A stretch of DNA of 64,000 nt, taken from NCBI RefSeq assembly GCF_001278035.1, contig NZ_CP009452.1, positions 4,125,501 through 4,189,500 of the forward strand, read 5' to 3'. Positions 1 through 64,000 of the stretch are shown in pieces. Under the pieces are notes generated by a model that ran no database searches, was not told the origin of the DNA, and was given only the letters and a program-made list of their open reading frames with translations. This stretch comes from Sphingopyxis sp. 113P3. GTDB lineage: Bacteria; Pseudomonadota; Alphaproteobacteria; Sphingomonadales; Sphingomonadaceae. The stretch's first letter is position 1. Each line of letters begins with the position of its first letter. A program made the position numbers and the translations under genes.

Positions 1-1
1 T

Positions 2-109
2 GAAGTCGAGGGCGCGATCGATTCAGCCGCTCTGCGGCGCGAACTGATCCATATCCGCGGGATCGCCCATCTCACGATCGGGGTGCATGAACCCCGGCAA
101 AGCGCATGA
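2..109 (+). CDS. C-terminal end of an unidentified protein (partial)
   Basis: An open frame enters from the left edge and ends at TGA 107-109, giving about 35 residues that finish ...LTIGVHEPRQSA. Codon use looks coding and the stop overlaps a downstream ATG as ATGA (106-109). The ending loosely resembles the cytoplasmic tail of cation-diffusion-facilitator transporters, which would fit the His-rich ORF that follows, but the fragment is too short to assign. The family is inference; that it is a gene end is moderately likely. Confidence 0.4.
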   Translation, partial: EVEGAIDSAALRRELIHIRGIAHLTIGVHEPRQSA

Positions 110-192
110 GGTCGTCGGCAGGACAGTCGAAGGAAGCGCGATCCCTGGCGCTTCGCTTGTCAACTCTGGGGCGCGCAGTTACACGCGGACGC

Positions 193-600
193 ATGCCGAA
201 GCCGCGTTCCTCTCTGCCGGACCGTTTTATCCTGTCACTCTGCGCTTTGCTCATGGCGCTCTATGCGGCCACGATTCCTGCCAAGGCAGCGAATTAACTT
301 CAGCATGCGCCGTCCTTCATGATGGCGCACGATGATAAGGACGCCGCCGACGTCTCCGTCGATGTCATTCATGACAGTGTCGATCATCATGCCGTTCATC
401 ATGACGATGCGCCCGATGGCGACGAGGAACCGGGCGACCCCGCCTCGGGCGGCCACCATCATCATGGCGACAACGGCCCCAATCTGCTCGTTCCCCATGC
501 GGCAATGGCGCCGACGAATAGGTCGCCGCCGGAATCGCAGCGGCTCTCGCTGTTCTCTCCTTGTTCTCCCTCGCCGCTTTCCCGAGTTACCTTTCCGACG
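193..600 (+). pseudogene. His-rich periplasmic protein broken by an in-frame stop
   Basis: From ATG 193 the frame encodes a signal peptide (DRFILSLCALLMALYAAT, ending AKA-AN) and then meets TAA at 295-297. The same frame continues directly into a His/Asp-rich segment (about 319-480) with several HH pairs and an HHHH run, the composition of small periplasmic metal-binding proteins. An intact His-rich secreted protein lies at 49290-49640, beside czcCBA. I read this as one gene split by a nonsense change. The 3' end is uncertain because the frame stays open into the convergent esterase. A sequencing error at 295 is possible. The remainder of the stretch up to 744 shows no other convincing gene. 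Confidence 0.45.
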
Positions 601-744
601 CATGGCCGAACGCGAGCTATAGCCCGGCTGGAAAGCGTCGCCTGCATTAAGCTCATCGAAGACTACCTCATCCGGACGCCCCCTAAAGGTAGCGTTGGCC
701 GAACTGAGACGGCCCGGTTTGAGTCTCGGACCGCGAAAAGCGGA

Positions 745-1389
745 CTAGCGAGCGAAGGCCTCCGCCACGAAATCGCGGCCGAGGCGAAGTCCGACTGGAT
801 CGACGGTATGCGCCACGCCGTAGGAGACGTGCGTCGTGACGTCGACGCCGAGACGCTTGAGCTCGCTCTCCGACATGTGCAGCGCGGCGATCGGAACCAC
901 GGGATCGGCTGTGCCATGCACCAATAGAACGGGCGGCTTTGGGAGTTCTCCGTGGCTCAACCCGAGCGTCCCTGCCAACATGCCGGAATAGCCCACGACG
1001 GCAGCCACCGCCCGCGGTCGCCGCAGCGCGACATGCAGTGCCATCATCGTCCCTTGGCTGAAGCCGACGATGGCGAGGTCGGCCTCGCTCAGGCCATATT
1101 GCGCGAGCTTGCGGTCGATGAAGGCGTCGATCGCCGGTGCGGCCGAGGCGGCGCCCGCAGCGAGGACGGACGGCGCGAAGCCGGAAAGCCCCCACCATTG
1201 ATAGCCCGCCCCCATCGTGCCGCAGCGCTGCGGCGCGTGCGGGGCAAGAAACAAGGTGTCGGGCAGAGCCTCTTGCCACTGCGGCGCCAGCGAGATCATG
1301 TCCGTCCCGCTCGACCCGAAGCCGTGCAGCAGCAGGACGAGCTTCTTCGGGGCGCCCCCCGACCGGGGCTGCAAACTTGCTCCATTCAC
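745..1389 (-). CDS. Alpha/beta-hydrolase, phospholipase/carboxylesterase family
   Basis: This 214-residue protein matches the usual length of the dienelactone-hydrolase-like carboxylesterases (YpfH/EstB group), cytosolic enzymes that cleave short acyl or acyl-thioester bonds. The N-terminal LLLHGFGSSG carries the oxyanion-hole HGFG, GFSQGTMMA is the nucleophile elbow with the catalytic Ser, VHGTADPVVP carries the Asp, and SYGVAHTVD carries the His. The GTG at 1389 is preferred: it starts just ahead of the first beta strand, while the longer frame adds a low-complexity leader. It stands alone and converges on the broken His-rich ORF. The substrate cannot be told from sequence. Confidence 0.8.
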   Translation of the reverse strand: MNGASLQPRSGGAPKKLVLLLHGFGSSGTDMISLAPQWQEALPDTLFLAPHAPQRCGTMGAGYQWWGLSGFAPSVLAAGAASAAPAIDAFIDRKLAQYGLSEADLAIVGFSQGTMMALHVALRRPRAVAAVVGYSGMLAGTLGLSHGELPKPPVLLVHGTADPVVPIAALHMSESELKRLGVDVTTHVSYGVAHTVDPVGLRLGRDFVAEAFAR

Positions 1390-1498
1390 GATCTTCAAAG
1401 CTCTGCCTCTTTCATGTCTGCCCAAAGCTATTTGGGCATGGGCAGCCAACCCGGCAACCACGCCACCCGAAAGCGAGCTTTTATGATATTGTCCCGGA

Positions 1499-1828
1499 AT
1501 GAAGACTGGCCTGGAACGAGTCGCCCGTGCGCTTTGCGAGCTGGATGCCAACCCACCCGACGCGACGATGGACGGCAAGCCGCTTTGGCAGGATTATCTA
1601 CCCGAGGCTTGGGCTGCAATCATGGCGGTGCGCGAACCAGACCCCGCTATGATCGGCGCTGGCACCCGTAGAGCGGCCGAGGGCATGGGCGATGACATCG
1701 GCGGGATTTATCGCGCCATGATCGATGCCGCGATGGAGGGACAACCCAACGCGCCGCCGAGCGGAGCGGAGCGTAGCGGCGCCGTCACTTGCGGCCGGTG
1801 CACGAACCGCTCCGCGGATTGGCGTTAG
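1499..1828 (+). CDS. Small conserved hypothetical protein, C-terminus possibly altered
   Basis: A 109-residue soluble protein of unknown function. Residues 1-80 look like a small protein common in sphingomonad genomes, with LERVARALCELDANPPD, a WQDYLPEAWAA helix and a closing AMIDAAMEG. I would expect a natural stop near residue 82. Here the frame runs on through about 27 residues rich in Pro, Ser and Arg, close to where the IS91-type element begins, so the tail may be read into insertion-sequence DNA. No catalytic motif or signal peptide is seen. Confidence 0.5.
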   Translation: MKTGLERVARALCELDANPPDATMDGKPLWQDYLPEAWAAIMAVREPDPAMIGAGTRRAAEGMGDDIGGIYRAMIDAAMEGQPNAPPSGAERSGAVTCGRCTNRSADWR

Positions 1829-1923
1829 CCTCGATGTAAAGCGCCCCAGCGAGCGTCACGCCTGATTGAACGCGGGCTGCCGCAGGCAGACCCTTTCGGC
1901 TCCTTCAACAGAGGAGTCGAACG

Positions 1924-2832
1924 ATGAACGAGCTTATCCAGATTGGCCCGATCAGCCCGCTGCGCCAGCGGCTGATCGACGATATGACCATGCGCCGCTT
2001 CTCGAAGGAGACGCAACGCAACTATCTTCGCGACGTCGGGCGGTTCGCGACCTGGCTCGGGCGCTCGCCGCATACCGCGAGCGCCGAGGATATCCGGCAG
2101 TTCCAGATCGAGCAGCAACAGGCGGGCGTCCCCGCACCAACGATGAACAGCATCGTCGGCGCGCTGAGGTTCTTCTTCACGCATACCCTCGATCGCCCCG
2201 ATATCGCGCGTAAGCTGATCCGCACCAGGCAGGTTCGCAAGATCCCGGTCGTTCTGACCATGGCCGAGGTGAAGCGGCTGCTCGATGCCACGCGCTGCCT
2301 CAAGCATCAGGCTGCGCTGTCGGTCGCCTATGGCGCGGGGCTGCGCGTCGCCGAGGTATCGGCGCTGAAGGTCACCGATATCGACAGCAAGCGGATGCTG
2401 CTGCGGATCGAGCGCGGCAAGGGCGAGCGGTACCGCAACGCGATGCTGCCCGAAGGCCTGCTCCTGCTGCTGCGCGACTGGTGGCGCGCCGGACGACAGC
2501 AGGGCGTGCTGTTTCCCGAAGGCTGGCTCTTCCCCGGACAGAGCGCCTCGGTCCCGATCAGCACCCGCCAGCTCTACCGGGTTGTCGTCGAAGCCGCGGA
2601 GGCCGCCGATATCGACAAGCGCGTCGGACCGCACACCTTGCGCCACAGCTTCGCCACCCACCTGCTCGAGGATGGCGTCGATATCCGCGTCATCCAGGCG
2701 CTGCTCGGTCACGCCAAGCTAAACACCACCGCCTTCTACACGCAGGTTGCCACCAAGACCGTTCGCTCGATCGTCAGCCCGCTCGACAGGCTCGCGCTCG
2801 CATCGCCGAGCGAAGAGGCGCCCGACGGCTGA
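1924..2832 (+). CDS. Tyrosine recombinase of the IS91-type element
   Basis: A 302-residue phage-integrase-family protein. It has an N-terminal SAM-like core-binding domain (residues about 15-100, with RNYLRDVGRFATWLGRS) and a C-terminal catalytic domain. Visible catalytic residues are the Arg in AYGAGLRVAEVSAL, the HTLRHSFATH box and the Tyr nucleophile in NTTAFYTQV after LLGHAK. Such recombinases often accompany IS91 transposases, where their contribution is unclear. The ATG at 1924 follows an AGAGGAG-like ribosome site. The gene is complete and probably cotranscribed with the transposase. Confidence 0.88.
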   Translation: MNELIQIGPISPLRQRLIDDMTMRRFSKETQRNYLRDVGRFATWLGRSPHTASAEDIRQFQIEQQQAGVPAPTMNSIVGALRFFFTHTLDRPDIARKLIRTRQVRKIPVVLTMAEVKRLLDATRCLKHQAALSVAYGAGLRVAEVSALKVTDIDSKRMLLRIERGKGERYRNAMLPEGLLLLLRDWWRAGRQQGVLFPEGWLFPGQSASVPISTRQLYRVVVEAAEAADIDKRVGPHTLRHSFATHLLEDGVDIRVIQALLGHAKLNTTAFYTQVATKTVRSIVSPLDRLALASPSEEAPDG

Positions 2833-2837
2833 GGCCG

Positions 2838-4028
2838 ATGCGCGCCTCACTCGAGGTTGCCGACATCTTCCGCGATGCTGGACCTGCCTATCGCGCTGCC
2901 CATGCCGGGCATCTGAGCCTGCACCAGCTCAAGATCATGTCGGCGATCGAACATTGCCGCACCGCCGCGCTCGGCGGGCACGTCGAAGCCTGTCCCGACT
3001 GCGGGCACTGGCGGATCGCCTATAACAGCTGCCGCAACCGCCACTGCCCTAAGTGCCAGGGCGTCGCGGCGCGCAGCTGGCTCGAGGCCCGCGAGGCTGA
3101 TCTGCTCCCGGTCGGCTATTTCCATGTCGTGTTCACCCTGCCTGCCGAGGTCGCCGCGATCGCCTATTACAACAAGGCGCTCGTCTATGACCTGCTGTTC
3201 AAGGCGGCGGCCGATACGATGCTGACCATCGCCGCCGACCCGAAGCACCTCGGCGCCCGGATCGGCATCACCGCCGTCCTCCATACCTGGGGCTCAGCGC
3301 TCACCCATCATCCCCACATCCACATGATCGTGCCGGGCGGCGGCATCTCGCGCGATGGGACACGCTGGATATCAGCACGCCCGGCCTTCCTGCTGCCGGT
3401 CCGCGTGCTCGGCGCCCTGTTCCGCCGGCTGTTCCTGACCCGCCTTCGCGCGCTGCACGATGCCGGCAAGCTCGCCTTCTTTGGCAGCATTACGCATCTC
3501 GCCGAACGACGCGCATTCCTGCGGCACCTCTCGCCGGTCCGCAAAAAGCGCTGGGTCGTTTATGCCAAGGCCCCGTTCGCCGGGCCCGAGGCCGTGCTCG
3601 CTTACCTCGCGCGCTACACCCATCGGGTCGCCATCTCGAACAGCCGGCTCCTCCGGTTCGACGAGGCCGGGGTCACTTTCCGCTACAAGGACTACCGCAA
3701 GGCCGGTGCCGGACGGCAGCAGGTCATGACCCTCGGCGCGGACGAGTTCATCCGCCGCTTCCTCCTCCACGCCCTGCCGCGCGGGTTCCACCGCATCCGT
3801 CACTATGGCCTGCTCGCCAGCGCACACCGCAAGGATCATCTCGAACGCGCCCGCCGCCTGCTCAACGTCGCACCTTCGCCGACCGAGGAACCGACCGACG
3901 ATGCAGAGCCCCGACCGACCTGTCCGTGCTGCGGCGGTACGATGATCATCATCGAGGTCTTCGAGCGCCGCTATCAGCCTCGCGCGCCGCCCCAGCCGGC
4001 GGCCTCATCCGAGACACCTGCGCCGTGA
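2838..4028 (+). CDS. IS91-family transposase (HUH, zinc-binding N-terminus)
   Basis: A 396-residue transposase. Residues about 40-75 carry a Cys-rich zinc-binding region (EACPDCGHW... CRNRHCPKCQG). The HUH motif appears as HHPHIHMI near residue 157, and the catalytic Tyr lies in AVLAYLARYTHRVAIS. A second pair, CPCCGG, sits near the C-terminus. The family nicks one strand and transfers it by a rolling-circle-like mechanism. The ATG at 2838 is preferred because homologous sequence begins there; the longer open frame overlaps the recombinase gene. It appears intact, so the element could be active. Confidence 0.9.
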   Translation: MRASLEVADIFRDAGPAYRAAHAGHLSLHQLKIMSAIEHCRTAALGGHVEACPDCGHWRIAYNSCRNRHCPKCQGVAARSWLEAREADLLPVGYFHVVFTLPAEVAAIAYYNKALVYDLLFKAAADTMLTIAADPKHLGARIGITAVLHTWGSALTHHPHIHMIVPGGGISRDGTRWISARPAFLLPVRVLGALFRRLFLTRLRALHDAGKLAFFGSITHLAERRAFLRHLSPVRKKRWVVYAKAPFAGPEAVLAYLARYTHRVAISNSRLLRFDEAGVTFRYKDYRKAGAGRQQVMTLGADEFIRRFLLHALPRGFHRIRHYGLLASAHRKDHLERARRLLNVAPSPTEEPTDDAEPRPTCPCCGGTMIIIEVFERRYQPRAPPQPAASSETPAP

Positions 4029-4136
4029 TCCGGCACGGCCTCGCGCAGACACGATCCAGGGCAGACCCGCGCCTGGAAGTGGATCCGCTCGCGCCGGCGC
4101 TGCCCAAAAGCAGACGCCGGAACCGCAAAATCGGCC

Positions 4137-4205
4137 CGTCCGCTTTTCCACGTCCGCTTTTGCGACCCATATCCAGACGGTCCGCTATCGTGCACGTCCG
4201 CTTTT
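4137..4205 (+). repeat. Three 11-bp direct repeats (CGTCCGCTTTT) at the IS91-type right end
   Basis: CGTCCGCTTTT occurs exactly at 4137-4147, 4151-4161 and 4195-4205, with a degenerate relative (GGTCCGCTATC) near 4179. They lie 110-180 bp after the transposase stop. Their role is unknown; the location suggests transposase binding sites or an end signal. Confidence 0.7.
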
Positions 4206-4297
4206 CGGCAGCACCTGGCTTCCCCACAATCAGACCAAAACAGCTTTCCCCATAGCTTAGCTCATGACCACCGCGGTTCGGGCATCGAAGACTTTCC

Positions 4298-4313
4298 GAC
4301 GCCTAGCGGCGTC
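4298..4313. other. Perfect hairpin, candidate IS91-type terminal structure
   Basis: GACGCC-TAGC-GGCGTC forms a 6-bp perfect stem with a 4-base loop. IS91-type ends carry short palindromes near their cleavage sites, so this may mark the element's right limit. There is no T-run, so an intrinsic terminator is less likely. Confidence 0.4.
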
Positions 4314-4420
4314 CGAAACTCTCAACGGTTGGAGACAGTCTGATTCTCGGAGTAAAGCTTGAATAGCGGACGCTAACTAACGAATTGAACCCAACGCACA
4401 CCAACGCATACTCGCCCACC

Positions 4421-5047
4421 CTAGGCCCCGTCGGGCCGGGAGTCGACGAGCCGCATGAAGGTCTCATCCGCTTTCGGCGGGGACAGCATCGGCTTCCTGC
4501 GGCCGGAGAAGCGGTCAGGCTCGCGCTCTTCACCCGCCTGAGTGCGGTGCAGGAATATCTGGCAGATCGGCATGCCGGGATAGATTTCCAAAGGGACCTC
4601 GCCGACATTGGCAAGCTCGAGGGTCAGGCAACCGGAAAACTGCGGATGGATGCCAGCCGCCGTTTCGATCACCAGACCGTGGCGGCCCAGCGAGGATTTT
4701 CCGGTGACATAGCCCGACAGGCTCGCAGGCAAGCGCAGCCATTCGAGCGTCACTCCCAGCACGAAACGTCCGGGGTGCAGAACATAGTTCGACCCGAAGG
4801 GCACAAAATGTTGCTTGGTTCGCGACGTTTCCGATGGTTCGTCAGAGTCGCGCGGAATGCGGCCGACGAGTGAGACTGACGGCGTGCGGGTTTGCTTGAA
4901 CGAACGAAACCACCGGCCGAGGCGCAAATCAATCGAGGTTTCACCCTTGCGAAGGAGCTCGTCGCGCTCAGGCCAGGGCACGACGGTCAGCCGCTCCTCT
5001 TTGGTCTGATGTTCAAGAGCCCCGACGATCTCGGCAGCGCTAAGCAT
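4421..5047 (-). CDS. dCTP-deaminase-like protein
   Basis: A 208-residue protein of the dCTP deaminase/dUTPase trimeric fold. TSIDLRLG (residues 38-44) matches the early beta-strand signature, GKSSLGRHGL (117-125) the phosphate-binding motif, and HPQFSGCLTLELANVG (134-149) the active-site region, with Glu144 at the place of the deaminase catalytic Glu. Housekeeping Dcd makes dUTP from dCTP for dTMP synthesis. Dcd relatives in defence islands instead deplete dCTP during phage infection, and this one sits in an accessory operon with a regulator and proteases. It starts inside the end of the upstream gene (ATGCTTAG overlap, 5040-5047), so it is translationally coupled. The defence role is inference. 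Confidence 0.8.
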   Translation of the reverse strand: MLSAAEIVGALEHQTKEERLTVVPWPERDELLRKGETSIDLRLGRWFRSFKQTRTPSVSLVGRIPRDSDEPSETSRTKQHFVPFGSNYVLHPGRFVLGVTLEWLRLPASLSGYVTGKSSLGRHGLVIETAAGIHPQFSGCLTLELANVGEVPLEIYPGMPICQIFLHRTQAGEEREPDRFSGRRKPMLSPPKADETFMRLVDSRPDGA

Positions 5048-6290
5048 GGGCTTCGACCCTCAGCTTGAATTCGGACACTTCGACCGACTTGAGCATCAGC
5101 TCGTTCAGGATCTTGTATTCGGCAATGTCCTGATCGAGCGACAGACCGCCACGCTCGCGCAGCAGGAGCCAGCCCGCGGTCACGATTTCAGGCAAGGTTG
5201 CACCCTCGCCATCCGGAACATGCTGTCGCAGCGATGCCAGCACGCGATCGGTTGCATCGGCCGTCGGCGGAGTGATGCCGTGATCTGCCAGAATATTGAA
5301 CGTGATCGCGCGCAGGGCCGGATAGATTTTTGCAACCGCCGCATCGGCAAGCCTGATCACCGCACCGTCGGCGAACTTCAGCGGGATCGAGTCCCCCCAA
5401 GCCTCGAAAAGATCGGCTTCCGGAGCGATCCCTAGCTTTTCCGCCGCCTCGATGAGATAGCGCACCCGATCGAGACTCGACGGATAATAAGCGGAACGCA
5501 TGCCCCATCCCGGTGCGAGAAAGTATTCATAGGCGTAGAGAAAGGACCGGCCGAAAATGAACAGGCCGAATAGGTCGCAGAAGATTTCTTCGAGCTGCTT
5601 GATAGCTGACCGCAGCACCGCGTCGCGCAGCTTCGCGAGCGCGACGCCGTCAACGCCGAGCTCGTTGGAAACTAAACTTGTTTCGGCAGGCATATCGTCG
5701 AGCGTCTGGGCGATCGCAGCCACTAGATCCGCCATGAGCTGGTCCTTGAGCTGCTTGCTCCGCCACGCCGAGTGACCGATCTCATGGCCAGCGAGAGGAA
5801 CGATCAGGACATTGTCCGATTCCGGTGCCGGACCACCGACGAGCGCGAAGCCGGGCAGCCAGTCGAGGGTCATAGGGTAAGTGAAGGGGACGAACTTCCA
5901 TTCGGATGACATGATCAAGCGTGCGTCAGGGCTGACCGCCGTTTCGACGAGGCGCTTGAGCGGAAAGTGCATCTCGAACGCGTTGCGCACGTTCGTAGAG
6001 CGCAAAATGAAGCCGAGGATATCGGTGTATCGCGATACCATGAGGCTGGTTTGCGCACATGCCTCGTTGACGCTAGCCTCGCTCGCTTCAGGCGTCAACC
6101 GCTCCAGCACTTCGCGAAGCTCGAGCGAATATCCCTTGATGAAAGTTAGGGCATCCTTGCCGTCCAAATGGGCGAAATCGGATGTACCCAACTCCGCGAT
6201 CTGATCGATGAAGGCCCTCAGTCTACGACGGGCGGATGCCAGCCGAAGTGTCTTCGCTGAGGGGAGACCGCTCGTGGATGTCAAAGCCAT
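5040..6290 (-). CDS. Putative HExxH zinc metalloprotease
   Basis: A 416-residue soluble protein with HEIGH at residues 169-173 and LEEIFCDLFGL at 233-243. The second segment supplies a Glu ligand followed four residues later by Asp, the ExxxD arrangement of gluzincin peptidases. The regions before and after are mostly helical and match no family I recognise. There is no signal peptide, so it should act in the cytosol. It overlaps both neighbours: its start lies inside the end of the upstream small gene and its end overlaps the dCTP-deaminase-like gene. A GGGAGA site precedes ATG 6290. Substrate and specificity are unknown. Confidence 0.6.
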   Translation of the reverse strand: MALTSTSGLPSAKTLRLASARRRLRAFIDQIAELGTSDFAHLDGKDALTFIKGYSLELREVLERLTPEASEASVNEACAQTSLMVSRYTDILGFILRSTNVRNAFEMHFPLKRLVETAVSPDARLIMSSEWKFVPFTYPMTLDWLPGFALVGGPAPESDNVLIVPLAGHEIGHSAWRSKQLKDQLMADLVAAIAQTLDDMPAETSLVSNELGVDGVALAKLRDAVLRSAIKQLEEIFCDLFGLFIFGRSFLYAYEYFLAPGWGMRSAYYPSSLDRVRYLIEAAEKLGIAPEADLFEAWGDSIPLKFADGAVIRLADAAVAKIYPALRAITFNILADHGITPPTADATDRVLASLRQHVPDGEGATLPEIVTAGWLLLRERGGLSLDQDIAEYKILNELMLKSVEVSEFKLRVEAHA

Positions 6291-6681
6291 CTTCTCCCGC
6301 CAGTTCCTGGATCAGCTCTTGATGCAGCGCTATGCAGACCGGCAGGAGCGATGCGGCTGCATCGACTTGGCCTTGGGCGACCGCGCTCAGCTGCTGGCTG
6401 ACCGTCTTCATATATTCCTGGATATTCTCGACTTCGCCGTCGGGTGCGCTCGAGGCCATGCGGTACAGTCGCTCGAACGACTCATAATAGCCGGGTTCGA
6501 CGAAGCGGAACTGGAGGGTGCAGGCGCTCGGCTCCGAATTCTGTCGGAGTGCGGTCGCGAGGTTGGTGAAGACGTCGGGGTTGCTGTCCAGCCCGGCATT
6601 CATCCGCTCAAGCTCGACGATCGATCGCAGGGCCAGATTGGAGAGACTATATTTCGAAAAGGATACAAGGCTTTGCTGCAT
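6223..6681 (-). CDS. Unknown protein in the deaminase/protease operon
   Basis: About 152 residues from ATG 6681, beginning MQQSLVSFSKYSLSNL. I do not recognise a family. It is predominantly helical, has no signal peptide, membrane segment or clear metal motif, and ends in a charged tail. Alternative starts exist at ATG 6720 and GTG 6735; 6681 is chosen because the sequence from there looks best folded. Its last 68 bases overlap the start of the HExxH protein in another frame, suggesting coupled expression and perhaps a physical partnership, which is inference. Confidence 0.5.
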   Translation of the reverse strand: MQQSLVSFSKYSLSNLALRSIVELERMNAGLDSNPDVFTNLATALRQNSEPSACTLQFRFVEPGYYESFERLYRMASSAPDGEVENIQEYMKTVSQQLSAVAQGQVDAAASLLPVCIALHQELIQELAGEDGFDIHERSPLSEDTSAGIRPS

Positions 6682-6762
6682 GACCGAGGAGCCCCTTTCT
6701 CCAGTTGGTCGGCCTACCATGCTCTGATCTCGCACGACCGTTCTTACAGCATAGTAAATGAC

Positions 6763-7113
6763 TCAAACTGAGTCAAATTGACTTAGATCCATACTGACGG
6801 CTAGCCAGCGTTCGGCAAGTTCCGCGCGGAATATTATTGCCGCGGCGCGGCTTGGTTTCAGATCACGCGCGATCGCATGCGCCTTGAACGCTGCCTTGGT
6901 TTCGGGATCGGACTGATGCGCGACGATTTTCTTCTTTCCTTGGCCGCCAAGGTCGCGGTCGTGGAGCGGTCGAAGCGCGGCAAGCCGCTCGCGTCTGAGT
7001 TCCCGGACAATCAACAGATTGGCAAGCGCCGTAACATCGAGCCGAAGTTCAGCGGCATATTGCTGGAACGCGCTCGCCTCATCGTCCGAAAGATAGCCGA
7101 GAATCTGTGCCAT
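6763..7113 (-). CDS. Small unknown protein downstream of the ImmA-type protease
   Basis: A 116-residue basic protein starting three bases after the upstream protease ends. It has two helical halves joined by a GGQGKKK linker. The first half (AELRLDVTALANLLIVRELRR) has a spacing reminiscent of ribbon-helix-helix DNA-binding proteins, but this is weak. No catalytic motif is seen. Position makes it a member of the XRE-ImmA operon. An 81-base gap separates it from the next gene, the longest in the operon. Confidence 0.5.
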   Translation of the reverse strand: MAQILGYLSDDEASAFQQYAAELRLDVTALANLLIVRELRRERLAALRPLHDRDLGGQGKKKIVAHQSDPETKAAFKAHAIARDLKPSRAAAIIFRAELAERWLAVSMDLSQFDSV

Positions 7114-7116
7114 GGC

Positions 7117-8040
7117 CTAGAAGAGCGAGAGGCTGTGCTGGGCCGGGAGATAGACCCGGCGCTGAAGCGTGGCAACGGAGTGCAGAAGCACGAGCGTCTG
7201 GTGGCGGCTTCGAAAGGATTCCGCGATGAATTCCTGACGTTCGCCATTGGCGTCGAGAAAGCTCACCGTCCGCGGGCGTGTCATCCGGCGATCGGGGATC
7301 AGCCGGGCGAAGGCTTCCCGCGAGCGGATTTCCCGCGGCCAGGCCATCGCGGGAAAGCGCGCTTCGAACGACGGCGACGCGACGACGCGACGCAGGCTGC
7401 TGACCGATTGCCCGAAGGCTTCCTCGATCGGCGGATTGAAGATCAGGACCGCGCAGACGCGGTCGCTCGCCATCACATATCGCCGGGCCGTGGCATAGAC
7501 CGAGGCGCCATAACGCTTCGCAAGCTGCAGCGGCGCCGCCATGCCGAACGTCAGGTCGCCTGCTTCCTCGGCGAAGATGTCCATCTGGAACAGGACTTCG
7601 GAGGCGAAGACATTGGCCTCGCGTTCGAACTGCGCCTTGATGAACGGATCGAGCGTCATCCGGCAATCTTCGAACAGGCCGAAGATGCTCTGCCATTCGA
7701 GCAGGGCGTGGCCGCCCTCGTGGAGTTTCAGGAAGGGAAGCTTGGCGTCCGGCGTTTCGGGGTCGATAAAGGCGATTCGCGACCGTGGGTCGAAAACACC
7801 CCATGCTTTCGACAGCGCAGTGAGCAGCGCCTTGCCGGCATTTTCCGCCTTGCGGCGAAGTTTCGCGAGATAGCCCTCGTCGATCGCCAGCGGGACCATT
7901 TCGATCCGGGCTGCGGCCATGATGTCGTCGACGGGCGTGGGAAAGATGCCGAGAGCGCCGCCGTCCCGCAAGGCGCGGTCGGCGGCGGCCCGGATGGCGA
8001 CGAGCTGTTCGTGCGAAACGCTACAGTCGTCTGCCAGCAT
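7117..8040 (-). CDS. ImmA/IrrE-family metallopeptidase
   Basis: A 307-residue cytosolic protein with HEGGH at 107-111 and a third ligand candidate in FEREANVFASEVL (138-150), the ImmA/IrrE signature (DUF955). In ICEBs1 and Deinococcus such proteases cleave a partner XRE repressor to release a stress or mobile-element programme. The XRE gene lies immediately upstream and overlaps by one base (TAATG at 8038-8042), fitting a repressor-protease pair. The C-terminal 120 residues form an extra domain that could sense a signal. The cleavage of the neighbouring XRE is inference. Confidence 0.85.
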   Translation of the reverse strand: MLADDCSVSHEQLVAIRAAADRALRDGGALGIFPTPVDDIMAAARIEMVPLAIDEGYLAKLRRKAENAGKALLTALSKAWGVFDPRSRIAFIDPETPDAKLPFLKLHEGGHALLEWQSIFGLFEDCRMTLDPFIKAQFEREANVFASEVLFQMDIFAEEAGDLTFGMAAPLQLAKRYGASVYATARRYVMASDRVCAVLIFNPPIEEAFGQSVSSLRRVVASPSFEARFPAMAWPREIRSREAFARLIPDRRMTRPRTVSFLDANGERQEFIAESFRSRHQTLVLLHSVATLQRRVYLPAQHSLSLF

Positions 8041-8402
8041 TATTTCTTCTGACGTCGCAGAAAGCCGAGGAAAGCCAGAAGCTGGTCTTCCTCGTCGGAG
8101 GTCAATTCACCCAGTACGGACGTGGCCATTCTGTTGAGCGGTTCTTCCGCCTCGGTCAGGAACCCTGCCCGCTTCATGATTTCGTGATAATCGAGCTTAT
8201 AGGCATTCGAAAGCCGGTGCAGCATCATCGCCGACGGCTTGTCGATATTCCCATTCTCCAACTGGCTGAGATAGCCGTTCGAGACGGTGCCGTCCGTCAA
8301 GCGCTCGACTTCCCGGAGCGAGAGGCCGCGCGATTGGCGCACTTTCTTCAGAAACCCCCCGAGATCAGTTCCCTCCTCATCGATTGTCCTTTCATCGGTC
8401 AT
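8040..8402 (-). CDS. XRE-family transcriptional regulator
   Basis: A 120-residue protein with a helix-turn-helix domain at about residues 15-70 (LKKVRQSRGLSLREVERLT, then SNGYLSQLENG) and a helical C-terminal extension (EEDQLLAFLGFLRRQKK). It is first in a six-gene leftward operon and faces a rightward ubiquitin-like operon across a 152-base control region with two inverted repeats, so it probably represses itself and possibly the divergent operon. The overlap with the ImmA-type gene suggests it is that protease's target. The family is clear; the target sites are inferred. Confidence 0.88.
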   Translation of the reverse strand: MTDERTIDEEGTDLGGFLKKVRQSRGLSLREVERLTDGTVSNGYLSQLENGNIDKPSAMMLHRLSNAYKLDYHEIMKRAGFLTEAEEPLNRMATSVLGELTSDEEDQLLAFLGFLRRQKK

Positions 8403-8413
8403 AAATCACCCAT

Positions 8414-8512
8414 CCTAGTTTTTGGGGACCAAGAAACTAGGCGCAGGTGCTAAATTTGTCAAGCACATCTTAGCCCCCTTGACAACTTAGCACTGCTTCG
8501 CCAATTTAGCAC
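8414..8512. promoter_or_regulatory. Divergent control region with two inverted repeats
   Basis: CCTAGTTT (8414-8421) pairs with AAACTAGG (8434-8441), a perfect 8-bp dyad just upstream of the XRE gene. GTGCTAA (8447-8453) plus GTCAAG (8458-8463) pairs with CTTGAC (8478-8483) plus TTAGCAC (8487-8493), and a further TTAGCAC lies at 8506-8512. A TTGACA box (8479-8484) sits inside the second dyad and could be a -35 for the rightward operon. These are good candidates for XRE operators. Confidence 0.65.
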
Positions 8513-8554
8513 CACAGCCGCCGCTGTTGGCCGGCTGAGTAGAAGGATCTGTTT

Positions 8555-8968
8555 ATGGATACCCACAACCACCCCCGCGATCGCAAGGACGACGATCCCG
8601 AGATCGTGATCATCAACAACCGCACCGGCGCGGATGTCGACGTCGAGATCAAGCACGAGAAGGGTCACGACATCGTCATCGTCGATATCGTCGATGTCGA
8701 GGAATGCGGCCGCGCCAACCAGCCGCCGCCGCACGCGCACCGCTACAAGGTGAAGATCGACCACATCTACCACGTGTTCGATCGCCGCTTCGTCACCGGC
8801 CGCGAAATCCTCGTCGCGGGCGGCAAGACGCCGATCGAGAAGTACGAACTCGAGAAGCGTCTCCACGGCGGCCACTATGTCTCGATCGGCGTCGACGAAA
8901 AGGTCGACCTCGGCGAGTGCGGCATCGAGGTCTTCGAGACCTTCCCGCTCGACGAGACCGAGGGCTGA
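8555..8968 (+). CDS. Ubiquitin-like protein (multiubiquitin family)
   Basis: A 137-residue protein. The second half (residues about 62-137, RYKVKIDHIYHVFDRRFVTG onward) matches the bacterial multiubiquitin domain: a beta-grasp fold with VTGREILVAGG and a late VDLGECGIEVF. The N-terminal part is acidic and may be a degenerate second Ubl unit or a flexible leader. It ends in ETEG rather than a classic Gly-Gly. It is first in an operon encoding E2-like, JAB-E1 and DUF6527-like proteins, so it is probably the conjugated modifier. The family call is confident; targets are unknown. Confidence 0.8.
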   Translation: MDTHNHPRDRKDDDPEIVIINNRTGADVDVEIKHEKGHDIVIVDIVDVEECGRANQPPPHAHRYKVKIDHIYHVFDRRFVTGREILVAGGKTPIEKYELEKRLHGGHYVSIGVDEKVDLGECGIEVFETFPLDETEG

Positions 8969-8973
8969 TCGCA

Positions 8974-9357
8974 ATGCGCCGGGAGTTCAACCTCGGTCCT
9001 GACGACATCCGGGTGCTCGAAACACTCGGATGTCCTTGGGAAACCATCGCCCAGGGCGGGGCGCGGTGGCTGCTCCTCCGGCAGCACCCCATCCCCGAAG
9101 GCTATAACGTCGCGCAGGCGGACGTCGCGATCCGTCTCGATGCTTATCCCGCCGGCATGATCGACATGGTCTATTTCAGCCCGCCGCTGAGCCGCGCCGA
9201 CGGCAAGGTCATCAACAACCTCAGCGCGCTTTCGATCGACAACCGCTCGTTCCAGCAATGGTCGCGTCACTACCCGTGGCGGCAGGGGGTCGACTCGCTC
9301 TGCACCCACCTCCGCCGCGTTCGCGCCTGGCTGAAGAACGAATTCAAGAAGCGTTAG
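8974..9357 (+). CDS. E2-like ubiquitin-conjugating protein (prokaryotic E2 family E)
   Basis: A 127-residue protein starting five bases after the Ubl gene. It has the short UBC-like layout of prokaryotic E2 proteins: a beta sheet region with WLLLRQHPIPEGYN and YPAGMIDMVYFSPPL, then SFQQWSRHYPW and a late Cys110 in GVDSLCTHLRRVRAWL, the likely catalytic residue. In these operons the E2 accepts the Ubl from the E1 and passes it to a target. Context is decisive for this short protein. Whether it forms a thioester or helps another bond type is not visible. Confidence 0.78.
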   Translation: MRREFNLGPDDIRVLETLGCPWETIAQGGARWLLLRQHPIPEGYNVAQADVAIRLDAYPAGMIDMVYFSPPLSRADGKVINNLSALSIDNRSFQQWSRHYPWRQGVDSLCTHLRRVRAWLKNEFKKR

Positions 9358-9371
9358 GAAGGATAAGGGTC

Positions 9372-10748
9372 ATGCACATCTTGCGCCTGAACCAGTCGCA
9401 GCACGCGACGCTCGCAAGCCACCTCTTCGACGGCACCGGCCTCGAAGCGATCGCCGTCGGTCTGTGCGGCCGCTCCATGATCGAGGGCCGCAGCGTCTTC
9501 GTCGTTCACCGGATTGTTGAAATCCCGTCGGACGAATGCCTGCGGGCGCCGGACCGCATCACCTGGCCGACGTGCCGCCTCAAGGCGCTGCTCGCCGAGG
9601 CGCGAGCAAACAATCTGGCGATCCTCAAGATCCACTCGCATCAGGGCGGTTACCGGCAGTTCTCCTCGCAGGACGATGCCTCGGACCTCGACCTCTTCAA
9701 CGCCGTGGGCCTCAAGGTTGTCGGCGAACATGTGAGCGCGATCATGCTGCCCGATGGGTCAATCTTCGGCCGCCGCGTCGGCATCGGCGGACCGCGCGGC
9801 ATGCTCGACCGCGTGTCGGTCGTCGGCGACGATATCCTCATCTGGCCGGGCCGCCCGAGCCTGACGCGCGCCGACTTCGACGTTCGTCACCGGCAGATGT
9901 TCGGCGATCACACGACCGAAAGCCTCGGCTCGCTGAGCGTCGGGGTCGTCGGCGTGTCCGGCAGCGGCAGCCCGACGGTCGAGATGCTCGTCCGTCTCGG
10001 CGTCCGCCGGGTCGTGCTGATCGAGCCCGACCATGTCGAGGCCAAGAATCTCAACCGCATCTACGGCGCGACCCGCCGTCACGCGGCCGCCGAGGTCAAC
10101 AAGGCGCGGATGATGAAGAACCATATCGACCGCATCGGCCTCGGCACGAAAGTGGAAATCGTCGAAGGATTCGCCGACAGCCCCGAGGCGATCGCCCGCC
10201 TCGCGACGTGCGATGTCCTGTTCGGCTGCATGGATTCGATCGAGGGCCGCGACACGCTGAACCGCATCGCGACCTTCTATACGCTGCCCTATTTCGATCT
10301 CGGCGTGCGCATCGATGCCGATGGCAGCGGCGGGGTGAACGCGGTGTCGGGGGTTGTGCACTATATTCAGCCGGGCGGCTCGAGCCTGCGCTCGCGCGGC
10401 GTCTATTCGGAGGCCGAACTGCACGCCGATGTGCTGCGCCGCACCGATCCCGATTTCTACGAGGATCAGGTCCGCCGCGGCTATGTGCGCGGCATCGTCG
10501 TCGATCGCCCCGCGGTGATCAGCATCAACACCATGGTCGCATCTATGGCCGTGAACGAGCTGCTCGCCCGCCTCCATCCGTTCCGCACTCGTCCGAACGG
10601 CGATTTCGCCATCCAGCGCATCTCGATGTCGCACGGCCGCATCATCCTGCGCCCCGACGGCGAACCCGACGCCAATCTCGCCAGCCACGTCGGGCGGGGA
10701 ACGACCAACCCGCCGCTGCTGCTGCCCCGCCTCGGCCGCCCGTCGTGA
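9372..10748 (+). CDS. JAB peptidase-E1 (ThiF-like) fusion protein
   Basis: 458 residues with two domains. The N-terminal JAB/MPN domain (about 10-145) has a complete JAMM motif, H88-x-H90...S98..D101 in HSHQGGYRQFSSQDD, plus an upstream Glu, so it could trim or remove the Ubl. The C-terminal domain (about 185-440) is an E1/ThiF adenylation fold with VGVVGVSGSGS (nucleotide loop), LIEPDHVEAKNLNR and the CMDSIEGRD segment; Cys280 and Cys286 are thioester candidates. Fusion of activation and deconjugation activities is known in bacterial Ubl operons. ATG 9372 is chosen; a longer frame overlaps the E2 gene. Confidence 0.85.
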   Translation: MHILRLNQSQHATLASHLFDGTGLEAIAVGLCGRSMIEGRSVFVVHRIVEIPSDECLRAPDRITWPTCRLKALLAEARANNLAILKIHSHQGGYRQFSSQDDASDLDLFNAVGLKVVGEHVSAIMLPDGSIFGRRVGIGGPRGMLDRVSVVGDDILIWPGRPSLTRADFDVRHRQMFGDHTTESLGSLSVGVVGVSGSGSPTVEMLVRLGVRRVVLIEPDHVEAKNLNRIYGATRRHAAAEVNKARMMKNHIDRIGLGTKVEIVEGFADSPEAIARLATCDVLFGCMDSIEGRDTLNRIATFYTLPYFDLGVRIDADGSGGVNAVSGVVHYIQPGGSSLRSRGVYSEAELHADVLRRTDPDFYEDQVRRGYVRGIVVDRPAVISINTMVASMAVNELLARLHPFRTRPNGDFAIQRISMSHGRIILRPDGEPDANLASHVGRGTTNPPLLLPRLGRPS

Positions 10749-11131
10749 TACCCGGACGCAAACTGCTCTGCCGGCTCCTCGCAGCATTCGGCGCGGTCCG
10801 CTGGAAGATCGGCGGCTGGCGCCGCCCCGCGATCGTGAAACGGGAGGTCGGCGACGTGCCGTCCCGGCTCGCGCGCAACATCCTCTATGTCCGCCGCGGC
10901 GCCGATGGTCCGGCCTTCGGTTACCTCGCCTGCCCTTGCGGCTGCGGCGAAACGCTGCACCTTCGTTTTCTCGGCAAGCGCTTTCCGCGTTGGACGCTGG
11001 AGACTGACGGAAAAGGACGCGTGTCGCTTCGCCCGTCGGTGTGGCGAACGACTGGGTGTGCGAGCCACTTCTTCGTAACCGCCGGGCAAGTTCGCTGGTG
11101 TGCGCCGGGATCCTACCGGGCGTTCGACTAA
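10745..11131 (+). CDS. DUF6527-like protein of the ubiquitin-like operon
   Basis: A 128-residue protein with GTG start overlapping the E1 stop (GTGA, 10745-10748). It has a tight Cys cluster, CPCGCGE (63-69), and a conserved-looking SVWRTTGCASHFFV (98-111) followed by VRWC. This matches my memory of DUF6527, the usual last gene of bacterial Ubl-E2-E1 operons, where a peptidase role has been proposed. The Cys residues suggest metal binding and Ser107-His108 are candidate catalytic residues; both are inference. The coupling argues for a stoichiometric role in the pathway. Confidence 0.7.
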   Translation: MIPGRKLLCRLLAAFGAVRWKIGGWRRPAIVKREVGDVPSRLARNILYVRRGADGPAFGYLACPCGCGETLHLRFLGKRFPRWTLETDGKGRVSLRPSVWRTTGCASHFFVTAGQVRWCAPGSYRAFD

Positions 11132-11236
11132 AAACGGGCGCGTTGCTGACGGGGCTTCGAAATGCTCGAACGGCAGGTTTTGGGCAGCGACTTCGCGGCT
11201 TGCTACGAGCTGGATCAGGTGCAAACCGGCCGCATT

Positions 11237-11268
11237 CCTATTATAATATTTACCTATTATAATATTTA
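11237..11268. repeat. Perfect 16-bp AT-rich tandem repeat
   Basis: CCTATTATAATATTTA is repeated exactly twice (11237-11252, 11253-11268), and each copy contains the palindrome TATTATAATA. The stretch is strikingly AT-rich against its high-GC surroundings. It spans the stop of the leftward outer-membrane factor gene and follows the Ubl operon, so it could act as a boundary, a protein-binding site or a recombination scar. Confidence 0.8.
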
Positions 11269-12711
11269 ATGGCCGAATGTACGCCCTCCGGTACAATTTG
11301 GACTGCCCACCCCTTCACAAACCTCCCAGCCCCCGCCGAGAGCGCGGTGGATTTCGACCACAGACAGGAGATGGTCTGTGCGCGCCGCGACGAGCGTGGC
11401 TTCGGCTTCGTAGAGGCTGCGTTCGGCATCGAGAACGTCCAGATATTGGCCTTCACCCTCGCGAAAGCGAACCGCCGCCATCCGCGCCGCCTCGCGGCTG
11501 GCGCCGACCTGCTGGTCGCGCATCGCAAGACCGGTCCGGATTGCACCATAGGCCGTCAGCGCGTCCTCGACATCGCGAAGGGCGATCAGGACGGTCCGGT
11601 GGTAATCGATCAGCGCCGCATCGGTGCGAGCATCGGCGACGCGGACTTGCGCGCGCAGACGCGGCATGTCGAACACACCCCAATCGAGGCTGGGGCCGCC
11701 AGCAAAAGCGACCGCACCGCCCGTGAACAGCGATTCAAACCCGCCAGCGAGGAGCCCAATGAAGCCGGACAGGCGTACCGTCGGAAACAGGTCGGCCTCG
11801 GCGACGCCACGCCGTGCGGTGGCGGCGGCGAGTGTGCGCTCGGCGGCGGCGATATCCGGCCGCCGCCGCAACAGATCGGCGGGGGCACCGACGCCGATCT
11901 GCGCAATATGCGGCAGGCTGGTTGTTGCAACGGCGGGACCGACAAAGTTTTGCGGCGTCTGGCCGAGTAGCACGGCAAGGGCGTGGCGCGCAGTGCCGAT
12001 GCGTTGTTCGATCCCGGGCAGCGTCGCCTCGACCGCGGACAGCGCGGCCTCTGCGCGAACGACGTCAAAGCGTGCGCCAGCGCCAGCGCGTTCCAGCTTG
12101 CGCGTGACGTCGAGCGAGCGTCGCTGGGTTTCGATCTGGCGGTGCGCGATGGCAAGCGCGGCCTCGCTTCCGCGCAATTCGAAATAATGGCCGGCGACAT
12201 CGGCGGTGACCGCTGCGCGGGCGGCGCGTAGCAGCGCTTCGGCGCCGCCGACCTCGGCCTCGGCGGCTTCGACCCCGCGGCGGACACGACCGAACAGGTC
12301 GACCTCCCAGCTAGCTTCTGCCCCGAGGCGCAATGCATCCCCTTCACGCGGCTGACCGCCCGGACGCTCAGCATCGGCCAGACGGCGACGCTGATAGGAG
12401 GCATCGACACCGCCGCCGGGAAGCCGTCCCGCACGCGATACGCCGGCGAGTGCGCGCGCCTCGTCGAGCCGCGCGACGGCGAGCCGCGCGTCGAGGTTCG
12501 CGGCGAGCGCCTCGGCGATCAAACTATCGAGCGCCGGATCGCCAAACTGGTGCCACCAGGCGGCCTCGGCAGACGTGCCGCCTATGCCCACCGGCTGTGC
12601 GGCATAGGCGCCGGGTGCCTCGATCGACGGCGGAACATAATTGGAGCCAGCGGTGGCGCACCCGGCAAGGCCAAGAAGAACGGCGGGCGAAAGTTTGGCG
12701 ATCAATGTCAT
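11266..12711 (-). CDS. RND efflux outer-membrane factor (NodT/OprM type)
   Basis: A 481-residue TolC-family lipoprotein: signal peptide with lipobox LAGCA near residue 15-19, then two repeats of long periplasmic helices (EALAANLDARLAVARLDEAR and AVRFREGEGQYLDVLDAERS are typical). It forms the outer-membrane channel of a tripartite pump. Its start overlaps the RND permease stop (ATGA, 12708-12711), so it is the last gene of the adaptor-permease-channel operon. The extreme C-terminus (GVGSPNCTGGRTFGH) is unusual and ends within the tandem repeat, so the tail may have been altered. Confidence 0.88.
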   Translation of the reverse strand: MTLIAKLSPAVLLGLAGCATAGSNYVPPSIEAPGAYAAQPVGIGGTSAEAAWWHQFGDPALDSLIAEALAANLDARLAVARLDEARALAGVSRAGRLPGGGVDASYQRRRLADAERPGGQPREGDALRLGAEASWEVDLFGRVRRGVEAAEAEVGGAEALLRAARAAVTADVAGHYFELRGSEAALAIAHRQIETQRRSLDVTRKLERAGAGARFDVVRAEAALSAVEATLPGIEQRIGTARHALAVLLGQTPQNFVGPAVATTSLPHIAQIGVGAPADLLRRRPDIAAAERTLAAATARRGVAEADLFPTVRLSGFIGLLAGGFESLFTGGAVAFAGGPSLDWGVFDMPRLRAQVRVADARTDAALIDYHRTVLIALRDVEDALTAYGAIRTGLAMRDQQVGASREAARMAAVRFREGEGQYLDVLDAERSLYEAEATLVAARTDHLLSVVEIHRALGGGWEVCEGVGSPNCTGGRTFGH

Positions 12712-15700
12712 GGGGTCAATTCCTGCGGCTTGGTGTCCGGGTTTGAAGAGCGCCGCGCCGCGCGCCGGAGAACGACCTTGCGGATCACGACGTAGAAGAG
12801 CGGAGTCAGGAAGAGGCCGAAGAGTGTCACCCCGAGCATGCCGGCGAACACCGCAATGCCCATGGCCTGCCGCATTTCAGCGCCCGCCCCCGTGGCGATC
12901 GCCAGCGGAACCGCGCCGACAATGAAGGCGATCGACGTCATCAGGATCGGACGCAGCCTCAATCGGCAGGCCTCGAGCGCCGCGGCGAGCGGATCGAGAC
13001 CTTCATGTTCCTGCGCGCGCGCAAACTCGACGATCAGGATCGCATTTTTCGCGGCCAGCCCCACCAGCACCACAAAGGCGATCTGCGTGAAGATGTTGAT
13101 GTCGCCGCCGGTCAGCCAGACCCCGACAAGCGCGCTGAGCAGACACATGGGCACGATGAGCAGGACCGCAAGCGGCAGCGTCCAGCTGTTATATTGCGCC
13201 GCGAGGATCAGGAAGGCGAGCAGCACCGCGATCGGGAAGACGTAGAGGGCGGCGTTGCCCGCGGTCTTTTCCTGATAAGTGAGGTCGGTCCACTCGAATG
13301 TCATGCCCTCTGGCAGTTCGGCGCGCGCGATCCGTTCCATTGCTGCAACCGCCTGCCCCGAGCTGAAGCCCGGCGCGGGGCCGCCGCTAATATCGGCCGA
13401 TGGAAAGCCGTTATAGTGGATGATGCGGTCCGGTCCGGCGCCCGGAGAGGTGGAGACCAGCGTCGCGAGCGGGACCATATCGCCCTGCGCGTTGCGGAGC
13501 TGAAGCCGCCCGACTGCATCGGGCTGGGCCCGCGCGTCGGCTTCGGCCTGTGCATAGACCTGATAGGTTCGGCCGAAGCGGTTGAAGTCGTTGACGTAGA
13601 GCGAGCCGAGATAGACCTGCATCGTCTCGAACACATCGGTCATCGCGACGCCTTGGGCCGCGGCCTTGGTCCGGTCGACATCGACCGAAAGTTCGGGCGA
13701 GGCAACATTATAGCTGGTCATCAGCCCGGCGAGCGCGGGTTCCTTGGCGGCGGCAGCCATCACCTTGGCGTTGGCTGCCGCTAGCGCCTCGTAGCCCGCG
13801 CCGGAACGATCCTCGATCTGCATCTTGAACCCGCCGGTGGCGCCGAGGCCGGGAACCGGCGGCGGCGGGAATATGCCGACGAAGCCGTCGGGGACTGCCG
13901 CATATTTGCCCTGCAGCCGCCCGGCGATTGCGCCGGCCGCCATGTCCGGCGACGTGCGCTCGGAAAAAGGATCGAGCATCACGAACATGACGGCGGCGTT
14001 GGGCACGTTGACGAAGCCGTTGATCGACAGGCCCGGAAAAGCGACGACGCTTTCGACGCCGGACTCGGCCAGTGCGATCTTCGAGACCTGTTCGGCCACC
14101 GCCTGGGTACGATCGAGCGACGCGCCGTTCGGCAACTGCACGATGCCGACGAGATAATATTTGTCCTGCGCGGGCACGAAACCGGCGGGCAGCTTGTCAA
14201 AGGCGAACCAGGTCAGGCCGAGCAACCCGGCATAGGTCAGTCCCGCGACCGCACCCCGCCGGATGACGCGCTGCACGCCACCGACATAGGCGAGCGAGCC
14301 GCGATCGAAGGCGCGATTGAACGGCCGGAACAGCCAACCAAAGCCTTTGTCGATCGCACGTTGGAGGCTGTCGCGCGGCGCATCATGACGCTTGAGCAGT
14401 ATCGCGGCGAGTGCGGGCGACAGCGTCAGCGAGTTCACCGCCGACAAGATGGTCGAGATCGCGACGGTGAGCGCGAACTGGCGATAAAATTCGCCCTGCA
14501 ACCCGCCCAGAAAGGCTGTGGGAATGAAGACCGCGGCGAGAACCGAGGTGATCGCGATGATCGGGCCGGTGACCTCCGCCATCGCTTTACGCGCGGCCTC
14601 GCGCGGAGATTCGCCAAGCCCGATATGACGCTCGACATTCTCGACAACGACAATCGCGTCATCGACGACGATGCCGATCGAGAGCACCAGCCCGAACAGC
14701 GATAGCGTGTTCAGCGAAAACCGAACACATACATGACCGCCAATGTCCCGACCAACGAGACGGGCACCGCGACAAGCGGAATGATCGACGCGCGCCAGGT
14801 CTGGAGGAAGAGGATCACAACGAGGACGACGAGCAGGGTCGCCTCGATCAGCGTGACGATCACGCTTTCGATCGAAGCCTTGACAAAGATCGTCGGATCA
14901 TAAGCGATGCGATGAACCAGCCCGTCGGGAAACTCGCCCGAGAGGCGGTCCATCGTCGCCCGGACCTCGGCCGCGGTGTCGAGCGCGTTGGCGCCGGGGC
15001 TTTGCAATATCTGCAGCGCGATCGCGGGTTCGCCGTCGAGCAGCGAACGCAGCGCATAATCATTGGCGCCCATTTCGATCCGGGCGACCTCACCGAGCCG
15101 GGTGAGCTGGCCGTCGGCACCAGTCTTGACGACAATCGCAGCAAATTCTTCCTCGGTCGCAAGGCGGCCCTTCACGTCGAGCGCGACCTGTTGCGCGGCG
15201 GCGGGGTTCGGCTGCCGCCCGACGCTGCCCGCGGCGACTTCGACATTCTGCGCGCGGATCGCGGCGACGATATCGCTCGCGGTCAACCCGCGCGAAGCGA
15301 TCCGCGCCGGGTCGAGCCAGACGCGCATCGAATATTCACCGGCACCCCACACGACCACGTCGGCGATGCCGGGGATGCGCGCGATTTCGTCGCGGACCTG
15401 AAGCAGCGCATAGTTGGAGATGAAGAGCGGGTCATAGCGCTTCGATGGCGACAGAAGATGCACCACCATCAGCGCGTCGGGTGCAACCTTCTGTGTGGTG
15501 ACGCCGAGCCGCTGCACCGTCTCGGGCAGTCGTGGCAGTGCGCGCGATACGCGGTTCTGGACCTGAACCTGCGCGATGTCGGGATCGATCCCTTGCGCGA
15601 AGGTGACCGTGAGCGTCATCCGGCCGTCGGTGGCGGCCTGGCTCGACATATAGAGCATGCCCTCGACGCCGTTGACCGCCTGTTCGATCGGACTGGCGAC

Positions 15701-15886
15701 GGTTTCGGCGATAACCTCGGGCGAGGCGCCCGGATAGGCCGCGGCAACGGTCACCGTCGGCGGCGCGACCGCCGGATATTCGCTGAGCGGTAGCCGGAGG
15801 AGCGCGAGCAGCCCGGCAATCAGCAGGAGCACCGACAGCACGATCGCGAAGATCGGCCGGTCGATGAAGAAGCGGGGGAAGTTCAT
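12708..15886 (-). pseudogene. HAE1-type RND permease, split by a frameshift
   Basis: The normal protein would be about 1,050 residues. The N-terminal 391 residues (15886-14711) start MNFPRFFIDRPIFAIVLSVL and stop just after MYVFGF. The remaining 659 residues resume in another frame with LSIGIVVDDAIVVVENVER, the conserved TM4 segment with its proton-relay Asp pair. Adding one T to the four-base run at 14717-14720 (A-run on the plus strand) restores FGFSLNTLSLFGLVLSIG, the family consensus. So a one-base deletion separates the halves. It is either a true inactivating or phase-variable change or a sequencing error. Adaptor and channel genes are intact. Confidence 0.85.
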
Positions 15887-17049
15887 CGTGCCGGCTCCCG
15901 CTGGACGCTGGTTTTCTGCATGCCATTGCCGCGCGGCATCGAGACGATCCTGGGTTTGACCGCCATGCCGGGGCCAGCCAGCCCCTTGACGACGACGCGG
16001 TCGCCGGGCCGCAAGCCCGTCTCGACGACGCGCAGGCCATCGACGATGGGGCCGAGCGTCACGGGCCGATATTCGGTCATATTCTTTGCGCCCAGCACGA
16101 GGACAAAGCGCCGCCCCTGTTCGACACCGATCGCGATGTCGCTGACGAGGATCGCGGACCGGGCCTTGTCGGTCGCGACATCGACTTCGGCGAACAGGCC
16201 GGGCGCCAGACGGCCACCCGGATTGGGCAGGACCGCGCGCGCGCGGATCGTCCCCGTCGCACGGTCGAGACGGTTGCCGATGAAGTCCAGCCGCGCCATT
16301 CGGGTGCTGCCGTCTTCGAGGCGGACGCCGACCTTGGCCTCGGCGCCCTGACCGCGGCGGTCGGCGAGCGAGCGAAGATAGGTCGCCTCGTCGACGTCGA
16401 ATTCGACGTGGAGCGGATCGACCGAGACGATGGTGGTGAGCGGCGTCGCCGTCTCGCCGCCGGCAACCAGATTGCCGCGGGTGACGAGAATCTGGCCGAC
16501 CCGGCCCGCGATGGGCGCTTCGACGCCGGCATAGCGAAGGTCGAGCGCCGCGAGCCGTTCGGCCGCACGCGCCGACGCAACCTGCGCTTCACGTTCACGC
16601 AAGGTCGCGGTCGTCACGTCCGAACGCTCGCGCCCGGCGACACCTTCGGCGACGAGCCGTCGGGCGCGCACATCCTCGGCCTGCGCGAGTCCCAGCCGCG
16701 CCTCGGCTTCACGCGTCGCCGCGCGGGCTGCGGCGTGCCGCGCCGCGAAGGGCGCATTATCGAGGCGAAAAAGAATCTGCCCGCGCCGGACAATCTGCCC
16801 CTCGGGAACGCTGACGTCGGCAATATAGCCCGAGACGCGCGGTTTGAGTTCGACCGTCTCGACCGCAGTCAGGCGTCCGTTATAGGTGGAGCGCGGCACA
16901 TGGTCCTGCACGACGACTGATGCCGCCAGAACCATCGGCGGCCCCGGCGCAGCGGCCTGCTCGCCGCCTTCCGGCCCGCGCACCCAAAGCACCACGAGCC
17001 CCGTCGCCAATATCGCGCCCAGCGCCGCGGCGACCCTCGATTTTCGCAT
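15883..17049 (-). CDS. RND efflux periplasmic adaptor (membrane fusion protein)
   Basis: A 388-residue HlyD/AcrA-type adaptor with an N-terminal membrane anchor (residues about 8-24). A lipoyl half-motif (VSGYIADVSVPEGQIVRRG) precedes an Ala/Arg/Glu-rich helical hairpin, followed by the second lipoyl half (VEAPIAGRVGQ) and a beta-barrel domain. It links an inner-membrane RND permease to the outer-membrane channel. Its stop overlaps the permease start by four bases. A MerR-type promoter with the same core as the copA promoter lies upstream, so copper-type control is likely. Confidence 0.9.
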   Translation of the reverse strand: MRKSRVAAALGAILATGLVVLWVRGPEGGEQAAAPGPPMVLAASVVVQDHVPRSTYNGRLTAVETVELKPRVSGYIADVSVPEGQIVRRGQILFRLDNAPFAARHAAARAATREAEARLGLAQAEDVRARRLVAEGVAGRERSDVTTATLREREAQVASARAAERLAALDLRYAGVEAPIAGRVGQILVTRGNLVAGGETATPLTTIVSVDPLHVEFDVDEATYLRSLADRRGQGAEAKVGVRLEDGSTRMARLDFIGNRLDRATGTIRARAVLPNPGGRLAPGLFAEVDVATDKARSAILVSDIAIGVEQGRRFVLVLGAKNMTEYRPVTLGPIVDGLRVVETGLRPGDRVVVKGLAGPGMAVKPRIVSMPRGNGMQKTSVQREPAR

Positions 17050-17104
17050 CTCAACCTCCGAATCCGTGCTCGCCGATCCGGATGGATGGCGAGCTCATAT
17101 TTCG

Positions 17105-17135
17105 GGGGTGCGGTTTTCCATCGTTGGAGGGTCAA
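17105..17135 (-). promoter_or_regulatory. MerR/CueR-type promoter of the RND operon
   Basis: On the minus strand TTGACC (17135-17130) is followed by a 19-base spacer, CTCCAACGATGGAAAACCG, then CACCCC. The long spacer and central AACGATGG match the copA and copZ promoters in this window. The -10 is poor, as expected for an activator-dependent promoter. Confidence 0.6.
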
Positions 17136-17320
17136 GAGATTTTCTTCGTCGGCGTCGAATGCGCATGAACCCGTAGAAGACACCGCGCCTGTTGGTAGGC
17201 GGAGCTCTGCTGCAACAGTAATCCGGCGTGCGGCGACCGCGTTGGCCAAGGCTATGTCCCGCGAAGAATCAGGAAAAGCTCCTCCGCATACGGAAGGGCC
17301 AAATGATCCCGAGGCCAGGG

Positions 17321-17815
17321 CTAGTGCGTGCGGTTCGACGAACCCGCGGCATGGCGCCGGGCGGATTGTCCGCCGGACCTGCCGAAGCGCCGGGGTTCGC
17401 GCGGTTGGAGGCGCGGCATCGCATCCCCCTCTTCCGCCAGCCCCTCGATGATCGGGCAATCGGGCCTGTCGTCACCGTGGCAATGATTGGCCAGCGTCTC
17501 AAGCGTCCGCACCATGGCTTCGATCTCGGCCATTTTTTCCTTGAGCCGCTCGATATGTTCGAGCGCGAAAGCCTTGACGTCGGCGCTGGCGCGGCTTCGG
17601 TCGGACCAGAGACCCAGCAGCTCGCCGATTTGCTCCACGGTAAAGCCGAGATCGCGCGCGCGCCGAATGAAGCGCAGGCGGTGCACGTCGGCGTCGTCAT
17701 AGTCGCGGTAACCCGAGTCCTGACGCGCAGCCTTGGGGATGAGACCCGTCTGTTCGTAATAGCGGATCATCTTTGGAGAGACGCCCGATATTTTCGCGGC
17801 GCGGCCGATGTTCAT
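17321..17815 (-). CDS. cueR: CueR-type copper-responsive MerR-family regulator
   Basis: A 164-residue MerR-family protein: winged helix-turn-helix at residues 1-70 ([20 protein letters not shown]), a dimerisation helix, then a metal loop [13 protein letters not shown] around residues 112-124 with the two Cys typical of monovalent-metal sensors such as CueR. The tail is longer than in E. coli CueR and rich in Arg and Gly. Its start overlaps the copA stop (ATGA, 17812-17815). Three promoters with 19-base spacers (RND operon, copA, copZ) are its probable targets. Confidence 0.85.
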
Positions 17816-20346
17816 GCCGCCTCTCCTTCTTTTCCCTTGTCGGCGGCGATCACCGGCCGGAAGGTCTTCAACCTGAGTGCGTTGCTTAGCACGAAGACGC
17901 TCGACAGCGCCATCGCGCCGGCGGCGAACACCGGCGACAGCAACGTATCGTTCAGCGGATAGAGCGCCCCCGCGGCGACGGGAATCAGCGCCGCATTATA
18001 GCCGAATGCCCAGAAGAGATTCTGCTGGATGTTGCGGATCGTCGCCTTCGACAGCGCAATCGCGTTAACCACCCCGCGCAGGTCACCCGACATCAACACG
18101 ACGTCAGCGGATTCGATCGCGACATCGGTGCCGGTGCCGATCGCCAAGCCGACATCGGCCTCGGCAAGCGCGGGGGCGTCGTTGATGCCGTCGCCGACGA
18201 ACGCAACCTTGCGGCCGCCAGCACGCAGCCGGTTCATCGCATCGACCTTGCCGTCGGGAAGCACTTCGCCGACGACTTCGTCGATCCCCAGCGTGCGCGC
18301 GACGGCATCGGCCGTCGCCTGATTGTCGCCGGTGATCATCGCTACCTTGAGCCCGAGGGCGTGGAGTGCCCGGATCGCCTCGGGCGTCGTGTCCTTGACC
18401 GGATCGGCGACCGCGATCACCGCCGCGAGCTTGCCGTCGATCGCGGCATAGAGCGGCGACCGGCCCATCGCCCCGAGTTCACTGGCCTTGGCGGCAAAGG
18501 CTGAGACATCGTGCCCCAACCTGATCATGAAGCGGTCGGCACCGACCTGGACCTCACGGCCGCCGACCTTTGCCGATACGCCGTAACCGGGGATGGCTTC
18601 GAACGCCGCAGGCGATGGAACGTCAAGCCCCCGCGCGTTCGCGGCCGCCACGATGGCTTCGGCGATCGGATGCTCGGACTGGCTTTCGACGCTGGCGACC
18701 AGCGCCAGCACTTCATCGCGCCCGAAGCCCGCGGCCGGCTCAAGGTCGGTCAGTTCGGGGTGACCTTTGGTCAGCGTGCCGGTCTTGTCGAGCGCGATGA
18801 CCGTCACGTCGCGCAGCGTCTGGAGCGCCTCGCCCTTGCGGAACAACACCCCCAGTTCGGCGGCGCGGCCGGTGCCGACCATGATCGAGGTCGGGGTCGC
18901 GAGCCCCATCGCGCATGGGCAGGCGATAATCAGCACCGCGACCGCATTCACCAAGGCGAAGGTCAGCGCCGGATCGGGGCCGAAGATGAGCCAGACGAGG
19001 AAGGTCAGTCCCGCGATCCCCATCACCGCGGGGACGAACCAGGCGGTGACCTTGTCGACCATTGCCTGGATCGGCAGCTTCGATCCCTGCGCCTGCTCGA
19101 CCATGCGAATGATCTGCGCCAGCACCGTATCCCCGCCGACTTTGGTCGCACGGAAGGTGAAAGCGCCGGTCTTGTTGATCGTGCCGCCGACGACGCCCGC
19201 GCCCGCAGACTTGGCGACTGGAACCGGCTCACCGGTGATCATCGACTCGTCGACCCAGGAGCTCCCCTCGACAACCTCGCCATCGACCGGCACGCGTTCG
19301 CCCGGACGGACCTGGACGATATCGCCGGTCCGGACATCGGCGAGCGCGACTTCGAGCGCGGCACCATCGCGCACGACGCGCGCGGTCTTCGCCTGAAGCC
19401 CGACCAGCCGCTTGATCGCCTCCGACGTCCGTCCCTTCGCCTTGGCCTCGAGATAGCGGCCAAGCAGGATCAGCGCGACGATCACCGCCGCCGCTTCATA
19501 ATAGATGTTGGCGGTGCCGGACGGCAGGACGCCGGGAGCAAAGGTCGCGACGAGCGAATAGCCCCAGGCGGCGCTCGTCCCCAAGGTGACGAGCGAGTTC
19601 ATATCGGGGTTGCCGCGCAGGATCGCCGGGATACCCTTCTGGAAAAAGCGCAGCCCGGGCCCGAAGAGCACCAGTGTGGTGAGGACGAACTGGATCAGCC
19701 AGCTCGTCTGCATCCCGATCGTACCCATGACGAAATCATGGACAGCGGGAATGAGGTGCGAGCCCATCTCGAGGATGAACACCGGCAGTGCCAACACCGC
19801 CGCGAGAAACAGCGAACGGCGCAGGCTATCCAGTTCCTGCTCGCGCGCCGAAGCTTCCTGATCGGGCGATGCGCTGTCGCCCTCGACCCGGCGCGGTTCA
19901 TAACCGGCGGCGCTGATCGCGGCCTCCAGATCTTCCAGCGACGCGATGCTGGCGCGATAGCGGATGCTGGCCTTTTCGGTCGCCAGATTGACGGTGGCGC
20001 TGCTGACGCCCGGCACTTTGGACAGTGCCTTTTCGACATGCCCCACGCACGAGGCGCAGGTCATCCCCGCGACGCCGATTTCCACATCGGCCTCGGGCAC
20101 CTCGTAACCGGCGCGCTCGACCGCTTGCACGACGGCGCCGGGATCGGACGCCCCTGCGAATGTCACGTCGGCGCGGTTGGTCGCCAGATTGACGGCGACC
20201 CCGGTTACGCCCGGCAGCTTGCCGATCGCCTTTTCGACATGGCCGACACATGAGGCACAGGTCATGCCCGCGACGGCGAGACTCAGCCGTTCCGGCTCGG
20301 CAACAGGGCGGCCGCTTTTCCGCGGCAATTCGATAACATCGGACAT
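17812..20346 (-). CDS. copA: Copper-exporting P1B-type ATPase
   Basis: About 844 residues from ATG 20346. Two N-terminal heavy-metal-associated domains each carry [14 protein letters not shown]. The transmembrane metal site is [10 protein letters not shown] (CPC type, monovalent copper/silver). DKTGTLTKG holds the phosphorylated Asp, SEHPIAEAI the nucleotide-binding HP, and [14 protein letters not shown] the hinge. It pumps Cu(I) from cytosol to periplasm. The longer open frame upstream crosses the CueR-type promoter, so 20346 is preferred. It is cotranscribed with cueR and divergent from a copper chaperone gene. Confidence 0.95.
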
Positions 20347-20378
20347 GACAATTTCTCCGGATTTGCTCATTTGACCGG

Positions 20379-20409
20379 ATTGTGCAGTTTCCAACGATGG
20401 GAAGGTCAA
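20379..20409 (-). promoter_or_regulatory. CueR-type promoter of copA-cueR
   Basis: On the minus strand TTGACC (20409-20404), a 19-base spacer TTCCCATCGTTGGAAACTG with a CTTCC/GGAAA dyad, and CACAAT (20384-20379). The 19-base spacing is the hallmark of MerR-family activated promoters. Confidence 0.8.
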
Positions 20410-20435
20410 GGGGAGAAAAAAGGGCGCGCCGGGAC

Positions 20436-20466
20436 TTGACCTTGCTACGATGGCAAGCCCCATCTT
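20436..20466 (+). promoter_or_regulatory. CueR-type promoter of the copper chaperone gene
   Basis: TTGACC (20436-20441), a 19-base spacer TTGCTACGATGGCAAGCCC with a CTTGC/GCAAG dyad beginning at the last C of the -35, then CATCTT (20461-20466). It sits 28 bases upstream of the chaperone start and mirrors the copA promoter in the opposite direction. Confidence 0.75.
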
Positions 20467-20494
20467 CGGACTTCAATCGAAGTTTGGAGATACT

Positions 20495-20695
20495 ATGACG
20501 ATCCGTTTCAATATCCCCGGGATGACCTGCGGCGGCTGCGCGCGCTCGATCACCAAGGCGATCCAGGGCATCGATACCGCAGCCAAGGTCGAAGCCGACA
20601 TTCCCGAAAGGCGGGTCAGCGTCGAGACCAGCACGGATAGCGCATCGCTCATCGCGGCGATCCGCGAAGCCGGCTATGAAGCGCAGGCGGCATAG
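20495..20695 (+). CDS. CopZ-like copper chaperone (HMA domain)
   Basis: A 66-residue single heavy-metal-associated domain protein with the metal motif GMTCGGCARS near residues 8-17 and the usual beta-alpha-beta ending in IREAGYEAQAA. It would carry Cu(I) in the cytosol to CopA. The motif has GGC rather than the ASC of the CopA domains. ATG 20495 follows a GGAGA site and the upstream MerR-type promoter. It diverges from copA. Confidence 0.88.
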   Translation: MTIRFNIPGMTCGGCARSITKAIQGIDTAAKVEADIPERRVSVETSTDSASLIAAIREAGYEAQAA

Positions 20696-20811
20696 GAAGG
20701 GCGGGCCAAGAGACTGATCGACCTGGGGAAATAGAACCAGATCTGGTTCCAGTTCGCCTTTCGCCCAAGGTCTTGGCGGGTATATTCTCCTTCCCATTTT
20801 CTGGCTGGAGA

Positions 20812-21042
20812 ATGAATTTGCGACATTCCGCTATCCTGTCACTCGGGTTGATCCTGTCCGCCTGCGGTCAAAGCGAGCCGCGCAGCACCCAGTATTTCGA
20901 GGCGAATATCGACGAGGCGCGAAAGGTGGTCGCCGACTGCCGGGCCGGCTCGACGCGCGGCGACGAATGCACGAACGCGGACGTCGCGGTGCAGACGGTC
21001 GAAGGCCGCGAGCGCTTCAAGCGGTTCGTAGGCAAGGATTAA
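20812..21042 (+). CDS. EexN-family lipoprotein (entry exclusion)
   Basis: A 76-residue lipoprotein: signal peptide with lipobox LSAC near residue 18, then STQYFEANIDEARKVVADCRAGSTRGDECTNAD, the EexN signature with a conserved Cys pair. EexN proteins are associated with conjugative elements and are thought to reduce redundant transfer into cells that already carry the element. A related protein with the same signature occurs at 61004-61312 beside the trb operon. Here it follows the copper block, suggesting that block travelled on a conjugative element. Confidence 0.8.
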   Translation: MNLRHSAILSLGLILSACGQSEPRSTQYFEANIDEARKVVADCRAGSTRGDECTNADVAVQTVEGRERFKRFVGKD

Positions 21043-21111
21043 GACAGGACACGATCGCCGCACCTAACCGTTGGCGATTGCGTGTCGGGCGCGCTTCGAT
21101 ATAGCGCCGGG

Positions 21112-21279
21112 ATGACCGATGAACTGACCAGCATCGTCCTGCGCGCCGTCGAACGGGCTCCGCAATGGGTCCGCCGCGCCCTGGAATCGAAAGATCATGT
21201 CGCCCGCATTCAGGCCGAGGAATCGCTCGCCGCTATGATCGCCGACGCGCTGCGAAAGGCGGAAAGCACCCCTGACTAG
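21112..21279 (+). CDS. Small conserved protein (DUF6771-like)
   Basis: A 55-residue acidic helical protein (MTDELTSIVLRAVERAPQWV...). It resembles small proteins common in sphingomonad accessory DNA that I recall as DUF6771; function unknown. ATG 21112 is preferred over the longer frame because the conserved part begins there. It ends ten bases before the convergent MNT-HEPN gene. No motif suggests an activity. Confidence 0.5.
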   Translation: MTDELTSIVLRAVERAPQWVRRALESKDHVARIQAEESLAAMIADALRKAESTPD

Positions 21280-21288
21280 CCCCGGCGA

Positions 21289-22215
21289 TCACGCCGGGCG
21301 GCACTGCTCCTCAAGCTCGGCGATGCGCTCCGAGCAAATCGCGTGGACTGCGCGCCCCAGTTCCTCGACGCAGCCGCCGAGCCAAAGAAGCTCCTCCTCG
21401 GTGATGCGGTAATGCTTCGAGTAGCGCGCCTTAACATAGGCTTCCTTGAGCTTCTCGAAGCGCGCACGATCGGCGCGGGTCTCGCGCGGCCAGACGTTCA
21501 CCAGCCGCATATCGATACGCTCGGCCTGCGTTCGTAAGAAACCAAGATTGTGAACGTACGGCGTGTAGAAAGTGCAGACTAGCAGAGCCCCATGATAGAG
21601 GCTCTCGGTGGCTTGGTGCAGCAAAAACGCTGCTTTTTTGTAACTCCGTCGGCCGACGTAAAACCTGTATCCTTCTAAAAACTCCGCCGCGCCCGGAATC
21701 CACTCTTCGAAATATTCCTTTGCCATCGCCAGCGCCTGCTCGGGCGTCTTCGGCTTCGGCTTGTGCAATTCCTTGTCGTCATATGCGTAGAGCGCGATTC
21801 CGTCCTTCGCGACGTCCATGAAGAAATAGCGCCCATGCGCGAGCCCGTCATTCACCTCCTGCAGCGTATGAACGATGAAGTTCACCGGCGTGTGCAGCGT
21901 TTTGTCGATCGCAAGCTCGCGGATGAGCCGGTCCTCGAGCTTCAGCCAGAAATCGACCCGCTCGGTCAGGCGCTTGTCGTTGACGATGATGAGGAGGTCG
22001 AAATCCGACCGATAGCCCTTGGCGGTATGCGGCTCGTCGACCCAGCCGCCGCGGGCATAGCTGCCGTAGAGGATCAGCTTGTCGATCCGGCCCTTCTTCT
22101 TCCAGCTCATCGTCGCCAGCGCGATCGCATCCTCGAATTCTTCGAAGATGATCGCCTTCACGCGCTCGAGCTCGCGCTGCTTGTTCGGCGGTAGATGATC
22201 GAGATCGGTTCGCAT
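21289..22215 (-). CDS. Nucleotidyltransferase-HEPN fusion protein
   Basis: A 308-residue protein. The N-terminal MNT-type nucleotidyltransferase domain (about 20-120) has GSYARGGW followed by SDFDLLIIV, giving the GSxARG...SDxDL active site. The C-terminal HEPN domain (about 160-300) has FLLHQATESLYHGALLV and an R-Y-S-K-H stretch in VKARYSKHYRITEEE. Separate MNT and HEPN genes form toxin-antitoxin pairs in which the transferase AMPylates the HEPN RNase; fused forms are widespread and less understood. No partner gene overlaps. A complete transferase motif suggests activity; the fusion as a self-regulated toxin is inference. Confidence 0.75.
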   Translation of the reverse strand: MRTDLDHLPPNKQRELERVKAIIFEEFEDAIALATMSWKKKGRIDKLILYGSYARGGWVDEPHTAKGYRSDFDLLIIVNDKRLTERVDFWLKLEDRLIRELAIDKTLHTPVNFIVHTLQEVNDGLAHGRYFFMDVAKDGIALYAYDDKELHKPKPKTPEQALAMAKEYFEEWIPGAAEFLEGYRFYVGRRSYKKAAFLLHQATESLYHGALLVCTFYTPYVHNLGFLRTQAERIDMRLVNVWPRETRADRARFEKLKEAYVKARYSKHYRITEEELLWLGGCVEELGRAVHAICSERIAELEEQCRPA

Positions 22216-22278
22216 GGCTATTCTCACCCTGTAATTCCGCTCGCCCGATGGCAAGCGCTGTTGCAGTCAAATTTGCCG

Positions 22279-23220
22279 TCAACTTGCGGGCGGCACGCGA
22301 AAATCCCAGACGGGGATGCCGAACGCCCGCGCCTTGTCGACGAGATTGTCCTGGATGCCGGTGCCCGAGAAGACGACCAGCCCGGCGGGCATCGCGTCGA
22401 TCATCCGGTCGTTGCGCTTGAACGGGGCCGCCTTCTTGTGGCGGTTCCAGTCGGGCCGGAAAGCGACCTGCGGCACGCGGCGGGTATCCGCCCAGCAGGC
22501 GGCGGCGCGCTCGGCCCCGGTGGGCGTTGCGCCATGCATCAGCACCATGTCGGGGTGGCGGGCATGGATACGATCGAGCGCGGCCCAGATATGCTGATGA
22601 TCATTGCAGGCGGGACCGCCGCTGAAGGCGACGCGCGTGCCTTCGGGGATCAGCGCCGCGGCCTTTTCGCGGAGCCGCTTGTCGAGGAAATCGCGGCTGT
22701 CGATCATCGACGCAGTCAGCGTCTTATGCTGCGCGCGCGATCCGGTGCGCGGCATCCAGGCTTTGCGGACATGAAGGCGGAACTGCTCGGCGGCGCATTC
22801 GCGGAAGAACTCCATGGTGTCGCGGCGCTCGATCAGCGTGATGCCTTCGGCGATCTTGCGCTCGAGTTCGACCGAGCGGATTTCGCTGCCGTCCTGCTCG
22901 CGCTGCTGCTCGCGCTGCGCTTGCTCGTTGCGATCGAGATCGCGTTCGATCCGCTCGCCGGCACGGTGAAAGATATTGACGATGTTCCAGAGCAGGTCTT
23001 CAAGATCCGGCTCGATGCGCGTGTCGACGAGGCAGCCGGCCATCGCGTCGAAGATGTCGGCTACGGCGCCGCCGGCGAGGCGGTCGTCGGGAAGCGGCCT
23101 GCCATCGGGCTCGTCCTCATAGGGACGGTGACCGTAAAGCTGCATTTCCTGAAGAAGATAAGCGCTGGCGCCGGGTTCATGCGGCTCGCCGCGTTCGGGA
23201 AGGTCGGACAGGTCGGTCAT
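22279..23220 (-). CDS. DUF2493-domain protein
   Basis: A 313-residue protein. Residues about 70-130 are charged and helical (ERDLDRNEQAQREQQREQD), and the C-terminal 120 residues form a DUF2493 (SLOG-like Rossmann) domain: GTRVAFSGGPACNDHQHIWAALDRIHARH, then MVLMHGATPTGAERAAACWA and AGLVVFSGTGIQDNLVDKARAFG. SLOG-fold proteins bind nucleotide-like ligands. This type is a regular passenger of sphingomonad plasmids and conjugative elements near ParB-like and Toprim genes. ATG 23220 is chosen over the longer frame, which is Arg/Pro-rich. Exact function unknown. Confidence 0.75.
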   Translation of the reverse strand: MTDLSDLPERGEPHEPGASAYLLQEMQLYGHRPYEDEPDGRPLPDDRLAGGAVADIFDAMAGCLVDTRIEPDLEDLLWNIVNIFHRAGERIERDLDRNEQAQREQQREQDGSEIRSVELERKIAEGITLIERRDTMEFFRECAAEQFRLHVRKAWMPRTGSRAQHKTLTASMIDSRDFLDKRLREKAAALIPEGTRVAFSGGPACNDHQHIWAALDRIHARHPDMVLMHGATPTGAERAAACWADTRRVPQVAFRPDWNRHKKAAPFKRNDRMIDAMPAGLVVFSGTGIQDNLVDKARAFGIPVWDFRVPPAS

Positions 23221-23612
23221 GGCGTCTCTCGCATCTGGTGGCCGCGCCTCTCGCGGCCTTCGCGGCGACGCCTCCGCGGCGGCGGGTGCGGGTCCGCACC
23301 GCACGGGCGGAGCCCGGGCGGCCGAAGCGCAGCGAAGGATGGCGGGCGAAGGCTATTTTGCCTCGCGATGCAAAGGGGCAGAGCCCCGGCGGAAAATAGC
23401 CGCACGCCAGGCCATTGCGAGGCCCGCGCGCGCTGCCGCAGTCGCCCTCCAGCGAAGGCCGGAGGCGCGGGCTCTGCCGGGATGGGGCGAAGACCAACCT
23501 GTTCGCCCGGAGGATGGTGGCCCCGGTCAAGGGCGCGAGCCAGTGTATCTTTTCGGATGAAATATTGACTTTTGTTCAATAAAGGAACATATGGACCATG
23601 AAGGAGCCCGAC
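23221..23612. promoter_or_regulatory. Intergenic region with Xre/RES promoter and operator-like dyad
   Basis: No convincing gene is seen in the GC-rich left part. At the right end TTGACT (23565-23570) and CATATG (23588-23593) are spaced by 17 bases. Between and into the -10 lies TGTTC-AATAAAG-GAACA (23573-23589), an inverted repeat well placed for autorepression by the Xre antitoxin. Confidence 0.5.
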
Positions 23613-23996
23613 ATGGCAACGGCATTGGCAAAGACGATCGACCGGAAGGATCTTACCGGCCCGGCGCTGCGCACCTTTTTCAACATCGCCGAGGCGTGGA
23701 AGCTCAGCGAAAGCGAGCAGATGGCGGTCCTGGGGCTCGACAGCCGTTCGACGCTGCATAATTGGAAACGCGGCGAGGTCGCGGCGCTTTCGAAGGATGC
23801 GCTCGAGCGGATTTCCTATGTCATGGGCATCTACAAGGGCTTGCAGATCCTCGTGCCGCAGACCGCGGACGAATGGGTCCGCAAGCCGAACAAGGCGAAG
23901 AGCTTCGCTGGCAAGTCCGCCCTCGACCGGATGGTGTCCGGCAATGTCTCGGACCTTTATGTCGTGCGGCAATATATCGACGGGCAGCGCGGCTAA
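23613..23996 (+). CDS. Xre/MbcA/ParS-type antitoxin of a RES toxin pair
   Basis: A 127-residue antitoxin. An N-terminal Xre-like HTH region (FFNIAEAWKLSESEQMAVLGLDSRSTLHNWKRG) is followed by the C-terminal ParS/MbcA toxin-binding domain (KPNKAKSFAGKSALDRMVSG...). ATG 23613 has an AAGGAG site seven bases upstream. The next gene, a RES-domain protein, starts five bases later, the standard order for these systems. It should neutralise the toxin and repress the operon through the dyad upstream. Confidence 0.88.
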   Translation: MATALAKTIDRKDLTGPALRTFFNIAEAWKLSESEQMAVLGLDSRSTLHNWKRGEVAALSKDALERISYVMGIYKGLQILVPQTADEWVRKPNKAKSFAGKSALDRMVSGNVSDLYVVRQYIDGQRG

Positions 23997-24000
23997 GCCC

Positions 24001-24690
24001 ATGCCGCTCGACATTCCGGTGGCGGCGACGAGCTGGACGCCCTGCTACCGCATCATCCCCAGCCGCTTCCCGCCGATCGGCCTGTTCGAGAAGGTCGCCG
24101 ATCCGGACGATCTCGAGGCGGTCTTCCAGATCGAGGCGATGACCAACGATCGCCTCCGCGACGAAGTCGGCGTGCTCGCGCTCGTGCCGCCCGAGGACCG
24201 TGTTTCGGGTCCCGGCACGACACCGATCATGGCGGCCTTCACCCATCTCAATCCCGAGGGCAGCCGTTTTACCGACGGCAGCTTCGGCGTCTTCTACGCC
24301 GGCCACACGCTCGACACCGCGATCGCCGAAACGCGGCATCACCGCACCAGATTCCTCACCGCGACCGACGAGCCTGCCCAGGAGATCGACATGCGCGTCT
24401 ATGCCATCGACCTTGAGGCCAGTCTCCACGACATTCGCGGTCTCGCGGACAGCCATGCGCATCTCTACGATCCGGACAGCTATATCCATGCGCAAGGGCT
24501 CGGGGCGGAGCTCCGCGATGCGGGTTCGGACGGTATCCGCTACCAGAGCGTCCGCCATCCCGGCGGCGAATGCGCCGCCGCCTTCCGGCCGCGCCTCCTG
24601 TCCAATTGCCGGCAGGAACGGCATCTCTGCTATATGTGGGACGGCACGGCCATCACGACCATCTATGAAAAGAAGAGCCTCGATAGCTGA
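24001..24690 (+). CDS. RES-domain toxin
   Basis: A 229-residue RES-family protein. The family degrades NAD+ through an ART-like fold. Visible landmarks are CYRIIPSRFPP near the start (Arg), FGVFYAGHTLDTAIAETRHHRTRF (Tyr and Glu region) and the late GIRYQSVRHPGGECAAAFRP with the conserved Ser. Length and order behind an Xre antitoxin fit well. It is intact, so the pair may serve as a maintenance or defence module of this mobile block. Confidence 0.88.
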   Translation: MPLDIPVAATSWTPCYRIIPSRFPPIGLFEKVADPDDLEAVFQIEAMTNDRLRDEVGVLALVPPEDRVSGPGTTPIMAAFTHLNPEGSRFTDGSFGVFYAGHTLDTAIAETRHHRTRFLTATDEPAQEIDMRVYAIDLEASLHDIRGLADSHAHLYDPDSYIHAQGLGAELRDAGSDGIRYQSVRHPGGECAAAFRPRLLSNCRQERHLCYMWDGTAITTIYEKKSLDS

Positions 24691-24739
24691 AAGAGCGCGA
24701 TCGCGTCCTAGCCCCGAGCCGAACCCATTTCGTCAGCGA

Positions 24740-25777
24740 TCATCGTCCAAGAAATCTCGCCGCGTCGACCGGCGTCAACTGCGGCCGCAAGTTTTCCGCC
24801 AGCCGCGCCGAGCCGAAGCGGCGAAGATCGGTGTTGAGATCGTCACGCTGCGGCTCGAGCGGGTGGACCGCGATGCCGAGCGGCAAGGCGCGTTCGTTCA
24901 GCGCCGCCCAGGCGGCGCGCCCGGCGGGATCATCCTCGCGCGCGACATAGAGCCGCCGCAGGCCTGCCGGAAACAGAAGTGCCGCAAGATGGGCGGCGGA
25001 GAGACCGGCCACGAGCGGCAATGCTGGAGCGACCTCGCGCAGTGACAACATGGTCTCGATGCCCTCGCCGAAGGCCATGACGTCTCCCGCCAGCCCGAAG
25101 CGCACGCCATGCCCCAGGAGATGTCCCATCGCGCGGCGCGGATAGGCCACCGGCGCCTTGGCCGGCCGTGCCGGATCGAGCCAGGTGCGATGGACGCCGG
25201 TGAGCGAGCCGCCCAAATCGGTCACCGCCGCGATCATCGCCGGGAATGCCGGCTTGACCGAAGGGGCATCCTCGTCGGACCGGCGATAATAACAATGCGG
25301 ATGATATCGCAGCGCCGGCAAATCCCCGCCACGCCGAAGCGCGCGGTCCGCGAGGTAGGTTCGCACCAGCGTCCCGGCGATGGGATTGGATGCCGCCCAA
25401 AGCCGCGCGGCCGCCTCCCTGCTTCCCGGGCTCGCCCGCCGCGGACGCGGGTTGCGCTTCACCGGATCAGGCGGAGGCAGGCTCAGGAAGCGCCGCGCCT
25501 CGGCAAGCGTGTCGCCGAGGCTCATATGCGCGCAGCTCGCGGCGATGATGTCGAGCAGATCGCCATGATCGCCGGTCGCCGCATCGGTCCATTTTCCGGC
25601 GCGCGGCTTGCTCTCGCTGCCGCTGAGGCGGACGTAGAGACTTCGCCCCGGTGCATTATGCACATCGCCGACCAGCCAATAATGGCCTTCGCGGCGACCG
25701 TTCGAGAGATAGTGGCGGCACACCGCCTCGGCATTCTCACCGAGACGGCGCGCAAGTTCACGGGCTGGGCTTTCCAT
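24740..25777 (-). CDS. Toprim-domain protein (primase-like, plasmid/ICE type)
   Basis: A 345-residue protein. The N-terminal part (WLVGDVHNAPGRSLYVRLSG... GDHGDLLDIIAA) resembles the primase zinc-binding region without an intact Cys cluster, and the C-terminal part is a Toprim domain: AFGEGIETMLSL (catalytic Glu), VAREDDPAG and PQRDDLNTDLR. Such proteins are common in sphingomonad plasmids and integrative elements, probably in replication or transfer, though the biochemical role is not proven. It heads a leftward set beginning at 25777. Confidence 0.78.
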   Translation of the reverse strand: MESPARELARRLGENAEAVCRHYLSNGRREGHYWLVGDVHNAPGRSLYVRLSGSESKPRAGKWTDAATGDHGDLLDIIAASCAHMSLGDTLAEARRFLSLPPPDPVKRNPRPRRASPGSREAAARLWAASNPIAGTLVRTYLADRALRRGGDLPALRYHPHCYYRRSDEDAPSVKPAFPAMIAAVTDLGGSLTGVHRTWLDPARPAKAPVAYPRRAMGHLLGHGVRFGLAGDVMAFGEGIETMLSLREVAPALPLVAGLSAAHLAALLFPAGLRRLYVAREDDPAGRAAWAALNERALPLGIAVHPLEPQRDDLNTDLRRFGSARLAENLRPQLTPVDAARFLGR

Positions 25778-25788
25778 GCGGGGCTCCT

Positions 25789-26031
25789 TCAGGCGGCCTT
25801 GCGATCCGAGACCCGCTCAATCGGAAACCGATCGACGAGCCGCGCGAACACATCGGCGCCAGCAGCCCCTGCCGGCACGTAGAGCTTCAATTTCTGTGCG
25901 CCGATGACCAAAATCAAGCCCATCGCCCCGATCAGGCGACGGCGATACCATCGAAATGGCGCAATTCGGTGGGCGCGCGTCGATAGGGCGCACGATTTGC
26001 CCGTCGGCGGCAGGGGCCGCAGGTTAGGCAT
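25789..26031 (-). CDS. Small basic hypothetical protein
   Basis: An 80-residue basic protein that I do not recognise. It includes a hydrophobic stretch, LIGAMGLILVIGAQKLKLYV, that could be a beta strand pair or a short membrane segment. Its ATG overlaps the upstream peptidase stop as TGATG (26029-26033), which supports translation. Eleven bases separate it from the Toprim gene downstream. No function can be given. Confidence 0.45.
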   Translation of the reverse strand: MPNLRPLPPTGKSCALSTRAHRIAPFRWYRRRLIGAMGLILVIGAQKLKLYVPAGAAGADVFARLVDRFPIERVSDRKAA

Positions 26032-26996
26032 CAGGACGCCATCAGCGGACGATAACCTCCATCCTCGTCCATCTCCTCGGCCCACAGCGCCATCTGGAAA
26101 TCATCGTAGGAGACGCCGCATTGCTCAAGCATCCAGGCCGCAAGGTCCGGATGATCGGCAACCGCTTCGGCGAAACTGTCGCAGCGACCGCGACCCCGGT
26201 CGAACCACCAGCGATCATCGTCCTCCCGGACGGCAGGATCGCGTTCGATCACCAGCCGCGACGCATCGAGCTCGAGCATCGCGGCGAGCAGCTTCTCGCA
26301 ATGAACGACATCGAGCGTCTCACGCGGTCCGTGCTGGCGTTCATAGCCGACCGACAGGTTGGTGCATTCGGGGATGATGCCCGCATATTCATTGGTGTCG
26401 GTATAGACCCCCGTGTCGTCGGGCGCGTAACGGAAGCCCGCGTTCTGCTGGTTGAGTGCCGACGCGAGGCTCGTCGCAAAGGCGTCGGAGCAGGTCCGGC
26501 CATAGCTTTGATGGGTGATGACATCGCCGAGCCCGGCGCGGTCGAAGGCGATCGCCGCATCGATATTCGCGAGCAGTTCGGGCGTATGGCGCTCGATCCA
26601 GCGCGACCCGAGACAGCCCTGCTCCTCGCCGCGATGGAAGAGGTAGAGGCCAGGACACGCGGCCGCGATCATGCCGAGCATGATCCACAGCCCCGCGCCG
26701 TCGTCGGCGCCGAGCGACATGCCAGCCTTGCCGTCGCAGAGATGCGCGACGCCATGCGCGTCGATGCCCACCGCCTGCGCTCCGCCCACCGCTGCGACCG
26801 TGTCGACATGGCAGCTCCACAGGGTGCGGGGACGACCCCCAATGGTGATCATCCGGTTGCCGAAGGCATCGGAACGCATGCCGGGAATCCGGTCGAGATA
26901 TTCGCGGCAGAAGGCGCGTTCGGTGGCGCTGTCATGGGGCCGCGCCCAGGACAGGATTTCGAGCAGGCCGGCCCGGCCCGTCAGTTCATAGTTCAT
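26031..26996 (-). CDS. M20/M42-like metallopeptidase family protein
   Basis: A 321-residue protein with the layout of cocatalytic aminopeptidases: SCHVDTVAAVGG (first metal ligands His and Asp), SLGADDGAGLW (bridging Asp), LFHRGEEQGCLGSRW (catalytic Glu-Glu pair) and a late CTNLSVGYERQHGPRE. It lacks a signal peptide. Peptidase genes of this sort are unusual among plasmid backbone genes. It is coupled at both ends: five bases from the zinc-ribbon protein gene upstream and overlapping the small gene downstream. Substrate unknown. Confidence 0.65.
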   Translation of the reverse strand: MNYELTGRAGLLEILSWARPHDSATERAFCREYLDRIPGMRSDAFGNRMITIGGRPRTLWSCHVDTVAAVGGAQAVGIDAHGVAHLCDGKAGMSLGADDGAGLWIMLGMIAAACPGLYLFHRGEEQGCLGSRWIERHTPELLANIDAAIAFDRAGLGDVITHQSYGRTCSDAFATSLASALNQQNAGFRYAPDDTGVYTDTNEYAGIIPECTNLSVGYERQHGPRETLDVVHCEKLLAAMLELDASRLVIERDPAVREDDDRWWFDRGRGRCDSFAEAVADHPDLAAWMLEQCGVSYDDFQMALWAEEMDEDGGYRPLMAS

Positions 26997-27000
26997 GGGA

Positions 27001-28599
27001 TCAGGCTCCTGTATGCGAGGGGGTAGCGGCAGGGGCTGAGGCGCCTGCAGCGGCAGGGACGAGGCTATCGGCTAGCCCCGGTGCTTCGAGAGAATTGCGG
27101 TGCGCGCGCCCACAATTGCAGGGTTCGAAAGGCTGGCGACGCAAGGTTTCGAGGCGAAGGCGCTCCGCTTCCTCCCGCTCGCGCCTCAGCCGCTCGTCGC
27201 GGGCACGCTCCCCGGCCGCCTGCCATTTGGCGACCTCGATCGCGATCGCGGCCATTTCATATCGAAACCAGTCATGGGCGAGGACATGGGCGTTGGCGAG
27301 CGACGGGTCGTCATCGTCGAAGGGCTCGGGAAGATGATCGGCGCAGAGCCATTCGCCATGATATTCGGTGAGATCGTCGGCGTGGAACCATTGGCCGGAG
27401 GCGTCGCACCGGCGGCAGCAGCTTTCGATCCACCATTCGCCGCGATCGTCGAGATAGACCGCGCCAAATGCTTCCACATCGTCTTCGAGAACATCATGCT
27501 CGTCGCCATCGGCGAGAACCGTGATGAAGGTTTCGGCGTCGCTGTACGAGCGCCCGTTGTGATCACAGAAGACGGAGTGATCGGTGAAGCAGCTGTAGCA
27601 CCACTCTTCCGATGAGCCGTCGCGGTAATAGACCTCGTCGTGCGCGGTCGTTTCGCGGTCGCACCGCGGGCAGTACCAGCATCGATTTCCGAGCCCATTG
27701 GTGTTCTCGGACGGGATGCTGCCGCGTCCGATGATGAGATATTCGCCATCGTCAGCGAGGTCATCGCCCGCATCGATATAGGGAACGACGAAGCTGTCGC
27801 CGTCGACGATCCGCCGGATGCGCGCGCCGTTCAGCCCGCCCTTGGCGTAGCCGGCATTTTCGAGAAGCAACCTGAGGCGCGACACATCGCCATAGAGGCT
27901 GGTGTAGATCTTGCGCTCGGGCCACACCACGCTGCGCGCCCGGGCATCGTCACGAGGTCCGATATAGGCGATGGCCGTATCGGGACCGGCATAGACGCGC
28001 GTCGGGTGACAGAAGCTGTCGAACTCGCTTGCGTCATGCGCCATGCAGCTACCAGGACCGCCGACATAGACATCTTCGATCTCATCGGCATCCTGGGTGA
28101 TCTTGAGCGCATCTTCCTCGAGCTGCACCGAGAGCCGGGCGCACCAGCCCTCGATCGCATTGTTGTCGAGATGAGCCGAGAAGAAGCGATGGAGGTAGCG
28201 GCCGGGTGACATCACGAGCTGGCGGTCGATCTGGCCCTTGGCGGCATTTTCGGTGAAGGCGATCTTGCCGGCCTGCTCGGTCGAGACATGGCAGAAATGC
28301 TCGTCGTGCTTTTCCCGGTACCAGGGCTCGTCGTGCCAGGGCGTCGGCGCATAGCTGCCGTCGGCGAAGCGCAGCTTCTCGCGGACCGGCCAGTCGACAT
28401 CGCCGATATCGGCGCCGGCAAGCGCGATACGAAGCTGCACATCGGGCGCGCGGAGGAGCAGTTGCTTCCGCGCTGCTTCGGCTTCCTCGAAGGAGGGCCA
28501 GAGATATTGCTGGTCGCCGTTGGGCGCGAAAATGAATTCGATCGTGATCGGCCGCCACTCGGCTTCCGAGTGCGGACACAAGATTTGGAACTGTGCCAT
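27001..28599 (-). CDS. Large hypothetical protein with zinc-ribbon-like Cys clusters
   Basis: A 532-residue protein I cannot assign. It begins MAQFQILCPHSEAEWRPITI and contains Cys clusters near the middle (CWYCPRCDRE... CYSCF...FCDHNG) and later (CCRRCDASGQW... WLCADH), consistent with several zinc-binding knuckles, plus a charged helical C-terminus rich in Arg and Glu. Similar proteins sit with ParB-like genes in sphingomonad plasmids. ATG 28599 is used; ATG 28605 is two codons upstream. A role in plasmid nucleic-acid biology is only a guess. Confidence 0.6.
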   Translation of the reverse strand: MAQFQILCPHSEAEWRPITIEFIFAPNGDQQYLWPSFEEAEAARKQLLLRAPDVQLRIALAGADIGDVDWPVREKLRFADGSYAPTPWHDEPWYREKHDEHFCHVSTEQAGKIAFTENAAKGQIDRQLVMSPGRYLHRFFSAHLDNNAIEGWCARLSVQLEEDALKITQDADEIEDVYVGGPGSCMAHDASEFDSFCHPTRVYAGPDTAIAYIGPRDDARARSVVWPERKIYTSLYGDVSRLRLLLENAGYAKGGLNGARIRRIVDGDSFVVPYIDAGDDLADDGEYLIIGRGSIPSENTNGLGNRCWYCPRCDRETTAHDEVYYRDGSSEEWCYSCFTDHSVFCDHNGRSYSDAETFITVLADGDEHDVLEDDVEAFGAVYLDDRGEWWIESCCRRCDASGQWFHADDLTEYHGEWLCADHLPEPFDDDDPSLANAHVLAHDWFRYEMAAIAIEVAKWQAAGERARDERLRREREEAERLRLETLRRQPFEPCNCGRAHRNSLEAPGLADSLVPAAAGASAPAATPSHTGA

Positions 28600-28814
28600 G
28601 GACATGACTCCACGCAGCCGCGCGCGTCCCCCGGAGCGGAGGCGCGGGCTGGATTGTTGGGAAATGGCGCAGGGTCGGCGAGGGTCCGGCATCAGCGCCC
28701 TGGCTGGGGGCGATGGTCGGTCTCGGGTCGCTTCAAGCCGCCCAAGGGCGACTTTCCAAACGCCGCTGCGCCGTATCGAAAGGTCCGGCGGGGTTCATGG
28801 CCCCGCCAGCCGTA

Positions 28815-30875
28815 TCACTCGGCCGCGACGGGAAGCTCGATGTCACCGGCCTCGGCCGCGTCGTCGGGCTCGTCATCGAGCCCCGGCGTGCGCATCGGCG
28901 CCGGAAGCCAGCGCGTCTCCTCGACCAGCCGCTCGGCCTCGCGCGCCATGTCGGCCTTCTTCAAATGGTCGATCATCCTGGCGAAGGCCTCGCCGCGCGC
29001 CTCGGCGACATCGGCAAGGATCCGCGGCTTGGTGACGCTGCGGAAATAATCATCGGCGGTCGGCCGCCAGCCCGCGCCATGAACATCGAGCCCCACAGCG
29101 CGCGCCAGGATATGGCTGTGCGCGATCCGGCGCTCGACGCCGTGCGCCGAAATCCGGCCATTGTCATATTTGGGCACGATCTCGGCCTGCGCGTTGACGC
29201 AGAGCGACGCGCAATGCGCGAACAGCTTCGTCTGCTCCTCGCCATCGAGCGTGAGCAAATAGTCCCACACCTCTTTGTCCGACTGCGGGAGCCGCTCTTT
29301 CCATTCGGCCGCGCGCGCATCGATCGCCTGTGCCGGACCGCAATCGCGAAGATTGGTCGGCGCGTTCGTGAAATAGACGCGGTTCGGCGACACCTGAACG
29401 CAGCTTTCCCTGCTGCTCGAATAGAAGCAGCCGAGCACCAGGGCATGGAGAACCGAAGCGAAGGCGGTCGCCGGATCCTGCGCGAAGGCGTCCTGAAGCG
29501 CGAGCGTGCGCCACGCCGTCAGATCCGACACGAGCCGATCGGGAAGGGGCCGGAGTGTCTCCACCTCCTCGTCCTCCCCGGCGTCCGCCGACACCGCGGC
29601 TTCGCCGCCCGCGTCCGGGCCGGCGGACCGGGCATCGCCGTCCGCGGCCGAATGCGCTTCGTCTTCGGACGCTTCCGCCTTCGGCTCGTCCTCGGGCTTC
29701 ACGAATCCACGCTCGACCCGCACCGAACCATCGCGATCGATCGAGACGAAGGCACCGGCGATCGCCATTTCGGCCGGGTCGAACAGCTCCGGCCGGTCCG
29801 CGAGCGTACCGAGCTCGGTCTCGACTGCATCGAGACGCGCGTGGACCTCGGCCGGAACCTCCGGGGCATCGGCCCATTCACCCTCGAGTTCCTCGGCTTC
29901 GGCCTCGAGCGTGGCGACGCGCGCCAGCTCGTCCTCGCTCATCGGGGTCACCTCGCGGTCGATTTCGCGGAGGCCGCGCGTGGCGTCCCACGGCAGGTCG
30001 ATCGAGGTCGTCACCCATTTCCAGCCCTCGGCAAGGACGCGCTCGCCTTCCGCCTTCAGCTTCTCGTCGACCAGCCGATCGAGAAGCGCCGGATCGGTGA
30101 GCCAGCCGCCGCCGTCGGCTTCGAACAGGTCGCGCACGACGCCGCCACCGGCTTCGACATAGGCGCCCAGACCGACGAAGCATGTCCGTTTGTCGGCGGC
30201 GCGCACGCTGTTCTCGGTCAGCTTCTGCCGAATATAGGCCGCCGATTTGTTGAAGCTGTGTTCGAGCTGGTCCCACAGCTCTTCCTGGCGCGCATGGTCG
30301 TCCGACACGGTGAACGCCATCAGCTGGTCGAGCGTCATCGCATCGTCGGCGTAGAGGGTGTGAAGCTTCGGCGAGACACCCGCGAGCTTGAGCCGCTGGC
30401 GCACCGCGGCCGGCGTGGTGTGGAAGTGCGCGGCGATTTCCTCGATGCCGGTGTCCTTCTCGACCATCGCCAGCATCGCACGAAACTCGTCGAGCGGATG
30501 AAGCTGCTCGCGAAAGCTGTTTTCGGCGAGACTGTCCTCCTCGGCGAGGATATCATTGTCGGCAGCGCGCACGACGCAGGGGATCGGCGCATCCTTCGCG
30601 AGCCTTTTGCGCTTCACCAACAGTTCCAGCGCGCGGTGGCGGCGCCCGCCGGCCGGTATCTCATACCGGCCGGTTTCCTGGCCGTCGGCACCCAGCAGCG
30701 GCCGGACGTTGAGGCTCTGGAGCAGCCCGCGCCGGTCGATGTCGTCGGCCAGCGCGTCGATCGACACGCCGGCCTTCACACGCCGGACATTGGACTGCGA
30801 CAGGACCAGCCGGTCGAGCGGGATGTCGCGCGACGGGCTGAGGGTGATTTTGGCGGCAGTTCTGGCCATGGCCAT
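28815..30875 (-). CDS. Large ParB/RepB/Spo0J-type nuclease-domain protein
   Basis: About 686 residues. The N-terminal ParB domain has IPLDRLVLSQSNVRRV, YEIPAGGRRHRALELL (box with GxxRxxA) and LAEENSFRE-like SLAENSFREQLHPLDEF; a HTH follows (EEIAAHFHTTPAAVRQRLKLAGVS). The middle is acidic and low-complexity (about 400-470), and the C-terminus is a separate helical domain. It is far longer than partition ParB (about 300 residues), and no ParA is beside it; such proteins are typical of plasmids and conjugative elements and may act in gene silencing or transfer. Translation probably starts at ATG 30875 or 30869. Confidence 0.85.
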   Translation of the reverse strand: MAMARTAAKITLSPSRDIPLDRLVLSQSNVRRVKAGVSIDALADDIDRRGLLQSLNVRPLLGADGQETGRYEIPAGGRRHRALELLVKRKRLAKDAPIPCVVRAADNDILAEEDSLAENSFREQLHPLDEFRAMLAMVEKDTGIEEIAAHFHTTPAAVRQRLKLAGVSPKLHTLYADDAMTLDQLMAFTVSDDHARQEELWDQLEHSFNKSAAYIRQKLTENSVRAADKRTCFVGLGAYVEAGGGVVRDLFEADGGGWLTDPALLDRLVDEKLKAEGERVLAEGWKWVTTSIDLPWDATRGLREIDREVTPMSEDELARVATLEAEAEELEGEWADAPEVPAEVHARLDAVETELGTLADRPELFDPAEMAIAGAFVSIDRDGSVRVERGFVKPEDEPKAEASEDEAHSAADGDARSAGPDAGGEAAVSADAGEDEEVETLRPLPDRLVSDLTAWRTLALQDAFAQDPATAFASVLHALVLGCFYSSSRESCVQVSPNRVYFTNAPTNLRDCGPAQAIDARAAEWKERLPQSDKEVWDYLLTLDGEEQTKLFAHCASLCVNAQAEIVPKYDNGRISAHGVERRIAHSHILARAVGLDVHGAGWRPTADDYFRSVTKPRILADVAEARGEAFARMIDHLKKADMAREAERLVEETRWLPAPMRTPGLDDEPDDAAEAGDIELPVAAE

Positions 30876-30970
30876 TCTCCATGACGGGCCGCCGCGAGAC
30901 ACTCTCCCGGCTTTCAAGCCCGTCACGAAAACCCGGCCCTCCTCTCCCTTTGGGGCCGCCGCAGGCGGAC

Positions 30971-31393
30971 CTATCCGCACCCGGAAATCCGGCAGCCACG
31001 CCCGCTCATCCGCGCTGCCGCTTCGCGCAAACGCCGCTCGCCGAGCAGGATCGAGCCCGCGCTGCGAGCCGCCGCGGCATAGACCGAGAGCGGATGATGC
31101 GGCGTGAAGCCGAGATCACGCTCGATACCAAGGCCGAACGGCAGCCGGACCGCTTCGAGTTCGGCCAGCGCGAAGCTGCCGAGCTCGGGGCATCCGAAGC
31201 CAAGGTCGGCAAGGCCGAACAATATGCCGTCCTCGTCCATCTCGGTCGCGAGCCAGGTCGCCGATCCCACCGGGTTGAAGAAGCGCACGACGGGCGCCGG
31301 ATCGGGCTCGCGCCCGCCGCGCGCGACGGCTGCACGACGGGCCGCGTCGTTGGCGCGCAGGTGCGCCGCGAGATCGGGGGTCAGGAGTTTCAT
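30971..31393 (-). CDS. DUF2958-domain protein
   Basis: A 140-residue protein beginning MKLLTPDLAAHLRAN, with FFNPVGSATWLATEMDEDGILFGLADLG and the SFALAELEAVRLPFGLGIERD segment, matching DUF2958. Function is unknown; the family is carried by plasmids and integrative elements next to ParB-like and Toprim genes, as here. Its ATG overlaps the stop of a tiny upstream ORF (ATGA, 31390-31393). It is on the same strand as the ParB-like gene 95 bases downstream. Confidence 0.8.
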   Translation of the reverse strand: MKLLTPDLAAHLRANDAARRAAVARGGREPDPAPVVRFFNPVGSATWLATEMDEDGILFGLADLGFGCPELGSFALAELEAVRLPFGLGIERDLGFTPHHPLSVYAAAARSAGSILLGERRLREAAARMSGRGCRISGCG

Positions 31394-31491
31394 GTCGCCG
31401 CCCTGCCCGCCAGGGTTGGGGCGTACATGCCGGCCGGGCGGACGCCGGGCCGCGCGAGCGCCCGGGGCAGGAAGAAGGGATGATATGTCAT
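31390..31491 (-). CDS. Possible 33-residue leader ORF upstream of the DUF2958 gene
   Basis: A 33-codon frame starting MTYHPFFLPRALARPG ends with TGA overlapping the DUF2958 ATG by three bases. That overlap is the only support; the ribosome site is weak and I know no homologue. It could be a short coupled peptide or chance. Confidence 0.25.
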   Translation of the reverse strand: MTYHPFFLPRALARPGVRPAGMYAPTLAGRAAT

Positions 31492-31635
31492 GCAAGGTCT
31501 CCGCGGCGGACCGGAGGCAGGGCCACTCCCGCCTCCTTCGATCCGCTCACCAGGACCCGTGCCTTCCTCTCGCTCTCTTTCCGGCGCCCCGCGGCACCGT
31601 CCGGCGACCGGAATATAGATGCAGATCTGGGGCCA

Positions 31636-31645
31636 ATTTTCCGGG
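31636..31645. repeat. Left target-site duplication of the ISAs1 element
   Basis: ATTTTCCGGG directly precedes the left inverted repeat and is repeated exactly at 32863-32872 after the right one. ISAs1-family elements make 8-10 bp duplications. Confidence 0.9.
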
Positions 31646-32862
31646 CAGGGGAATCGCATTTGAAAAATATAGTAGCGCGATGAGTTGATATGGATTCTTT
31701 GGGTGTCCTTCATAGTAAGGAGGATATCCATGTCCTGGTTTGCCGCGGCGTTTGATGATCTTCGCGATCCGCGAACGGGCAACGCGCGCCGTCACGATCT
31801 GCTGGAAGTGCTGACGATGGCGCTGACGGCGTCGATTTGCGGGGCGGAGAGTTGTTCGGATTTTGCGGATTTCGCGGTGGATCGCGAGGATCTGTTCCGG
31901 GAGTTTCTGCGCCTTGAGAATGGGGTTCCCAGCCATGACACCTTCTCCCGGATTTTCCGGCTGCTGGATCCGGCAGCCTTTGCACGCTGCTTCGAGCAGT
32001 TTCTGACCGCTCTTGGCGAAGCGGGTGCCGGTGTTGTCGCCATCGACGGCAAGACACTGCGGCGCTCGTTCGACACGGCAGCCGGCCGATCGCCGCTGGC
32101 GGTGGTGACGGCCTTTGCCTCGTCGACACGCACCGTCATCGGCCAGGAAAGCTTCCGTCCGGGGGAAGGCGACAGCGAAATCCTTGCCGCAAGAGCGCTC
32201 CTCGAATGCCTGGACCTCACAGGCCAGCTTGTCACCGCCGATGCCCTGCACTGCCAGACCGAGACTGCGCAGCTGATCCTCGATCGTGGCGGCGATTATC
32301 TCTTACGTCTCAAGGCGAACAGACCGGCCCTGCATGAGGCGGTGGCCAGCTACTTCGCTGCACCGGATATCCTTGCCGGTCTCGCCACGACTGAGACAAG
32401 CGATGCCGATCATGGACGTCTCGAAGAGCGGCGGGCTTTTGTCAGCCATGACCTTGGCTGGCTGCACGGTCCCAAGCGCGCCTGCACCGAACCGGTGGAC
32501 ATGCCCGCTCTTGCCTGTCTCGGCATGATCGAGGCCACGGTCACCCGCAATGGAAAGACCACAACGACCCGCCATTATCATCTCTCATCCCGGACGCTGA
32601 GCCCGGAAGAATATCTTGCCGCCGCCAGATCCCACTGGTCGATCGAAAATGGTCTCCACTGGGTGCTCGACATGACATTCGATGAAGATCGCGCCCGCAG
32701 CCGAAAGGACCATGCCCCCGAAAATCTCGCAACCTTGCGCAAGCTCGCCCTCAATGTCCTGCGAACCGCCAGACCCGATATCTCCATCAGGAGAAAACGG
32801 AAACGCTCCGGATGGTCCAACGCCTTCGCCAAAACCATCCTCGGTCAAATGCGATAGCCCTG
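31646..32862 (+). mobile_element. ISAs1-family insertion sequence, complete
   Basis: A 1,217-bp element with terminal inverted repeats CAGGGGAATCGCATTTGA (31646-31663) and, inverted, CAGGGCTATCGCATTTGA (32862-32845), which match at 16 of 18 positions. It carries one intact transposase gene. Perfect 10-bp target duplications on both sides indicate a recent insertion. Confidence 0.95.
31730..32857 (+). CDS. ISAs1-family transposase (DDE)
   Basis: A 375-residue transposase, the usual family length. It has the N-terminal region FDDLRDPRTGNARRHDLLEVL, then VVAIDGKTLRRSFD (first catalytic Asp), VTADALHCQTETAQLILDRGGDYLLRLKAN (second Asp) and RSHWSIENGLHWVLDMTFDEDRAR (catalytic Glu). ATG 31730 follows AAGGAGGA at a good distance. 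These proteins were once called H-repeat-associated proteins. The frame is complete to the right inverted repeat. Confidence 0.95.
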   Translation: MSWFAAAFDDLRDPRTGNARRHDLLEVLTMALTASICGAESCSDFADFAVDREDLFREFLRLENGVPSHDTFSRIFRLLDPAAFARCFEQFLTALGEAGAGVVAIDGKTLRRSFDTAAGRSPLAVVTAFASSTRTVIGQESFRPGEGDSEILAARALLECLDLTGQLVTADALHCQTETAQLILDRGGDYLLRLKANRPALHEAVASYFAAPDILAGLATTETSDADHGRLEERRAFVSHDLGWLHGPKRACTEPVDMPALACLGMIEATVTRNGKTTTTRHYHLSSRTLSPEEYLAAARSHWSIENGLHWVLDMTFDEDRARSRKDHAPENLATLRKLALNVLRTARPDISIRRKRKRSGWSNAFAKTILGQMR

Positions 32863-32872
32863 ATTTTCCGGG
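32863..32872. repeat. Right target-site duplication of the ISAs1 element
   Basis: ATTTTCCGGG immediately follows the right inverted repeat and is identical to the copy at 31636-31645. Confidence 0.9.
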
Positions 32873-33090
32873 GCCCGCGCCTTTCCCGTTTCCGGCCAAT
32901 CGATTAGGACCGGGAGGCGATCGCCGTCGCGCAGCAGGGGCCAGGGCAAAAGCCCGCCTCGCCGAGGGCCGGGACCAGTCGCATAATGTCCCATCTGTCG
33001 TCCGTGCCGGAGAGGAACCGGGACCGGCGACCCAGGGAGCGGCTCGCGGGATCGACGGGTTGGGAACGTGCCGGCGACCGGACGGTCACA

Positions 33091-33843
33091 GTGAAGCATT
33101 TTTGTTTGATGGAGGAACTCGCCCTCGAAATTTCCACGGCGACGAATGAGGACGGGCTCTTCGAAGCCCTCGCGCGCGCATCGATGCGCCTCGGCTTCGA
33201 CCATTTCGCGCTCGCCTATGACCGGCGCGGCAATGCCGAGCCGGCATCCCTGCTGGTTCACAATTACCCCGATGCCTGGGCCAAGGTCTATGTCGGTTTC
33301 GATCTTGGCGGTGCCGATCCGGTGCGCCGCGCCGGCGAACGGTCGATGACCGGCTTCCGCTGGGACGAGATCGAAAGCTACATCCCGCTGACCCGCAGCG
33401 ACCGGCAAATGCTCCATGTCGGCCGCGAATATGGTCTCGCCGACGGCTATACGGTGCCGCGCCACCTCCCTGGCGAGGCCAGCGGCGCCTGCTCTTTCGT
33501 CCTGCGCCCGCAAAGCGAGCTTCAGGACGATATGCTCCGCATTGCCGAAATCATCGGCGCGCTCGCGATCGTCTCGGCACGCCAGCTCGTCGGCGCCGTG
33601 CCGCTAAAAAGCAAAGCGACGCTGAGCGAACGGCAGCGCGAGTGCGTATTATGGACCGCACGCGGCAAGACCGCGGCCGAAGTGGCGGTCATTCTCGGGA
33701 TCGGCGAAGTGACGGTCGTCCAGCATCTCAAGACCGCGCGCGACCGCTATGACGTGCATTGCGGCCAGATGCTGACCCTCTGCGCGCTGTTCGATGGCCT
33801 CATCGGATTCGGGGACGTCTATGACTGGTGGCACGCGCGCTGA
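33091..33843 (+). CDS. LuxR-family quorum-sensing regulator
   Basis: About 250 residues from GTG 33091. Residues about 10-165 form an autoinducer-binding domain (FDHFALAYDRR, YVGFDLGGADPVRRAGERS, FRWDEIESYIPLTRSDRQML). A GerE-type HTH occupies about 180-240 (LSERQRECVLWTARGKTAAEVAVILGIGEVTVVQHLKTA). It should bind an acyl-homoserine lactone and control transcription. A LuxI-type synthase lies 1.3 kb downstream on the same strand, with a mercury-type cassette between them. A later in-frame ATG at 33109 is an alternative start. Confidence 0.88.
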   Translation: MKHFCLMEELALEISTATNEDGLFEALARASMRLGFDHFALAYDRRGNAEPASLLVHNYPDAWAKVYVGFDLGGADPVRRAGERSMTGFRWDEIESYIPLTRSDRQMLHVGREYGLADGYTVPRHLPGEASGACSFVLRPQSELQDDMLRIAEIIGALAIVSARQLVGAVPLKSKATLSERQRECVLWTARGKTAAEVAVILGIGEVTVVQHLKTARDRYDVHCGQMLTLCALFDGLIGFGDVYDWWHAR

Positions 33844-33885
33844 CCGCGTCAACGACGACTTGTCCGGAAATTCAGCAAGGAGGCA

Positions 33886-33950
33886 GGCACGCCCGGAATG
33901 ACAGCCGAGGCAAGGGCGTGCCGCTCAGTCGCAGCACGCGCCCTTGCCTC
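33886..33950. terminator. Overlapping inverted repeats between luxR-type gene and GDCCVxC gene
   Basis: GAGGCAAGGGCGTGC (33907-33921) can pair with GCACGCGCCCTTGCCTC (33934-33950), a long stem that includes the end of the leftward gene and could terminate both convergent units. GGGCGTGCC (33914-33922) can instead pair with GGCACGCCC (33886-33894), so two mutually exclusive stems are possible. No T-run is present. Confidence 0.4.
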
Positions 33951-34149
33951 CGATCTGGATCGGAGGGCAGGGCGTGGTTCCATAGGAGCAGAACACGCAG
34001 CAGTCGCCGGGCTCGGGCCTCAGCACGGCACCGCAGCCCTTGCAGTCATAGAAGAACTGACAGGCGTCGGTCGGCATCGTTTCCGTCTCGCGATGGCCGC
34101 ACTGCGGACAGGTGATCGTCGAACGAAGGTCGGGGCCGGCATCAGACAT
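33925..34149 (-). CDS. GDCCVxC-domain protein
   Basis: A 74-residue Cys-rich protein with a zinc-ribbon-like CPQCGHRETE, FYDCKGCGAVLRP, and the signature GDCCVFCSYGTTPCPP, ending KGACCD. The family is small and is found next to mercury-resistance genes, where a thiol role in metal handling is assumed. Its ATG overlaps the MerT-like stop (34142-34149), so the two are translated together. The residue at the position that is selenocysteine in some relatives is Cys here. Confidence 0.85.
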   Translation of the reverse strand: MSDAGPDLRSTITCPQCGHRETETMPTDACQFFYDCKGCGAVLRPEPGDCCVFCSYGTTPCPPIQIGGKGACCD

Positions 34150-34492
34150 AATGGTAGCCCGCCCACAGCAGCGCCGCGCCAAGCAGGAGGCCGGCAAGCG
34201 TCAGGATGCGCACCCAGCGGGGCGTGCAGGCACCGCCGGGGCCACAGCGCGCGGCCGCGCGCTGCTGGCGGAACAGCAGGAAGGCGCCGAGAATGAGGCA
34301 TGCCGCCCCGATCAGAAGAAGCGGCGTGCGATAGGGCATGGCGACCATCGCGATGCCGCCGAGCCATGCGGCTCCGATCCCCGCAGAGGCCAGCAGGAAG
34401 GGCAGCGCGCAACAGGATGCAACGCCGAAAGCCGCGGCGATGCCGGCTAAGGTGAACGCGCCGGCGTCGATACCCTTGGGGCGATTCTGCAT
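34142..34492 (-). CDS. MerT-like mercuric ion transporter
   Basis: A 116-residue membrane protein with three or four helices: AGIAAAFGVASCCALPFLLAS carries the paired Cys of MerT in the first segment, followed by GGIAMVAMPYRTPLLLIGAAC, a cytoplasmic RCGPGGACTPRW Cys pair, and LTLAGLLLGAALLWAGYHYV. MerT imports Hg(II) across the inner membrane to MerA. Neither merA nor merP is in this cassette, so the imported metal must be handled elsewhere or the transporter has another role. A MerR-type promoter lies directly upstream. Confidence 0.8.
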   Translation of the reverse strand: MQNRPKGIDAGAFTLAGIAAAFGVASCCALPFLLASAGIGAAWLGGIAMVAMPYRTPLLLIGAACLILGAFLLFRQQRAAARCGPGGACTPRWVRILTLAGLLLGAALLWAGYHYV

Positions 34493-34524
34493 TGGGATCG
34501 GTTCCTTGTGCGGTGTGAGGGGAC

Positions 34525-34555
34525 GCCGTAGCATCTGTAGCAGCTACAGACTCAA
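34525..34555 (-). promoter_or_regulatory. MerR-type operator-promoter of the MerT-like operon
   Basis: Minus strand: TTGAGT (34555-34550), a 19-base spacer CTGTAGCTGCTACAGATGC containing the dyad CTGTAG/CTACAG, then TACGGC (34530-34525). The arrangement is the classical mer operator between divergent merR and merT. Confidence 0.8.
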
Positions 34556-34569
34556 GAGGTATTTTTGCG

Positions 34570-34986
34570 ATGGCCGCAACCAGAGCGATGCAGATCGGCG
34601 AACTCTCGCGCCGCACAGGCTGCAACATCGAAACGATCCGCTATTATGAGCGGATCGGCGTCCTCGACGTTCCGCTCCGGCGCGGTCGCTACCGCAACTA
34701 TGGCGAGGAGGATGTAGGGCGCCTCGGCTTCGTGCGCCGGGCCCGAGAGCTCGGTTTCACCCTCGACGAGGTGCGGGCGCTGCTCCAACTCGCGACTGGA
34801 GGCCAGGCTGCCTGCGCCGAGGTGCGCGACGTCGCCTCGTCGCACCTTGCGGATGTGCGCGCGAAGATCGCCGATCTCAAGCGGATGGAGCGTGTGCTCG
34901 CCGCTTCGGTACGGGCTTGCGAGGCCGGCGACGATCCCGCCTGTCCGCTGCTCCAGACGCTTCGGGCCGGTACACCGCACGGCTGA
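34570..34986 (+). CDS. merR: MerR-family mercury-type regulator
   Basis: A 138-residue regulator divergent from the MerT-like gene. The winged HTH is at residues 5-75 (MQIGELSRRTGCNIETIRYYERIG). The three Hg(II)-binding Cys of MerR are matched by AACAEVRD, RACEAG and PACPLL around residues 81, 117 and 123. It should repress and, with Hg(II), activate the leftward promoter by DNA distortion over the 19-base spacer. ATG 34570 or 34588 could be the start. Confidence 0.88.
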   Translation: MAATRAMQIGELSRRTGCNIETIRYYERIGVLDVPLRRGRYRNYGEEDVGRLGFVRRARELGFTLDEVRALLQLATGGQAACAEVRDVASSHLADVRAKIADLKRMERVLAASVRACEAGDDPACPLLQTLRAGTPHG

Positions 34987-35065
34987 TCGTCCGGATGACA
35001 CCCGCGTGACGACGAGCGACAGGCTCAACTATCAAGAGCTTCTGGAATCGCGCGGATCATCCTCA

Positions 35066-35077
35066 TATCTGGGGATA
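35066..35077. promoter_or_regulatory. Possible regulator site upstream of the LuxI-type gene
   Basis: TATC-TGGG-GATA is a short inverted repeat 56 bases ahead of the synthase start, a plausible position for a LuxR-type site. It does not match a classical lux box closely, so this is weak. Confidence 0.25.
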
Positions 35078-35132
35078 CGCGCAGTCCACGGAAAATGATT
35101 TGATTCCCGGCACCAACAGCCGAGGAATCATC

Positions 35133-35759
35133 ATGATCGACACGACCCCGCGGGCGCCCGCCGCGCCCGGGAACGCGGCGCTGCGCGCCATGTTCGCCGC
35201 GCGCAAGAGCGTCTTCATCGACCTGCTCAAATGGGACCTGCCAGTACTCGCCGGCCAATATGAGCTCGACCATTTCGACACGCCGGCGGCGCGCTATCTC
35301 ATCCTGCTCGACGCCGATGGCCGCCACCGCGCCTCGGCGCGGCTGCTCCCGACCGAGGGCGCACATCTCCTTGGCGATCATTTTGCGCATCTGTGCGCCG
35401 GCGACGTGCCGCGCGGCCCCACCGTGTGCGAGATCAGCCGCTTCTGCCTCGACCGGGACCAGGACGCAGCATCGCGCCGCGCCGCGCGCGACCAGCTGGT
35501 GACCGCCCTTGCAGAGCATGCGCTGCGCGAAGGCATCACCGATTATACCGGCGTCGCCGACCTATGCTGGTTCGATCAGGTCCGGGAGTTCGGCTGGAGA
35601 TGCGACGCGCTCGGGCCGAAGGCCGCGGATCCGGGTGGGAGATTGATGGCATTGCACATCCATATCGACGCGCATGTGCTCGACGACCTCAAGCGCGGCG
35701 GCGTCTATGCGCCGCTCTCGTTCCGCCTCGCCGACGACGATGGGGAGGCGGAAGCATGA
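35133..35759 (+). CDS. LuxI-family acyl-homoserine-lactone synthase
   Basis: A 208-residue protein with the conserved LuxI residues in order: MFAARKSVFIDLLKWDLP (Arg, Phe, Trp), YELDHFDTPAARYLILLD (Asp pair), RHRASARLLPTE (Arg) and VCEISRFCLDRD (Glu, Arg). It would make an AHL from S-adenosylmethionine and an acyl carrier; chain length cannot be read from sequence. ATG 35133 follows a CGAGGA site. Its stop overlaps the dioxygenase start (ATGA), so it leads a three-gene operon. Confidence 0.88.
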   Translation: MIDTTPRAPAAPGNAALRAMFAARKSVFIDLLKWDLPVLAGQYELDHFDTPAARYLILLDADGRHRASARLLPTEGAHLLGDHFAHLCAGDVPRGPTVCEISRFCLDRDQDAASRRAARDQLVTALAEHALREGITDYTGVADLCWFDQVREFGWRCDALGPKAADPGGRLMALHIHIDAHVLDDLKRGGVYAPLSFRLADDDGEAEA

Positions 35760-36622
35760 CCGGTCTTGCGTCCGATGATCTTGCCCGGGAACTGCGCGAG
35801 ACGGGATACTGCATCGTCCCCGACCTGATGCCGCCGGATGCGATTGGGGCGCTCGACGCCGATCTCGATCCGGTCTTCGCCGCGACACCGTTCGGGCGCG
35901 GGGATTTCTACGGTCATCGCACCAAAAGATTCGGCGCGCTGATGAAGCGCTCGGCCTGGGCGCAGGCATTGGCGCTCGAACCCACAATTCTCGCGGCGGT
36001 CGAATCCATTCTCGGCGATGCCTGCGAGAGCATCCAGCTCAATGTCGCGCAGGCGATCGAAATCCATCCGGGCGAGATCCGGCAGTTTCCGCACCGCGAC
36101 CATGACATGTGGGCGGGAGAAAAAGGCGCGCATGAGTATCTGGTCAACATCATCTGGCCGCTCACCCCCTTCACCGCCGACAATGGCGCGACGCACATCT
36201 ATCCGCACAGTCATGGCGCGGACGGCATGGCAAAGACGGATCCCGGCGAGCCGATCGTCGCGGCGTGCGACCCGGGCGCCGCGATCTGTTTTCTGGGCTC
36301 GACCGCACATGGCGCCGGCGCCAATATCACCGACCAGGTGCGGCGCGGCGTCGTGATCGGCTACAGTCTCGGCTGGCTCAAACCCTATGAGAATTTGTGG
36401 CTCGCCTATCCGCCCGAGGTCGCACGCGGGTTCCCGCCCGAGCTCGCCGCGCTCGCGGGCTATCGCCAGCACCGTCCCAATCTCGGCAATTATGAAGGCC
36501 AATGTCCTTCGATCCTGCTCGGAGGCGAAGTCCCGGAACATGTCGGCGCCGTCGATGGGCTGCGTCCCGACCAGATGGAGATGCTCGCAGGCTTTGCGGC
36601 GGCCGAGCGGAACAGCGCATGA
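35756..36622 (+). CDS. Phytanoyl-CoA dioxygenase-family Fe(II)/2-oxoglutarate enzyme
   Basis: A 288-residue PhyH-family protein. The metal ligands are likely His and Asp in FPHRDHDMW and the distal His in LGSTAHGAGAN, with the downstream Arg of TDQVRRGVVIGYS for 2-oxoglutarate. The family hydroxylates varied small molecules. It overlaps luxI upstream and the GntR gene downstream by four bases each, so it may modify or respond to the signal, or make a quorum-controlled product. The substrate is unknown. Confidence 0.82.
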   Translation: MTGLASDDLARELRETGYCIVPDLMPPDAIGALDADLDPVFAATPFGRGDFYGHRTKRFGALMKRSAWAQALALEPTILAAVESILGDACESIQLNVAQAIEIHPGEIRQFPHRDHDMWAGEKGAHEYLVNIIWPLTPFTADNGATHIYPHSHGADGMAKTDPGEPIVAACDPGAAICFLGSTAHGAGANITDQVRRGVVIGYSLGWLKPYENLWLAYPPEVARGFPPELAALAGYRQHRPNLGNYEGQCPSILLGGEVPEHVGAVDGLRPDQMEMLAGFAAAERNSA

Positions 36623-37215
36623 GTCCCGCGCATGTCGTCGAGCCGACTTATGAAGCGATCAAGCGCCGGTTGATGGCGGGCGGCTGGACGCCCGGCAGCC
36701 GCTTGGAATCGGCGAAGATCGCCGATCAGCTCGGCGTCAGCGTGACGCCGGTGCGCGACTGCCTCTACCGCCTGGCGGGCGAGCGCATGGTCGATTTCAC
36801 CCATGGCGACGGATTTCACGCGCATAGCCTTTCCGAGACCGAATATCGCGACATGCTCGAACTCCACCTCATCCTGCTGCTCGCGGCGCTTGCGACGACC
36901 CCGCGCGGGCGCGCGGCGCCGGATCCGCGGGATGGCGACTATCCCGACCGAACCGCCGGGCTGTTCATCGAAATGGCAGCGCGGTCGGGCAATGGCGAAC
37001 TGGTCGCGAGCATCACCGCGCTCGGCGACCGCCTCCATCTGGCGCGGCACCTCGACGAACAGCTTGTCGGCGAAACAGTCGCCGAACTGGATGCGCTCGC
37101 GGCCGCGCTGACAAGCGGCCCGCCGCATGAGACGCGCAACCTTCTGTTCCGCTATCACGAACGCCGCGCCGGCGAAGCGGCCAGCTATGCCCGGCTACTC
37201 GGAGGCGCGTCATAG
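36619..37215 (+). CDS. GntR-family transcriptional regulator
   Basis: A 198-residue GntR-type protein: winged HTH at residues about 8-70 (YEAIKRRLMAGGWTPGSRL, IADQLGVSVTPVRDCLYRL) and a helical C-terminal domain of FadR/FCD type with an unusual Pro/Asp-rich insert around 95-110. It is third in the operon after the synthase and dioxygenase and may sense their product. It also lies just ahead of the lasso sigma-factor gene, so a link to that cluster is possible but unproven. Confidence 0.8.
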   Translation: MSPAHVVEPTYEAIKRRLMAGGWTPGSRLESAKIADQLGVSVTPVRDCLYRLAGERMVDFTHGDGFHAHSLSETEYRDMLELHLILLLAALATTPRGRAAPDPRDGDYPDRTAGLFIEMAARSGNGELVASITALGDRLHLARHLDEQLVGETVAELDALAAALTSGPPHETRNLLFRYHERRAGEAASYARLLGGAS

Positions 37216-37568
37216 AGCCGGACCCGGCGCCCAGCGCCTGATTCTACCCATAATCCTTGTCTTTGCGCGGCCATGCTGACATGATTCGGGGTGCGGGATC
37301 GATCTGGCAACGCCCGCGCGATAATATCGCCAGCCATTATGAACGCCCGTCCTTGCCGGACAGGCGGCCGATCCGGACCAGGTCGCCCTCGCGCGGCCCA
37401 ACGACGGCACAGCGTTGGGAGATCGACAGCCCGGCAAGCGCCGGACTGCTGTCTCGTGCCGGTCGGCTGTGCCCCTTGTCTTCCTTTTCCTCCAAGAAAT
37501 TGTCGCAGCAGCGCCACCCCTTTTCGGTGTCGTCGGCCTGTCACGCGCATCCCGACGACCGGCCCATC
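37216..37568. promoter_or_regulatory. Intergenic region ahead of the sigma-factor gene
   Basis: About 350 bases with no gene I can support. It must hold the promoter for the rightward sigma/anti-sigma/receptor/isopeptidase genes. The sigma-factor frame is open upstream to 37257, but the Arg/Ser/Pro-rich sequence there is unlike the family. Confidence 0.4.
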
Positions 37569-38075
37569 ATGGCACCGGCGGAAGCTTGCGACCTTGATGA
37601 CGCCTTTCGGGCGCATGGACATTGGCTCTTTCATTTTCTTCGCCGAAAGGCGGGGCCTGAAGAAGCGCCGGATCTCGTGCAGGAAGTTTTCGCGCGCGCG
37701 GCGGGCAGCGAGCAGCGCCACAGCCTCGCCAATCCCGGCGGCTTCCTTCGCCGCATAGCGCAGAATCTGCTGATCGACCGCGCCCGGAGGCAGCGGCGCA
37801 ATCCCGCGCTCTTCTTTTCCTTTCAGGAGGAAAGCGACGCCGCCAGCCCGCCGCAGCAGGAATGGAATATGGAAGCCGACGACCTTCTCCGGCTGTATGA
37901 AGAGGCGGTCGACGCCATGCCGCCAAAGACACGCCGGGTGTTTCTGATGCACCGGGTCGACGAACTCAGCTATCGTGAGATACATGAATGCCTCGGCATC
38001 AGCATCGCGACGGTGGAATATCATATGATGAGGGCGCTCGGCTTTATCGCAAAGGTGGTGGACGGCGGCCGATGA
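37569..38075 (+). CDS. FecI-type ECF RNA polymerase sigma factor
   Basis: A 168-residue ECF sigma factor: region 2 at about 10-75 (WLFHFLRRKAGPEEAPDLVQEVFARAA) and region 4 at about 105-160 (AVDAMPPKTRRVFLMHRVDELSYREIHECL). Such factors respond to TonB-receptor occupancy through a FecR partner. The FecR gene overlaps its end (ATGA, 38072-38075), followed by a receptor with a signalling domain. It probably drives the receptor and isopeptidase genes and perhaps the lasso operon. Confidence 0.9.
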   Translation: MAPAEACDLDDAFRAHGHWLFHFLRRKAGPEEAPDLVQEVFARAAGSEQRHSLANPGGFLRRIAQNLLIDRARRQRRNPALFFSFQEESDAASPPQQEWNMEADDLLRLYEEAVDAMPPKTRRVFLMHRVDELSYREIHECLGISIATVEYHMMRALGFIAKVVDGGR

Positions 38076-39073
38076 GTGAGGCGTCTGACGACTATCCGGT
38101 CGACACGGTCGCGCACGCCTGGCTCGTGAAGATGCGCGGCGAGAACCCCGATGCGCACCGCGGCGAGTTCGACGCCTGGCTTTCGGCCTCGCCAGACCAC
38201 AAGGCGGCCTATGAACGGATCACGAAGAAGCTCGCCGCCTCGGCGATCCTGAAATCCTCGCCGCGTCACGGCACTGCGCAAACCGAACAGCGCAGCGGCC
38301 GACGTCGGGCCGGGCGACGCTGGCTGTCGGCGGGAGCCGTGATCGCCGCCGCCGCGGTGGTATTACTGGCTTTCGGCGCCGGCGGGGCTCCGCTTTCCGG
38401 TCCGCTCGGAGACGGTGCGCTAACGGCGCGCGCGGCCGAGCCGCTGGTAACCCGCCGCGGGGAGATCCGCAGCTTCCGCTTTGCCGATGGTTCCACCGCA
38501 GTCCTCGACACCGATAGCCGGCTCGAAGTCTCATTTGCGCAAGCAGCCCGTCGTCTCCGGCTTGCCAAAGGGCGCGTCCGGCTTTCGGTGACCAAGAATG
38601 AACGGCCGCTTCGCGTCGAGGCCGGCGACGGCATCGTCACGGCCGAGGATGCGGCATTCGATATCGGTTTCGAGGAAAATGGCGCGCTCAGCGTGACGAT
38701 GCTGCGCGGCGAGGCCGATATTCGCTTTGGCGGCGCCCCTGAACGCGCCCAGACCCTGCCATCGGGACGGTTCGTGACCTATGATCCTGGCGGCAAGGAG
38801 CAGCCACCGGCCGCATCGCCGAGACAGCAAGACAGCCGCGAATGGCCGTCGGGCTGGGCGAACTATCGCTCGGTCCGGCTCGATCAGCTCATTGCCGAAA
38901 CCAATCGCTACGCCGCGAAGCCGATCGTCATCGACGACGCAAGAACCGCGGGCCTCGAGGCGTCGGGCCGGTTCAGGATCAGCCAGCCCGAGACAGTGGC
39001 CGAGCGGCTCGCCCAATTGTTCGATCTGGAGATCACCAAGCGTGCCGACGGCACCCACCTCCGCCAACGATAA
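38072..39073 (+). CDS. FecR-type anti-sigma factor
   Basis: A 333-residue inner-membrane regulator. The N-terminal DUF4880-like segment (residues about 10-55, VAHAWLVKMRG and FDAWLSASPDHKAAYER) binds the sigma factor; one membrane segment lies near 85-105 (LSAGAVIAAAAVVLLAFGAG); the periplasmic FecR domain follows (RGEIRSFRFADGSTAVLDTDS) and ends in an STN-like module (SVRLDQLIAETNRY). It should transmit receptor binding to the coupled FecI-type factor. Confidence 0.9.
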   Translation: MSEASDDYPVDTVAHAWLVKMRGENPDAHRGEFDAWLSASPDHKAAYERITKKLAASAILKSSPRHGTAQTEQRSGRRRAGRRWLSAGAVIAAAAVVLLAFGAGGAPLSGPLGDGALTARAAEPLVTRRGEIRSFRFADGSTAVLDTDSRLEVSFAQAARRLRLAKGRVRLSVTKNERPLRVEAGDGIVTAEDAAFDIGFEENGALSVTMLRGEADIRFGGAPERAQTLPSGRFVTYDPGGKEQPPAASPRQQDSREWPSGWANYRSVRLDQLIAETNRYAAKPIVIDDARTAGLEASGRFRISQPETVAERLAQLFDLEITKRADGTHLRQR

Positions 39074-39174
39074 TTAATTCACTGCTCCACTAAGGCGGTC
39101 GACCAACTGGCGTCATCGCTCCCCCACAGGCCGTGTGCCCAAGCATCCGGTCACAACCCAGGGGGAGTATGATG

Positions 39175-41700
39175 ATGTCCGGAAAGTCTCGTTTTTGCCT
39201 GTCGCTGATGGTCGGTATAGCCTGTCTGCATCCCATCGCCGCCGCGGCTCAGATGCAGGATCGCCAGAGCTTCGACCTGCCGACGCAGGATCTCGGCGAT
39301 GCTTTGCGAAAAGTGGCCGAGCAAGCCGGGATCGAACTTTACGCGTCGAGTGCCGATCTCGCGGGCCGTAGGACCGGGCCGCTCAAGGGCGACATCACCC
39401 CGCGCGAAGCCATCGAGACCCTGCTGCGCGGGACCGGGCTGACCCCGCGCTTCGAGCGCGGTTCGGTCATCATTTTGGGGAGAGCGCAGTCCGCGAGCAG
39501 TCCGGCGCAAGAAGACATCGTCGTGACCGGCAGCCGGGTCTCCGGCGCCCCGTCCGCAGCCCCGGTGATCCGCGTGACGAGCGAAGATATCCGCAACGGC
39601 GGTCAAGCCGATCTCGGCGAGGTCGCGCGCAGTCTCCCGCAGAATTTCGGCGGCGGGCAGAACCCCGGCATCGGTTCGGGCCAAGGCACCCAGAACCAGA
39701 ATGTCAACGTTAACGGGGCGTCGACCTTCAACCTGAGAGGCATCGGACCCAGCGCAACGCTGACGCTGCTCAACGGCAACCGGTTTGCCTACAGCGGCAC
39801 GCAAAGCGTGATCGATATCAGCGCGATACCTGCTGCGGCGGTCGAACGGATCGAGATCGTCGCCGACGGTGCTTCGGCCATCTATGGCGCCGATGCCGTC
39901 GCGGGGGTCGTCAACATCCTCCTCCGCAAGGACTATGAGGGCGTCACCACGAGCGCTCGGCTCGGCGGCTCCACCGACGGCGGCAATTTCCAGCAGCAAT
40001 ATAATCTGCTCGGCGGTGCCAAATGGTCAGGCGGCGGATTCATGGCGACCTACGACTATTTCGACAACAGCGCGATTCTCGCGCGCGACCGCAGCTACAC
40101 CGCGACCAGCAACCCCGCCTCGACCCTTTATCCCAGTCTGAAGCGGCACAGCCTGCTATTGAGCGGGCACCAGGAATTGACGCCCAGCCTTCGGCTGAAA
40201 GCTGATGTCATCTACAAACGCGGCGACATGCAATCGGTGCGCGGGCTGCTCGCCGACCGGCCGATTACGACTCGGGGTCTCGTTGTCGACAATGAATTCG
40301 AGACCTTCGGCATGGCGCCGACGCTGGAAGCCGAAATCGGCGGTGCGTGGACTGCTAGGCTCACCGGCTTTTACGGCACCGACAAGACCTATGGCGTCAC
40401 CCAGAACTTCACCAACGACGTCGAAGCTCGATCGATCCGGATTTTCGACAATCGGAGCGTCAGTGTCGAAGCGGGCATCGAGGGTCCGCTGTTCACCCTT
40501 CCCGGGGGTGACGTGCGGCTCGCGGCAGGCGGCGGCTGGCGAAGCAACCGCATCGTGGCACTGGTTGCAGGGCGCAACTTCGCACCGACGCGCGAAAACC
40601 GCTTCGCTTACGGCGAACTTTTCGTGCCGCTCGCCGGCCCTGCGCAGGACCTCGCTTTCGCGCATCGCGCGTCGATTACCGCCGCACTCCGCTGGGAGGA
40701 TTACTCCGACTCAGGCAGCATCGTCACGCCAAAGCTCGGTTTTGTTTATGCACCAGCGCCTGAGCTCAGCCTCGGCGTTTCATGGGGGCGCTCCTTCAAG
40801 ATGCCGACGCTCAATCAGCAATATAGCGGCTATACGCCCGTGCTGTTGCCAGTGACGGGATATGGCACGCTTTTTCCGCCCGGCGCGACCTATCTCTATA
40901 TCGGCGGGCCGAACCCCGACGTCGGCCCCGAGCGCTCGGAGAATATGACGCTGAGCGCGACCTTCCAGCCTTCGCCGCGGCTGCAGATCGTGACGAGCCT
41001 GTTCCGGATCGATTATCGCGACCGTGTCGCCCCGCCCTTCGGTTCACCGCTGGGGATATTGACCAATCCCCTCTTCACGAGCCTGGTGACCTTCAATCCT
41101 TCCGCAGCCCAGCTCGACGCGGCGATCGTCCGTGCATCGGACCCGCTCGGGAACGCAACCGGCGGGCCCTATAATCCCGCCAACGTCATCGCGCTCATCG
41201 ATGGTCGCGACCGCAATATCGCATCGCAACGCTATGAGGGGGCCGACCTCTCGCTTCGCTACCGCGCGCCTGTGGGCGGCGGGCGGACGCTGACCGTCAC
41301 GGTCAATGCGACCTGGCTCGACAGCCGGCAGCAATTGCTGCCCGGCCTTCCGGTCACCGACCTCGCGGGCACGATCTTCAATTCGCCGCACTTTCGCGCA
41401 CGCGGAGGCGCGACCTTCGGCGACGAACGCTTCACGATCGCGTCCTTCGTGAATTTTACCGGCGGGGTAACAGACCGCCGGCGCGCGGTGCCGGCAAAGG
41501 TTTCGCCTGTGGCCACCGTCGATCTCGCGGGCCGCATCAAGATCAGCGGCCTCGCCGAGCTATCCGTAAACGCGCTCAATATCTTCAACGCGAAGCCTGA
41601 CAGGACGGCGGTAGCATCGCCCAGCGACACGCCCTTTGATTCCACCAACTATTCGGCGATCGGCCGCTTTTTCGGGCTCACGATCAGCCGTGACTGGTGA
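39175..41700 (+). CDS. TonB-dependent receptor with signalling domain
   Basis: About 841 residues; three ATGs stand in tandem at 39169-39177, and the third is best spaced from GGGGGAG. A signal peptide is followed by an STN domain (SFDLPTQDLGDALRKVAEQA), a TonB-box-like EDIVVTGSRV, a plug domain with IYGADAVAGVVNILLRK, and a beta-barrel ending in Trp. The STN domain is what allows signalling to FecR. Between FecR and the isopeptidase genes, it is the expected importer of the lasso peptide made by the convergent operon. That ligand is inference. Confidence 0.92.
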   Translation: MSGKSRFCLSLMVGIACLHPIAAAAQMQDRQSFDLPTQDLGDALRKVAEQAGIELYASSADLAGRRTGPLKGDITPREAIETLLRGTGLTPRFERGSVIILGRAQSASSPAQEDIVVTGSRVSGAPSAAPVIRVTSEDIRNGGQADLGEVARSLPQNFGGGQNPGIGSGQGTQNQNVNVNGASTFNLRGIGPSATLTLLNGNRFAYSGTQSVIDISAIPAAAVERIEIVADGASAIYGADAVAGVVNILLRKDYEGVTTSARLGGSTDGGNFQQQYNLLGGAKWSGGGFMATYDYFDNSAILARDRSYTATSNPASTLYPSLKRHSLLLSGHQELTPSLRLKADVIYKRGDMQSVRGLLADRPITTRGLVVDNEFETFGMAPTLEAEIGGAWTARLTGFYGTDKTYGVTQNFTNDVEARSIRIFDNRSVSVEAGIEGPLFTLPGGDVRLAAGGGWRSNRIVALVAGRNFAPTRENRFAYGELFVPLAGPAQDLAFAHRASITAALRWEDYSDSGSIVTPKLGFVYAPAPELSLGVSWGRSFKMPTLNQQYSGYTPVLLPVTGYGTLFPPGATYLYIGGPNPDVGPERSENMTLSATFQPSPRLQIVTSLFRIDYRDRVAPPFGSPLGILTNPLFTSLVTFNPSAAQLDAAIVRASDPLGNATGGPYNPANVIALIDGRDRNIASQRYEGADLSLRYRAPVGGGRTLTVTVNATWLDSRQQLLPGLPVTDLAGTIFNSPHFRARGGATFGDERFTIASFVNFTGGVTDRRRAVPAKVSPVATVDLAGRIKISGLAELSVNALNIFNAKPDRTAVASPSDTPFDSTNYSAIGRFFGLTISRDW

Positions 41701-41710
41701 GGAGGGCGGC

Positions 41711-43897
41711 ATGATGTATGCCTTCAAAACCGGTTTGTCCGTTGCGACGACCCTTGCCGCCGCAGCGCTCTCCCCTGCTGTAGCGGCAGGGGAGAGCATC
41801 GGGCGTCCATGGACACTCGAGGATATTCTCCTAGTTCCGGAAGTGAACGAGATCGCGCTTTCGCGCGACGGGCGCCTCGCGATTTATGCTGCGGAAATTG
41901 CAGATGAGAAGGCTGGAAGACCGCAGGCCGTGATCCGGCTTGTCGATATTGCCAGCGGAGCGCAGCGTGACCTGCGACACGCAAACATCGCGAAATTATT
42001 CCAACGCATTCCGGGAACGAACGATTGGAGCGGTCTTCTCGACATCGGCGGAGGGCTGCAACTGTACCGGATCGACAACGCGGGATCGATCGCACCCCTG
42101 ATCGTCAATCCGGCGACCGTAGCAGTCGGCCGCGCGGACCTGTCGCTGCCCGTGGGCGGTGGGGCCGTTCCACATCATGTGGGCGTATTGGCCTATGCCT
42201 GGTCGCCTGATGGGCAATGGCTCTGGTATTCATTCCTCAAGGCCAGACCGACATCGCCGCGCGTCCGGTTCGATGAAGAAGTCAGCGCGATGAGCAATCG
42301 GCGGCGATCGACGACCGAGGCCGAAGTCGAATTCTATTTGCGCGGCCCGGATGGGCAAAGCGTCAAGGTCATGACGCGGCCCTCAAGCGACCGCATGGCA
42401 ATGTACGCTGGCGCCAATATCCTCTGGCGCGGCGACGAGATTCAGTTTCGGGTCGAGAAGCCTGGTGGCACCGGCGGGGGCGAATTCGAAGTCCGCGCAT
42501 GGGATCGTCGTACCGGAAAGATGCGCATCCTCGCGAACGAACGGGATCTGCAAACCCTCTGGCTTCTCAAAGGCCCGCGTGGCGGCGAACTTGTCACATC
42601 GGGAATCGGAGACCAGCCCGAACTGACCGAAACGCGCCCCGGCGGAAAACGCCATAGCTACGGCCGGGTTGGCTTCACGATCGGCGATCTCCGGTCCGCC
42701 GGCATCAAGATCAGCCGGGATGAGCAACATGTCGTCCTCGGGACGCGAAGCTTCGGCAATCCGCGATACGGCCTTGCGATGCTCGACAAGCAAGGTGTTC
42801 GGGAGATTACGGGTCAAGGGAGCCTGACGCGATGCGGGTTCGACGATGATTTGACGCTGGCGCTTTGCGTCCAGGAAAGCATGACGCGACCGCCTGCGCT
42901 CGTCCGGGTCAATCTCGCCAATGGAAAGATCGCACCCGTCGCGTCGATATCGCCACGGCATGACGAGATCGCGCCGCTGTCCGTGCAGCCACGCACTTGG
43001 GTCAACCGGCATGGCTACAAGGCGACGGGCTATGTCATCCTCCCGCGCGCGTATCGCGAGGGGCAGCGCTACCCGGCGATCATCGTGACGCATGGCAGCG
43101 ACGCCGATGACCGCTTCTTCAACCACGGAAATCAGTGGAATTATCCGGTTCAGCTGTTCGCGGAGCGCGGCTATGTCGTCCTGCTCATCAACGACCCCAA
43201 GCCGCAGCAGGCCGAAGCGTTGCTGGCGGCCTATAAAGCCTGGATCCGCGGGAGTGGGCCGCCTGAACCCGAAACATTGCAGCGCCTCATCTGGATCAAC
43301 GGCGTTCACAGTTTCGAGGATGCGGTGACCGAGTTGGCCGTCGAAGGGCTTGTCGATCCGGACCGGGTCGGCATCGCGGGCTACAGCCGCGGATCGCAGA
43401 TGGTCAATGTCGCCGTCACTCAGTCGACGATGTTTCGGGCGGCGTCGAGCGGCGACGGCGGCTTCCTGGAGCCAGCGGGTTACGCGTCGTCGGGGGACAG
43501 CTATAACCCTGTGTATGGCGGCCCGCCGCTCAGTGACCATATCGTTCAATATCGCCGCTTTGCGCCATCATTGAATGCCGCCAAGATCTGCACGCCCGTG
43601 TTGCAACAAGTGGCCTCGGCATCCCCATCGCAGGCCCAACTATTCGAAGCGTTGCGCCGCGAGCGTGTGCCGACGCAGATCAGCTACTATCCCGGAGCGA
43701 GCGCGGCCTCGGACGAGACGCATCTGTTTCATATACCGTCGAACCGACTTCTGGCGATGCGCGAGAATATGGTCTGGTTCGACTATTGGCTGCTCGGCAC
43801 CCGCGACAGCGACGTCCCTTTTCCGGAGCGACTGGCCGAATGGGACCGAATGGCGAAGGAGGCCCTTCGCACCTGCCGCCCGCCACCTAAATCTTAG
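41711..43897 (+). CDS. Lasso peptide isopeptidase (S9 prolyl-oligopeptidase fold)
   Basis: A 728-residue protein with a signal peptide (about 1-26), a beta-propeller region and a C-terminal alpha/beta-hydrolase domain. Ser559 in AGYSRGSQM is the nucleophile and His671 in ETHLFHIP the likely catalytic His. Enzymes of this type (AtxE2 group) cleave the isopeptide bond of their cognate lasso peptide and do not act as general peptidases. It follows the receptor by ten bases and overlaps the convergent cyclase gene by 11 bases. Location beside an A-B-C lasso operon makes the assignment strong. Confidence 0.9.
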   Translation: MMYAFKTGLSVATTLAAAALSPAVAAGESIGRPWTLEDILLVPEVNEIALSRDGRLAIYAAEIADEKAGRPQAVIRLVDIASGAQRDLRHANIAKLFQRIPGTNDWSGLLDIGGGLQLYRIDNAGSIAPLIVNPATVAVGRADLSLPVGGGAVPHHVGVLAYAWSPDGQWLWYSFLKARPTSPRVRFDEEVSAMSNRRRSTTEAEVEFYLRGPDGQSVKVMTRPSSDRMAMYAGANILWRGDEIQFRVEKPGGTGGGEFEVRAWDRRTGKMRILANERDLQTLWLLKGPRGGELVTSGIGDQPELTETRPGGKRHSYGRVGFTIGDLRSAGIKISRDEQHVVLGTRSFGNPRYGLAMLDKQGVREITGQGSLTRCGFDDDLTLALCVQESMTRPPALVRVNLANGKIAPVASISPRHDEIAPLSVQPRTWVNRHGYKATGYVILPRAYREGQRYPAIIVTHGSDADDRFFNHGNQWNYPVQLFAERGYVVLLINDPKPQQAEALLAAYKAWIRGSGPPEPETLQRLIWINGVHSFEDAVTELAVEGLVDPDRVGIAGYSRGSQMVNVAVTQSTMFRAASSGDGGFLEPAGYASSGDSYNPVYGGPPLSDHIVQYRRFAPSLNAAKICTPVLQQVASASPSQAQLFEALRRERVPTQISYYPGASAASDETHLFHIPSNRLLAMRENMVWFDYWLLGTRDSDVPFPERLAEWDRMAKEALRTCRPPPKS

Positions 43898-45617
43898 AAG
43901 TGCTCCACCAACGCGCCCAACTCTCGGCAGCACCTAGTGCCAGAATATGCTGAATGCGTTCGATGCCGCGCCAGCTGGGGTCCTCGGGTGCGTCGAGTAG
44001 CGTCATATCGAGAACCCCAGCGTCAGCGAGGAGACCGCCACGCAGATGCTCGTGGAGTGCGCTTCGGTGCCGACGATAAATTGCAAGGTCGAAGCCCCCG
44101 GGACCGCCCTTCTGGGTCCGTCGCGTTATGATTTCGGGAAGCCATCCCTCGAAGGCTTTCCGGGCGACCGCGCGGTTGAGGCCACCCGATATCCACATCC
44201 AGGTCGGAATGGAAAGGCAAAGCTCGACGATGGGCTGCGATAGCAGCGGCGCGATATGCGGGGGCGAAACGGCGCGGGGATAGAGTTCCACGCCTTGCTG
44301 CGTGCGCATCAGATAAGCAGTGTGAACCGTTTTTCCCGGCAAGACGTCGTCCGGCGCCGCGAGCCAGGGATGCATGGCACCGTTTGTCTCGATCCGCGCG
44401 ACGACATCTGCGCAGAGGCCGGAGGCACTATATTGCACCCCGTGCCGGCCTCCATCGCGGCGATACCGGCGCCACGCATGGCGCAGGACCGTAATCTTGT
44501 CGGCGCCAGTCAGGACGCAGATATCGCGAAGCGTATCAGACAGCGCCGAACTCGGCCCCTCCGCTAGAAACCGATCGAGAAAAGGCACCGCGCTGCGGAT
44601 GCTGCACAGGATGCCGTCGCCGCCATTTCCGGAAAAATGCGCGTCAATCGAAAGCTCCTGTTGCAACCGACGATGAATCGCGTCGTTCGTTTGCGCGCCC
44701 AGCGGGACGACCGGCCAAGGATGATGCGGTCTGGCGGTGCGGGTGATATCGACGTCCTCGATCTCGCGCGACGCTTCGCGAAGATCGAGCCCCAAGAAGT
44801 CAGCGAGCGCGGCGGCGTAGCGACGTTCGTCGCCGTCGAAATCAGGTCCGAATAGTGTCAGGCAAGTAAGGCGGCTCGCCGTCGGCGCGGCGGTCGCAGC
44901 GACGATCGACGAGTCTAGGCCACCCGATGATCCGAGCAGGATTGACGAAAAGCAGCTTGCCCAGGTTCCTACGCAGTCCGTTATAGTCTCGCGAAGCCGA
45001 ACCGCCGCTTCGGGAAAATTCATCTCGGGCGGCGGATCAATATGATCCCATGGCGACCACCAAGGTTTGATCGATACATGGCTCCGATCAATGACGAGGC
45101 ATTCCCCGGCGATGAGTTCGTCGATGCCCTTGAGGCAGGTTCTTCGCCCCCGCGCATCGCCGCTGGCAATGACGCGTGCGATCTCTTCGAAATCAACCTG
45201 GCCGGACGCGGGCGACGCGAGGTCGGCGATGTCACCCGCAAGAATGACACGATCCGTCTCACGCAGGAAATAGCATGGAAGCGCGCCGGACGGATCTCGC
45301 AGGACGTTCACAGTGCCCGCCTCATCGATGCGAACCATCACATAACCGCCCCAGTAGGCAGTAAGCAGCAGCCGCGCCTTGTCGGCCGCTAGCCGCCGGC
45401 CGTCGCCGGGACTAAGGCTGACAATCCGCCTGCTTGGCGGACCTCGCGAAAATAGATGACCGATGATGATGGTTTGCGGATCGATCTGGATTATTGGCTC
45501 GTCAGACCAAAGGCGGACGCCAGCAAATGCAAAGGTTGGGGGTCGCGTCGCCCTGCTTCGAGCCAAAAGCTCGCGTTCAGGCTGCAGCGCTATTTCAATT
45601 TGGAAGCCGCCGGCCAT
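43887..45617 (-). CDS. Lasso peptide macrolactam synthetase (C protein, asparagine-synthetase-like)
   Basis: A 576-residue protein from ATG 45617, overlapping the B-gene stop by one base (TAATG). The N-terminal third resembles a glutamine-amidotransferase fold that has lost its catalytic Cys1. The C-terminal domain has the ATP-pyrophosphatase loop LGSSGGLDSSIVA (SSGGLDSS at 230-237) and GNGGDGIL. It adenylates the ring Asp side chain and closes the macrolactam with the core Gly1. The start chosen removes 59 residues of Arg-rich sequence overlapping the B gene. Confidence 0.92.
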   Translation of the reverse strand: MAGGFQIEIALQPERELLARSRATRPPTFAFAGVRLWSDEPIIQIDPQTIIIGHLFSRGPPSRRIVSLSPGDGRRLAADKARLLLTAYWGGYVMVRIDEAGTVNVLRDPSGALPCYFLRETDRVILAGDIADLASPASGQVDFEEIARVIASGDARGRRTCLKGIDELIAGECLVIDRSHVSIKPWWSPWDHIDPPPEMNFPEAAVRLRETITDCVGTWASCFSSILLGSSGGLDSSIVAATAAPTASRLTCLTLFGPDFDGDERRYAAALADFLGLDLREASREIEDVDITRTARPHHPWPVVPLGAQTNDAIHRRLQQELSIDAHFSGNGGDGILCSIRSAVPFLDRFLAEGPSSALSDTLRDICVLTGADKITVLRHAWRRYRRDGGRHGVQYSASGLCADVVARIETNGAMHPWLAAPDDVLPGKTVHTAYLMRTQQGVELYPRAVSPPHIAPLLSQPIVELCLSIPTWMWISGGLNRAVARKAFEGWLPEIITRRTQKGGPGGFDLAIYRRHRSALHEHLRGGLLADAGVLDMTLLDAPEDPSWRGIERIQHILALGAAESWARWWSTSKI

Positions 45618-46258
45618 TAGACGGCGAATATCGGCTGATAATGAAGAACGATATCGAGCGGGTCGGTAAGCACTGTTTCGCCAGCCTGCACCCAGCAATG
45701 CGCTGCGAACGGCATGGTCACACCAAACACGAGTGAAACCGCACAGCCGCGCCGCATCAGCATTCGCTTCATGGCGATGCCGCGGGTGAGGCACTGGTCG
45801 ATTGCCGGTGCGTAGCGGCGAGCTCGCAGAAAGGCCGCCGCGATCTCTCCGCAGACCTTATCATTCCCCGAAGATGTGCTGAATCGCTCGTCGCAAAATG
45901 TGCCGACGATGTCCGCAAGGCTGCGGAGGCGCAAATCCCGGCGAACGCGCCTTTGCGCCCAGAGGCTGGCAACTGTCGTACCGAGCGGCGCGTCGGCGAT
46001 CGGTGCATCGATCAGGCTCGTCGTTACGGTTGGAAGATCGCGGCCTTCTCGCATCGCCCTCCCGGAAACCTCGGCAAGAATATCGCTGGCGAGCAGGTGC
46101 TCACGATCAGCTGCGCTCGCCCTTCCCGACACAAAGTTGCCGAAACGGTTAGCGGCGACGCCCGAGAGCAGGAAATAGCGATCCGCGGCGAGGTCGAAGA
46201 AGACATACTCCGCGTCGAATCGACAACAATGGAGGCCGGAACGAAGCGCGAGAGCCAT
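45617..46258 (-). CDS. Lasso peptide B protein, fused leader-binding and protease domains
   Basis: About 213 residues from ATG 46258. The N-terminal 80 residues (LHCCRFDAEYVFFDLAADRYFLLSGVAANRF) match the PqqD-like B1 leader-recognition domain, and residues about 100-213 match the transglutaminase-like B2 protease: AIDQCLTRGIAMKRMLMRRG (catalytic Cys), PFAAHCWVQ (His) and LTDPLDIVLHYQPI (Asp). It removes the leader before cyclisation. A GTG at 46312 would give 231 residues; neither start has a strong ribosome site. Confidence 0.9.
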   Translation of the reverse strand: MALALRSGLHCCRFDAEYVFFDLAADRYFLLSGVAANRFGNFVSGRASAADREHLLASDILAEVSGRAMREGRDLPTVTTSLIDAPIADAPLGTTVASLWAQRRVRRDLRLRSLADIVGTFCDERFSTSSGNDKVCGEIAAAFLRARRYAPAIDQCLTRGIAMKRMLMRRGCAVSLVFGVTMPFAAHCWVQAGETVLTDPLDIVLHYQPIFAV

Positions 46259-46323
46259 TTGAGATGCCCAGGTCGATTGACGCGCATACGGCGTGCCGCC
46301 TGGAAGCGGCACGCCGCTTGCTG

Positions 46324-46467
46324 TCAGTCGTCGGTCGTGATGCCGCCGACGAACAGATAGTGCTGGTTCGTGTCCTCGTCCCGCGGACCCACGGGTTCGA
46401 TGCCGCGGGTTTCGACGCTGATCGCGCCGAGTTCGATCAGCTCGTCGCTGTTCTGCAGATTCTTCAT
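46324..46467 (-). CDS. Lasso peptide precursor, sphingopyxin I-like
   Basis: A 47-residue precursor starting at ATG 46467, with GGGAAGG nine bases upstream. The leader is 21 residues (MKNLQNSDELIELGAIS-VETR), with the conserved Thr at the penultimate position. The core is 26 residues: ring GIEPVGPRD, expected to close between Gly1 and Asp9, and tail EDTNQHYLFVGGITTDD. From memory sphingopyxin I begins GIEPLGPVDEDQGEHYLF, so this is a close variant with changes at ring positions 5 and 8. It is first in the A-B-C operon. Confidence 0.93.
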   Translation of the reverse strand: MKNLQNSDELIELGAISVETRGIEPVGPRDEDTNQHYLFVGGITTDD

Positions 46468-46554
46468 CACTTTCTTCCTTCCCAAAATCGCGACCGAATG
46501 AGTCGCAAGAGGGAAGTTATGGCTCGATGAAGTCAGCTTCCATTTTATTATCTG

Positions 46555-46583
46555 TTTATAATCGACCTGGTTCCCAGTTCGAA
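46555..46583 (-). promoter_or_regulatory. Candidate promoter of the lasso A-B-C operon
   Basis: Minus strand: TTCGAA (46583-46578), 17-base spacer, TATAAA (46560-46555), 88 bases ahead of the precursor ATG. The spacer includes the dyad CTGG-GAA-CCAG. This is an AT-richer island in GC-rich DNA and the best sigma70-like match in the region. Confidence 0.45.
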
Positions 46584-47035
46584 AAGGAGTGACCGCGCAA
46601 AGGAAACGCGCGTCGGGAGCGCATACCGTCACCTTTAGCTTTCGCCTGGACATGCGTGACGGAACCCGGTCACACGCCCGTATTGTGAAGGCGCAAAGAT
46701 GTTCTGACCGAAACCGGAATTGTCGCAACGGAAACTGGCCCCAAATCTGGATGCATTTTTCCGCGCGCAACATCGACACCGAACCGTGGCTGACGAACCG
46801 CGAGCGTCCAGCGAGCGCCAGGCCAATGAAACGCACCCTGCAACAAGGCGGCCATTTCGTCCGATTGAGTGCGGGCGGAAAGCCGGGGCATGTCGGCTTT
46901 CAACGCCCGCAATTTCGAAATGCCACCGGTTCAGAGTGCGGCGGGGCCCGATACATCAGGTGCCGCGCCCTCAGGAGCCGGCCGCCAAGCCGGCGGGAAA
47001 GAGCGCGCCTACAGCCCCGCTCCTTTCCGGTAAGC
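46584..47035. other. Intergenic region right of the lasso operon
   Basis: About 450 bases with only short, poorly supported frames. It contains one copy (about 46729-46760) of a motif around CGGAAACTGGCCCCAAATCT that has an inverted relative at about 31614-31645. The remainder shows no feature I can name. Confidence 0.4.
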
Positions 47036-47836
47036 CTAATCGAAGATGACGACCTTGCGCGCGGCGGGATCAAATGTCTCGATCACGACCGCTTCATCCT
47101 CGACGGCCGGCGGCGAGCATTCGAGAATCTTCACCTTGGCCGAAAGCACTGCGGCGTAGGCTGCGGGGCAGCAAAGGATGAACTCCGTGCCGTTTCCATA
47201 AATGCTGCCCCAGTCGACGTACATGGTGCTCCAACCATGCCGCCGTTCCCATTCGATCTGTCCGGGTTCACCTCGTTCGGACCGCCCGGGATAGGGTTCC
47301 GTTGACAATATATGGACTCGCGCGTCGGGATCGAACCAGCAATGATCATGATCCGCGACGGGCGGACGACTGTCATACTCTTGCGTCGGATAGCATCTGC
47401 GGGCGCTTGAGGGTTTGAGACCGGTCGCGGCCATGAACTGCAGCGCACGGGCAATCCGGCCGATATACCATTGGGTTTCATTGGCGTGGCGCTGCTGGCC
47501 CGTCCGTTCGAGAAAGACCGAGTCTTCGACCTTGCAGGCGCCCAGATAGCCCGTCAGATGGTGACGCCGCACCAGCTCGGTCAGTGGCACACGCAATTTG
47601 AGATCGATTTGCGCCGTGCCCATTTCTCTTGTTTCATAGCCCCACCAGTTCTGACGAACCGTGACATTGTGGAGCATGGATCGGCTAGGAAGTTTCCGCT
47701 TCGCATCGACATAGCCTTGGAACCCGCCGGCACATGCCGCGAGGTCGAGCGCATCGTGCCGAGGGACCGATTGCTCCGCTTGGATTTGCTTGGCGAGCGA
47801 TTTCAGCCCGGCGAGGGTGGAATATTGAAACATCAT
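47036..47836 (-). CDS. Hypothetical protein (DUF5623-like N-terminus)
   Basis: A 266-residue soluble protein. The N-terminus (TLAGLKSLAKQIQAEQSVPRH, then ALDLAACAGGFQGYVDAKR) resembles proteins I recall as DUF5623, with a short helical module also seen near phage and plasmid genes. The middle has an Arg/His-rich section (RRHHLTGYLGACKVEDS) and a late WSTMYVDWGSIYGNG. No catalytic motif is evident. It stands alone, on the same strand as the lasso operon but more than 500 bases upstream of it. Confidence 0.5.
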   Translation of the reverse strand: MMFQYSTLAGLKSLAKQIQAEQSVPRHDALDLAACAGGFQGYVDAKRKLPSRSMLHNVTVRQNWWGYETREMGTAQIDLKLRVPLTELVRRHHLTGYLGACKVEDSVFLERTGQQRHANETQWYIGRIARALQFMAATGLKPSSARRCYPTQEYDSRPPVADHDHCWFDPDARVHILSTEPYPGRSERGEPGQIEWERRHGWSTMYVDWGSIYGNGTEFILCCPAAYAAVLSAKVKILECSPPAVEDEAVVIETFDPAARKVVIFD

Positions 47837-48105
47837 CGCAGGTCTCCGTGGGCTTCGGACCGGCGTCGCCTGCTACCGCCCCCAAAGCCACGAAATGCGA
47901 TGGGTCAGTGATCAAAACAGTGCCATTGTGGCTTCGCAAATGCAGGCGGCAGGCCCCTGTTGAAGGCCTACGAGAAATCTGGCGTAGCGCTGACGACAAG
48001 TCAATCGGCAAGAAGGCGGGCAGCGAGCTTGAGCCCTCTTGCGTCGAGCGGGCCTCCCCTGCACGTCTCGGAAGTCGCAACGCGCCGAGAGACGGAGAGT
48101 ATGGG

Positions 48106-49071
48106 ATGAAGAGATTTCTGCGGCGGCTGTTTAGAACGGAAACCCAAAGCGAGCTGCCCACGCGCCCAAAGACAACAGGTCTTCGCATGCAAAAGTTCGG
48201 GCACGACCTCGTTCGGATCGAGTCGATCGGGTTTTTCGGTCATCATGCCGCGTCCCCCAATGGAGATTTTCACCTGGTTTGGGCGGATCGAAATCGTGAA
48301 GGTACGGTCGGCGGATACCGCCACGAAGGCCATGGTTCCTGGTCCCTGCTTCACGGCGATGAAACTGTCGCAACGGGACGGCTCGAGCGTCCCGCGGATG
48401 GAAAGACCGCGAACAATGGCAGCTTCATCATCCACGACCGCTTGTTCGGCGATGGCCTCAAGGGTCGGTTCGTAGCCTTCGGGGCCGACGGCGCAAAGCT
48501 GGTCGAAAAGGAACTGAACGCCAATCTGATAAGCAATGGCCTGTCGGACGATGGACGCATCGCTATTTGCCAGACCGCCAATGCCCCCGGGAGCGACGAC
48601 AGTTGCCGCTACATTCTTTTCGATCTCGAACTAGGCGACGAAATCGCCCGCTGGGAGGTCGAGACGGGTTGGGCGGACGGTTATGAGTTCGATACCACCG
48701 GCCGCCACGTCTATTTGCTACGAAACAACGGCGGCCGTGTCGGCTATGACTTCGACGGGGCTATGCTCGACCGCAAGGGCTGGCAGACCGAGCGCATCGG
48801 CGCTGGCGATCTTTATGTCATTCGCATGGTCCTCGCGTCAGAAGAGCCAATGGATCGCGGGATGCGAGAGGCACTTTTGGCCGGCTTGCATGTCGCGGCG
48901 CAAGGTTCTGAGCGCACGCTGCAAGCGCATGCTTTGCGGCTCCTCGGCGAACTGCACGAAAAGGAAGGCGCGATCCAGGAGGCGGTGGACGCTTATGAGA
49001 AGGCGTTGAGCATCGATGCCCGAATCGGCGTTGCTCGAAAGCTCGAAAAGCTTCGAAAATCTCTGCCATAA
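48106..49071 (+). CDS. Hypothetical protein with C-terminal TPR-like helices
   Basis: A 321-residue protein from ATG 48106, preceded by a GGAG site. The first 230 residues look like repeated beta strands (GFFGHHAASPNGDFHLVWAD, then SNGLSDDGRIAICQ and FDTTGRHVYLLRNN), reminiscent of a WD/beta-propeller-like sensor. The last 80 residues form a TPR-like helical pair (LLGELHEKEGAIQEAVDAYEKALSID). I do not recognise the family. The 47837-48105 gap has no supported gene; the open frame upstream of 48106 is not convincing. Confidence 0.55.
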   Translation: MKRFLRRLFRTETQSELPTRPKTTGLRMQKFGHDLVRIESIGFFGHHAASPNGDFHLVWADRNREGTVGGYRHEGHGSWSLLHGDETVATGRLERPADGKTANNGSFIIHDRLFGDGLKGRFVAFGADGAKLVEKELNANLISNGLSDDGRIAICQTANAPGSDDSCRYILFDLELGDEIARWEVETGWADGYEFDTTGRHVYLLRNNGGRVGYDFDGAMLDRKGWQTERIGAGDLYVIRMVLASEEPMDRGMREALLAGLHVAAQGSERTLQAHALRLLGELHEKEGAIQEAVDAYEKALSIDARIGVARKLEKLRKSLP

Positions 49072-49289
49072 TATCGAAAATGGCGCCCCACGCTGGATAA
49101 ACATAACGAATATGTGTCGCCGGTCATACTACCCTAGCACCGTCTAAACGTGCTCACGGCCGCTCGGCACTGCCGAGAATGGCCGCAAGCGCTACTCCAA
49201 AGGAACTGCCAGAACACACCAAGCCCAACCCGTGCGCGATCACGGCCGACGATGCAACGGTTCTCAAGGCGGCGCTGCTGTGCTACGAG

Positions 49290-49640
49290 ATGCGAATGGC
49301 TCGTATTTTGGCTGCGATCTTGATGTGCCTTGTCGCGCTGTCGGTGACGGCGGGCACGATCGCGCATGCCGCGGAGCCAGTTGTTGTTGTCTGCGTCGAC
49401 TCGGACATTGCATCAGACCCGGCCCATGACAGCGGCGGCAGCGAGCAGGTCCCTTCCGACGATAACAAGGCCACGCCGCACCAGCACGGCGGATGCCACG
49501 GGCATCACCAGGTTGCCGAGCCGGTGAACGGCCAGCTCAGCGCCAACTGGTCGCTGCACGCGTCGCTTCCTTCTGCCGCGAAGGCCACGGGCCTCGTGTC
49601 TTCCGGCACCGACCCGGCGCTCCGCCCTCCCAGGGCCTGA
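49290..49640 (+). CDS. Secreted His-rich protein upstream of czcCBA
   Basis: About 116 residues from ATG 49290 (or 49296), with a signal peptide (ILAAILMCLVALSVTAGTIAHA) and a short mature chain with VCVDSDIASDP and the metal-binding-like HQHGGCHGHH. It lies 57 bases ahead of czcC and is likely part of the metal cassette, perhaps as a periplasmic metal buffer. The family has no name I can give. The broken ORF at 193-600 has a similar plan. Confidence 0.6.
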   Translation: MRMARILAAILMCLVALSVTAGTIAHAAEPVVVVCVDSDIASDPAHDSGGSEQVPSDDNKATPHQHGGCHGHHQVAEPVNGQLSANWSLHASLPSAAKATGLVSSGTDPALRPPRA

Positions 49641-49653
49641 CGACTCCACCCTA

Positions 49654-49669
49654 GCCCCGTCAACGGGGC
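49654..49669. promoter_or_regulatory. Strong GC hairpin between the His-rich gene and czcC
   Basis: GCCCCGT-CA-ACGGGGC is a perfect 7-bp inverted repeat located 28 bases before czcC. It has no T-run; it could attenuate readthrough or stabilise the downstream mRNA. Confidence 0.45.
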
Positions 49670-49697
49670 CGTCTGGAATCGTCAGGAGTTTTCAATC

Positions 49698-50966
49698 ATG
49701 CACCGATTGCTCGCGGCCTTGCTGGCCGCGACGGCTTGCGCGAGCGTCGCGCAGGCCCAAGAGCCGCCGCCCGCGGAAGCTGGCCAGTCCTTCACACTAG
49801 ACCGGGCGCTGGAATTGGCCGGCGCGGTGTCGCCGTCGCTCGAAGCGGCATCGGCCGATATGCGGGCGGCGGAAGCCGGACGCCGTGTCGCGGCCTTGCG
49901 CCCTAATCCGAGCGTCACCGTCGAAGCCGAGAACGTGGCCGGCTCCGGTCCCTATCGCGGCATCGACAGGCTGGAGACGACCAGCTCGCTGACGCTGCCG
50001 ATCGAGCTTGGCGGCAAGCGATCCGCGCGGATCGCGGTCGCCGATGCGCGCACCGACCGCGCCGCCATCCAGGCGGCGATCACGCAGGCCGATCTGAGGC
50101 TCAGCGTCATTCGTGCCTATGCCGAAGCGGCTGCCGCCGAGCGGCGGCTGGTGACCGCGCGCGATCAGGTGCGTATCGCCAGCGAAGCGTTGCGCGCCGC
50201 GCAGGTCCGCGTTCAGGCGGGCCGGGCCTCTCCGATCGAGGTCCAGCGCGCCGATGTCGCCCGGGTCAACGCCGAGGCGGCGCTGGTACGCGAAGAGCGC
50301 GCCGTCGAGGTTGCGCGCTACAGCCTGTCGCGGATTGTCGGACAGCCGATCACCGGCCAATTGGATGCCGGCTGGTTCACAGGAGTGGCCGCCGGCTACG
50401 GCCCGCTCCGCCCGATCGAGAGCAGCGGCACATTGGCGCTGGCGGCGGCAGAAGCCGACCTTGCCATCGCAACCGCCGGGGTCCGGCTCGCCCGTTCGCA
50501 GCGCATGCCCGATCTGACGCTCGGCGCCGGCGCACGCCGGTTCGAGGATACGAACGACACGGCGGCGATCTTCAGCCTGTCGATCCCGCTCCCGCTGTTC
50601 AACAATGGGCGCGCGGCGCTGTCACAGGCTTCGGCCGAACGGCAGCGGGCAGAGGCGCAACGCCGGGTCACCGCGCTCGACGTCGATCAGGCCATCGCCC
50701 GCGCACAAGCGGACGCTGCCAATGCCGCGACCAGCGCCGCGACCGCGAGCGGTCCTGCGCTGGCGGCGGCCGAGGAAGCCGCCCGCATCGCCCGCATCGG
50801 CTACCGGGAAGGCAAGTTCGGCCAGCTCGACCTGCTCGACGCCGAACGCACGCTTGCCGAGACGCGCGCAGCCGCAATCGACGCGCTGCTCTCCTACCAC
50901 ATCGCCCAGGCGCAGCTCGAGCGGCTGACCGCACGCGCGCCGACTACCCAGGGGGAAAACCCATGA
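49698..50966 (+). CDS. czcC: CzcC-type outer-membrane factor of heavy-metal efflux
   Basis: A 422-residue TolC-family protein with a signal peptide (LLAALLATACASVAQA) and two helical repeats; ALELAGAVSPSLEAASADMRAAEAG and REGKFGQLDLLDAERTLAETRAAA are typical. It forms the outer channel of the RND metal pump. Its stop overlaps the start of czcB (ATGA, 50963-50966), and czcA follows, so the order is czcC-czcB-czcA as in Cupriavidus. The substrate set (Zn, Cd, Co) is inferred from the family. Confidence 0.9.
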   Translation: MHRLLAALLAATACASVAQAQEPPPAEAGQSFTLDRALELAGAVSPSLEAASADMRAAEAGRRVAALRPNPSVTVEAENVAGSGPYRGIDRLETTSSLTLPIELGGKRSARIAVADARTDRAAIQAAITQADLRLSVIRAYAEAAAAERRLVTARDQVRIASEALRAAQVRVQAGRASPIEVQRADVARVNAEAALVREERAVEVARYSLSRIVGQPITGQLDAGWFTGVAAGYGPLRPIESSGTLALAAAEADLAIATAGVRLARSQRMPDLTLGAGARRFEDTNDTAAIFSLSIPLPLFNNGRAALSQASAERQRAEAQRRVTALDVDQAIARAQADAANAATSAATASGPALAAAEEAARIARIGYREGKFGQLDLLDAERTLAETRAAAIDALLSYHIAQAQLERLTARAPTTQGENP

Positions 50967-52135
50967 AGACCCGTTTTGCAGCGGTCCTGCCGCTCACCCT
51001 CGCCGCCGCCCTCGCTGTCGCGGGATGCTCCGGCGGCGACCCCGCGCCGGAGAACGCCGATGCCGGGAACACCGCGCAAGCCGGCAAGGAAGGCGGTCAC
51101 GCGGAAGAAGAAGGCGAGATCGAGTTGACGCCGCAGCAGATACGCGCGGCAGGCATCGAGCTGGTCCGTGCGGTGCGCAGCGGTGGTGGCGCGCTCACGC
51201 TGCCGGCGACGATCGAAGGCGATCCGCAAGGCATGCAGGTGGTGTCGGCCGCGATCGGCGGGCGCGTGGTGTCGCTCACCCGCAATCTCGGTCAATCGGT
51301 CGGCCGGGGGCAAACGCTCGCGGTGATCGAAAGCCGTGAGGCGGCGTCGCTTAACGCCGAGATCGAGGCAGCACGCGCCAGGCTCGGACTTGCTGAATCC
51401 AATCTTCGCCGCGAACAGCGCCTGTTCAACGAGCGCGTCTCGCCCGAGCAGGATCTGATCGCCGCACGAACGGCGGCGACCGAGGCGCGGATCGCGTTGC
51501 GCCTCGCGCAGCAGCAGGTCGCCGCGGCCGGTGGCCAAGGCGGCGCGCTCAACCGCGTCAGCATTGCATCGCCGCTGTCCGGCCAGGTGGTCGCGCGCAG
51601 CGTGACGCTCGGCCAGACGGTCGCGGCCGACGCGGAGTTGTTCCGGGTCGCCGATCTTTCGCGCGTGGCGGTCACGCTCGCCCTCTCGCCGGCTGATGCC
51701 GGCAGGGTGCGGCCGGGATCGGACATCGAGGTCGTCGCGGGGGAACGCAGGTCGGTGGCGAGGGTCGATTTTGTCTCGCCGATCCTCGACGAGGCGACGC
51801 GGCTCGCGACGGTGATCGCGGTGATCGACAACCGCTTGGGCCAATGGCGGGTCGGCGAGCCGGTGACCGCGTCGATCCGGCTGGCCGGCGGCGATGCCGG
51901 CGCCGGTTCGGTGCTGGTCCCGCAAAGCGCGGTGCAGACCGTCGAAGGCCGACAGATGGTGTTCGTGCGCACCGAGCACGGCTTCCGGGCAACCCCGGTC
52001 ACGCTCGGCGCGCCCAGCGGCGACAATGTGGCCGTGACCTCGGGCCTTCGCGGCGACGAACAGCTCGCCGGCGCCAACAGCTTCACCCTCAAGGCCGAAC
52101 TCGGCAAGGGCGAAGCCGAGCATGGAGGCCATTGA
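50963..52135 (+). CDS. czcB: CzcB-type periplasmic adaptor
   Basis: A 390-residue membrane fusion protein with a lipobox (LAVAGCSGG) and an acidic, His-containing linker (GGHAEEEGEIELTPQQIRAAGIEL). A barrel-sandwich hybrid domain with a helical hairpin (RARLGLAESNLRREQRLFNERV) follows, then beta domains ending EAEHGGH. The His residues at both ends are typical of metal-specific adaptors. It starts within the czcC stop and ends five bases before czcA. Confidence 0.92.
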   Translation: MKTRFAAVLPLTLAAALAVAGCSGGDPAPENADAGNTAQAGKEGGHAEEEGEIELTPQQIRAAGIELVRAVRSGGGALTLPATIEGDPQGMQVVSAAIGGRVVSLTRNLGQSVGRGQTLAVIESREAASLNAEIEAARARLGLAESNLRREQRLFNERVSPEQDLIAARTAATEARIALRLAQQQVAAAGGQGGALNRVSIASPLSGQVVARSVTLGQTVAADAELFRVADLSRVAVTLALSPADAGRVRPGSDIEVVAGERRSVARVDFVSPILDEATRLATVIAVIDNRLGQWRVGEPVTASIRLAGGDAGAGSVLVPQSAVQTVEGRQMVFVRTEHGFRATPVTLGAPSGDNVAVTSGLRGDEQLAGANSFTLKAELGKGEAEHGGH

Positions 52136-52140
52136 CCGCC

Positions 52141-55100
52141 ATGATCGACCGCATCGTCACATTCTCCGTCGAGCGCCGCTGGTTCATCCTGCTGCTGACG
52201 CTCATCGCCGCGGTGATCGGCGGCTGGGCCATCAGTCGCCTGCCGATCGACGCCGTTCCCGACATCACCAACAATCAGGTGCAGGTGAACATCACCGCGC
52301 CGGCGCTCTCGCCCGAGCTGGTCGAGAAGCAGGTCGCCTTCCCGATCGAGAACGCGCTCGCGGGCGTTCCCGGCCTTGAATACACGCGGTCGCTGAGCCG
52401 CAACGGCTTTGCGCAGGTCACGGCGGTCTTCTCGGATTCGACCGACATCTACTTCGCCCGCCAGCAGGTTGCCGAGCGGCTGCGGGTCGCCGAGGAAAGC
52501 CTGCCCGAGGGTGCGGTCCCGACCATGGGGCCGATCGCGACCGGCCTCGGCGAAGTCTATATGTGGACGGTCCATCTCGAACATCGCCGGGAGGACCGGC
52601 ACCGGCCCGGCGAGCCGGGCATCCAGCCCGACGGCAGCTACATCACGCCCGAAGGCGAGCGGCTCGTCACCGAAGCCGACAAGGCGACCTATCTGCGCAC
52701 CGCGCAGGACTGGATCGTCGCTCCGCTGCTCAGGAACACGCCCGGCCTCGCCGGCGTGGACTCGATCGGCGGCTATGTGAAGCAGTTCCAGGTCGTGCCG
52801 GACGTGCAGCGCCTCGCCGCCATCGGCATGAACCTGTCCGACCTCGCCCGCGCGCTCGAAGAGAACAATGTCGGCGTGGGCGCCGGCGTCGTGAACCGCG
52901 GCGGCGAAGGTCTGGCAGTCCGCTCGGACGCACGCATCCGCAATGTCGGAGAGCTGGCGAGCACCGTGATCGCGACGCGCGAAGGCGTGCCGATCCGGCT
53001 CGATCAGGTCGCACAGGTCCGCCTGGGACAGGCGATCCGCTACGGCTCGGCGTCTGAGAATGGGGAGGAGGTGGTTGTCGGCACGGCGATCATGCGGATC
53101 GGCGAGAACAGCCGCACCGTCGCCTCGGCGGTCGCGGAGCGCCTCACCGAGATCAACGCGTCGCTGCCGACCGATGTCGTGGTGCAGCCGGTGCTCGACC
53201 GCACGGCGCTGGTCAATTCCACCATCAAAACCGTGGCGAAGAACCTCACCGAAGGCGCGCTGCTGGTCATCGTCGTGCTGTTCCTGCTGCTCGGCAACTT
53301 CCGCGCGGCGCTGATCGCGGCGCTGGTGATCCCGGTCACGATGCTGATGACCAGCTTCGGCATGCTGCGCGGCGGCGTCTCGGCCAACCTCATGAGCCTC
53401 GGCGCGCTCGACTTCGGCCTGATCGTCGACGGCGCGGTCATCATCGTCGAGAATGCGCTGCGGCGCATCGCCGAGCGGCAACATCATCATGGCCGCACGC
53501 TTGACCTGGACGAGCGGCTGTCGGTGGTCGCCACGGCCGCCCGCGAGATGATCCGCCCCTCCGTCTTCGGGCAGGCGATCATCATCCTCGTCTATGTGCC
53601 GCTGCTGACGCTCACCGGCGTCGAGGGCAAGACGTTCACGCCGATGGCGCTCACCGTCATCATCGCGCTCGTCTGCGCCTTCGTGCTCTCGCTCACCTTC
53701 GTGCCGGCGATGCTCGCGATCTGGCTCTCAAAGCCGGTCGAGGAGAAGGAAGGCCGCATCATGTCCTGGCTCAAGCGCCGGTACGAGCCGGGTCTTGATC
53801 GGGCGATGAAGCGGCCGACCCTCACCATGGGGGTCGGGGTCGGCGCATTCCTCGCCGCGATCCTCACCTTCTCGTTTCTCGGCCAGGAGTTCCTGCCTCA
53901 GCTCGACGAAGGCGACCTCACCGCCCAGGTGCTGCGTATCCCCGGCACCTCGGTCGATCAGAGCCAGGCGATGCAGTCACGCATCGAACGGCAGATCGGG
54001 CGGCTGCCGGAGGTGCGGTTCGTCTTCTCCAAGACCGGCACCGCGGAACTCGCGTCCGATCCGATGCCGCCCAACATCTCCGACACCTTCATCATCATGA
54101 GGCCGCGCGATGAATGGCCCAACCCGAACCTCTCCAAGGCCGAGTTGGTGGCGAAGGTCGAGCGGGTGCTGGAAGGGCTGCCCGGCGGCGCGTTCGAGAT
54201 CAGCCAGCCGATCCAGATGCGGTTCAACGAGCTCATCGCGGGCGTGCGGGGCGACATCGCGATCAAGGTGTTCGGCGACGACACCGACGCGATGACCGCG
54301 ACCGCCAACCGCATCGCGGCGATCCTGCGCCAGACGCGGGGCGCGACCGATGTCCGGGTCGAGCAGACCGAGGGCCTGCCGATGCTCGACATCCGCCCGC
54401 GCCGCGACATCATGTCGAGGCTCGGCATCACCGCACAGACCGTGCAGGACACGATATCGGCGGCGATCGGCGGCCGCGACGCCGGGATGATCTTCGAAGG
54501 GGACCGGCGGTTCGCCGTGACCATCCGCCTGTCGGATGCGGCGCGCGCCGATCTGCAAACGCTCGGCCAGGTGCCGGTGCCCTTGCCGAACGGTGGGTTC
54601 GTCCCGCTGCAAAGCGTCGCCGAGATCGGCGTCACCGACGGTCCCAACCAGATCAGCCGCGAGAACGGCAAGCGCCGCGTGGTCGTCCAGGCGAACGTGC
54701 GCGGGCGCGACGTGGCGGGCGTCGTCGCCGACGCCCAGGCCGCGATCGACGCCCAAGTCCGGTTGCCGGCAGGGCAATATCTCGATTGGGGCGGCCAGTT
54801 CGAGAACCTCCAGTCGGCCAGTCAAAGGCTGATGCTGGTGGTCCCGGCCTGCTTCGCGCTCATCATCCTGCTGCTGTACGGGGCATTGGGCAGCGTGCGC
54901 GACGCGGCGATCGTGTTCACCGGCGTGCCGCTGGCGCTGGTCGGGGGCGTGCTTGCGCTGTTCCTGCGAGGGATGCCGTTCTCGATCTCGGCGGCGGTCG
55001 GGTTCATCGCCCTGTCCGGCATCGCGGTGCTGAACGGCCTGGTCATGGTCTCCTCGATCCAGGACCTGATGGCGCGAGGCATGGACCGGGCACGGGCCGC

Positions 55101-55377
55101 GCGCGAGGGCGCGATGATGCGGCTGCGGCCGGTCGTCATGACCGCGCTGGTGGCGAGCCTCGGGTTCGTGCCGATGGCGATCGCCACCGGATCGGGCGCG
55201 GAGGTGCAGAAGCCGCTCGCGACCGTGGTGATCGGGGGCCTCGTCTCGGCGACGCTGCTGACACTGTTCGTGCTGCCGACGCTCTATGCCCGCTATGGGC
55301 GCAAGGAGACGGACGTACCGCCACGGGAGGAGCGGCATGACACGCCGCCTTCCGATCCCGTCGAGGCTCCGCTGTGA
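52141..55377 (+). CDS. czcA: CzcA-type RND heavy-metal efflux permease
   Basis: A 1,078-residue HME-family RND permease starting MIDRIVTFSVERRWFILLL. TM4 contains LDFGLIVDGAVIIVENALRR, the heavy-metal signature with Asp and Glu residues for proton relay in place of the drug-pump DD pair. Long periplasmic loops follow TM1 and TM7, and the C-terminal half ends in LPTLYARYGRKE. It pumps divalent cations out through CzcCB. The longer open frame upstream is rejected because it covers czcB. The gene is intact. Confidence 0.95.
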   Translation: MIDRIVTFSVERRWFILLLTLIAAVIGGWAISRLPIDAVPDITNNQVQVNITAPALSPELVEKQVAFPIENALAGVPGLEYTRSLSRNGFAQVTAVFSDSTDIYFARQQVAERLRVAEESLPEGAVPTMGPIATGLGEVYMWTVHLEHRREDRHRPGEPGIQPDGSYITPEGERLVTEADKATYLRTAQDWIVAPLLRNTPGLAGVDSIGGYVKQFQVVPDVQRLAAIGMNLSDLARALEENNVGVGAGVVNRGGEGLAVRSDARIRNVGELASTVIATREGVPIRLDQVAQVRLGQAIRYGSASENGEEVVVGTAIMRIGENSRTVASAVAERLTEINASLPTDVVVQPVLDRTALVNSTIKTVAKNLTEGALLVIVVLFLLLGNFRAALIAALVIPVTMLMTSFGMLRGGVSANLMSLGALDFGLIVDGAVIIVENALRRIAERQHHHGRTLDLDERLSVVATAAREMIRPSVFGQAIIILVYVPLLTLTGVEGKTFTPMALTVIIALVCAFVLSLTFVPAMLAIWLSKPVEEKEGRIMSWLKRRYEPGLDRAMKRPTLTMGVGVGAFLAAILTFSFLGQEFLPQLDEGDLTAQVLRIPGTSVDQSQAMQSRIERQIGRLPEVRFVFSKTGTAELASDPMPPNISDTFIIMRPRDEWPNPNLSKAELVAKVERVLEGLPGGAFEISQPIQMRFNELIAGVRGDIAIKVFGDDTDAMTATANRIAAILRQTRGATDVRVEQTEGLPMLDIRPRRDIMSRLGITAQTVQDTISAAIGGRDAGMIFEGDRRFAVTIRLSDAARADLQTLGQVPVPLPNGGFVPLQSVAEIGVTDGPNQISRENGKRRVVVQANVRGRDVAGVVADAQAAIDAQVRLPAGQYLDWGGQFENLQSASQRLMLVVPACFALIILLLYGALGSVRDAAIVFTGVPLALVGGVLALFLRGMPFSISAAVGFIALSGIAVLNGLVMVSSIQDLMARGMDRARAAREGAMMRLRPVVMTALVASLGFVPMAIATGSGAEVQKPLATVVIGGLVSATLLTLFVLPTLYARYGRKETDVPPREERHDTPPSDPVEAPL

Positions 55378-55474
55378 GGCTCGACGATCATCGCACCAGC
55401 ACGCCTAGCGTGCGGGCTGAGTGGCAGACGGCTTTGCCGTCCGCCCCTTGGGCCACCGAAGCGGCGCGCCGGCC

Positions 55475-55975
55475 ATGAAGGAGACCACCTCCTTCGCCCT
55501 GACCATCACGCCGATCCGGGCGTGGACCCATATCGCCGATCTCGCTGCGTTCGCACTGTGGCATCCAAGCTATCGCTTTCGCGGCGTTGCTGCCCCTGAC
55601 GCCGAGGTCGGTCTGACCTTCGGCATGCTCAAGGGAGAACTGCCGCTAAGAACCGAAGCCACGATCGTCGCCTACGAACGGGCACAACGGTTCGCCTGGC
55701 GGATCGGCCTCGGCGGGTTGTTCACGCTGAGCGAGGAATATGCGCTCGAAGAGGCCGGCCCGCAGACGCAGGTTCGCCATACGGTCAGGATGGAAGGCGC
55801 GCTGAGCCCGCTTGGTTATCTCGTGCGGCGAGGCCTGCGCAGATCGATGCGCGCGCAGGATGCGGCGCTGCTCCGCTACCTCACCAGGGAAGCGCGCGGC
55901 AGCAGCCTCACCATCAACCGCCAGCGCCGGCGTGCCCGCAAGGCCCAGCTCACCCGAAAGGCCGCCAATGACTGA
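55475..55975 (+). CDS. SRPBCC-family protein in the metal cassette
   Basis: A 166-residue protein of the START/SRPBCC helix-grip fold: MKETTSFALTITPIRAWTHI, LTFGMLKGELPLRTEATIVAYE, RFAWRIGLGGLFTLSEEYALEE and QVRHTVRMEGALSP. The fold binds hydrophobic ligands; the ligand is unknown. It has a basic C-terminal tail (NRQRRRARKAQLTRK). Its stop overlaps the start of the cation transporter gene (55968-55975), implying coupled translation. ATG 55475 is favoured over the longer frame. Confidence 0.7.
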   Translation: MKETTSFALTITPIRAWTHIADLAAFALWHPSYRFRGVAAPDAEVGLTFGMLKGELPLRTEATIVAYERAQRFAWRIGLGGLFTLSEEYALEEAGPQTQVRHTVRMEGALSPLGYLVRRGLRRSMRAQDAALLRYLTREARGSSLTINRQRRRARKAQLTRKAAND

Positions 55976-56576
55976 CCCTGCATCCGCGGGCGCGCCCGCC
56001 GAGCGCCGCACGCTCTGGATCGTGCTGATGCTCAACGTCGGGATCGCCTTGGCCTTCCTGATCGCTGGGATCAGTGGCGATTCCAGCGCGCTGCTCGCCA
56101 ACGGTCTCGACAATCTCTCGGACGCGGCGGTCTACGCACTGAGCCTGATCGCGCTCAGCCGAGGCGCGAAATGGAAGACCCGCGCGGCCGCCGTGTCGGG
56201 GGTCATGCTCCTGATCTTCGCCGGCGGCATCATGCTCGATGTCGGACGACGTTACCTGCAAGGCAGCGAGCCGATCGGCATCACCATGATGGCGATGTCT
56301 GCGGTCGCGGCTGTGGTCAACTTCATCTGCCTCAAGCTCTTGCAACGGCTGCGCGAGCCCGACGTCAACCTGCGCGCCGCGACGACCTTCAGCTTCAACG
56401 ATTTCATCTCGAACGGCGGAATCCTGATCGCCGGCCTGCTGGTCTGGTGGCTCGGCTCCAACTGGCCCGATCTGCTGGTCGGGCTGCTTGCCGCGGCCAT
56501 CGCCGTCAAGGGTGGCGTCGAGATCCTGCGCGATGCGCGAGAGGAAGCGCGCCGGGACAGGGAGGCAAAGGAATGA
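55968..56576 (+). CDS. CDF-like cation transporter
   Basis: A 202-residue membrane protein with about five or six helices (LWIVLMLNVGIALAFLIAGIS, DNLSDAAVYALSLIALS, GVMLLIFAGGIMLDVGRRYL, GITMMAMSAVAAVVNFICL, ISNGGILIAGLLVWWLGSN). The NGLDNLSDAAVY and SFNDFISNGG stretches correspond to the paired metal-binding motifs of cation diffusion facilitators. It lacks the usual cytoplasmic C-terminal domain. Located in a metal-resistance cassette, it probably exports divalent ions; direct evidence is lacking. Confidence 0.78.
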   Translation: MTDPASAGAPAERRTLWIVLMLNVGIALAFLIAGISGDSSALLANGLDNLSDAAVYALSLIALSRGAKWKTRAAAVSGVMLLIFAGGIMLDVGRRYLQGSEPIGITMMAMSAVAAVVNFICLKLLQRLREPDVNLRAATTFSFNDFISNGGILIAGLLVWWLGSNWPDLLVGLLAAAIAVKGGVEILRDAREEARRDREAKE

Positions 56577-56625
56577 GGCCTCCCACCATTCACTCCCCCC
56601 AAGCCGAAGAAGAAAGGATGCCATC

Positions 56626-56928
56626 ATGGTAGAAGGCCGCACTTCAACGAGTCTGTTGTGTCCAGCCTGTCGCGTCGATCTCGTCATGAGCGAGCGCCAG
56701 GGCATCGAGATCGACTACTGCCCGCAATGCCGCGGCGTCTGGCTCGATCGCGGCGAACTCGACAAGATCATCGAGCGGAGCGCCGGCGACGAAGCGGCCC
56801 GCCGGTCGAGCGGCGGCCGGCTCGGCATGTTCGACGAGCATCGCGGGCGCGGCGATCATGACAGGAAGCACGGCTACGAGCGCGGCCATCATCGCCGCAA
56901 GAGCTTCCTGAGCGAACTGTTCGACTGA
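56626..56928 (+). CDS. zf-TFIIB-type zinc-ribbon protein
   Basis: A 100-residue protein with LCPACRVDLVMSERQGIEID, then YCPQCRGVWLDRGELDKII, a TFIIB-type zinc ribbon (two CPxC knuckles) followed by a His/Arg-rich C-terminus (EHRGRGDHDRKHGYERGHHR) and LSELFD. The family is widespread and of unknown function. The His-rich tail fits a metal-rich neighbourhood. It follows the CDF-like gene by about 50 bases. Confidence 0.85.
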   Translation: MVEGRTSTSLLCPACRVDLVMSERQGIEIDYCPQCRGVWLDRGELDKIIERSAGDEAARRSSGGRLGMFDEHRGRGDHDRKHGYERGHHRRKSFLSELFD

Positions 56929-56929
56929 G

Positions 56930-57442
56930 ATGCTGTGGATTGGCCGCCGCACCACGGGCCCTTCGGGTGAAGGTGTGAGAACGGCCCGCGCCATGGGCGC
57001 CGCCCCCTTGAGCGCCCATGGCGAACGATTCCGGCGAGGATGGAGAGCAAGGACGCCGACGCGCGGTCGTCCTGTGCTCCTCGCGCTAGCTGGGCTCGCG
57101 CTTGCGCCCGGCCTGTCCGGCTGCTCGCCCGCTTCCAACGACAAGGATGCGGGCGAGCGGCATGACCGTCGCTCCGTCTCCAATCTCGTTGGCGAACATA
57201 TCTATGCCTGCGCCGATGGATCGCGCGTGGACGCCGATTTCCTCGCCGACGGCCTGACCCTCGATCTCACGATTCTGCCGGATGGTCGTTCGGTGCGGCT
57301 GGTCGCGCCGGCCACCGGCCTCACCTTCGTGGGCGACAAGCTCAACGTGTCGCTCTCCGGCGGTGATCGGATGACGCTGTTGCGCCCCGATGCGCCGCCC
57401 CTGACCTGCACGCGGCTCAGGTCCAATACCGCACCGCCCTGA
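56930..57442 (+). CDS. MliC-like lipoprotein
   Basis: Up to 170 residues. A hydrophobic signal segment (VLLALAGLALAPGLSGCSPAS) with lipobox LSGC sits about residues 48-66, preceded by a long basic leader. That leader suggests the real start is later, for example ATG 56993 or a non-ATG codon. The mature part (YACADGSRVDADFLADGLTL...) resembles MliC, a membrane-bound lysozyme inhibitor, with VTIL/LRP strands. It lies in the metal cassette between a zinc-ribbon gene and the P-type ATPase. Confidence 0.6.
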   Translation: MLWIGRRTTGPSGEGVRTARAMGAAPLSAHGERFRRGWRARTPTRGRPVLLALAGLALAPGLSGCSPASNDKDAGERHDRRSVSNLVGEHIYACADGSRVDADFLADGLTLDLTILPDGRSVRLVAPATGLTFVGDKLNVSLSGGDRMTLLRPDAPPLTCTRLRSNTAPP

Positions 57443-57496
57443 CAGCGAGCCGCACGGTCCTCACCACAGAAGCGCGCCTCGCGAAGGAACCACGTC

Positions 57497-60028
57497 ATGA
57501 TCGAAAAGCTCCGCCTCGAAATCCCCATACTTCTCCCCGACGTCACCGATGCGGCCGATGCCTGCGTCGGCAGGCTCGTCGCGGCGCTTAAGGACCGGCC
57601 CGGTGTCGAGCAGGCGCATGTGGTCGCGGCCGACGCCGCCAGCCCTGCGACGCTGTGCGTCCATTTCGACCCGCAAGTGGTGACGCTCGCACGCATCCGC
57701 GAACTCGCCCATGCCTCGGGAGCGGAAATCGCGGACCGCTACGGGCATATCCTTTGGGAGGTCGATGGCATCGGTCACGCACGCCGCGCGCGCACGGTCA
57801 CCGAAAGCCTTCGCGCCCTGTCCGGTGTGATCGAAGCGGACGCCTCGGCCGCCGGCATGGTGCGCATCGAATATGATCGCGATCAGCTCTCCCGAGACGA
57901 CATCAGCGCTGAACTGACGAAGCTCGGCGCAACGCCCAGACCTGTGCCGGCGGCGGCAGATGCTCATGCCCGCCATGTCGATGGCCCTGCGCAACCGAAG
58001 CGGGAGCATGGCCCCGACGACGGTCACGATTACGCGCATGGCGGTCTGCTCGGGGCCAATACCGAACTGATCTTTGCGCTCGCCTGCGGCGCGACCCTGG
58101 GGATCGGATTCGCAATCGAGAAGCTGGTGGCGGGCGCGCCGGCCTGGCTGCCGTTTACGCTCTACGTGGCCACCTATCTGTTCGGCGGCTTCTACACGCT
58201 GCGCGAGGCGATCGACAATCTCCGGCTGAAACGCTTCGAGATCGACACGCTGATGCTGGTGGCGGCCGCCGGCGCGGCGGCGCTCGGCGCCTGGGCCGAG
58301 GGCGCGCTGCTGCTGTTCCTGTTCAGCCTCGGCCATGCGCTCGAACATTATGCCATGGGCCGCGCCAAGCGCGCGATCGAGGCGCTGGCCGAACTGGCGC
58401 CGCGCACCGCTACCGTGCGCCGCTCCGACGGCGGCACGAGCGATGTTCCGGTCGAGGATTTGAAGGTCGGCGAAATCGTCGTCGTGAAGCCCGACGAGCG
58501 TGTGGCCGCGGATGGATTTGTCGTGAAAGGCATCACCGCCATCAACCAGGCGCCGGTGACGGGCGAGAGTATGCCGGTGGACAAGCGTCCCGTGCTGGAT
58601 GATGCGGCCGCCCGCGCCGATCCCGACCGGATCGACGCGGCAAGCAGGGTGTTCGCCGGCACCATCAATGGCAGCGGTCTCGCCGAGATCGAGGTCACGC
58701 GCCTGTCCACCGAAAGCACGCTCGCCAAGGTGGTCAAGCTGGTCAGCGAGGCCGAAACGCAGAAGTCTCCGACGCAGCGGTTCACCGACAGGTTCGAGCG
58801 CTTCTTTGTGCCTGCGGTGCTGGCGCTGGCCTTCATCCTGCTGTTCGCCTGGGTCGTGGTCGATGAGCCGTTCCGCGACAGCTTCTATCGCGCAATGGCG
58901 GTGCTGGTTGCGGCAAGCCCCTGCGCGCTCGCCATCGCCACGCCCAGCGCCGTTCTCTCCGGAGTCGCGCGAGCGGCTCGGGGCGGCGTGCTGATCAAAG
59001 GCGGCGCGCCGCTCGAACTGCTCGGTTCGCTCGACGCGATCGCCTTCGACAAGACCGGCACGCTCACCAAGGGCGAGCCGCGCATCCATCAGGTCGTCAC
59101 CGCGCCCGGCGTATCCAGGGAGGATATGATGGCGGTGGCCGTGGCGGTTGAATCGCTGAGCGATCACCCGCTTGCGCAAGCCATCGCGCGCGACGGGCGC
59201 GATCATATCGGCGAGCGTCAGGTTCCGCAGGCGGAGAGTCTGAAGAGCCTTACGGGCCGCGGCGTCTCGGCCGTCATCGGTGAGGACGAGGTTCTCATCG
59301 GCAAGGCCGAGATGTTTGGCGCCGACGGCATCGCTCCGCTCTCGCAGGGGATGCACGACATGCTCCCGCTGCTGCGCGAGACCGGCCAGACAATCATGAT
59401 CGTCCGTCGCGGCGAGCGGGATCTAGGCGTGATCGGATTGCTCGACACGCCCCGTGAGGAAGCACGCGAGGCGCTCGAACGGCTGCGCGCGATCGGCATC
59501 CGGCGGATGATCATGATCTCCGGGGATCACCAGCTTGCTGCCGAAGCCATCGCTCGGGACGTGGGACTTGACGAGGCTTGGGGCGATCTCCTGCCCGAAA
59601 ACAAGGTGGACGCGATCAAGAAGCTCCGCGCCGAAGCTAAGGTCGCGATGGTAGGCGACGGTGTGAACGACGCGCCCGCCATGGCGACGGCGACCGTGGG
59701 CATTGCGATGGGTGCGGCGGGATCGGACGTGGCGCTCGAAACCGCCGACGTTGCCCTTATGGCCGATAATCTCGACCATCTCCCTTTCGCGGTCGGCCTG
59801 AGCCGCCGGACGCGATCCGTGATCCGGCAGAATGTATTCGTCAGCCTTGGCGTGGTCGCGCTTCTCGTGCCGGCGACGATCCTCGGGCTCGGCATCGGAC
59901 CTGCTGTTGCAGTCCACGAAGGCTCGACACTGCTGGTCGTGTTCAACGCGCTGCGACTGTTGGCCTATGCCGACCCCCAACAGAGGCGTGCTCGGTCGCC
60001 CGCGTCCCCGAGCAGCGCTGCGCGCTAG
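57497..60028 (+). CDS. P1B-4-type heavy-metal ATPase (CzcP-like)
   Basis: An 843-residue P-type ATPase. The N-terminal 150 residues hold two HMA-like folds without CxxC motifs. The transmembrane site is AASPCALAIATPSA (SPC, not CPC), and near the C-terminus HEGSTLLVVFNALRLL matches the HEGGT of P1B-4 pumps. [10 protein letters not shown] is the phosphorylation loop and GDGVNDAPAMATA the hinge. The type exports divalent ions such as Zn, Cd or Co, which fits the adjacent czcCBA. It is complete. Confidence 0.92.
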   Translation: MIEKLRLEIPILLPDVTDAADACVGRLVAALKDRPGVEQAHVVAADAASPATLCVHFDPQVVTLARIRELAHASGAEIADRYGHILWEVDGIGHARRARTVTESLRALSGVIEADASAAGMVRIEYDRDQLSRDDISAELTKLGATPRPVPAAADAHARHVDGPAQPKREHGPDDGHDYAHGGLLGANTELIFALACGATLGIGFAIEKLVAGAPAWLPFTLYVATYLFGGFYTLREAIDNLRLKRFEIDTLMLVAAAGAAALGAWAEGALLLFLFSLGHALEHYAMGRAKRAIEALAELAPRTATVRRSDGGTSDVPVEDLKVGEIVVVKPDERVAADGFVVKGITAINQAPVTGESMPVDKRPVLDDAAARADPDRIDAASRVFAGTINGSGLAEIEVTRLSTESTLAKVVKLVSEAETQKSPTQRFTDRFERFFVPAVLALAFILLFAWVVVDEPFRDSFYRAMAVLVAASPCALAIATPSAVLSGVARAARGGVLIKGGAPLELLGSLDAIAFDKTGTLTKGEPRIHQVVTAPGVSREDMMAVAVAVESLSDHPLAQAIARDGRDHIGERQVPQAESLKSLTGRGVSAVIGEDEVLIGKAEMFGADGIAPLSQGMHDMLPLLRETGQTIMIVRRGERDLGVIGLLDTPREEAREALERLRAIGIRRMIMISGDHQLAAEAIARDVGLDEAWGDLLPENKVDAIKKLRAEAKVAMVGDGVNDAPAMATATVGIAMGAAGSDVALETADVALMADNLDHLPFAVGLSRRTRSVIRQNVFVSLGVVALLVPATILGLGIGPAVAVHEGSTLLVVFNALRLLAYADPQQRRARSPASPSSAAR

Positions 60029-60048
60029 CGGATGTGAGACGCGAGCCG

Positions 60049-60972
60049 ATGGCCTTCGACATCCGTCAACTGCGTTACGCCATTGCGGCGGCAGACCACG
60101 GCAGCTTCTACCGCGCTGCTCGTGCCCTCGACATTGAGCAGTCCACTCTCAGTCGCAATATTCTGAAGCTGGAGCGTGCCGTCGGCATGCCGATATTCGA
60201 GCGCTCCCGCGCTGGTGTTACCCCGACGCTGGCGGGCAGTGCCTTCCTGCGCGGATCGAGATCGATCGTCACCAATGCGGACAAGCTCGTCGCGATGATG
60301 CGCGCTGCCGGTCAGGGCCGTGCTGGAGGCCTTCGATTGGGGCATAACAGTTCGGTTTCGGCAGGCCATCTGCGCGCGACCATGATGAGTTGGAGCCAGG
60401 CGCATCCCGCTGTGGAAGTCGAGTGCGTCGAGGCTGACCGCAGCGTTTTGCTCGCAGGACTGGATACCGGCGAGATCGATATAGCCATCCTGATGGGCGC
60501 ACTGGCCCACGAGGGTTTTCGATCCGAGCCGTTTTGGAGCGAACGAGTCCTGGTCGCGCTCCCGACGGCAAATCCACTGGCGGAATGCGAAATCGTGCAT
60601 TGGACGGACCTGCGCAACGAACGCTTCCTGTTGCCCGCAGCCGATCCGGGCTCTGAAATTCGCGATCTACTGCTCGGAAGGTTGCCCGCGTCAGCGTCGA
60701 AGCCGGACATTCGAATGCACCAATCGAGCCGGGAAACGATCCTGAGCGTTTTGGGCGGTGGCCGCGGCGTCACCATTGTGTGCGAGGGCGCCACCGGCGC
60801 GGTTTATCCCGATGTTGTGTATCGTCCGATCCATGGGGAACAAGGCCCGGCGTTGATCGGATATTCGGGCTACTGGCGGGATGACAACTGCAATCCTGCG
60901 CTTCGGCGTTTCCTTGAATTCATCAAGACACGGTATGCTCTGTCTTTTGATTTTACCAAGGAATCTCAGTAA
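60049..60972 (+). CDS. LysR-family regulator of a conjugative element
   Basis: A 307-residue LysR-type regulator: N-terminal winged HTH (FDIRQLRYAIAAADHGSFYRAARALDIEQSTLSRNI) and a C-terminal effector domain with GGLRLGHNSS and DTGEIDIAILMGALAHEGF. ATG 60049 is preferred to the longer frame. Similar regulators sit between cargo and trb genes in Tn4371-like integrative elements, next to EexN, and may control transfer. It starts 20 bases after the ATPase stop and ends 31 bases before the EexN-like start. Confidence 0.85.
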   Translation: MAFDIRQLRYAIAAADHGSFYRAARALDIEQSTLSRNILKLERAVGMPIFERSRAGVTPTLAGSAFLRGSRSIVTNADKLVAMMRAAGQGRAGGLRLGHNSSVSAGHLRATMMSWSQAHPAVEVECVEADRSVLLAGLDTGEIDIAILMGALAHEGFRSEPFWSERVLVALPTANPLAECEIVHWTDLRNERFLLPAADPGSEIRDLLLGRLPASASKPDIRMHQSSRETILSVLGGGRGVTIVCEGATGAVYPDVVYRPIHGEQGPALIGYSGYWRDDNCNPALRRFLEFIKTRYALSFDFTKESQ

Positions 60973-61003
60973 AATGGCTAGGCAGGTTTATGGAGTGACC
61001 ACC

Positions 61004-61312
61004 ATGTTTTCGGTTAGGACAATCGTCATCGTTCTGGTTACATTGCTCATCGGATTTGCGGGAGGTTTTATCTTGCGGCCCGTGATCGCGCCGATGCAAC
61101 AGGCGGACGTCGACACGTTCACGTCGCCGGTAGCTCCAGCGTCCAGCCAGGCGCGCGGTACTCAGTATTTCATGTCGCATATAGACGAGGCGCGCCAAGT
61201 CGTGGCCGGCTGCCGCGACGGCACTGTGCGAGGCGGAGAATGCGCCAATGCCGAGGAGGCGATCATCAAGGTGGATGCGGAGGAGCGTCGGAGGCGCTTT
61301 CTCGGCAACTGA
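61004..61312 (+). CDS. EexN-family protein with membrane anchor
   Basis: A 102-residue protein from ATG 61004 with a GGAG site. A single N-terminal membrane segment (TIVIVLVTLLIGFAGGFIL) lacks a lipobox Cys, unlike the EexN at 20812-21042. The C-terminal part has GTQYFMSHIDEARQVVAGCRDGT and RGGECANAE, the EexN signature with both Cys. It sits between the LysR gene and the 3' end of the trb operon, where entry exclusion genes are expected. The short gap to LysR suggests cotranscription. Confidence 0.78.
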   Translation: MFSVRTIVIVLVTLLIGFAGGFILRPVIAPMQQADVDTFTSPVAPASSQARGTQYFMSHIDEARQVVAGCRDGTVRGGECANAEEAIIKVDAEERRRRFLGN

Positions 61313-61327
61313 GCGCGCACAAGGTGG

Positions 61328-61552
61328 TCAGTTTTTCGCGTTGTGCCGTCCGCGTGCAAAACCCCGGTCGCTCGCCATGAACCGCGCGAGCATCGGCGCA
61401 ATGAGCTTCTCGGGCGGCACGGCCTGAGCGCCGGTCTCTGCCGCGAGTGCGGCGGCGTAGGCAGTAAGATCGCGGTGAACGACGGCGGGTAGCTCGACAG
61501 TCACTTTGACAGGTCGGTCATCAGCGATCGCTCCGAGCTTCAACTTGGTCAT
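61328..61552 (-). CDS. DUF2274-domain protein downstream of trbI
   Basis: A 74-residue protein (MTKLKLGAIADDRPVKVTVELPAVVH...) matching DUF2274, a small family that follows trbI in many conjugative elements. Its DRPVKVTVELPAVVHRDLTAYAAA arrangement resembles a ribbon-helix-helix fold. Its start overlaps the trbI stop (ATGA, 61549-61552), and it is the last gene of the leftward trb operon. Function unknown. Confidence 0.85.
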   Translation of the reverse strand: MTKLKLGAIADDRPVKVTVELPAVVHRDLTAYAAALAAETGAQAVPPEKLIAPMLARFMASDRGFARGRHNAKN

Positions 61553-62775
61553 CGCGTTTCACCTATTGGTTCGAGGACGAGGTCGCGGGTGACGATCACG
61601 CGCAGCGGATGGCCAGGCCGGATGGTGAGCGTCGGCTGCACGTTAAGCTGCCGACGCACGACCTGCTGGCCCGTCTGATTGATGGTCCCCTGCGTGCCCC
61701 AGCGCAGCGCTCGGCTCAGAGAGTCGTCGCCGCTGGTTGTGAGTTCGGACCCCACACCGAGAAGCGTCGAGATAGCAGCGGCCTTCAGCAGGTTGCCCCA
61801 ATGCTGATTGACCTGATCCTGGAGGCCCGCGAACCCCGCGCCATCGGCGCCGGGCTGGCGCTCGAGAACGATCGAGCGGCCGTCCGGCATGATGAGCCGG
61901 TCCCAGGCTAACAGCACCCGCGTCTGCCCGGCTGCGATCTCGCTGTCATATTCGCCGATCAGCCGCGCGCCCTGCGGGATGAGCAGGATGCGGCCGGTCG
62001 GGCTGTCATAAACGTTCTGCGTGACCTGCGCGGTGATCTGGCCGGGAAGATCGGAGCGGATGCCGGTAATGAGGGCTGCGGGCACAATGCTTCCGGCCTG
62101 CACGATATTGGGCGATGCTGGCGCGCTTAGCCGCTCGACGCTCACCGTGCGCTGGTTCGACGCCTGCGCCATGAACGCCCGCTTCCCGGCCTGATCGCCC
62201 TCGGCGGCGGCCGCCTGCTGCTGCGCCGGCTGCGGCGCAGCCTGCCCCGGCAGGGCCACCGACGGGAGACCCGCCGTCCCGCTGTTGCCCGCATTGCCGC
62301 CGAGGAACACGCTGCTCATGCGAGCGGAGTCGCGCTCCTGCTGCGCGCGCTGCCGGGCAGCTTCCTCTGCTTGCGCGCGCGGGTCAGGCTGACCCGGCTG
62401 CGCGCCGACCGGCAGCACCGGCACATTCTCGCCGCGCTGCTGGGCGGACACGATCGGCCGGCCGAGATCGCCCGGAAGCGGCGGGCCGAGACGCGGCGCC
62501 TGCGCATAGTCCCGCGGACCCGACGTGATGGTCTCGGCCGTGGCGCGGCTCTCGGTATTGTAGAGTTCTTCCGCCTGCCGCTCGCTGGCCGGTTTGAGGG
62601 CGTAGATCAGCGAGCCGCCGATGCCGAGCCCGGCGACGACGCCCATGACGGTCAGCGCCTTGCGCGACAGCCGCATCACGCGCGGCGGGTCGCCCCTGAG
62701 CTGGAATGGCCTCGGATCGGCAGGAGCCGGCGACGGAGCCGGATCAGCGGCAGGCATGTCGGTGCGATCGTTCAC
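61549..62775 (-). CDS. trbI: TrbI/VirB10-type conjugal transfer protein
   Basis: A 408-residue protein from GTG 62775. It has a cytoplasmic Pro/Asp-rich start, one membrane helix (ALTVMGVVAGLGIGGSLIYAL), a Pro/Gln-rich periplasmic linker and the conserved VirB10 C-terminal domain (LLIPQGARLIGEYDSEIA... LLAWDRLIMPDGRSIVL... QHWGNLLKAAAISTLLGVGSE). It spans the periplasm in the type IV secretion channel. The GTG overlaps the trbG stop (GTGA). Confidence 0.92.
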   Translation of the reverse strand: MNDRTDMPAADPAPSPAPADPRPFQLRGDPPRVMRLSRKALTVMGVVAGLGIGGSLIYALKPASERQAEELYNTESRATAETITSGPRDYAQAPRLGPPLPGDLGRPIVSAQQRGENVPVLPVGAQPGQPDPRAQAEEAARQRAQQERDSARMSSVFLGGNAGNSGTAGLPSVALPGQAAPQPAQQQAAAAEGDQAGKRAFMAQASNQRTVSVERLSAPASPNIVQAGSIVPAALITGIRSDLPGQITAQVTQNVYDSPTGRILLIPQGARLIGEYDSEIAAGQTRVLLAWDRLIMPDGRSIVLERQPGADGAGFAGLQDQVNQHWGNLLKAAAISTLLGVGSELTTSGDDSLSRALRWGTQGTINQTGQQVVRRQLNVQPTLTIRPGHPLRVIVTRDLVLEPIGETR

Positions 62776-63788
62776 GGCCGCCGCTCCCGTCCATCATTGC
62801 GCGCGATGCGGACGCGCTGCTCACTGCGCCGATCGCCCAGCCGCAGCTCTGCGGCGGCGAACAGGCGATCGACCACCATGTAGCGGCCCTGCACGCGGTA
62901 ATTGACCAGCTCGGCGTCGCCGGCCGCACCGGCTACAAACAGCGGCGGCATCTCGCCCTGCGAGATCCCGGCCGGAAACTCGATGAAGACCTGTCGGCCA
63001 TCGTCGAACGCGCGGACCGGACGCCACGGCGCTCGCTCGCCGTCGATCCGATAGCGGAAATTGAGCGCGGACACGTCCACGCCGCTCGCCACCGGCGCAG
63101 CGGTGGCTGCCGCCGCATTGGCGCTCCGCAGCGCGATGAGCTGATCCTGCGGGTAGGTCCAGGACACCGACGCCATGTAGGTCGAAGGCGTCGCGCGCAG
63201 TTCGAGGTGATAGGTGCGGCGGTCGGTGTTGATGACGAGGTTGGTTGCGATGTCGGGCCGCGTGGGCTTCGCGAGGATATGAACGCGCGCGGTCGGGCCG
63301 CTGCCGCTGATCGTGTCGCCGATAATCCAGCGCACAGTATCCCCGGCCGCGACCGGCCCCGGCCCGACGAGCTGCTCGCCTTCCTGCAAGGCAATGTCCG
63401 TCACCTGCCCGGGCGCGGTATAGACCTGATAGAGCGCACCATCGGTCCACGGATATTGCTGGATGGCGTTGAGGAACCCGTCGCGCACCGGCTGCACACG
63501 GGCGGCGGCGTTGGCGGCGCCGACGCGGCGGCGCGGATCGGCAGGCTCGGGCGGCGATGCGGATTCGCCGACCGGCTTCAACTGGCCGGGCAGCGGCAGC
63601 GGCTCGGGGATCGTTACCACCTCGACCGCGCGTGGCGCTTCGGGCGCGGGCGTCGCTGCGATCTCGCGTGGCGGATCGTCGTAGGCGATTGCGGGCGGCC
63701 GGGCGGACGTGGTGGCGCAGCCGGCGAGCGCGGCTGCGGAGGCGATCAGCGCCGCCGATGCGACGCGGGGAAACGGTGGGCGCGTCAT
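62772..63788 (-). CDS. trbG: TrbG/VirB9-type conjugal transfer lipoprotein
   Basis: A 338-residue protein with a lipobox signal (ALAGCATTS at about 20-28) and the VirB9 core: QPVRDGFLNAIQQYPWTDGALYQVY, VRWIIGDTISGSGPTARVHILAKP, RTYHLELRATPSTYMASVSW, and the C-terminal beta domain (VDRLFAAAELRLGDRRSE). It forms the outer-membrane part of the mating channel with TrbI. Its start overlaps the trbF stop and its stop overlaps trbI. Confidence 0.92.
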   Translation of the reverse strand: MTRPPFPRVASAALIASAAALAGCATTSARPPAIAYDDPPREIAATPAPEAPRAVEVVTIPEPLPLPGQLKPVGESASPPEPADPRRRVGAANAAARVQPVRDGFLNAIQQYPWTDGALYQVYTAPGQVTDIALQEGEQLVGPGPVAAGDTVRWIIGDTISGSGPTARVHILAKPTRPDIATNLVINTDRRTYHLELRATPSTYMASVSWTYPQDQLIALRSANAAAATAAPVASGVDVSALNFRYRIDGERAPWRPVRAFDDGRQVFIEFPAGISQGEMPPLFVAGAAGDAELVNYRVQGRYMVVDRLFAAAELRLGDRRSEQRVRIARNDGRERRP

Positions 63789-64000
63789 TGCGACAGCTCC
63801 TTTGACCAGTTGAGGGCATTGACGAAGATGCCGAGCGGGTTCTTGCGCAGGGCGTCGGGCGTTCGCGGCGGCTGCACGACGACGGTGAGGATCGCCGACC
63901 AGCGTTCGGTGGCGGCAAGGCTGCCGTCCTGATAGCGGCGCTCGGTCCAGGCGACGCGGAAGCTGTCGGGCGACGCGCGGATCACGCTGGACACGTCCAC
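63785..64000 (-). CDS. trbF: TrbF/VirB8-type conjugal transfer protein (C-terminal part)
   Basis: The last 71 residues of a TrbF-type protein, cut by the window edge. AWTERRYQDGSLAATERWSAILTVVV is the typical TrbF C-terminal segment, ending NPLGIFVNALNWSKELSQ. The order trbF-trbG-trbI matches Tn4371-like and RP4-like operons. The upstream trb genes should lie to the right of the window. Confidence 0.88.
   Translation of the reverse strand: MDVSSVIRASPDSFRVAWTERRYQDGSLAATERWSAILTVVVQPPRTPDALRKNPLGIFVNALNWSKELSQ

Follow-up and report, generated by a model that had tools for sequence, protein, structure and literature searches.

Depletion of dCTP is a known defence strategy. The dCTP deaminases described in that role, which we take to have another, zinc-dependent deaminase fold, share a named activity and a defence-like setting with the Dcd-like protein of the locus analysed here, but the latter has no match in PADLOC. 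It resembles instead the dCTP deaminase/trimeric dUTPase family, scoring over the TIGR02274 cut-off and keeping the Ser, Arg and Glu positions, and differs from it in carrying His or Gln in place of an acid, in pairing with a gene for a HExxH protein and in existing beside a separate ordinary dcd. A second point of comparison is the DNA-damage switch CapH/CapP, and 219 of 544 Bub operons adjoin either CapW or CapH with CapP (PMC13373217); according to that source, protection against phage by Bub operons is still to be demonstrated. In the window (the whole stretch of 64,000 nucleotides analysed), the likeness to CapH/CapP lies in an XRE repressor and an M78-type peptidase whose genes overlap and sit at the promoter of an operon of ubiquitination-like type, and the difference is that here the pair also heads a second, leftward operon. 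By its domain content, the ubiquitination-like neighbor is presumably a Bub operon of the row 6c group of Iyer et al. 2006.

All six leftward open reading frames of the original prediction were found where it had placed them (Table 1). In order from the XRE gene to the Dcd-like gene, they are joined by a 1-base overlap, gaps of 3 and 27 bases, and overlaps of 68 and 8 bases. The divergent ubiquitination-like operon from position 8555 and the two candidate operators had been overlooked.

Table 1. Features of the leftward block and the divergent operon, in window positions
Feature	Position	Strand	Evidence
Dcd-like protein, 208 aa, core gene 3	4421..5047	-	TIGR02274, 108.8 bits; PF22769
HExxH protease-like protein, 416 aa, HEIGH then ExxxD, core gene 2	5040..6290	-	Conserved family without Pfam, PADLOC or NCBIfam family
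Small helical protein, 170-aa ORF, core gene 1	6223..6735	-	Relative directly upstream of HExxH gene in 35/36 loci; helical model
Palindrome TGACTCANNNTGAGTCA, candidate cassette operator	6759..6775		8/8 loci with 116-aa gene; core once in genome
116-aa protein, two related RHH-like halves, candidate cassette repressor	6763..7113	-	hhalign of halves
CapP-like peptidase (HEGGH)	7117..8040	-	PADLOC capP, 1.4e-14
CapH-like XRE repressor	8040..8402	-	PADLOC capH, 5.1e-8
Intergenic inverted and direct repeats, candidate CapH operator region	8414..8513		Repeats; GCTTGACAAATTTAGCAC at 8447-8464
Multiubiquitin protein	8555..8968	+	PF14452, 37.4 bits (cut-off 24.5)
E2-like protein	8974..9357	+	PF14462, 99.4 bits; within ORF 8704-9357
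JAB-E1 (ThiF) protein	9258..10748	+	PF00899, 88.4 bits; PF14464, 21.7 bits (under cut-off 25)
DUF6527-like protein, conserved part of ORF 9536-11131	10826..11131	+	Profile of it and relatives

Only part of this block recurs as a unit. Across 36 non-redundant loci of what we call the first branch, the HExxH gene is immediately followed by the Dcd-like gene in 34 and immediately preceded by the small gene in 35, the three missing neighbors being contig ends (191, 2 and 56 bases of contig remaining). CapH stands beside the cassette in only 5 of the 36 loci and CapP in only 4, so the unit comprises three genes, not six; that the real conserved unit is a ~150-aa helical protein, the HExxH protein and the Dcd-like protein is well supported. 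The pairing of HExxH and Dcd-like genes elsewhere speaks against the lack of co-occurrence that the original prediction had named as its own refutation, and the co-occurrence of the two small proteins with Dcd-like genes, which it had proposed to look for, held for the 170-aa family but not for the 116-aa protein (8/36). Its six-gene operon survives in the last three genes, which recur together; six genes as a conserved unit were rejected, CapH, CapP, the 116-aa gene and the Bub genes each being absent from most loci, and chance neighbors were rejected on the joint recurrence of those last three. Between loci, the distances of each of the three proteins track those of the other two (r 0.81-0.86, 23-25 loci, shared ancestry not being corrected for). 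The 36 loci comprise 28 from the genome scan of 31, plus the window, L002, L004, L036, L037, L107, L108 and L112; the pairing in L112 is by construction, because this locus was located via the Dcd family. Duplicates were removed (L003, L011, L012 and L015 as copies of L002; L001/L126 as the window; L071/L072 as lying within L107/L108; L110/L111 as contigs of L036/L037), and G598, a weak HEIGH match of 88 residues, was left out. Remoter relatives escape the scan because it requires one of two short peptides.

The cassette occurs in bacteria of several phyla, some phages and plasmids, with a rare and patchy distribution. Plasmids of E. coli, rhizobia and Bacteroidota carry a distant second branch with the same gene order (hhalign 96.9%). 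Its loci were first found by a Dcd search, and the HExxH protein, then used as query, returned 17 plasmid records, with dcd adjoining in 15; the other two records are H60 and L118, the latter with a fragmentary annotation that holds no dcd. In all six second-branch HExxH proteins, HELGH and the Glu/Asp columns match the first-branch metal site, and comparison of the small proteins of the two branches detected no relationship. In E. coli, all copies (8 of 5426 genomes) are plasmid-borne. Terminase, capsid, relaxase, R-M, GmrSD, caspase-like, TIR and SIR2 genes lie near cassettes, in a hand-picked set of profiled neighbors that is no unbiased test of enrichment. Such settings would also suit a selfish addiction or superinfection module, in which a protease toxin, a small-protein antitoxin and a Dcd-like regulator serve maintenance of the element over defence of the host. 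The copies on plasmids and phage contigs and beside a relaxase, the overlapping genes and the candidate dedicated operator are consistent with this, but many chromosomal copies sit amid housekeeping genes and the unit has three genes, not two, and we consider such a module quite unlikely. Our tentative preference, falling somewhat short of an even chance, is for an autonomous, horizontally moving cassette whose protease effector is gated by the Dcd-like protein.

The Dcd-like protein scores above the TIGR02274 equivalog cut-off of 92.8 bits. It keeps Ser118, Arg122 and Glu144, and these Ser/Arg/Glu positions are kept in 27/27 members. At the residue before a P-x-W/F turn, 29/29 ordinary Dcds (the best 29 over-cut-off matches with a locus, from 58 genomes) are acidic, compared with none of the 40 cassette Dcds examined, which have His or Gln (35, plus 5 further that are all His); the window protein has His134. 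Four plasmid Dcds without a cassette have Asp at this position, and a fifth (L125) was not resolved. A gap of one residue in the hairpin of the Dcd proteins was rejected as a diagnostic, since ordinary Dcds also vary there. The original prediction had seen the Dcd-like protein as a depleter of dCTP, to be abandoned if it were the genome's only, housekeeping dcd. That possibility was rejected: a separate ordinary dcd lies at C1:1717262, and the cassette family has lost the acidic residue. The same two observations, with the rare and patchy spread, make it highly improbable that the locus serves ordinary nucleotide metabolism, through an additional dcd and a protease that matures its product, in spite of the Dcd annotation in public records. 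Depletion itself, with the Dcd-like effector deaminating dCTP or a related nucleotide and the HExxH protein activating or restraining it by proteolysis, draws on the precedent in defence, on the profile match and on the kept Ser, Arg and Glu positions; with the deaminase residues retained, the Dcd-like proteins may have an enzymatic role. Because the family has lost a conserved acid, simple dCTP depletion is nonetheless uncertain; the PADLOC scan matched 0 of 27 Dcd-like members, and depletion alone leaves an invariant protease site unexplained. We regard this explanation as somewhat unlikely.

That protease site comprises H169, E170, H173, E235 and D239, identical in 27/27 first-branch members. 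Because of this invariance, the HExxH protein may itself act as effector and not as a helper. The original prediction, in which it controls or helps a Dcd effector, is upheld as to the conserved pairing and weakened as to which partner acts. Profile searches of Pfam, PADLOC and NCBIfam assigned the window protein (single-chain model, pLDDT 88.7) to no family. It has HExxH followed by ExxxD in common with the M48 (Ste24-like) gluzincin peptidases, and structural comparison of the model gave one Ste24 row. Weak Pfam M48 matches in 4/6 second-branch members are all below cut-off, the best having an E of 0.01 and L105 scoring 16.1 against 20.3 bits, and none of the 27 first-branch members is among the matches listed.

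Two switches may control the leftward operon. The claim of a protease/XRE switch is borne out at the profile level: the XRE protein matches HTH families and PADLOC capH, and the HEGGH protein matches PADLOC capP, with Pfam M78 just under its cut-off (21.9 against 22 bits). The pair lies at the promoter of the divergent operon, a layout repeated in L005, L006, L008 and L067, and the core motif GCTTGACAAATTTAGCAC is found exactly also in L005, L006 and L067. The N and C halves of the 116-aa protein align to each other (hhalign E 1.6e-6), and the palindrome GACTCANNNTGAGTC occurs once in the genome and at every one of the eight loci with the 116-aa gene, being absent from every other fetched locus. 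Together, the tandem RHH-like protein and its palindrome suggest a second switch. Promoter-like sequence at the palindrome was not above chance (2 found against 1.5 expected). The small core protein is helical in its predicted model, and its true start is probably later than that of the 170-aa ORF.

We speculate that CapP becomes active upon DNA damage or infection and would then cleave CapH and so derepress both the Bub-type and the leftward operon, the palindrome being where the 116-aa protein applies a second brake. The Dcd-like protein would bind a nucleotide whose level or modification shifts in infection and gate the protease, which the small protein would keep inactive until then; once released, the protease could cut a host or phage protein, stopping growth or phage production. 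We infer this mechanism and the phage phenotype, and the account we lean toward at slightly less than even confidence is a mobile stress or defence cassette in which a Dcd-like partner that binds a nucleotide most probably gates a protease effector. Its support is sequence-based: the fixed order and tight linkage, the intact metal residues, the lost Dcd acid with Ser/Arg/Glu kept, the mobile or defence genes adjoining the loci examined, and a palindrome that is specific to the locus and goes with a tandem RHH-like protein. Against it stand the several cassettes among chromosomal housekeeping genes, the absence of CapH/CapP and Bub genes from most cassettes, the deaminase residues still present in the Dcd-like proteins and the lack of a detectable relationship between the small proteins of the two branches. 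A bolder and rather doubtful extension is that a Dcd-fold protein, once a metabolic enzyme, now senses nucleotides that are abnormal or altered by phage and licenses a new family of HExxH proteases that a small inhibitor holds in check, and that in some lineages it is wired to ubiquitin-like conjugation under one DNA-damage switch.

Judged from its genes, the cassette has the appearance of a stress or anti-phage system not described before. PADLOC 2.0.0 returned no family at E<=0.1 for the window HEIGH, small, 116-aa and Dcd-like proteins (window proteins and 27 Dcd members scanned), and the literature search found no description of the cassette, although papers on Bub mechanism fall outside its coverage and might mention one. 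The prediction that no described system has such a gene set thus stands for PADLOC and the literature searched. The conserved cassette, spread across phyla, phages and plasmids, unites a diverged Dcd subfamily with two protein families that have no Pfam entry. A nucleotide enzyme of housekeeping origin may here have been recruited to act as sensor or effector, and the small size of the cassette makes tests in laboratory strains feasible.

The cassette also offers Bub operons a testable partner. The neighboring operon is like them in having multiubiquitin, E2, JAB-E1 and Cys/His metal-binding-type proteins beside CapH/CapP, its ubiquitin-like, E2 and E1 parts together being over Pfam cut-offs and its JAB part (PF14464) below; the difference is that Bub operons adjoin the cassette here and lie outside it in most loci. 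Linkage takes two layouts: in 4 of 36 first-branch loci, cassette and Bub-type operon diverge on either side of CapH/CapP, and in L114, L115 and L116 the cassette lies directly downstream of DUF6527. These layouts could indicate that the cassette is the execution arm of Bub, with ubiquitin-like conjugation marking targets, the HExxH protease processing them and the Dcd-like protein regulating. Yet 32/36 first-branch loci hold no Bub genes in the stretch examined around each, the fetched stretches of 11/11 other alphaproteobacterial multiubiquitin loci hold no cassette, L115 and L116 are near-identical, and on viral contig L122, where the HExxH gene follows DUF6527, the Dcd-like gene was not found. 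One shared switch accounts for the linkage more simply, and an execution arm appears improbable. The profile built from the DUF6527-like protein and its relatives matches the genes annotated DUF6527 in L114-L116.

The small gene, the HExxH gene and the Dcd-like gene form one unit, a conclusion that we regard as close to settled. The genome scan yielded 31 loci, viral contigs 2, same-family genomes 2 more and a Dcd-based viral scan 1. Across 36 non-redundant loci, which by record title span alpha- and deltaproteobacterial groups, Planctomycetes, Verrucomicrobia, Kiritimatiellae, Bacteroidales and unassigned MAGs, the Dcd-like gene directly follows the HExxH gene in 34 and the small gene directly precedes it in 35. 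At the exceptions, loci L013 and L031 for the Dcd-like gene and L018 for the small gene, 191, 2 and 56 bases of contig remain, respectively. On the Rhizobium plasmids that gave the first matches, and in one further genome, of the six operon genes only the small gene, the HEIGH gene and dcd are present. Distances measured pairwise between loci are correlated among the three core proteins (r = 0.86, 0.84 and 0.81; 0 of 5,000 permutations each, with shared ancestry not corrected for). The original prediction had joined six genes in one operon, with both small genes to be searched for co-occurrence with Dcd-like genes; the last three do recur together, but the 116-aa gene is present in only 8 of the 36 loci, CapH in 5 and CapP in 4.

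In the window itself, the six leftward ORFs are tightly packed, as first described, and profile scans agree with the naming of three: the XRE and ImmA-type (HEGGH) proteins match PADLOC capH and capP, respectively, and the Dcd-like protein scores over the TIGR02274 cut-off. Scans against Pfam, PADLOC and NCBIfam assigned none of the HEIGH, 170-aa and 116-aa proteins to a credible family. Divergent from these genes, on the opposite strand, lies an operon absent from the original prediction, which we take to be a bacterial ubiquitination-like (Bub) operon. Bub-type genes occur in 4 of the 36 loci (the window, L005, L006 and L008), which retain a ten-gene arrangement at ~41 to 70% protein identity to the window; the L008 E1 reads as two ORFs, the short one 39% identical to the window. 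Just past the Dcd-like gene, a recombinase-like ORF and an IS91-type transposase are a possible mobilizing element, and efflux, heavy-metal ATPase and ParB-like genes suggest a plasmid-derived region. Lasso-peptide-cluster-like genes are seen in the window and near the L005 cassette.

Positions of features in the window and in compared loci
Locus	Position	Feature	Basis
Window	4421-5047	Dcd-like, leftward	TIGR02274
Window	5040-6290	HEIGH protein, leftward	
Window	6223-6735	170-aa protein, leftward	
Window	6763-7113	116-aa protein, leftward	
Window	7117-8040	HEGGH/CapP, leftward	PADLOC
Window	8040-8402	XRE/CapH, leftward	PADLOC
Window	8555-11131	Multiubiquitin PF14452, E2 PF14462, JAB-ThiF PF00899, DUF6527-like	Profile matches
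Window	1924-4028	Tyrosine recombinase-like ORF, then IS91-type transposase	By eye; PF04986, PF14319
Window	12708-20463, 28815-30980, 51844-60028	RND efflux, heavy-metal P-type ATPase, ParB-like genes	By eye
Window	39133-45794	TonB receptor, S9-like peptidase, asparagine-synthetase-like genes	By eye
L005	14060-21239	TonB receptor, S9-like peptidase, asparagine-synthetase-like genes	By eye
L007	10749-12941, 15211-17439	Two caspase-like proteins	PADLOC caspase
L019	275-4912	Cassette between apparent halves of a transketolase gene pair	By eye
L062	9918-10840	XRE and M78-like peptidase pair	By eye
L119	6021-8013	Second-branch cassette	
L105	2620-4612	Second-branch cassette	

The Bub linkage takes a second form in Agrobacterium, Shinella and Rhizobium, where the cassette lies immediately 3' of DUF6527 in the multiubiquitin operon, whereas the window's layout is divergent. 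The Shinella and Rhizobium stretches are near-identical, and loci L114 and L116 have an HTH and ImmA/IrrE gene on the cassette's other side. In viral contig L122, a HExxH gene follows DUF6527 and no Dcd-like gene was found. Stretches examined at 11 other alphaproteobacterial multiubiquitin loci (2 stop at contig ends) held no cassette; one, L067, has CapH/CapP in a window-like divergent layout, and another, L061, a CapH match only. A pair adjoining another multiubiquitin operon (L062) did not match the CapH/CapP profiles. According to PMC13373217, 219 of 544 Bub operons adjoin CapW or CapH+CapP, and phage protection by Bub has not been demonstrated; an operon group containing a predicted Cys/His metal-binding protein is described in PMC1779556.

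The capH-multiubiquitin gap contains inverted repeats and GCTTGACAAATTTAGCAC, whose core, GCTTGANNAANTTAGC, is exact in L005, L006 and also L067, a locus where CapH/CapP and Bub-type genes occur but the cassette does not; this distribution fits a CapH operator, for which GCTTGACAAATTTAGCAC/GCTTGANNAANTTAGC is the candidate. The 116-aa protein consists of two halves related to each other, a pattern that we read as RHH-like. Palindrome GACTCANNNTGAGTC lies at the 3' end of its gene, ahead of the small gene, in all eight loci having that gene and in no other fetched locus, and occurs once in the 4.66-Mb genome versus 0 for the backwards control. The protein and GACTCANNNTGAGTC suggest a predicted, dedicated second switch. 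A promoter-like sequence overlaps GACTCANNNTGAGTC in the window; such matches are no commoner than in shuffles.

The surroundings fit mobile defense cargo, judged from 19 hand-picked neighbor proteins rather than from an enrichment test; 3 of the 19 gave no match. Neighbors include type I and III R-M (L021, L033, L027), GmrSD (L020), TIR-WD40 (L024), SIR2 (L114), a relaxase-type protein (L031) and a terminase with capsid (L036). Caspase-like proteins adjoin the L007 cassette, where CapH is present and neither CapP nor Bub genes were found. Other cassettes sit, by eye, amid housekeeping-looking genes; that of L019 appears to split a gene pair. The cassette is rare: it occurs in 2 of 385 class genomes (the window's own included), of 398 phylum genomes only the window's own has it, and 4 of 249 family genomes matched, including the window's own and one weak match later dropped.

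A stress or defense role is likely. Because the metal site is invariant, the Dcd pocket mostly kept and the pairing strict, we favor two coupled activities. We rank a possible nucleotide-gated protease above dCTP depletion by the Dcd-like protein, since an acidic residue constant elsewhere is lost in the cassette Dcd family while the protease site never varies. PMC13092281 places a dUTPase domain among unvalidated predicted defense domains. The literature searched did not yield an account of the cassette.

A Dcd search of plasmids reached a second branch, in which shorter HExxH proteins adjoin Dcd-like genes, and a third cassette form occurs in Bradyrhizobium quebecense. Profile comparison connects these later-found HExxH proteins with those of the first branch (96.9%, E = 1.7e-10; 92.4%, E = 5.2e-7); the small proteins of the two branches have no detectable relationship. 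The second branch occurs on E. coli and Salmonella plasmids carrying phage genes and on one matching viral contig; E. coli copies, found in 8 of 5,426 genomes, are all plasmid-borne. Further hosts are Bradyrhizobium, Agrobacterium, Shinella, Rhizobium and Emticicia, the last with its cassette within a type I R-M cluster. On the ~90-kb E. coli and Salmonella plasmids of L119 and L105, which have phage tail genes, the cassette genes are annotated as hypothetical proteins and dcd only.
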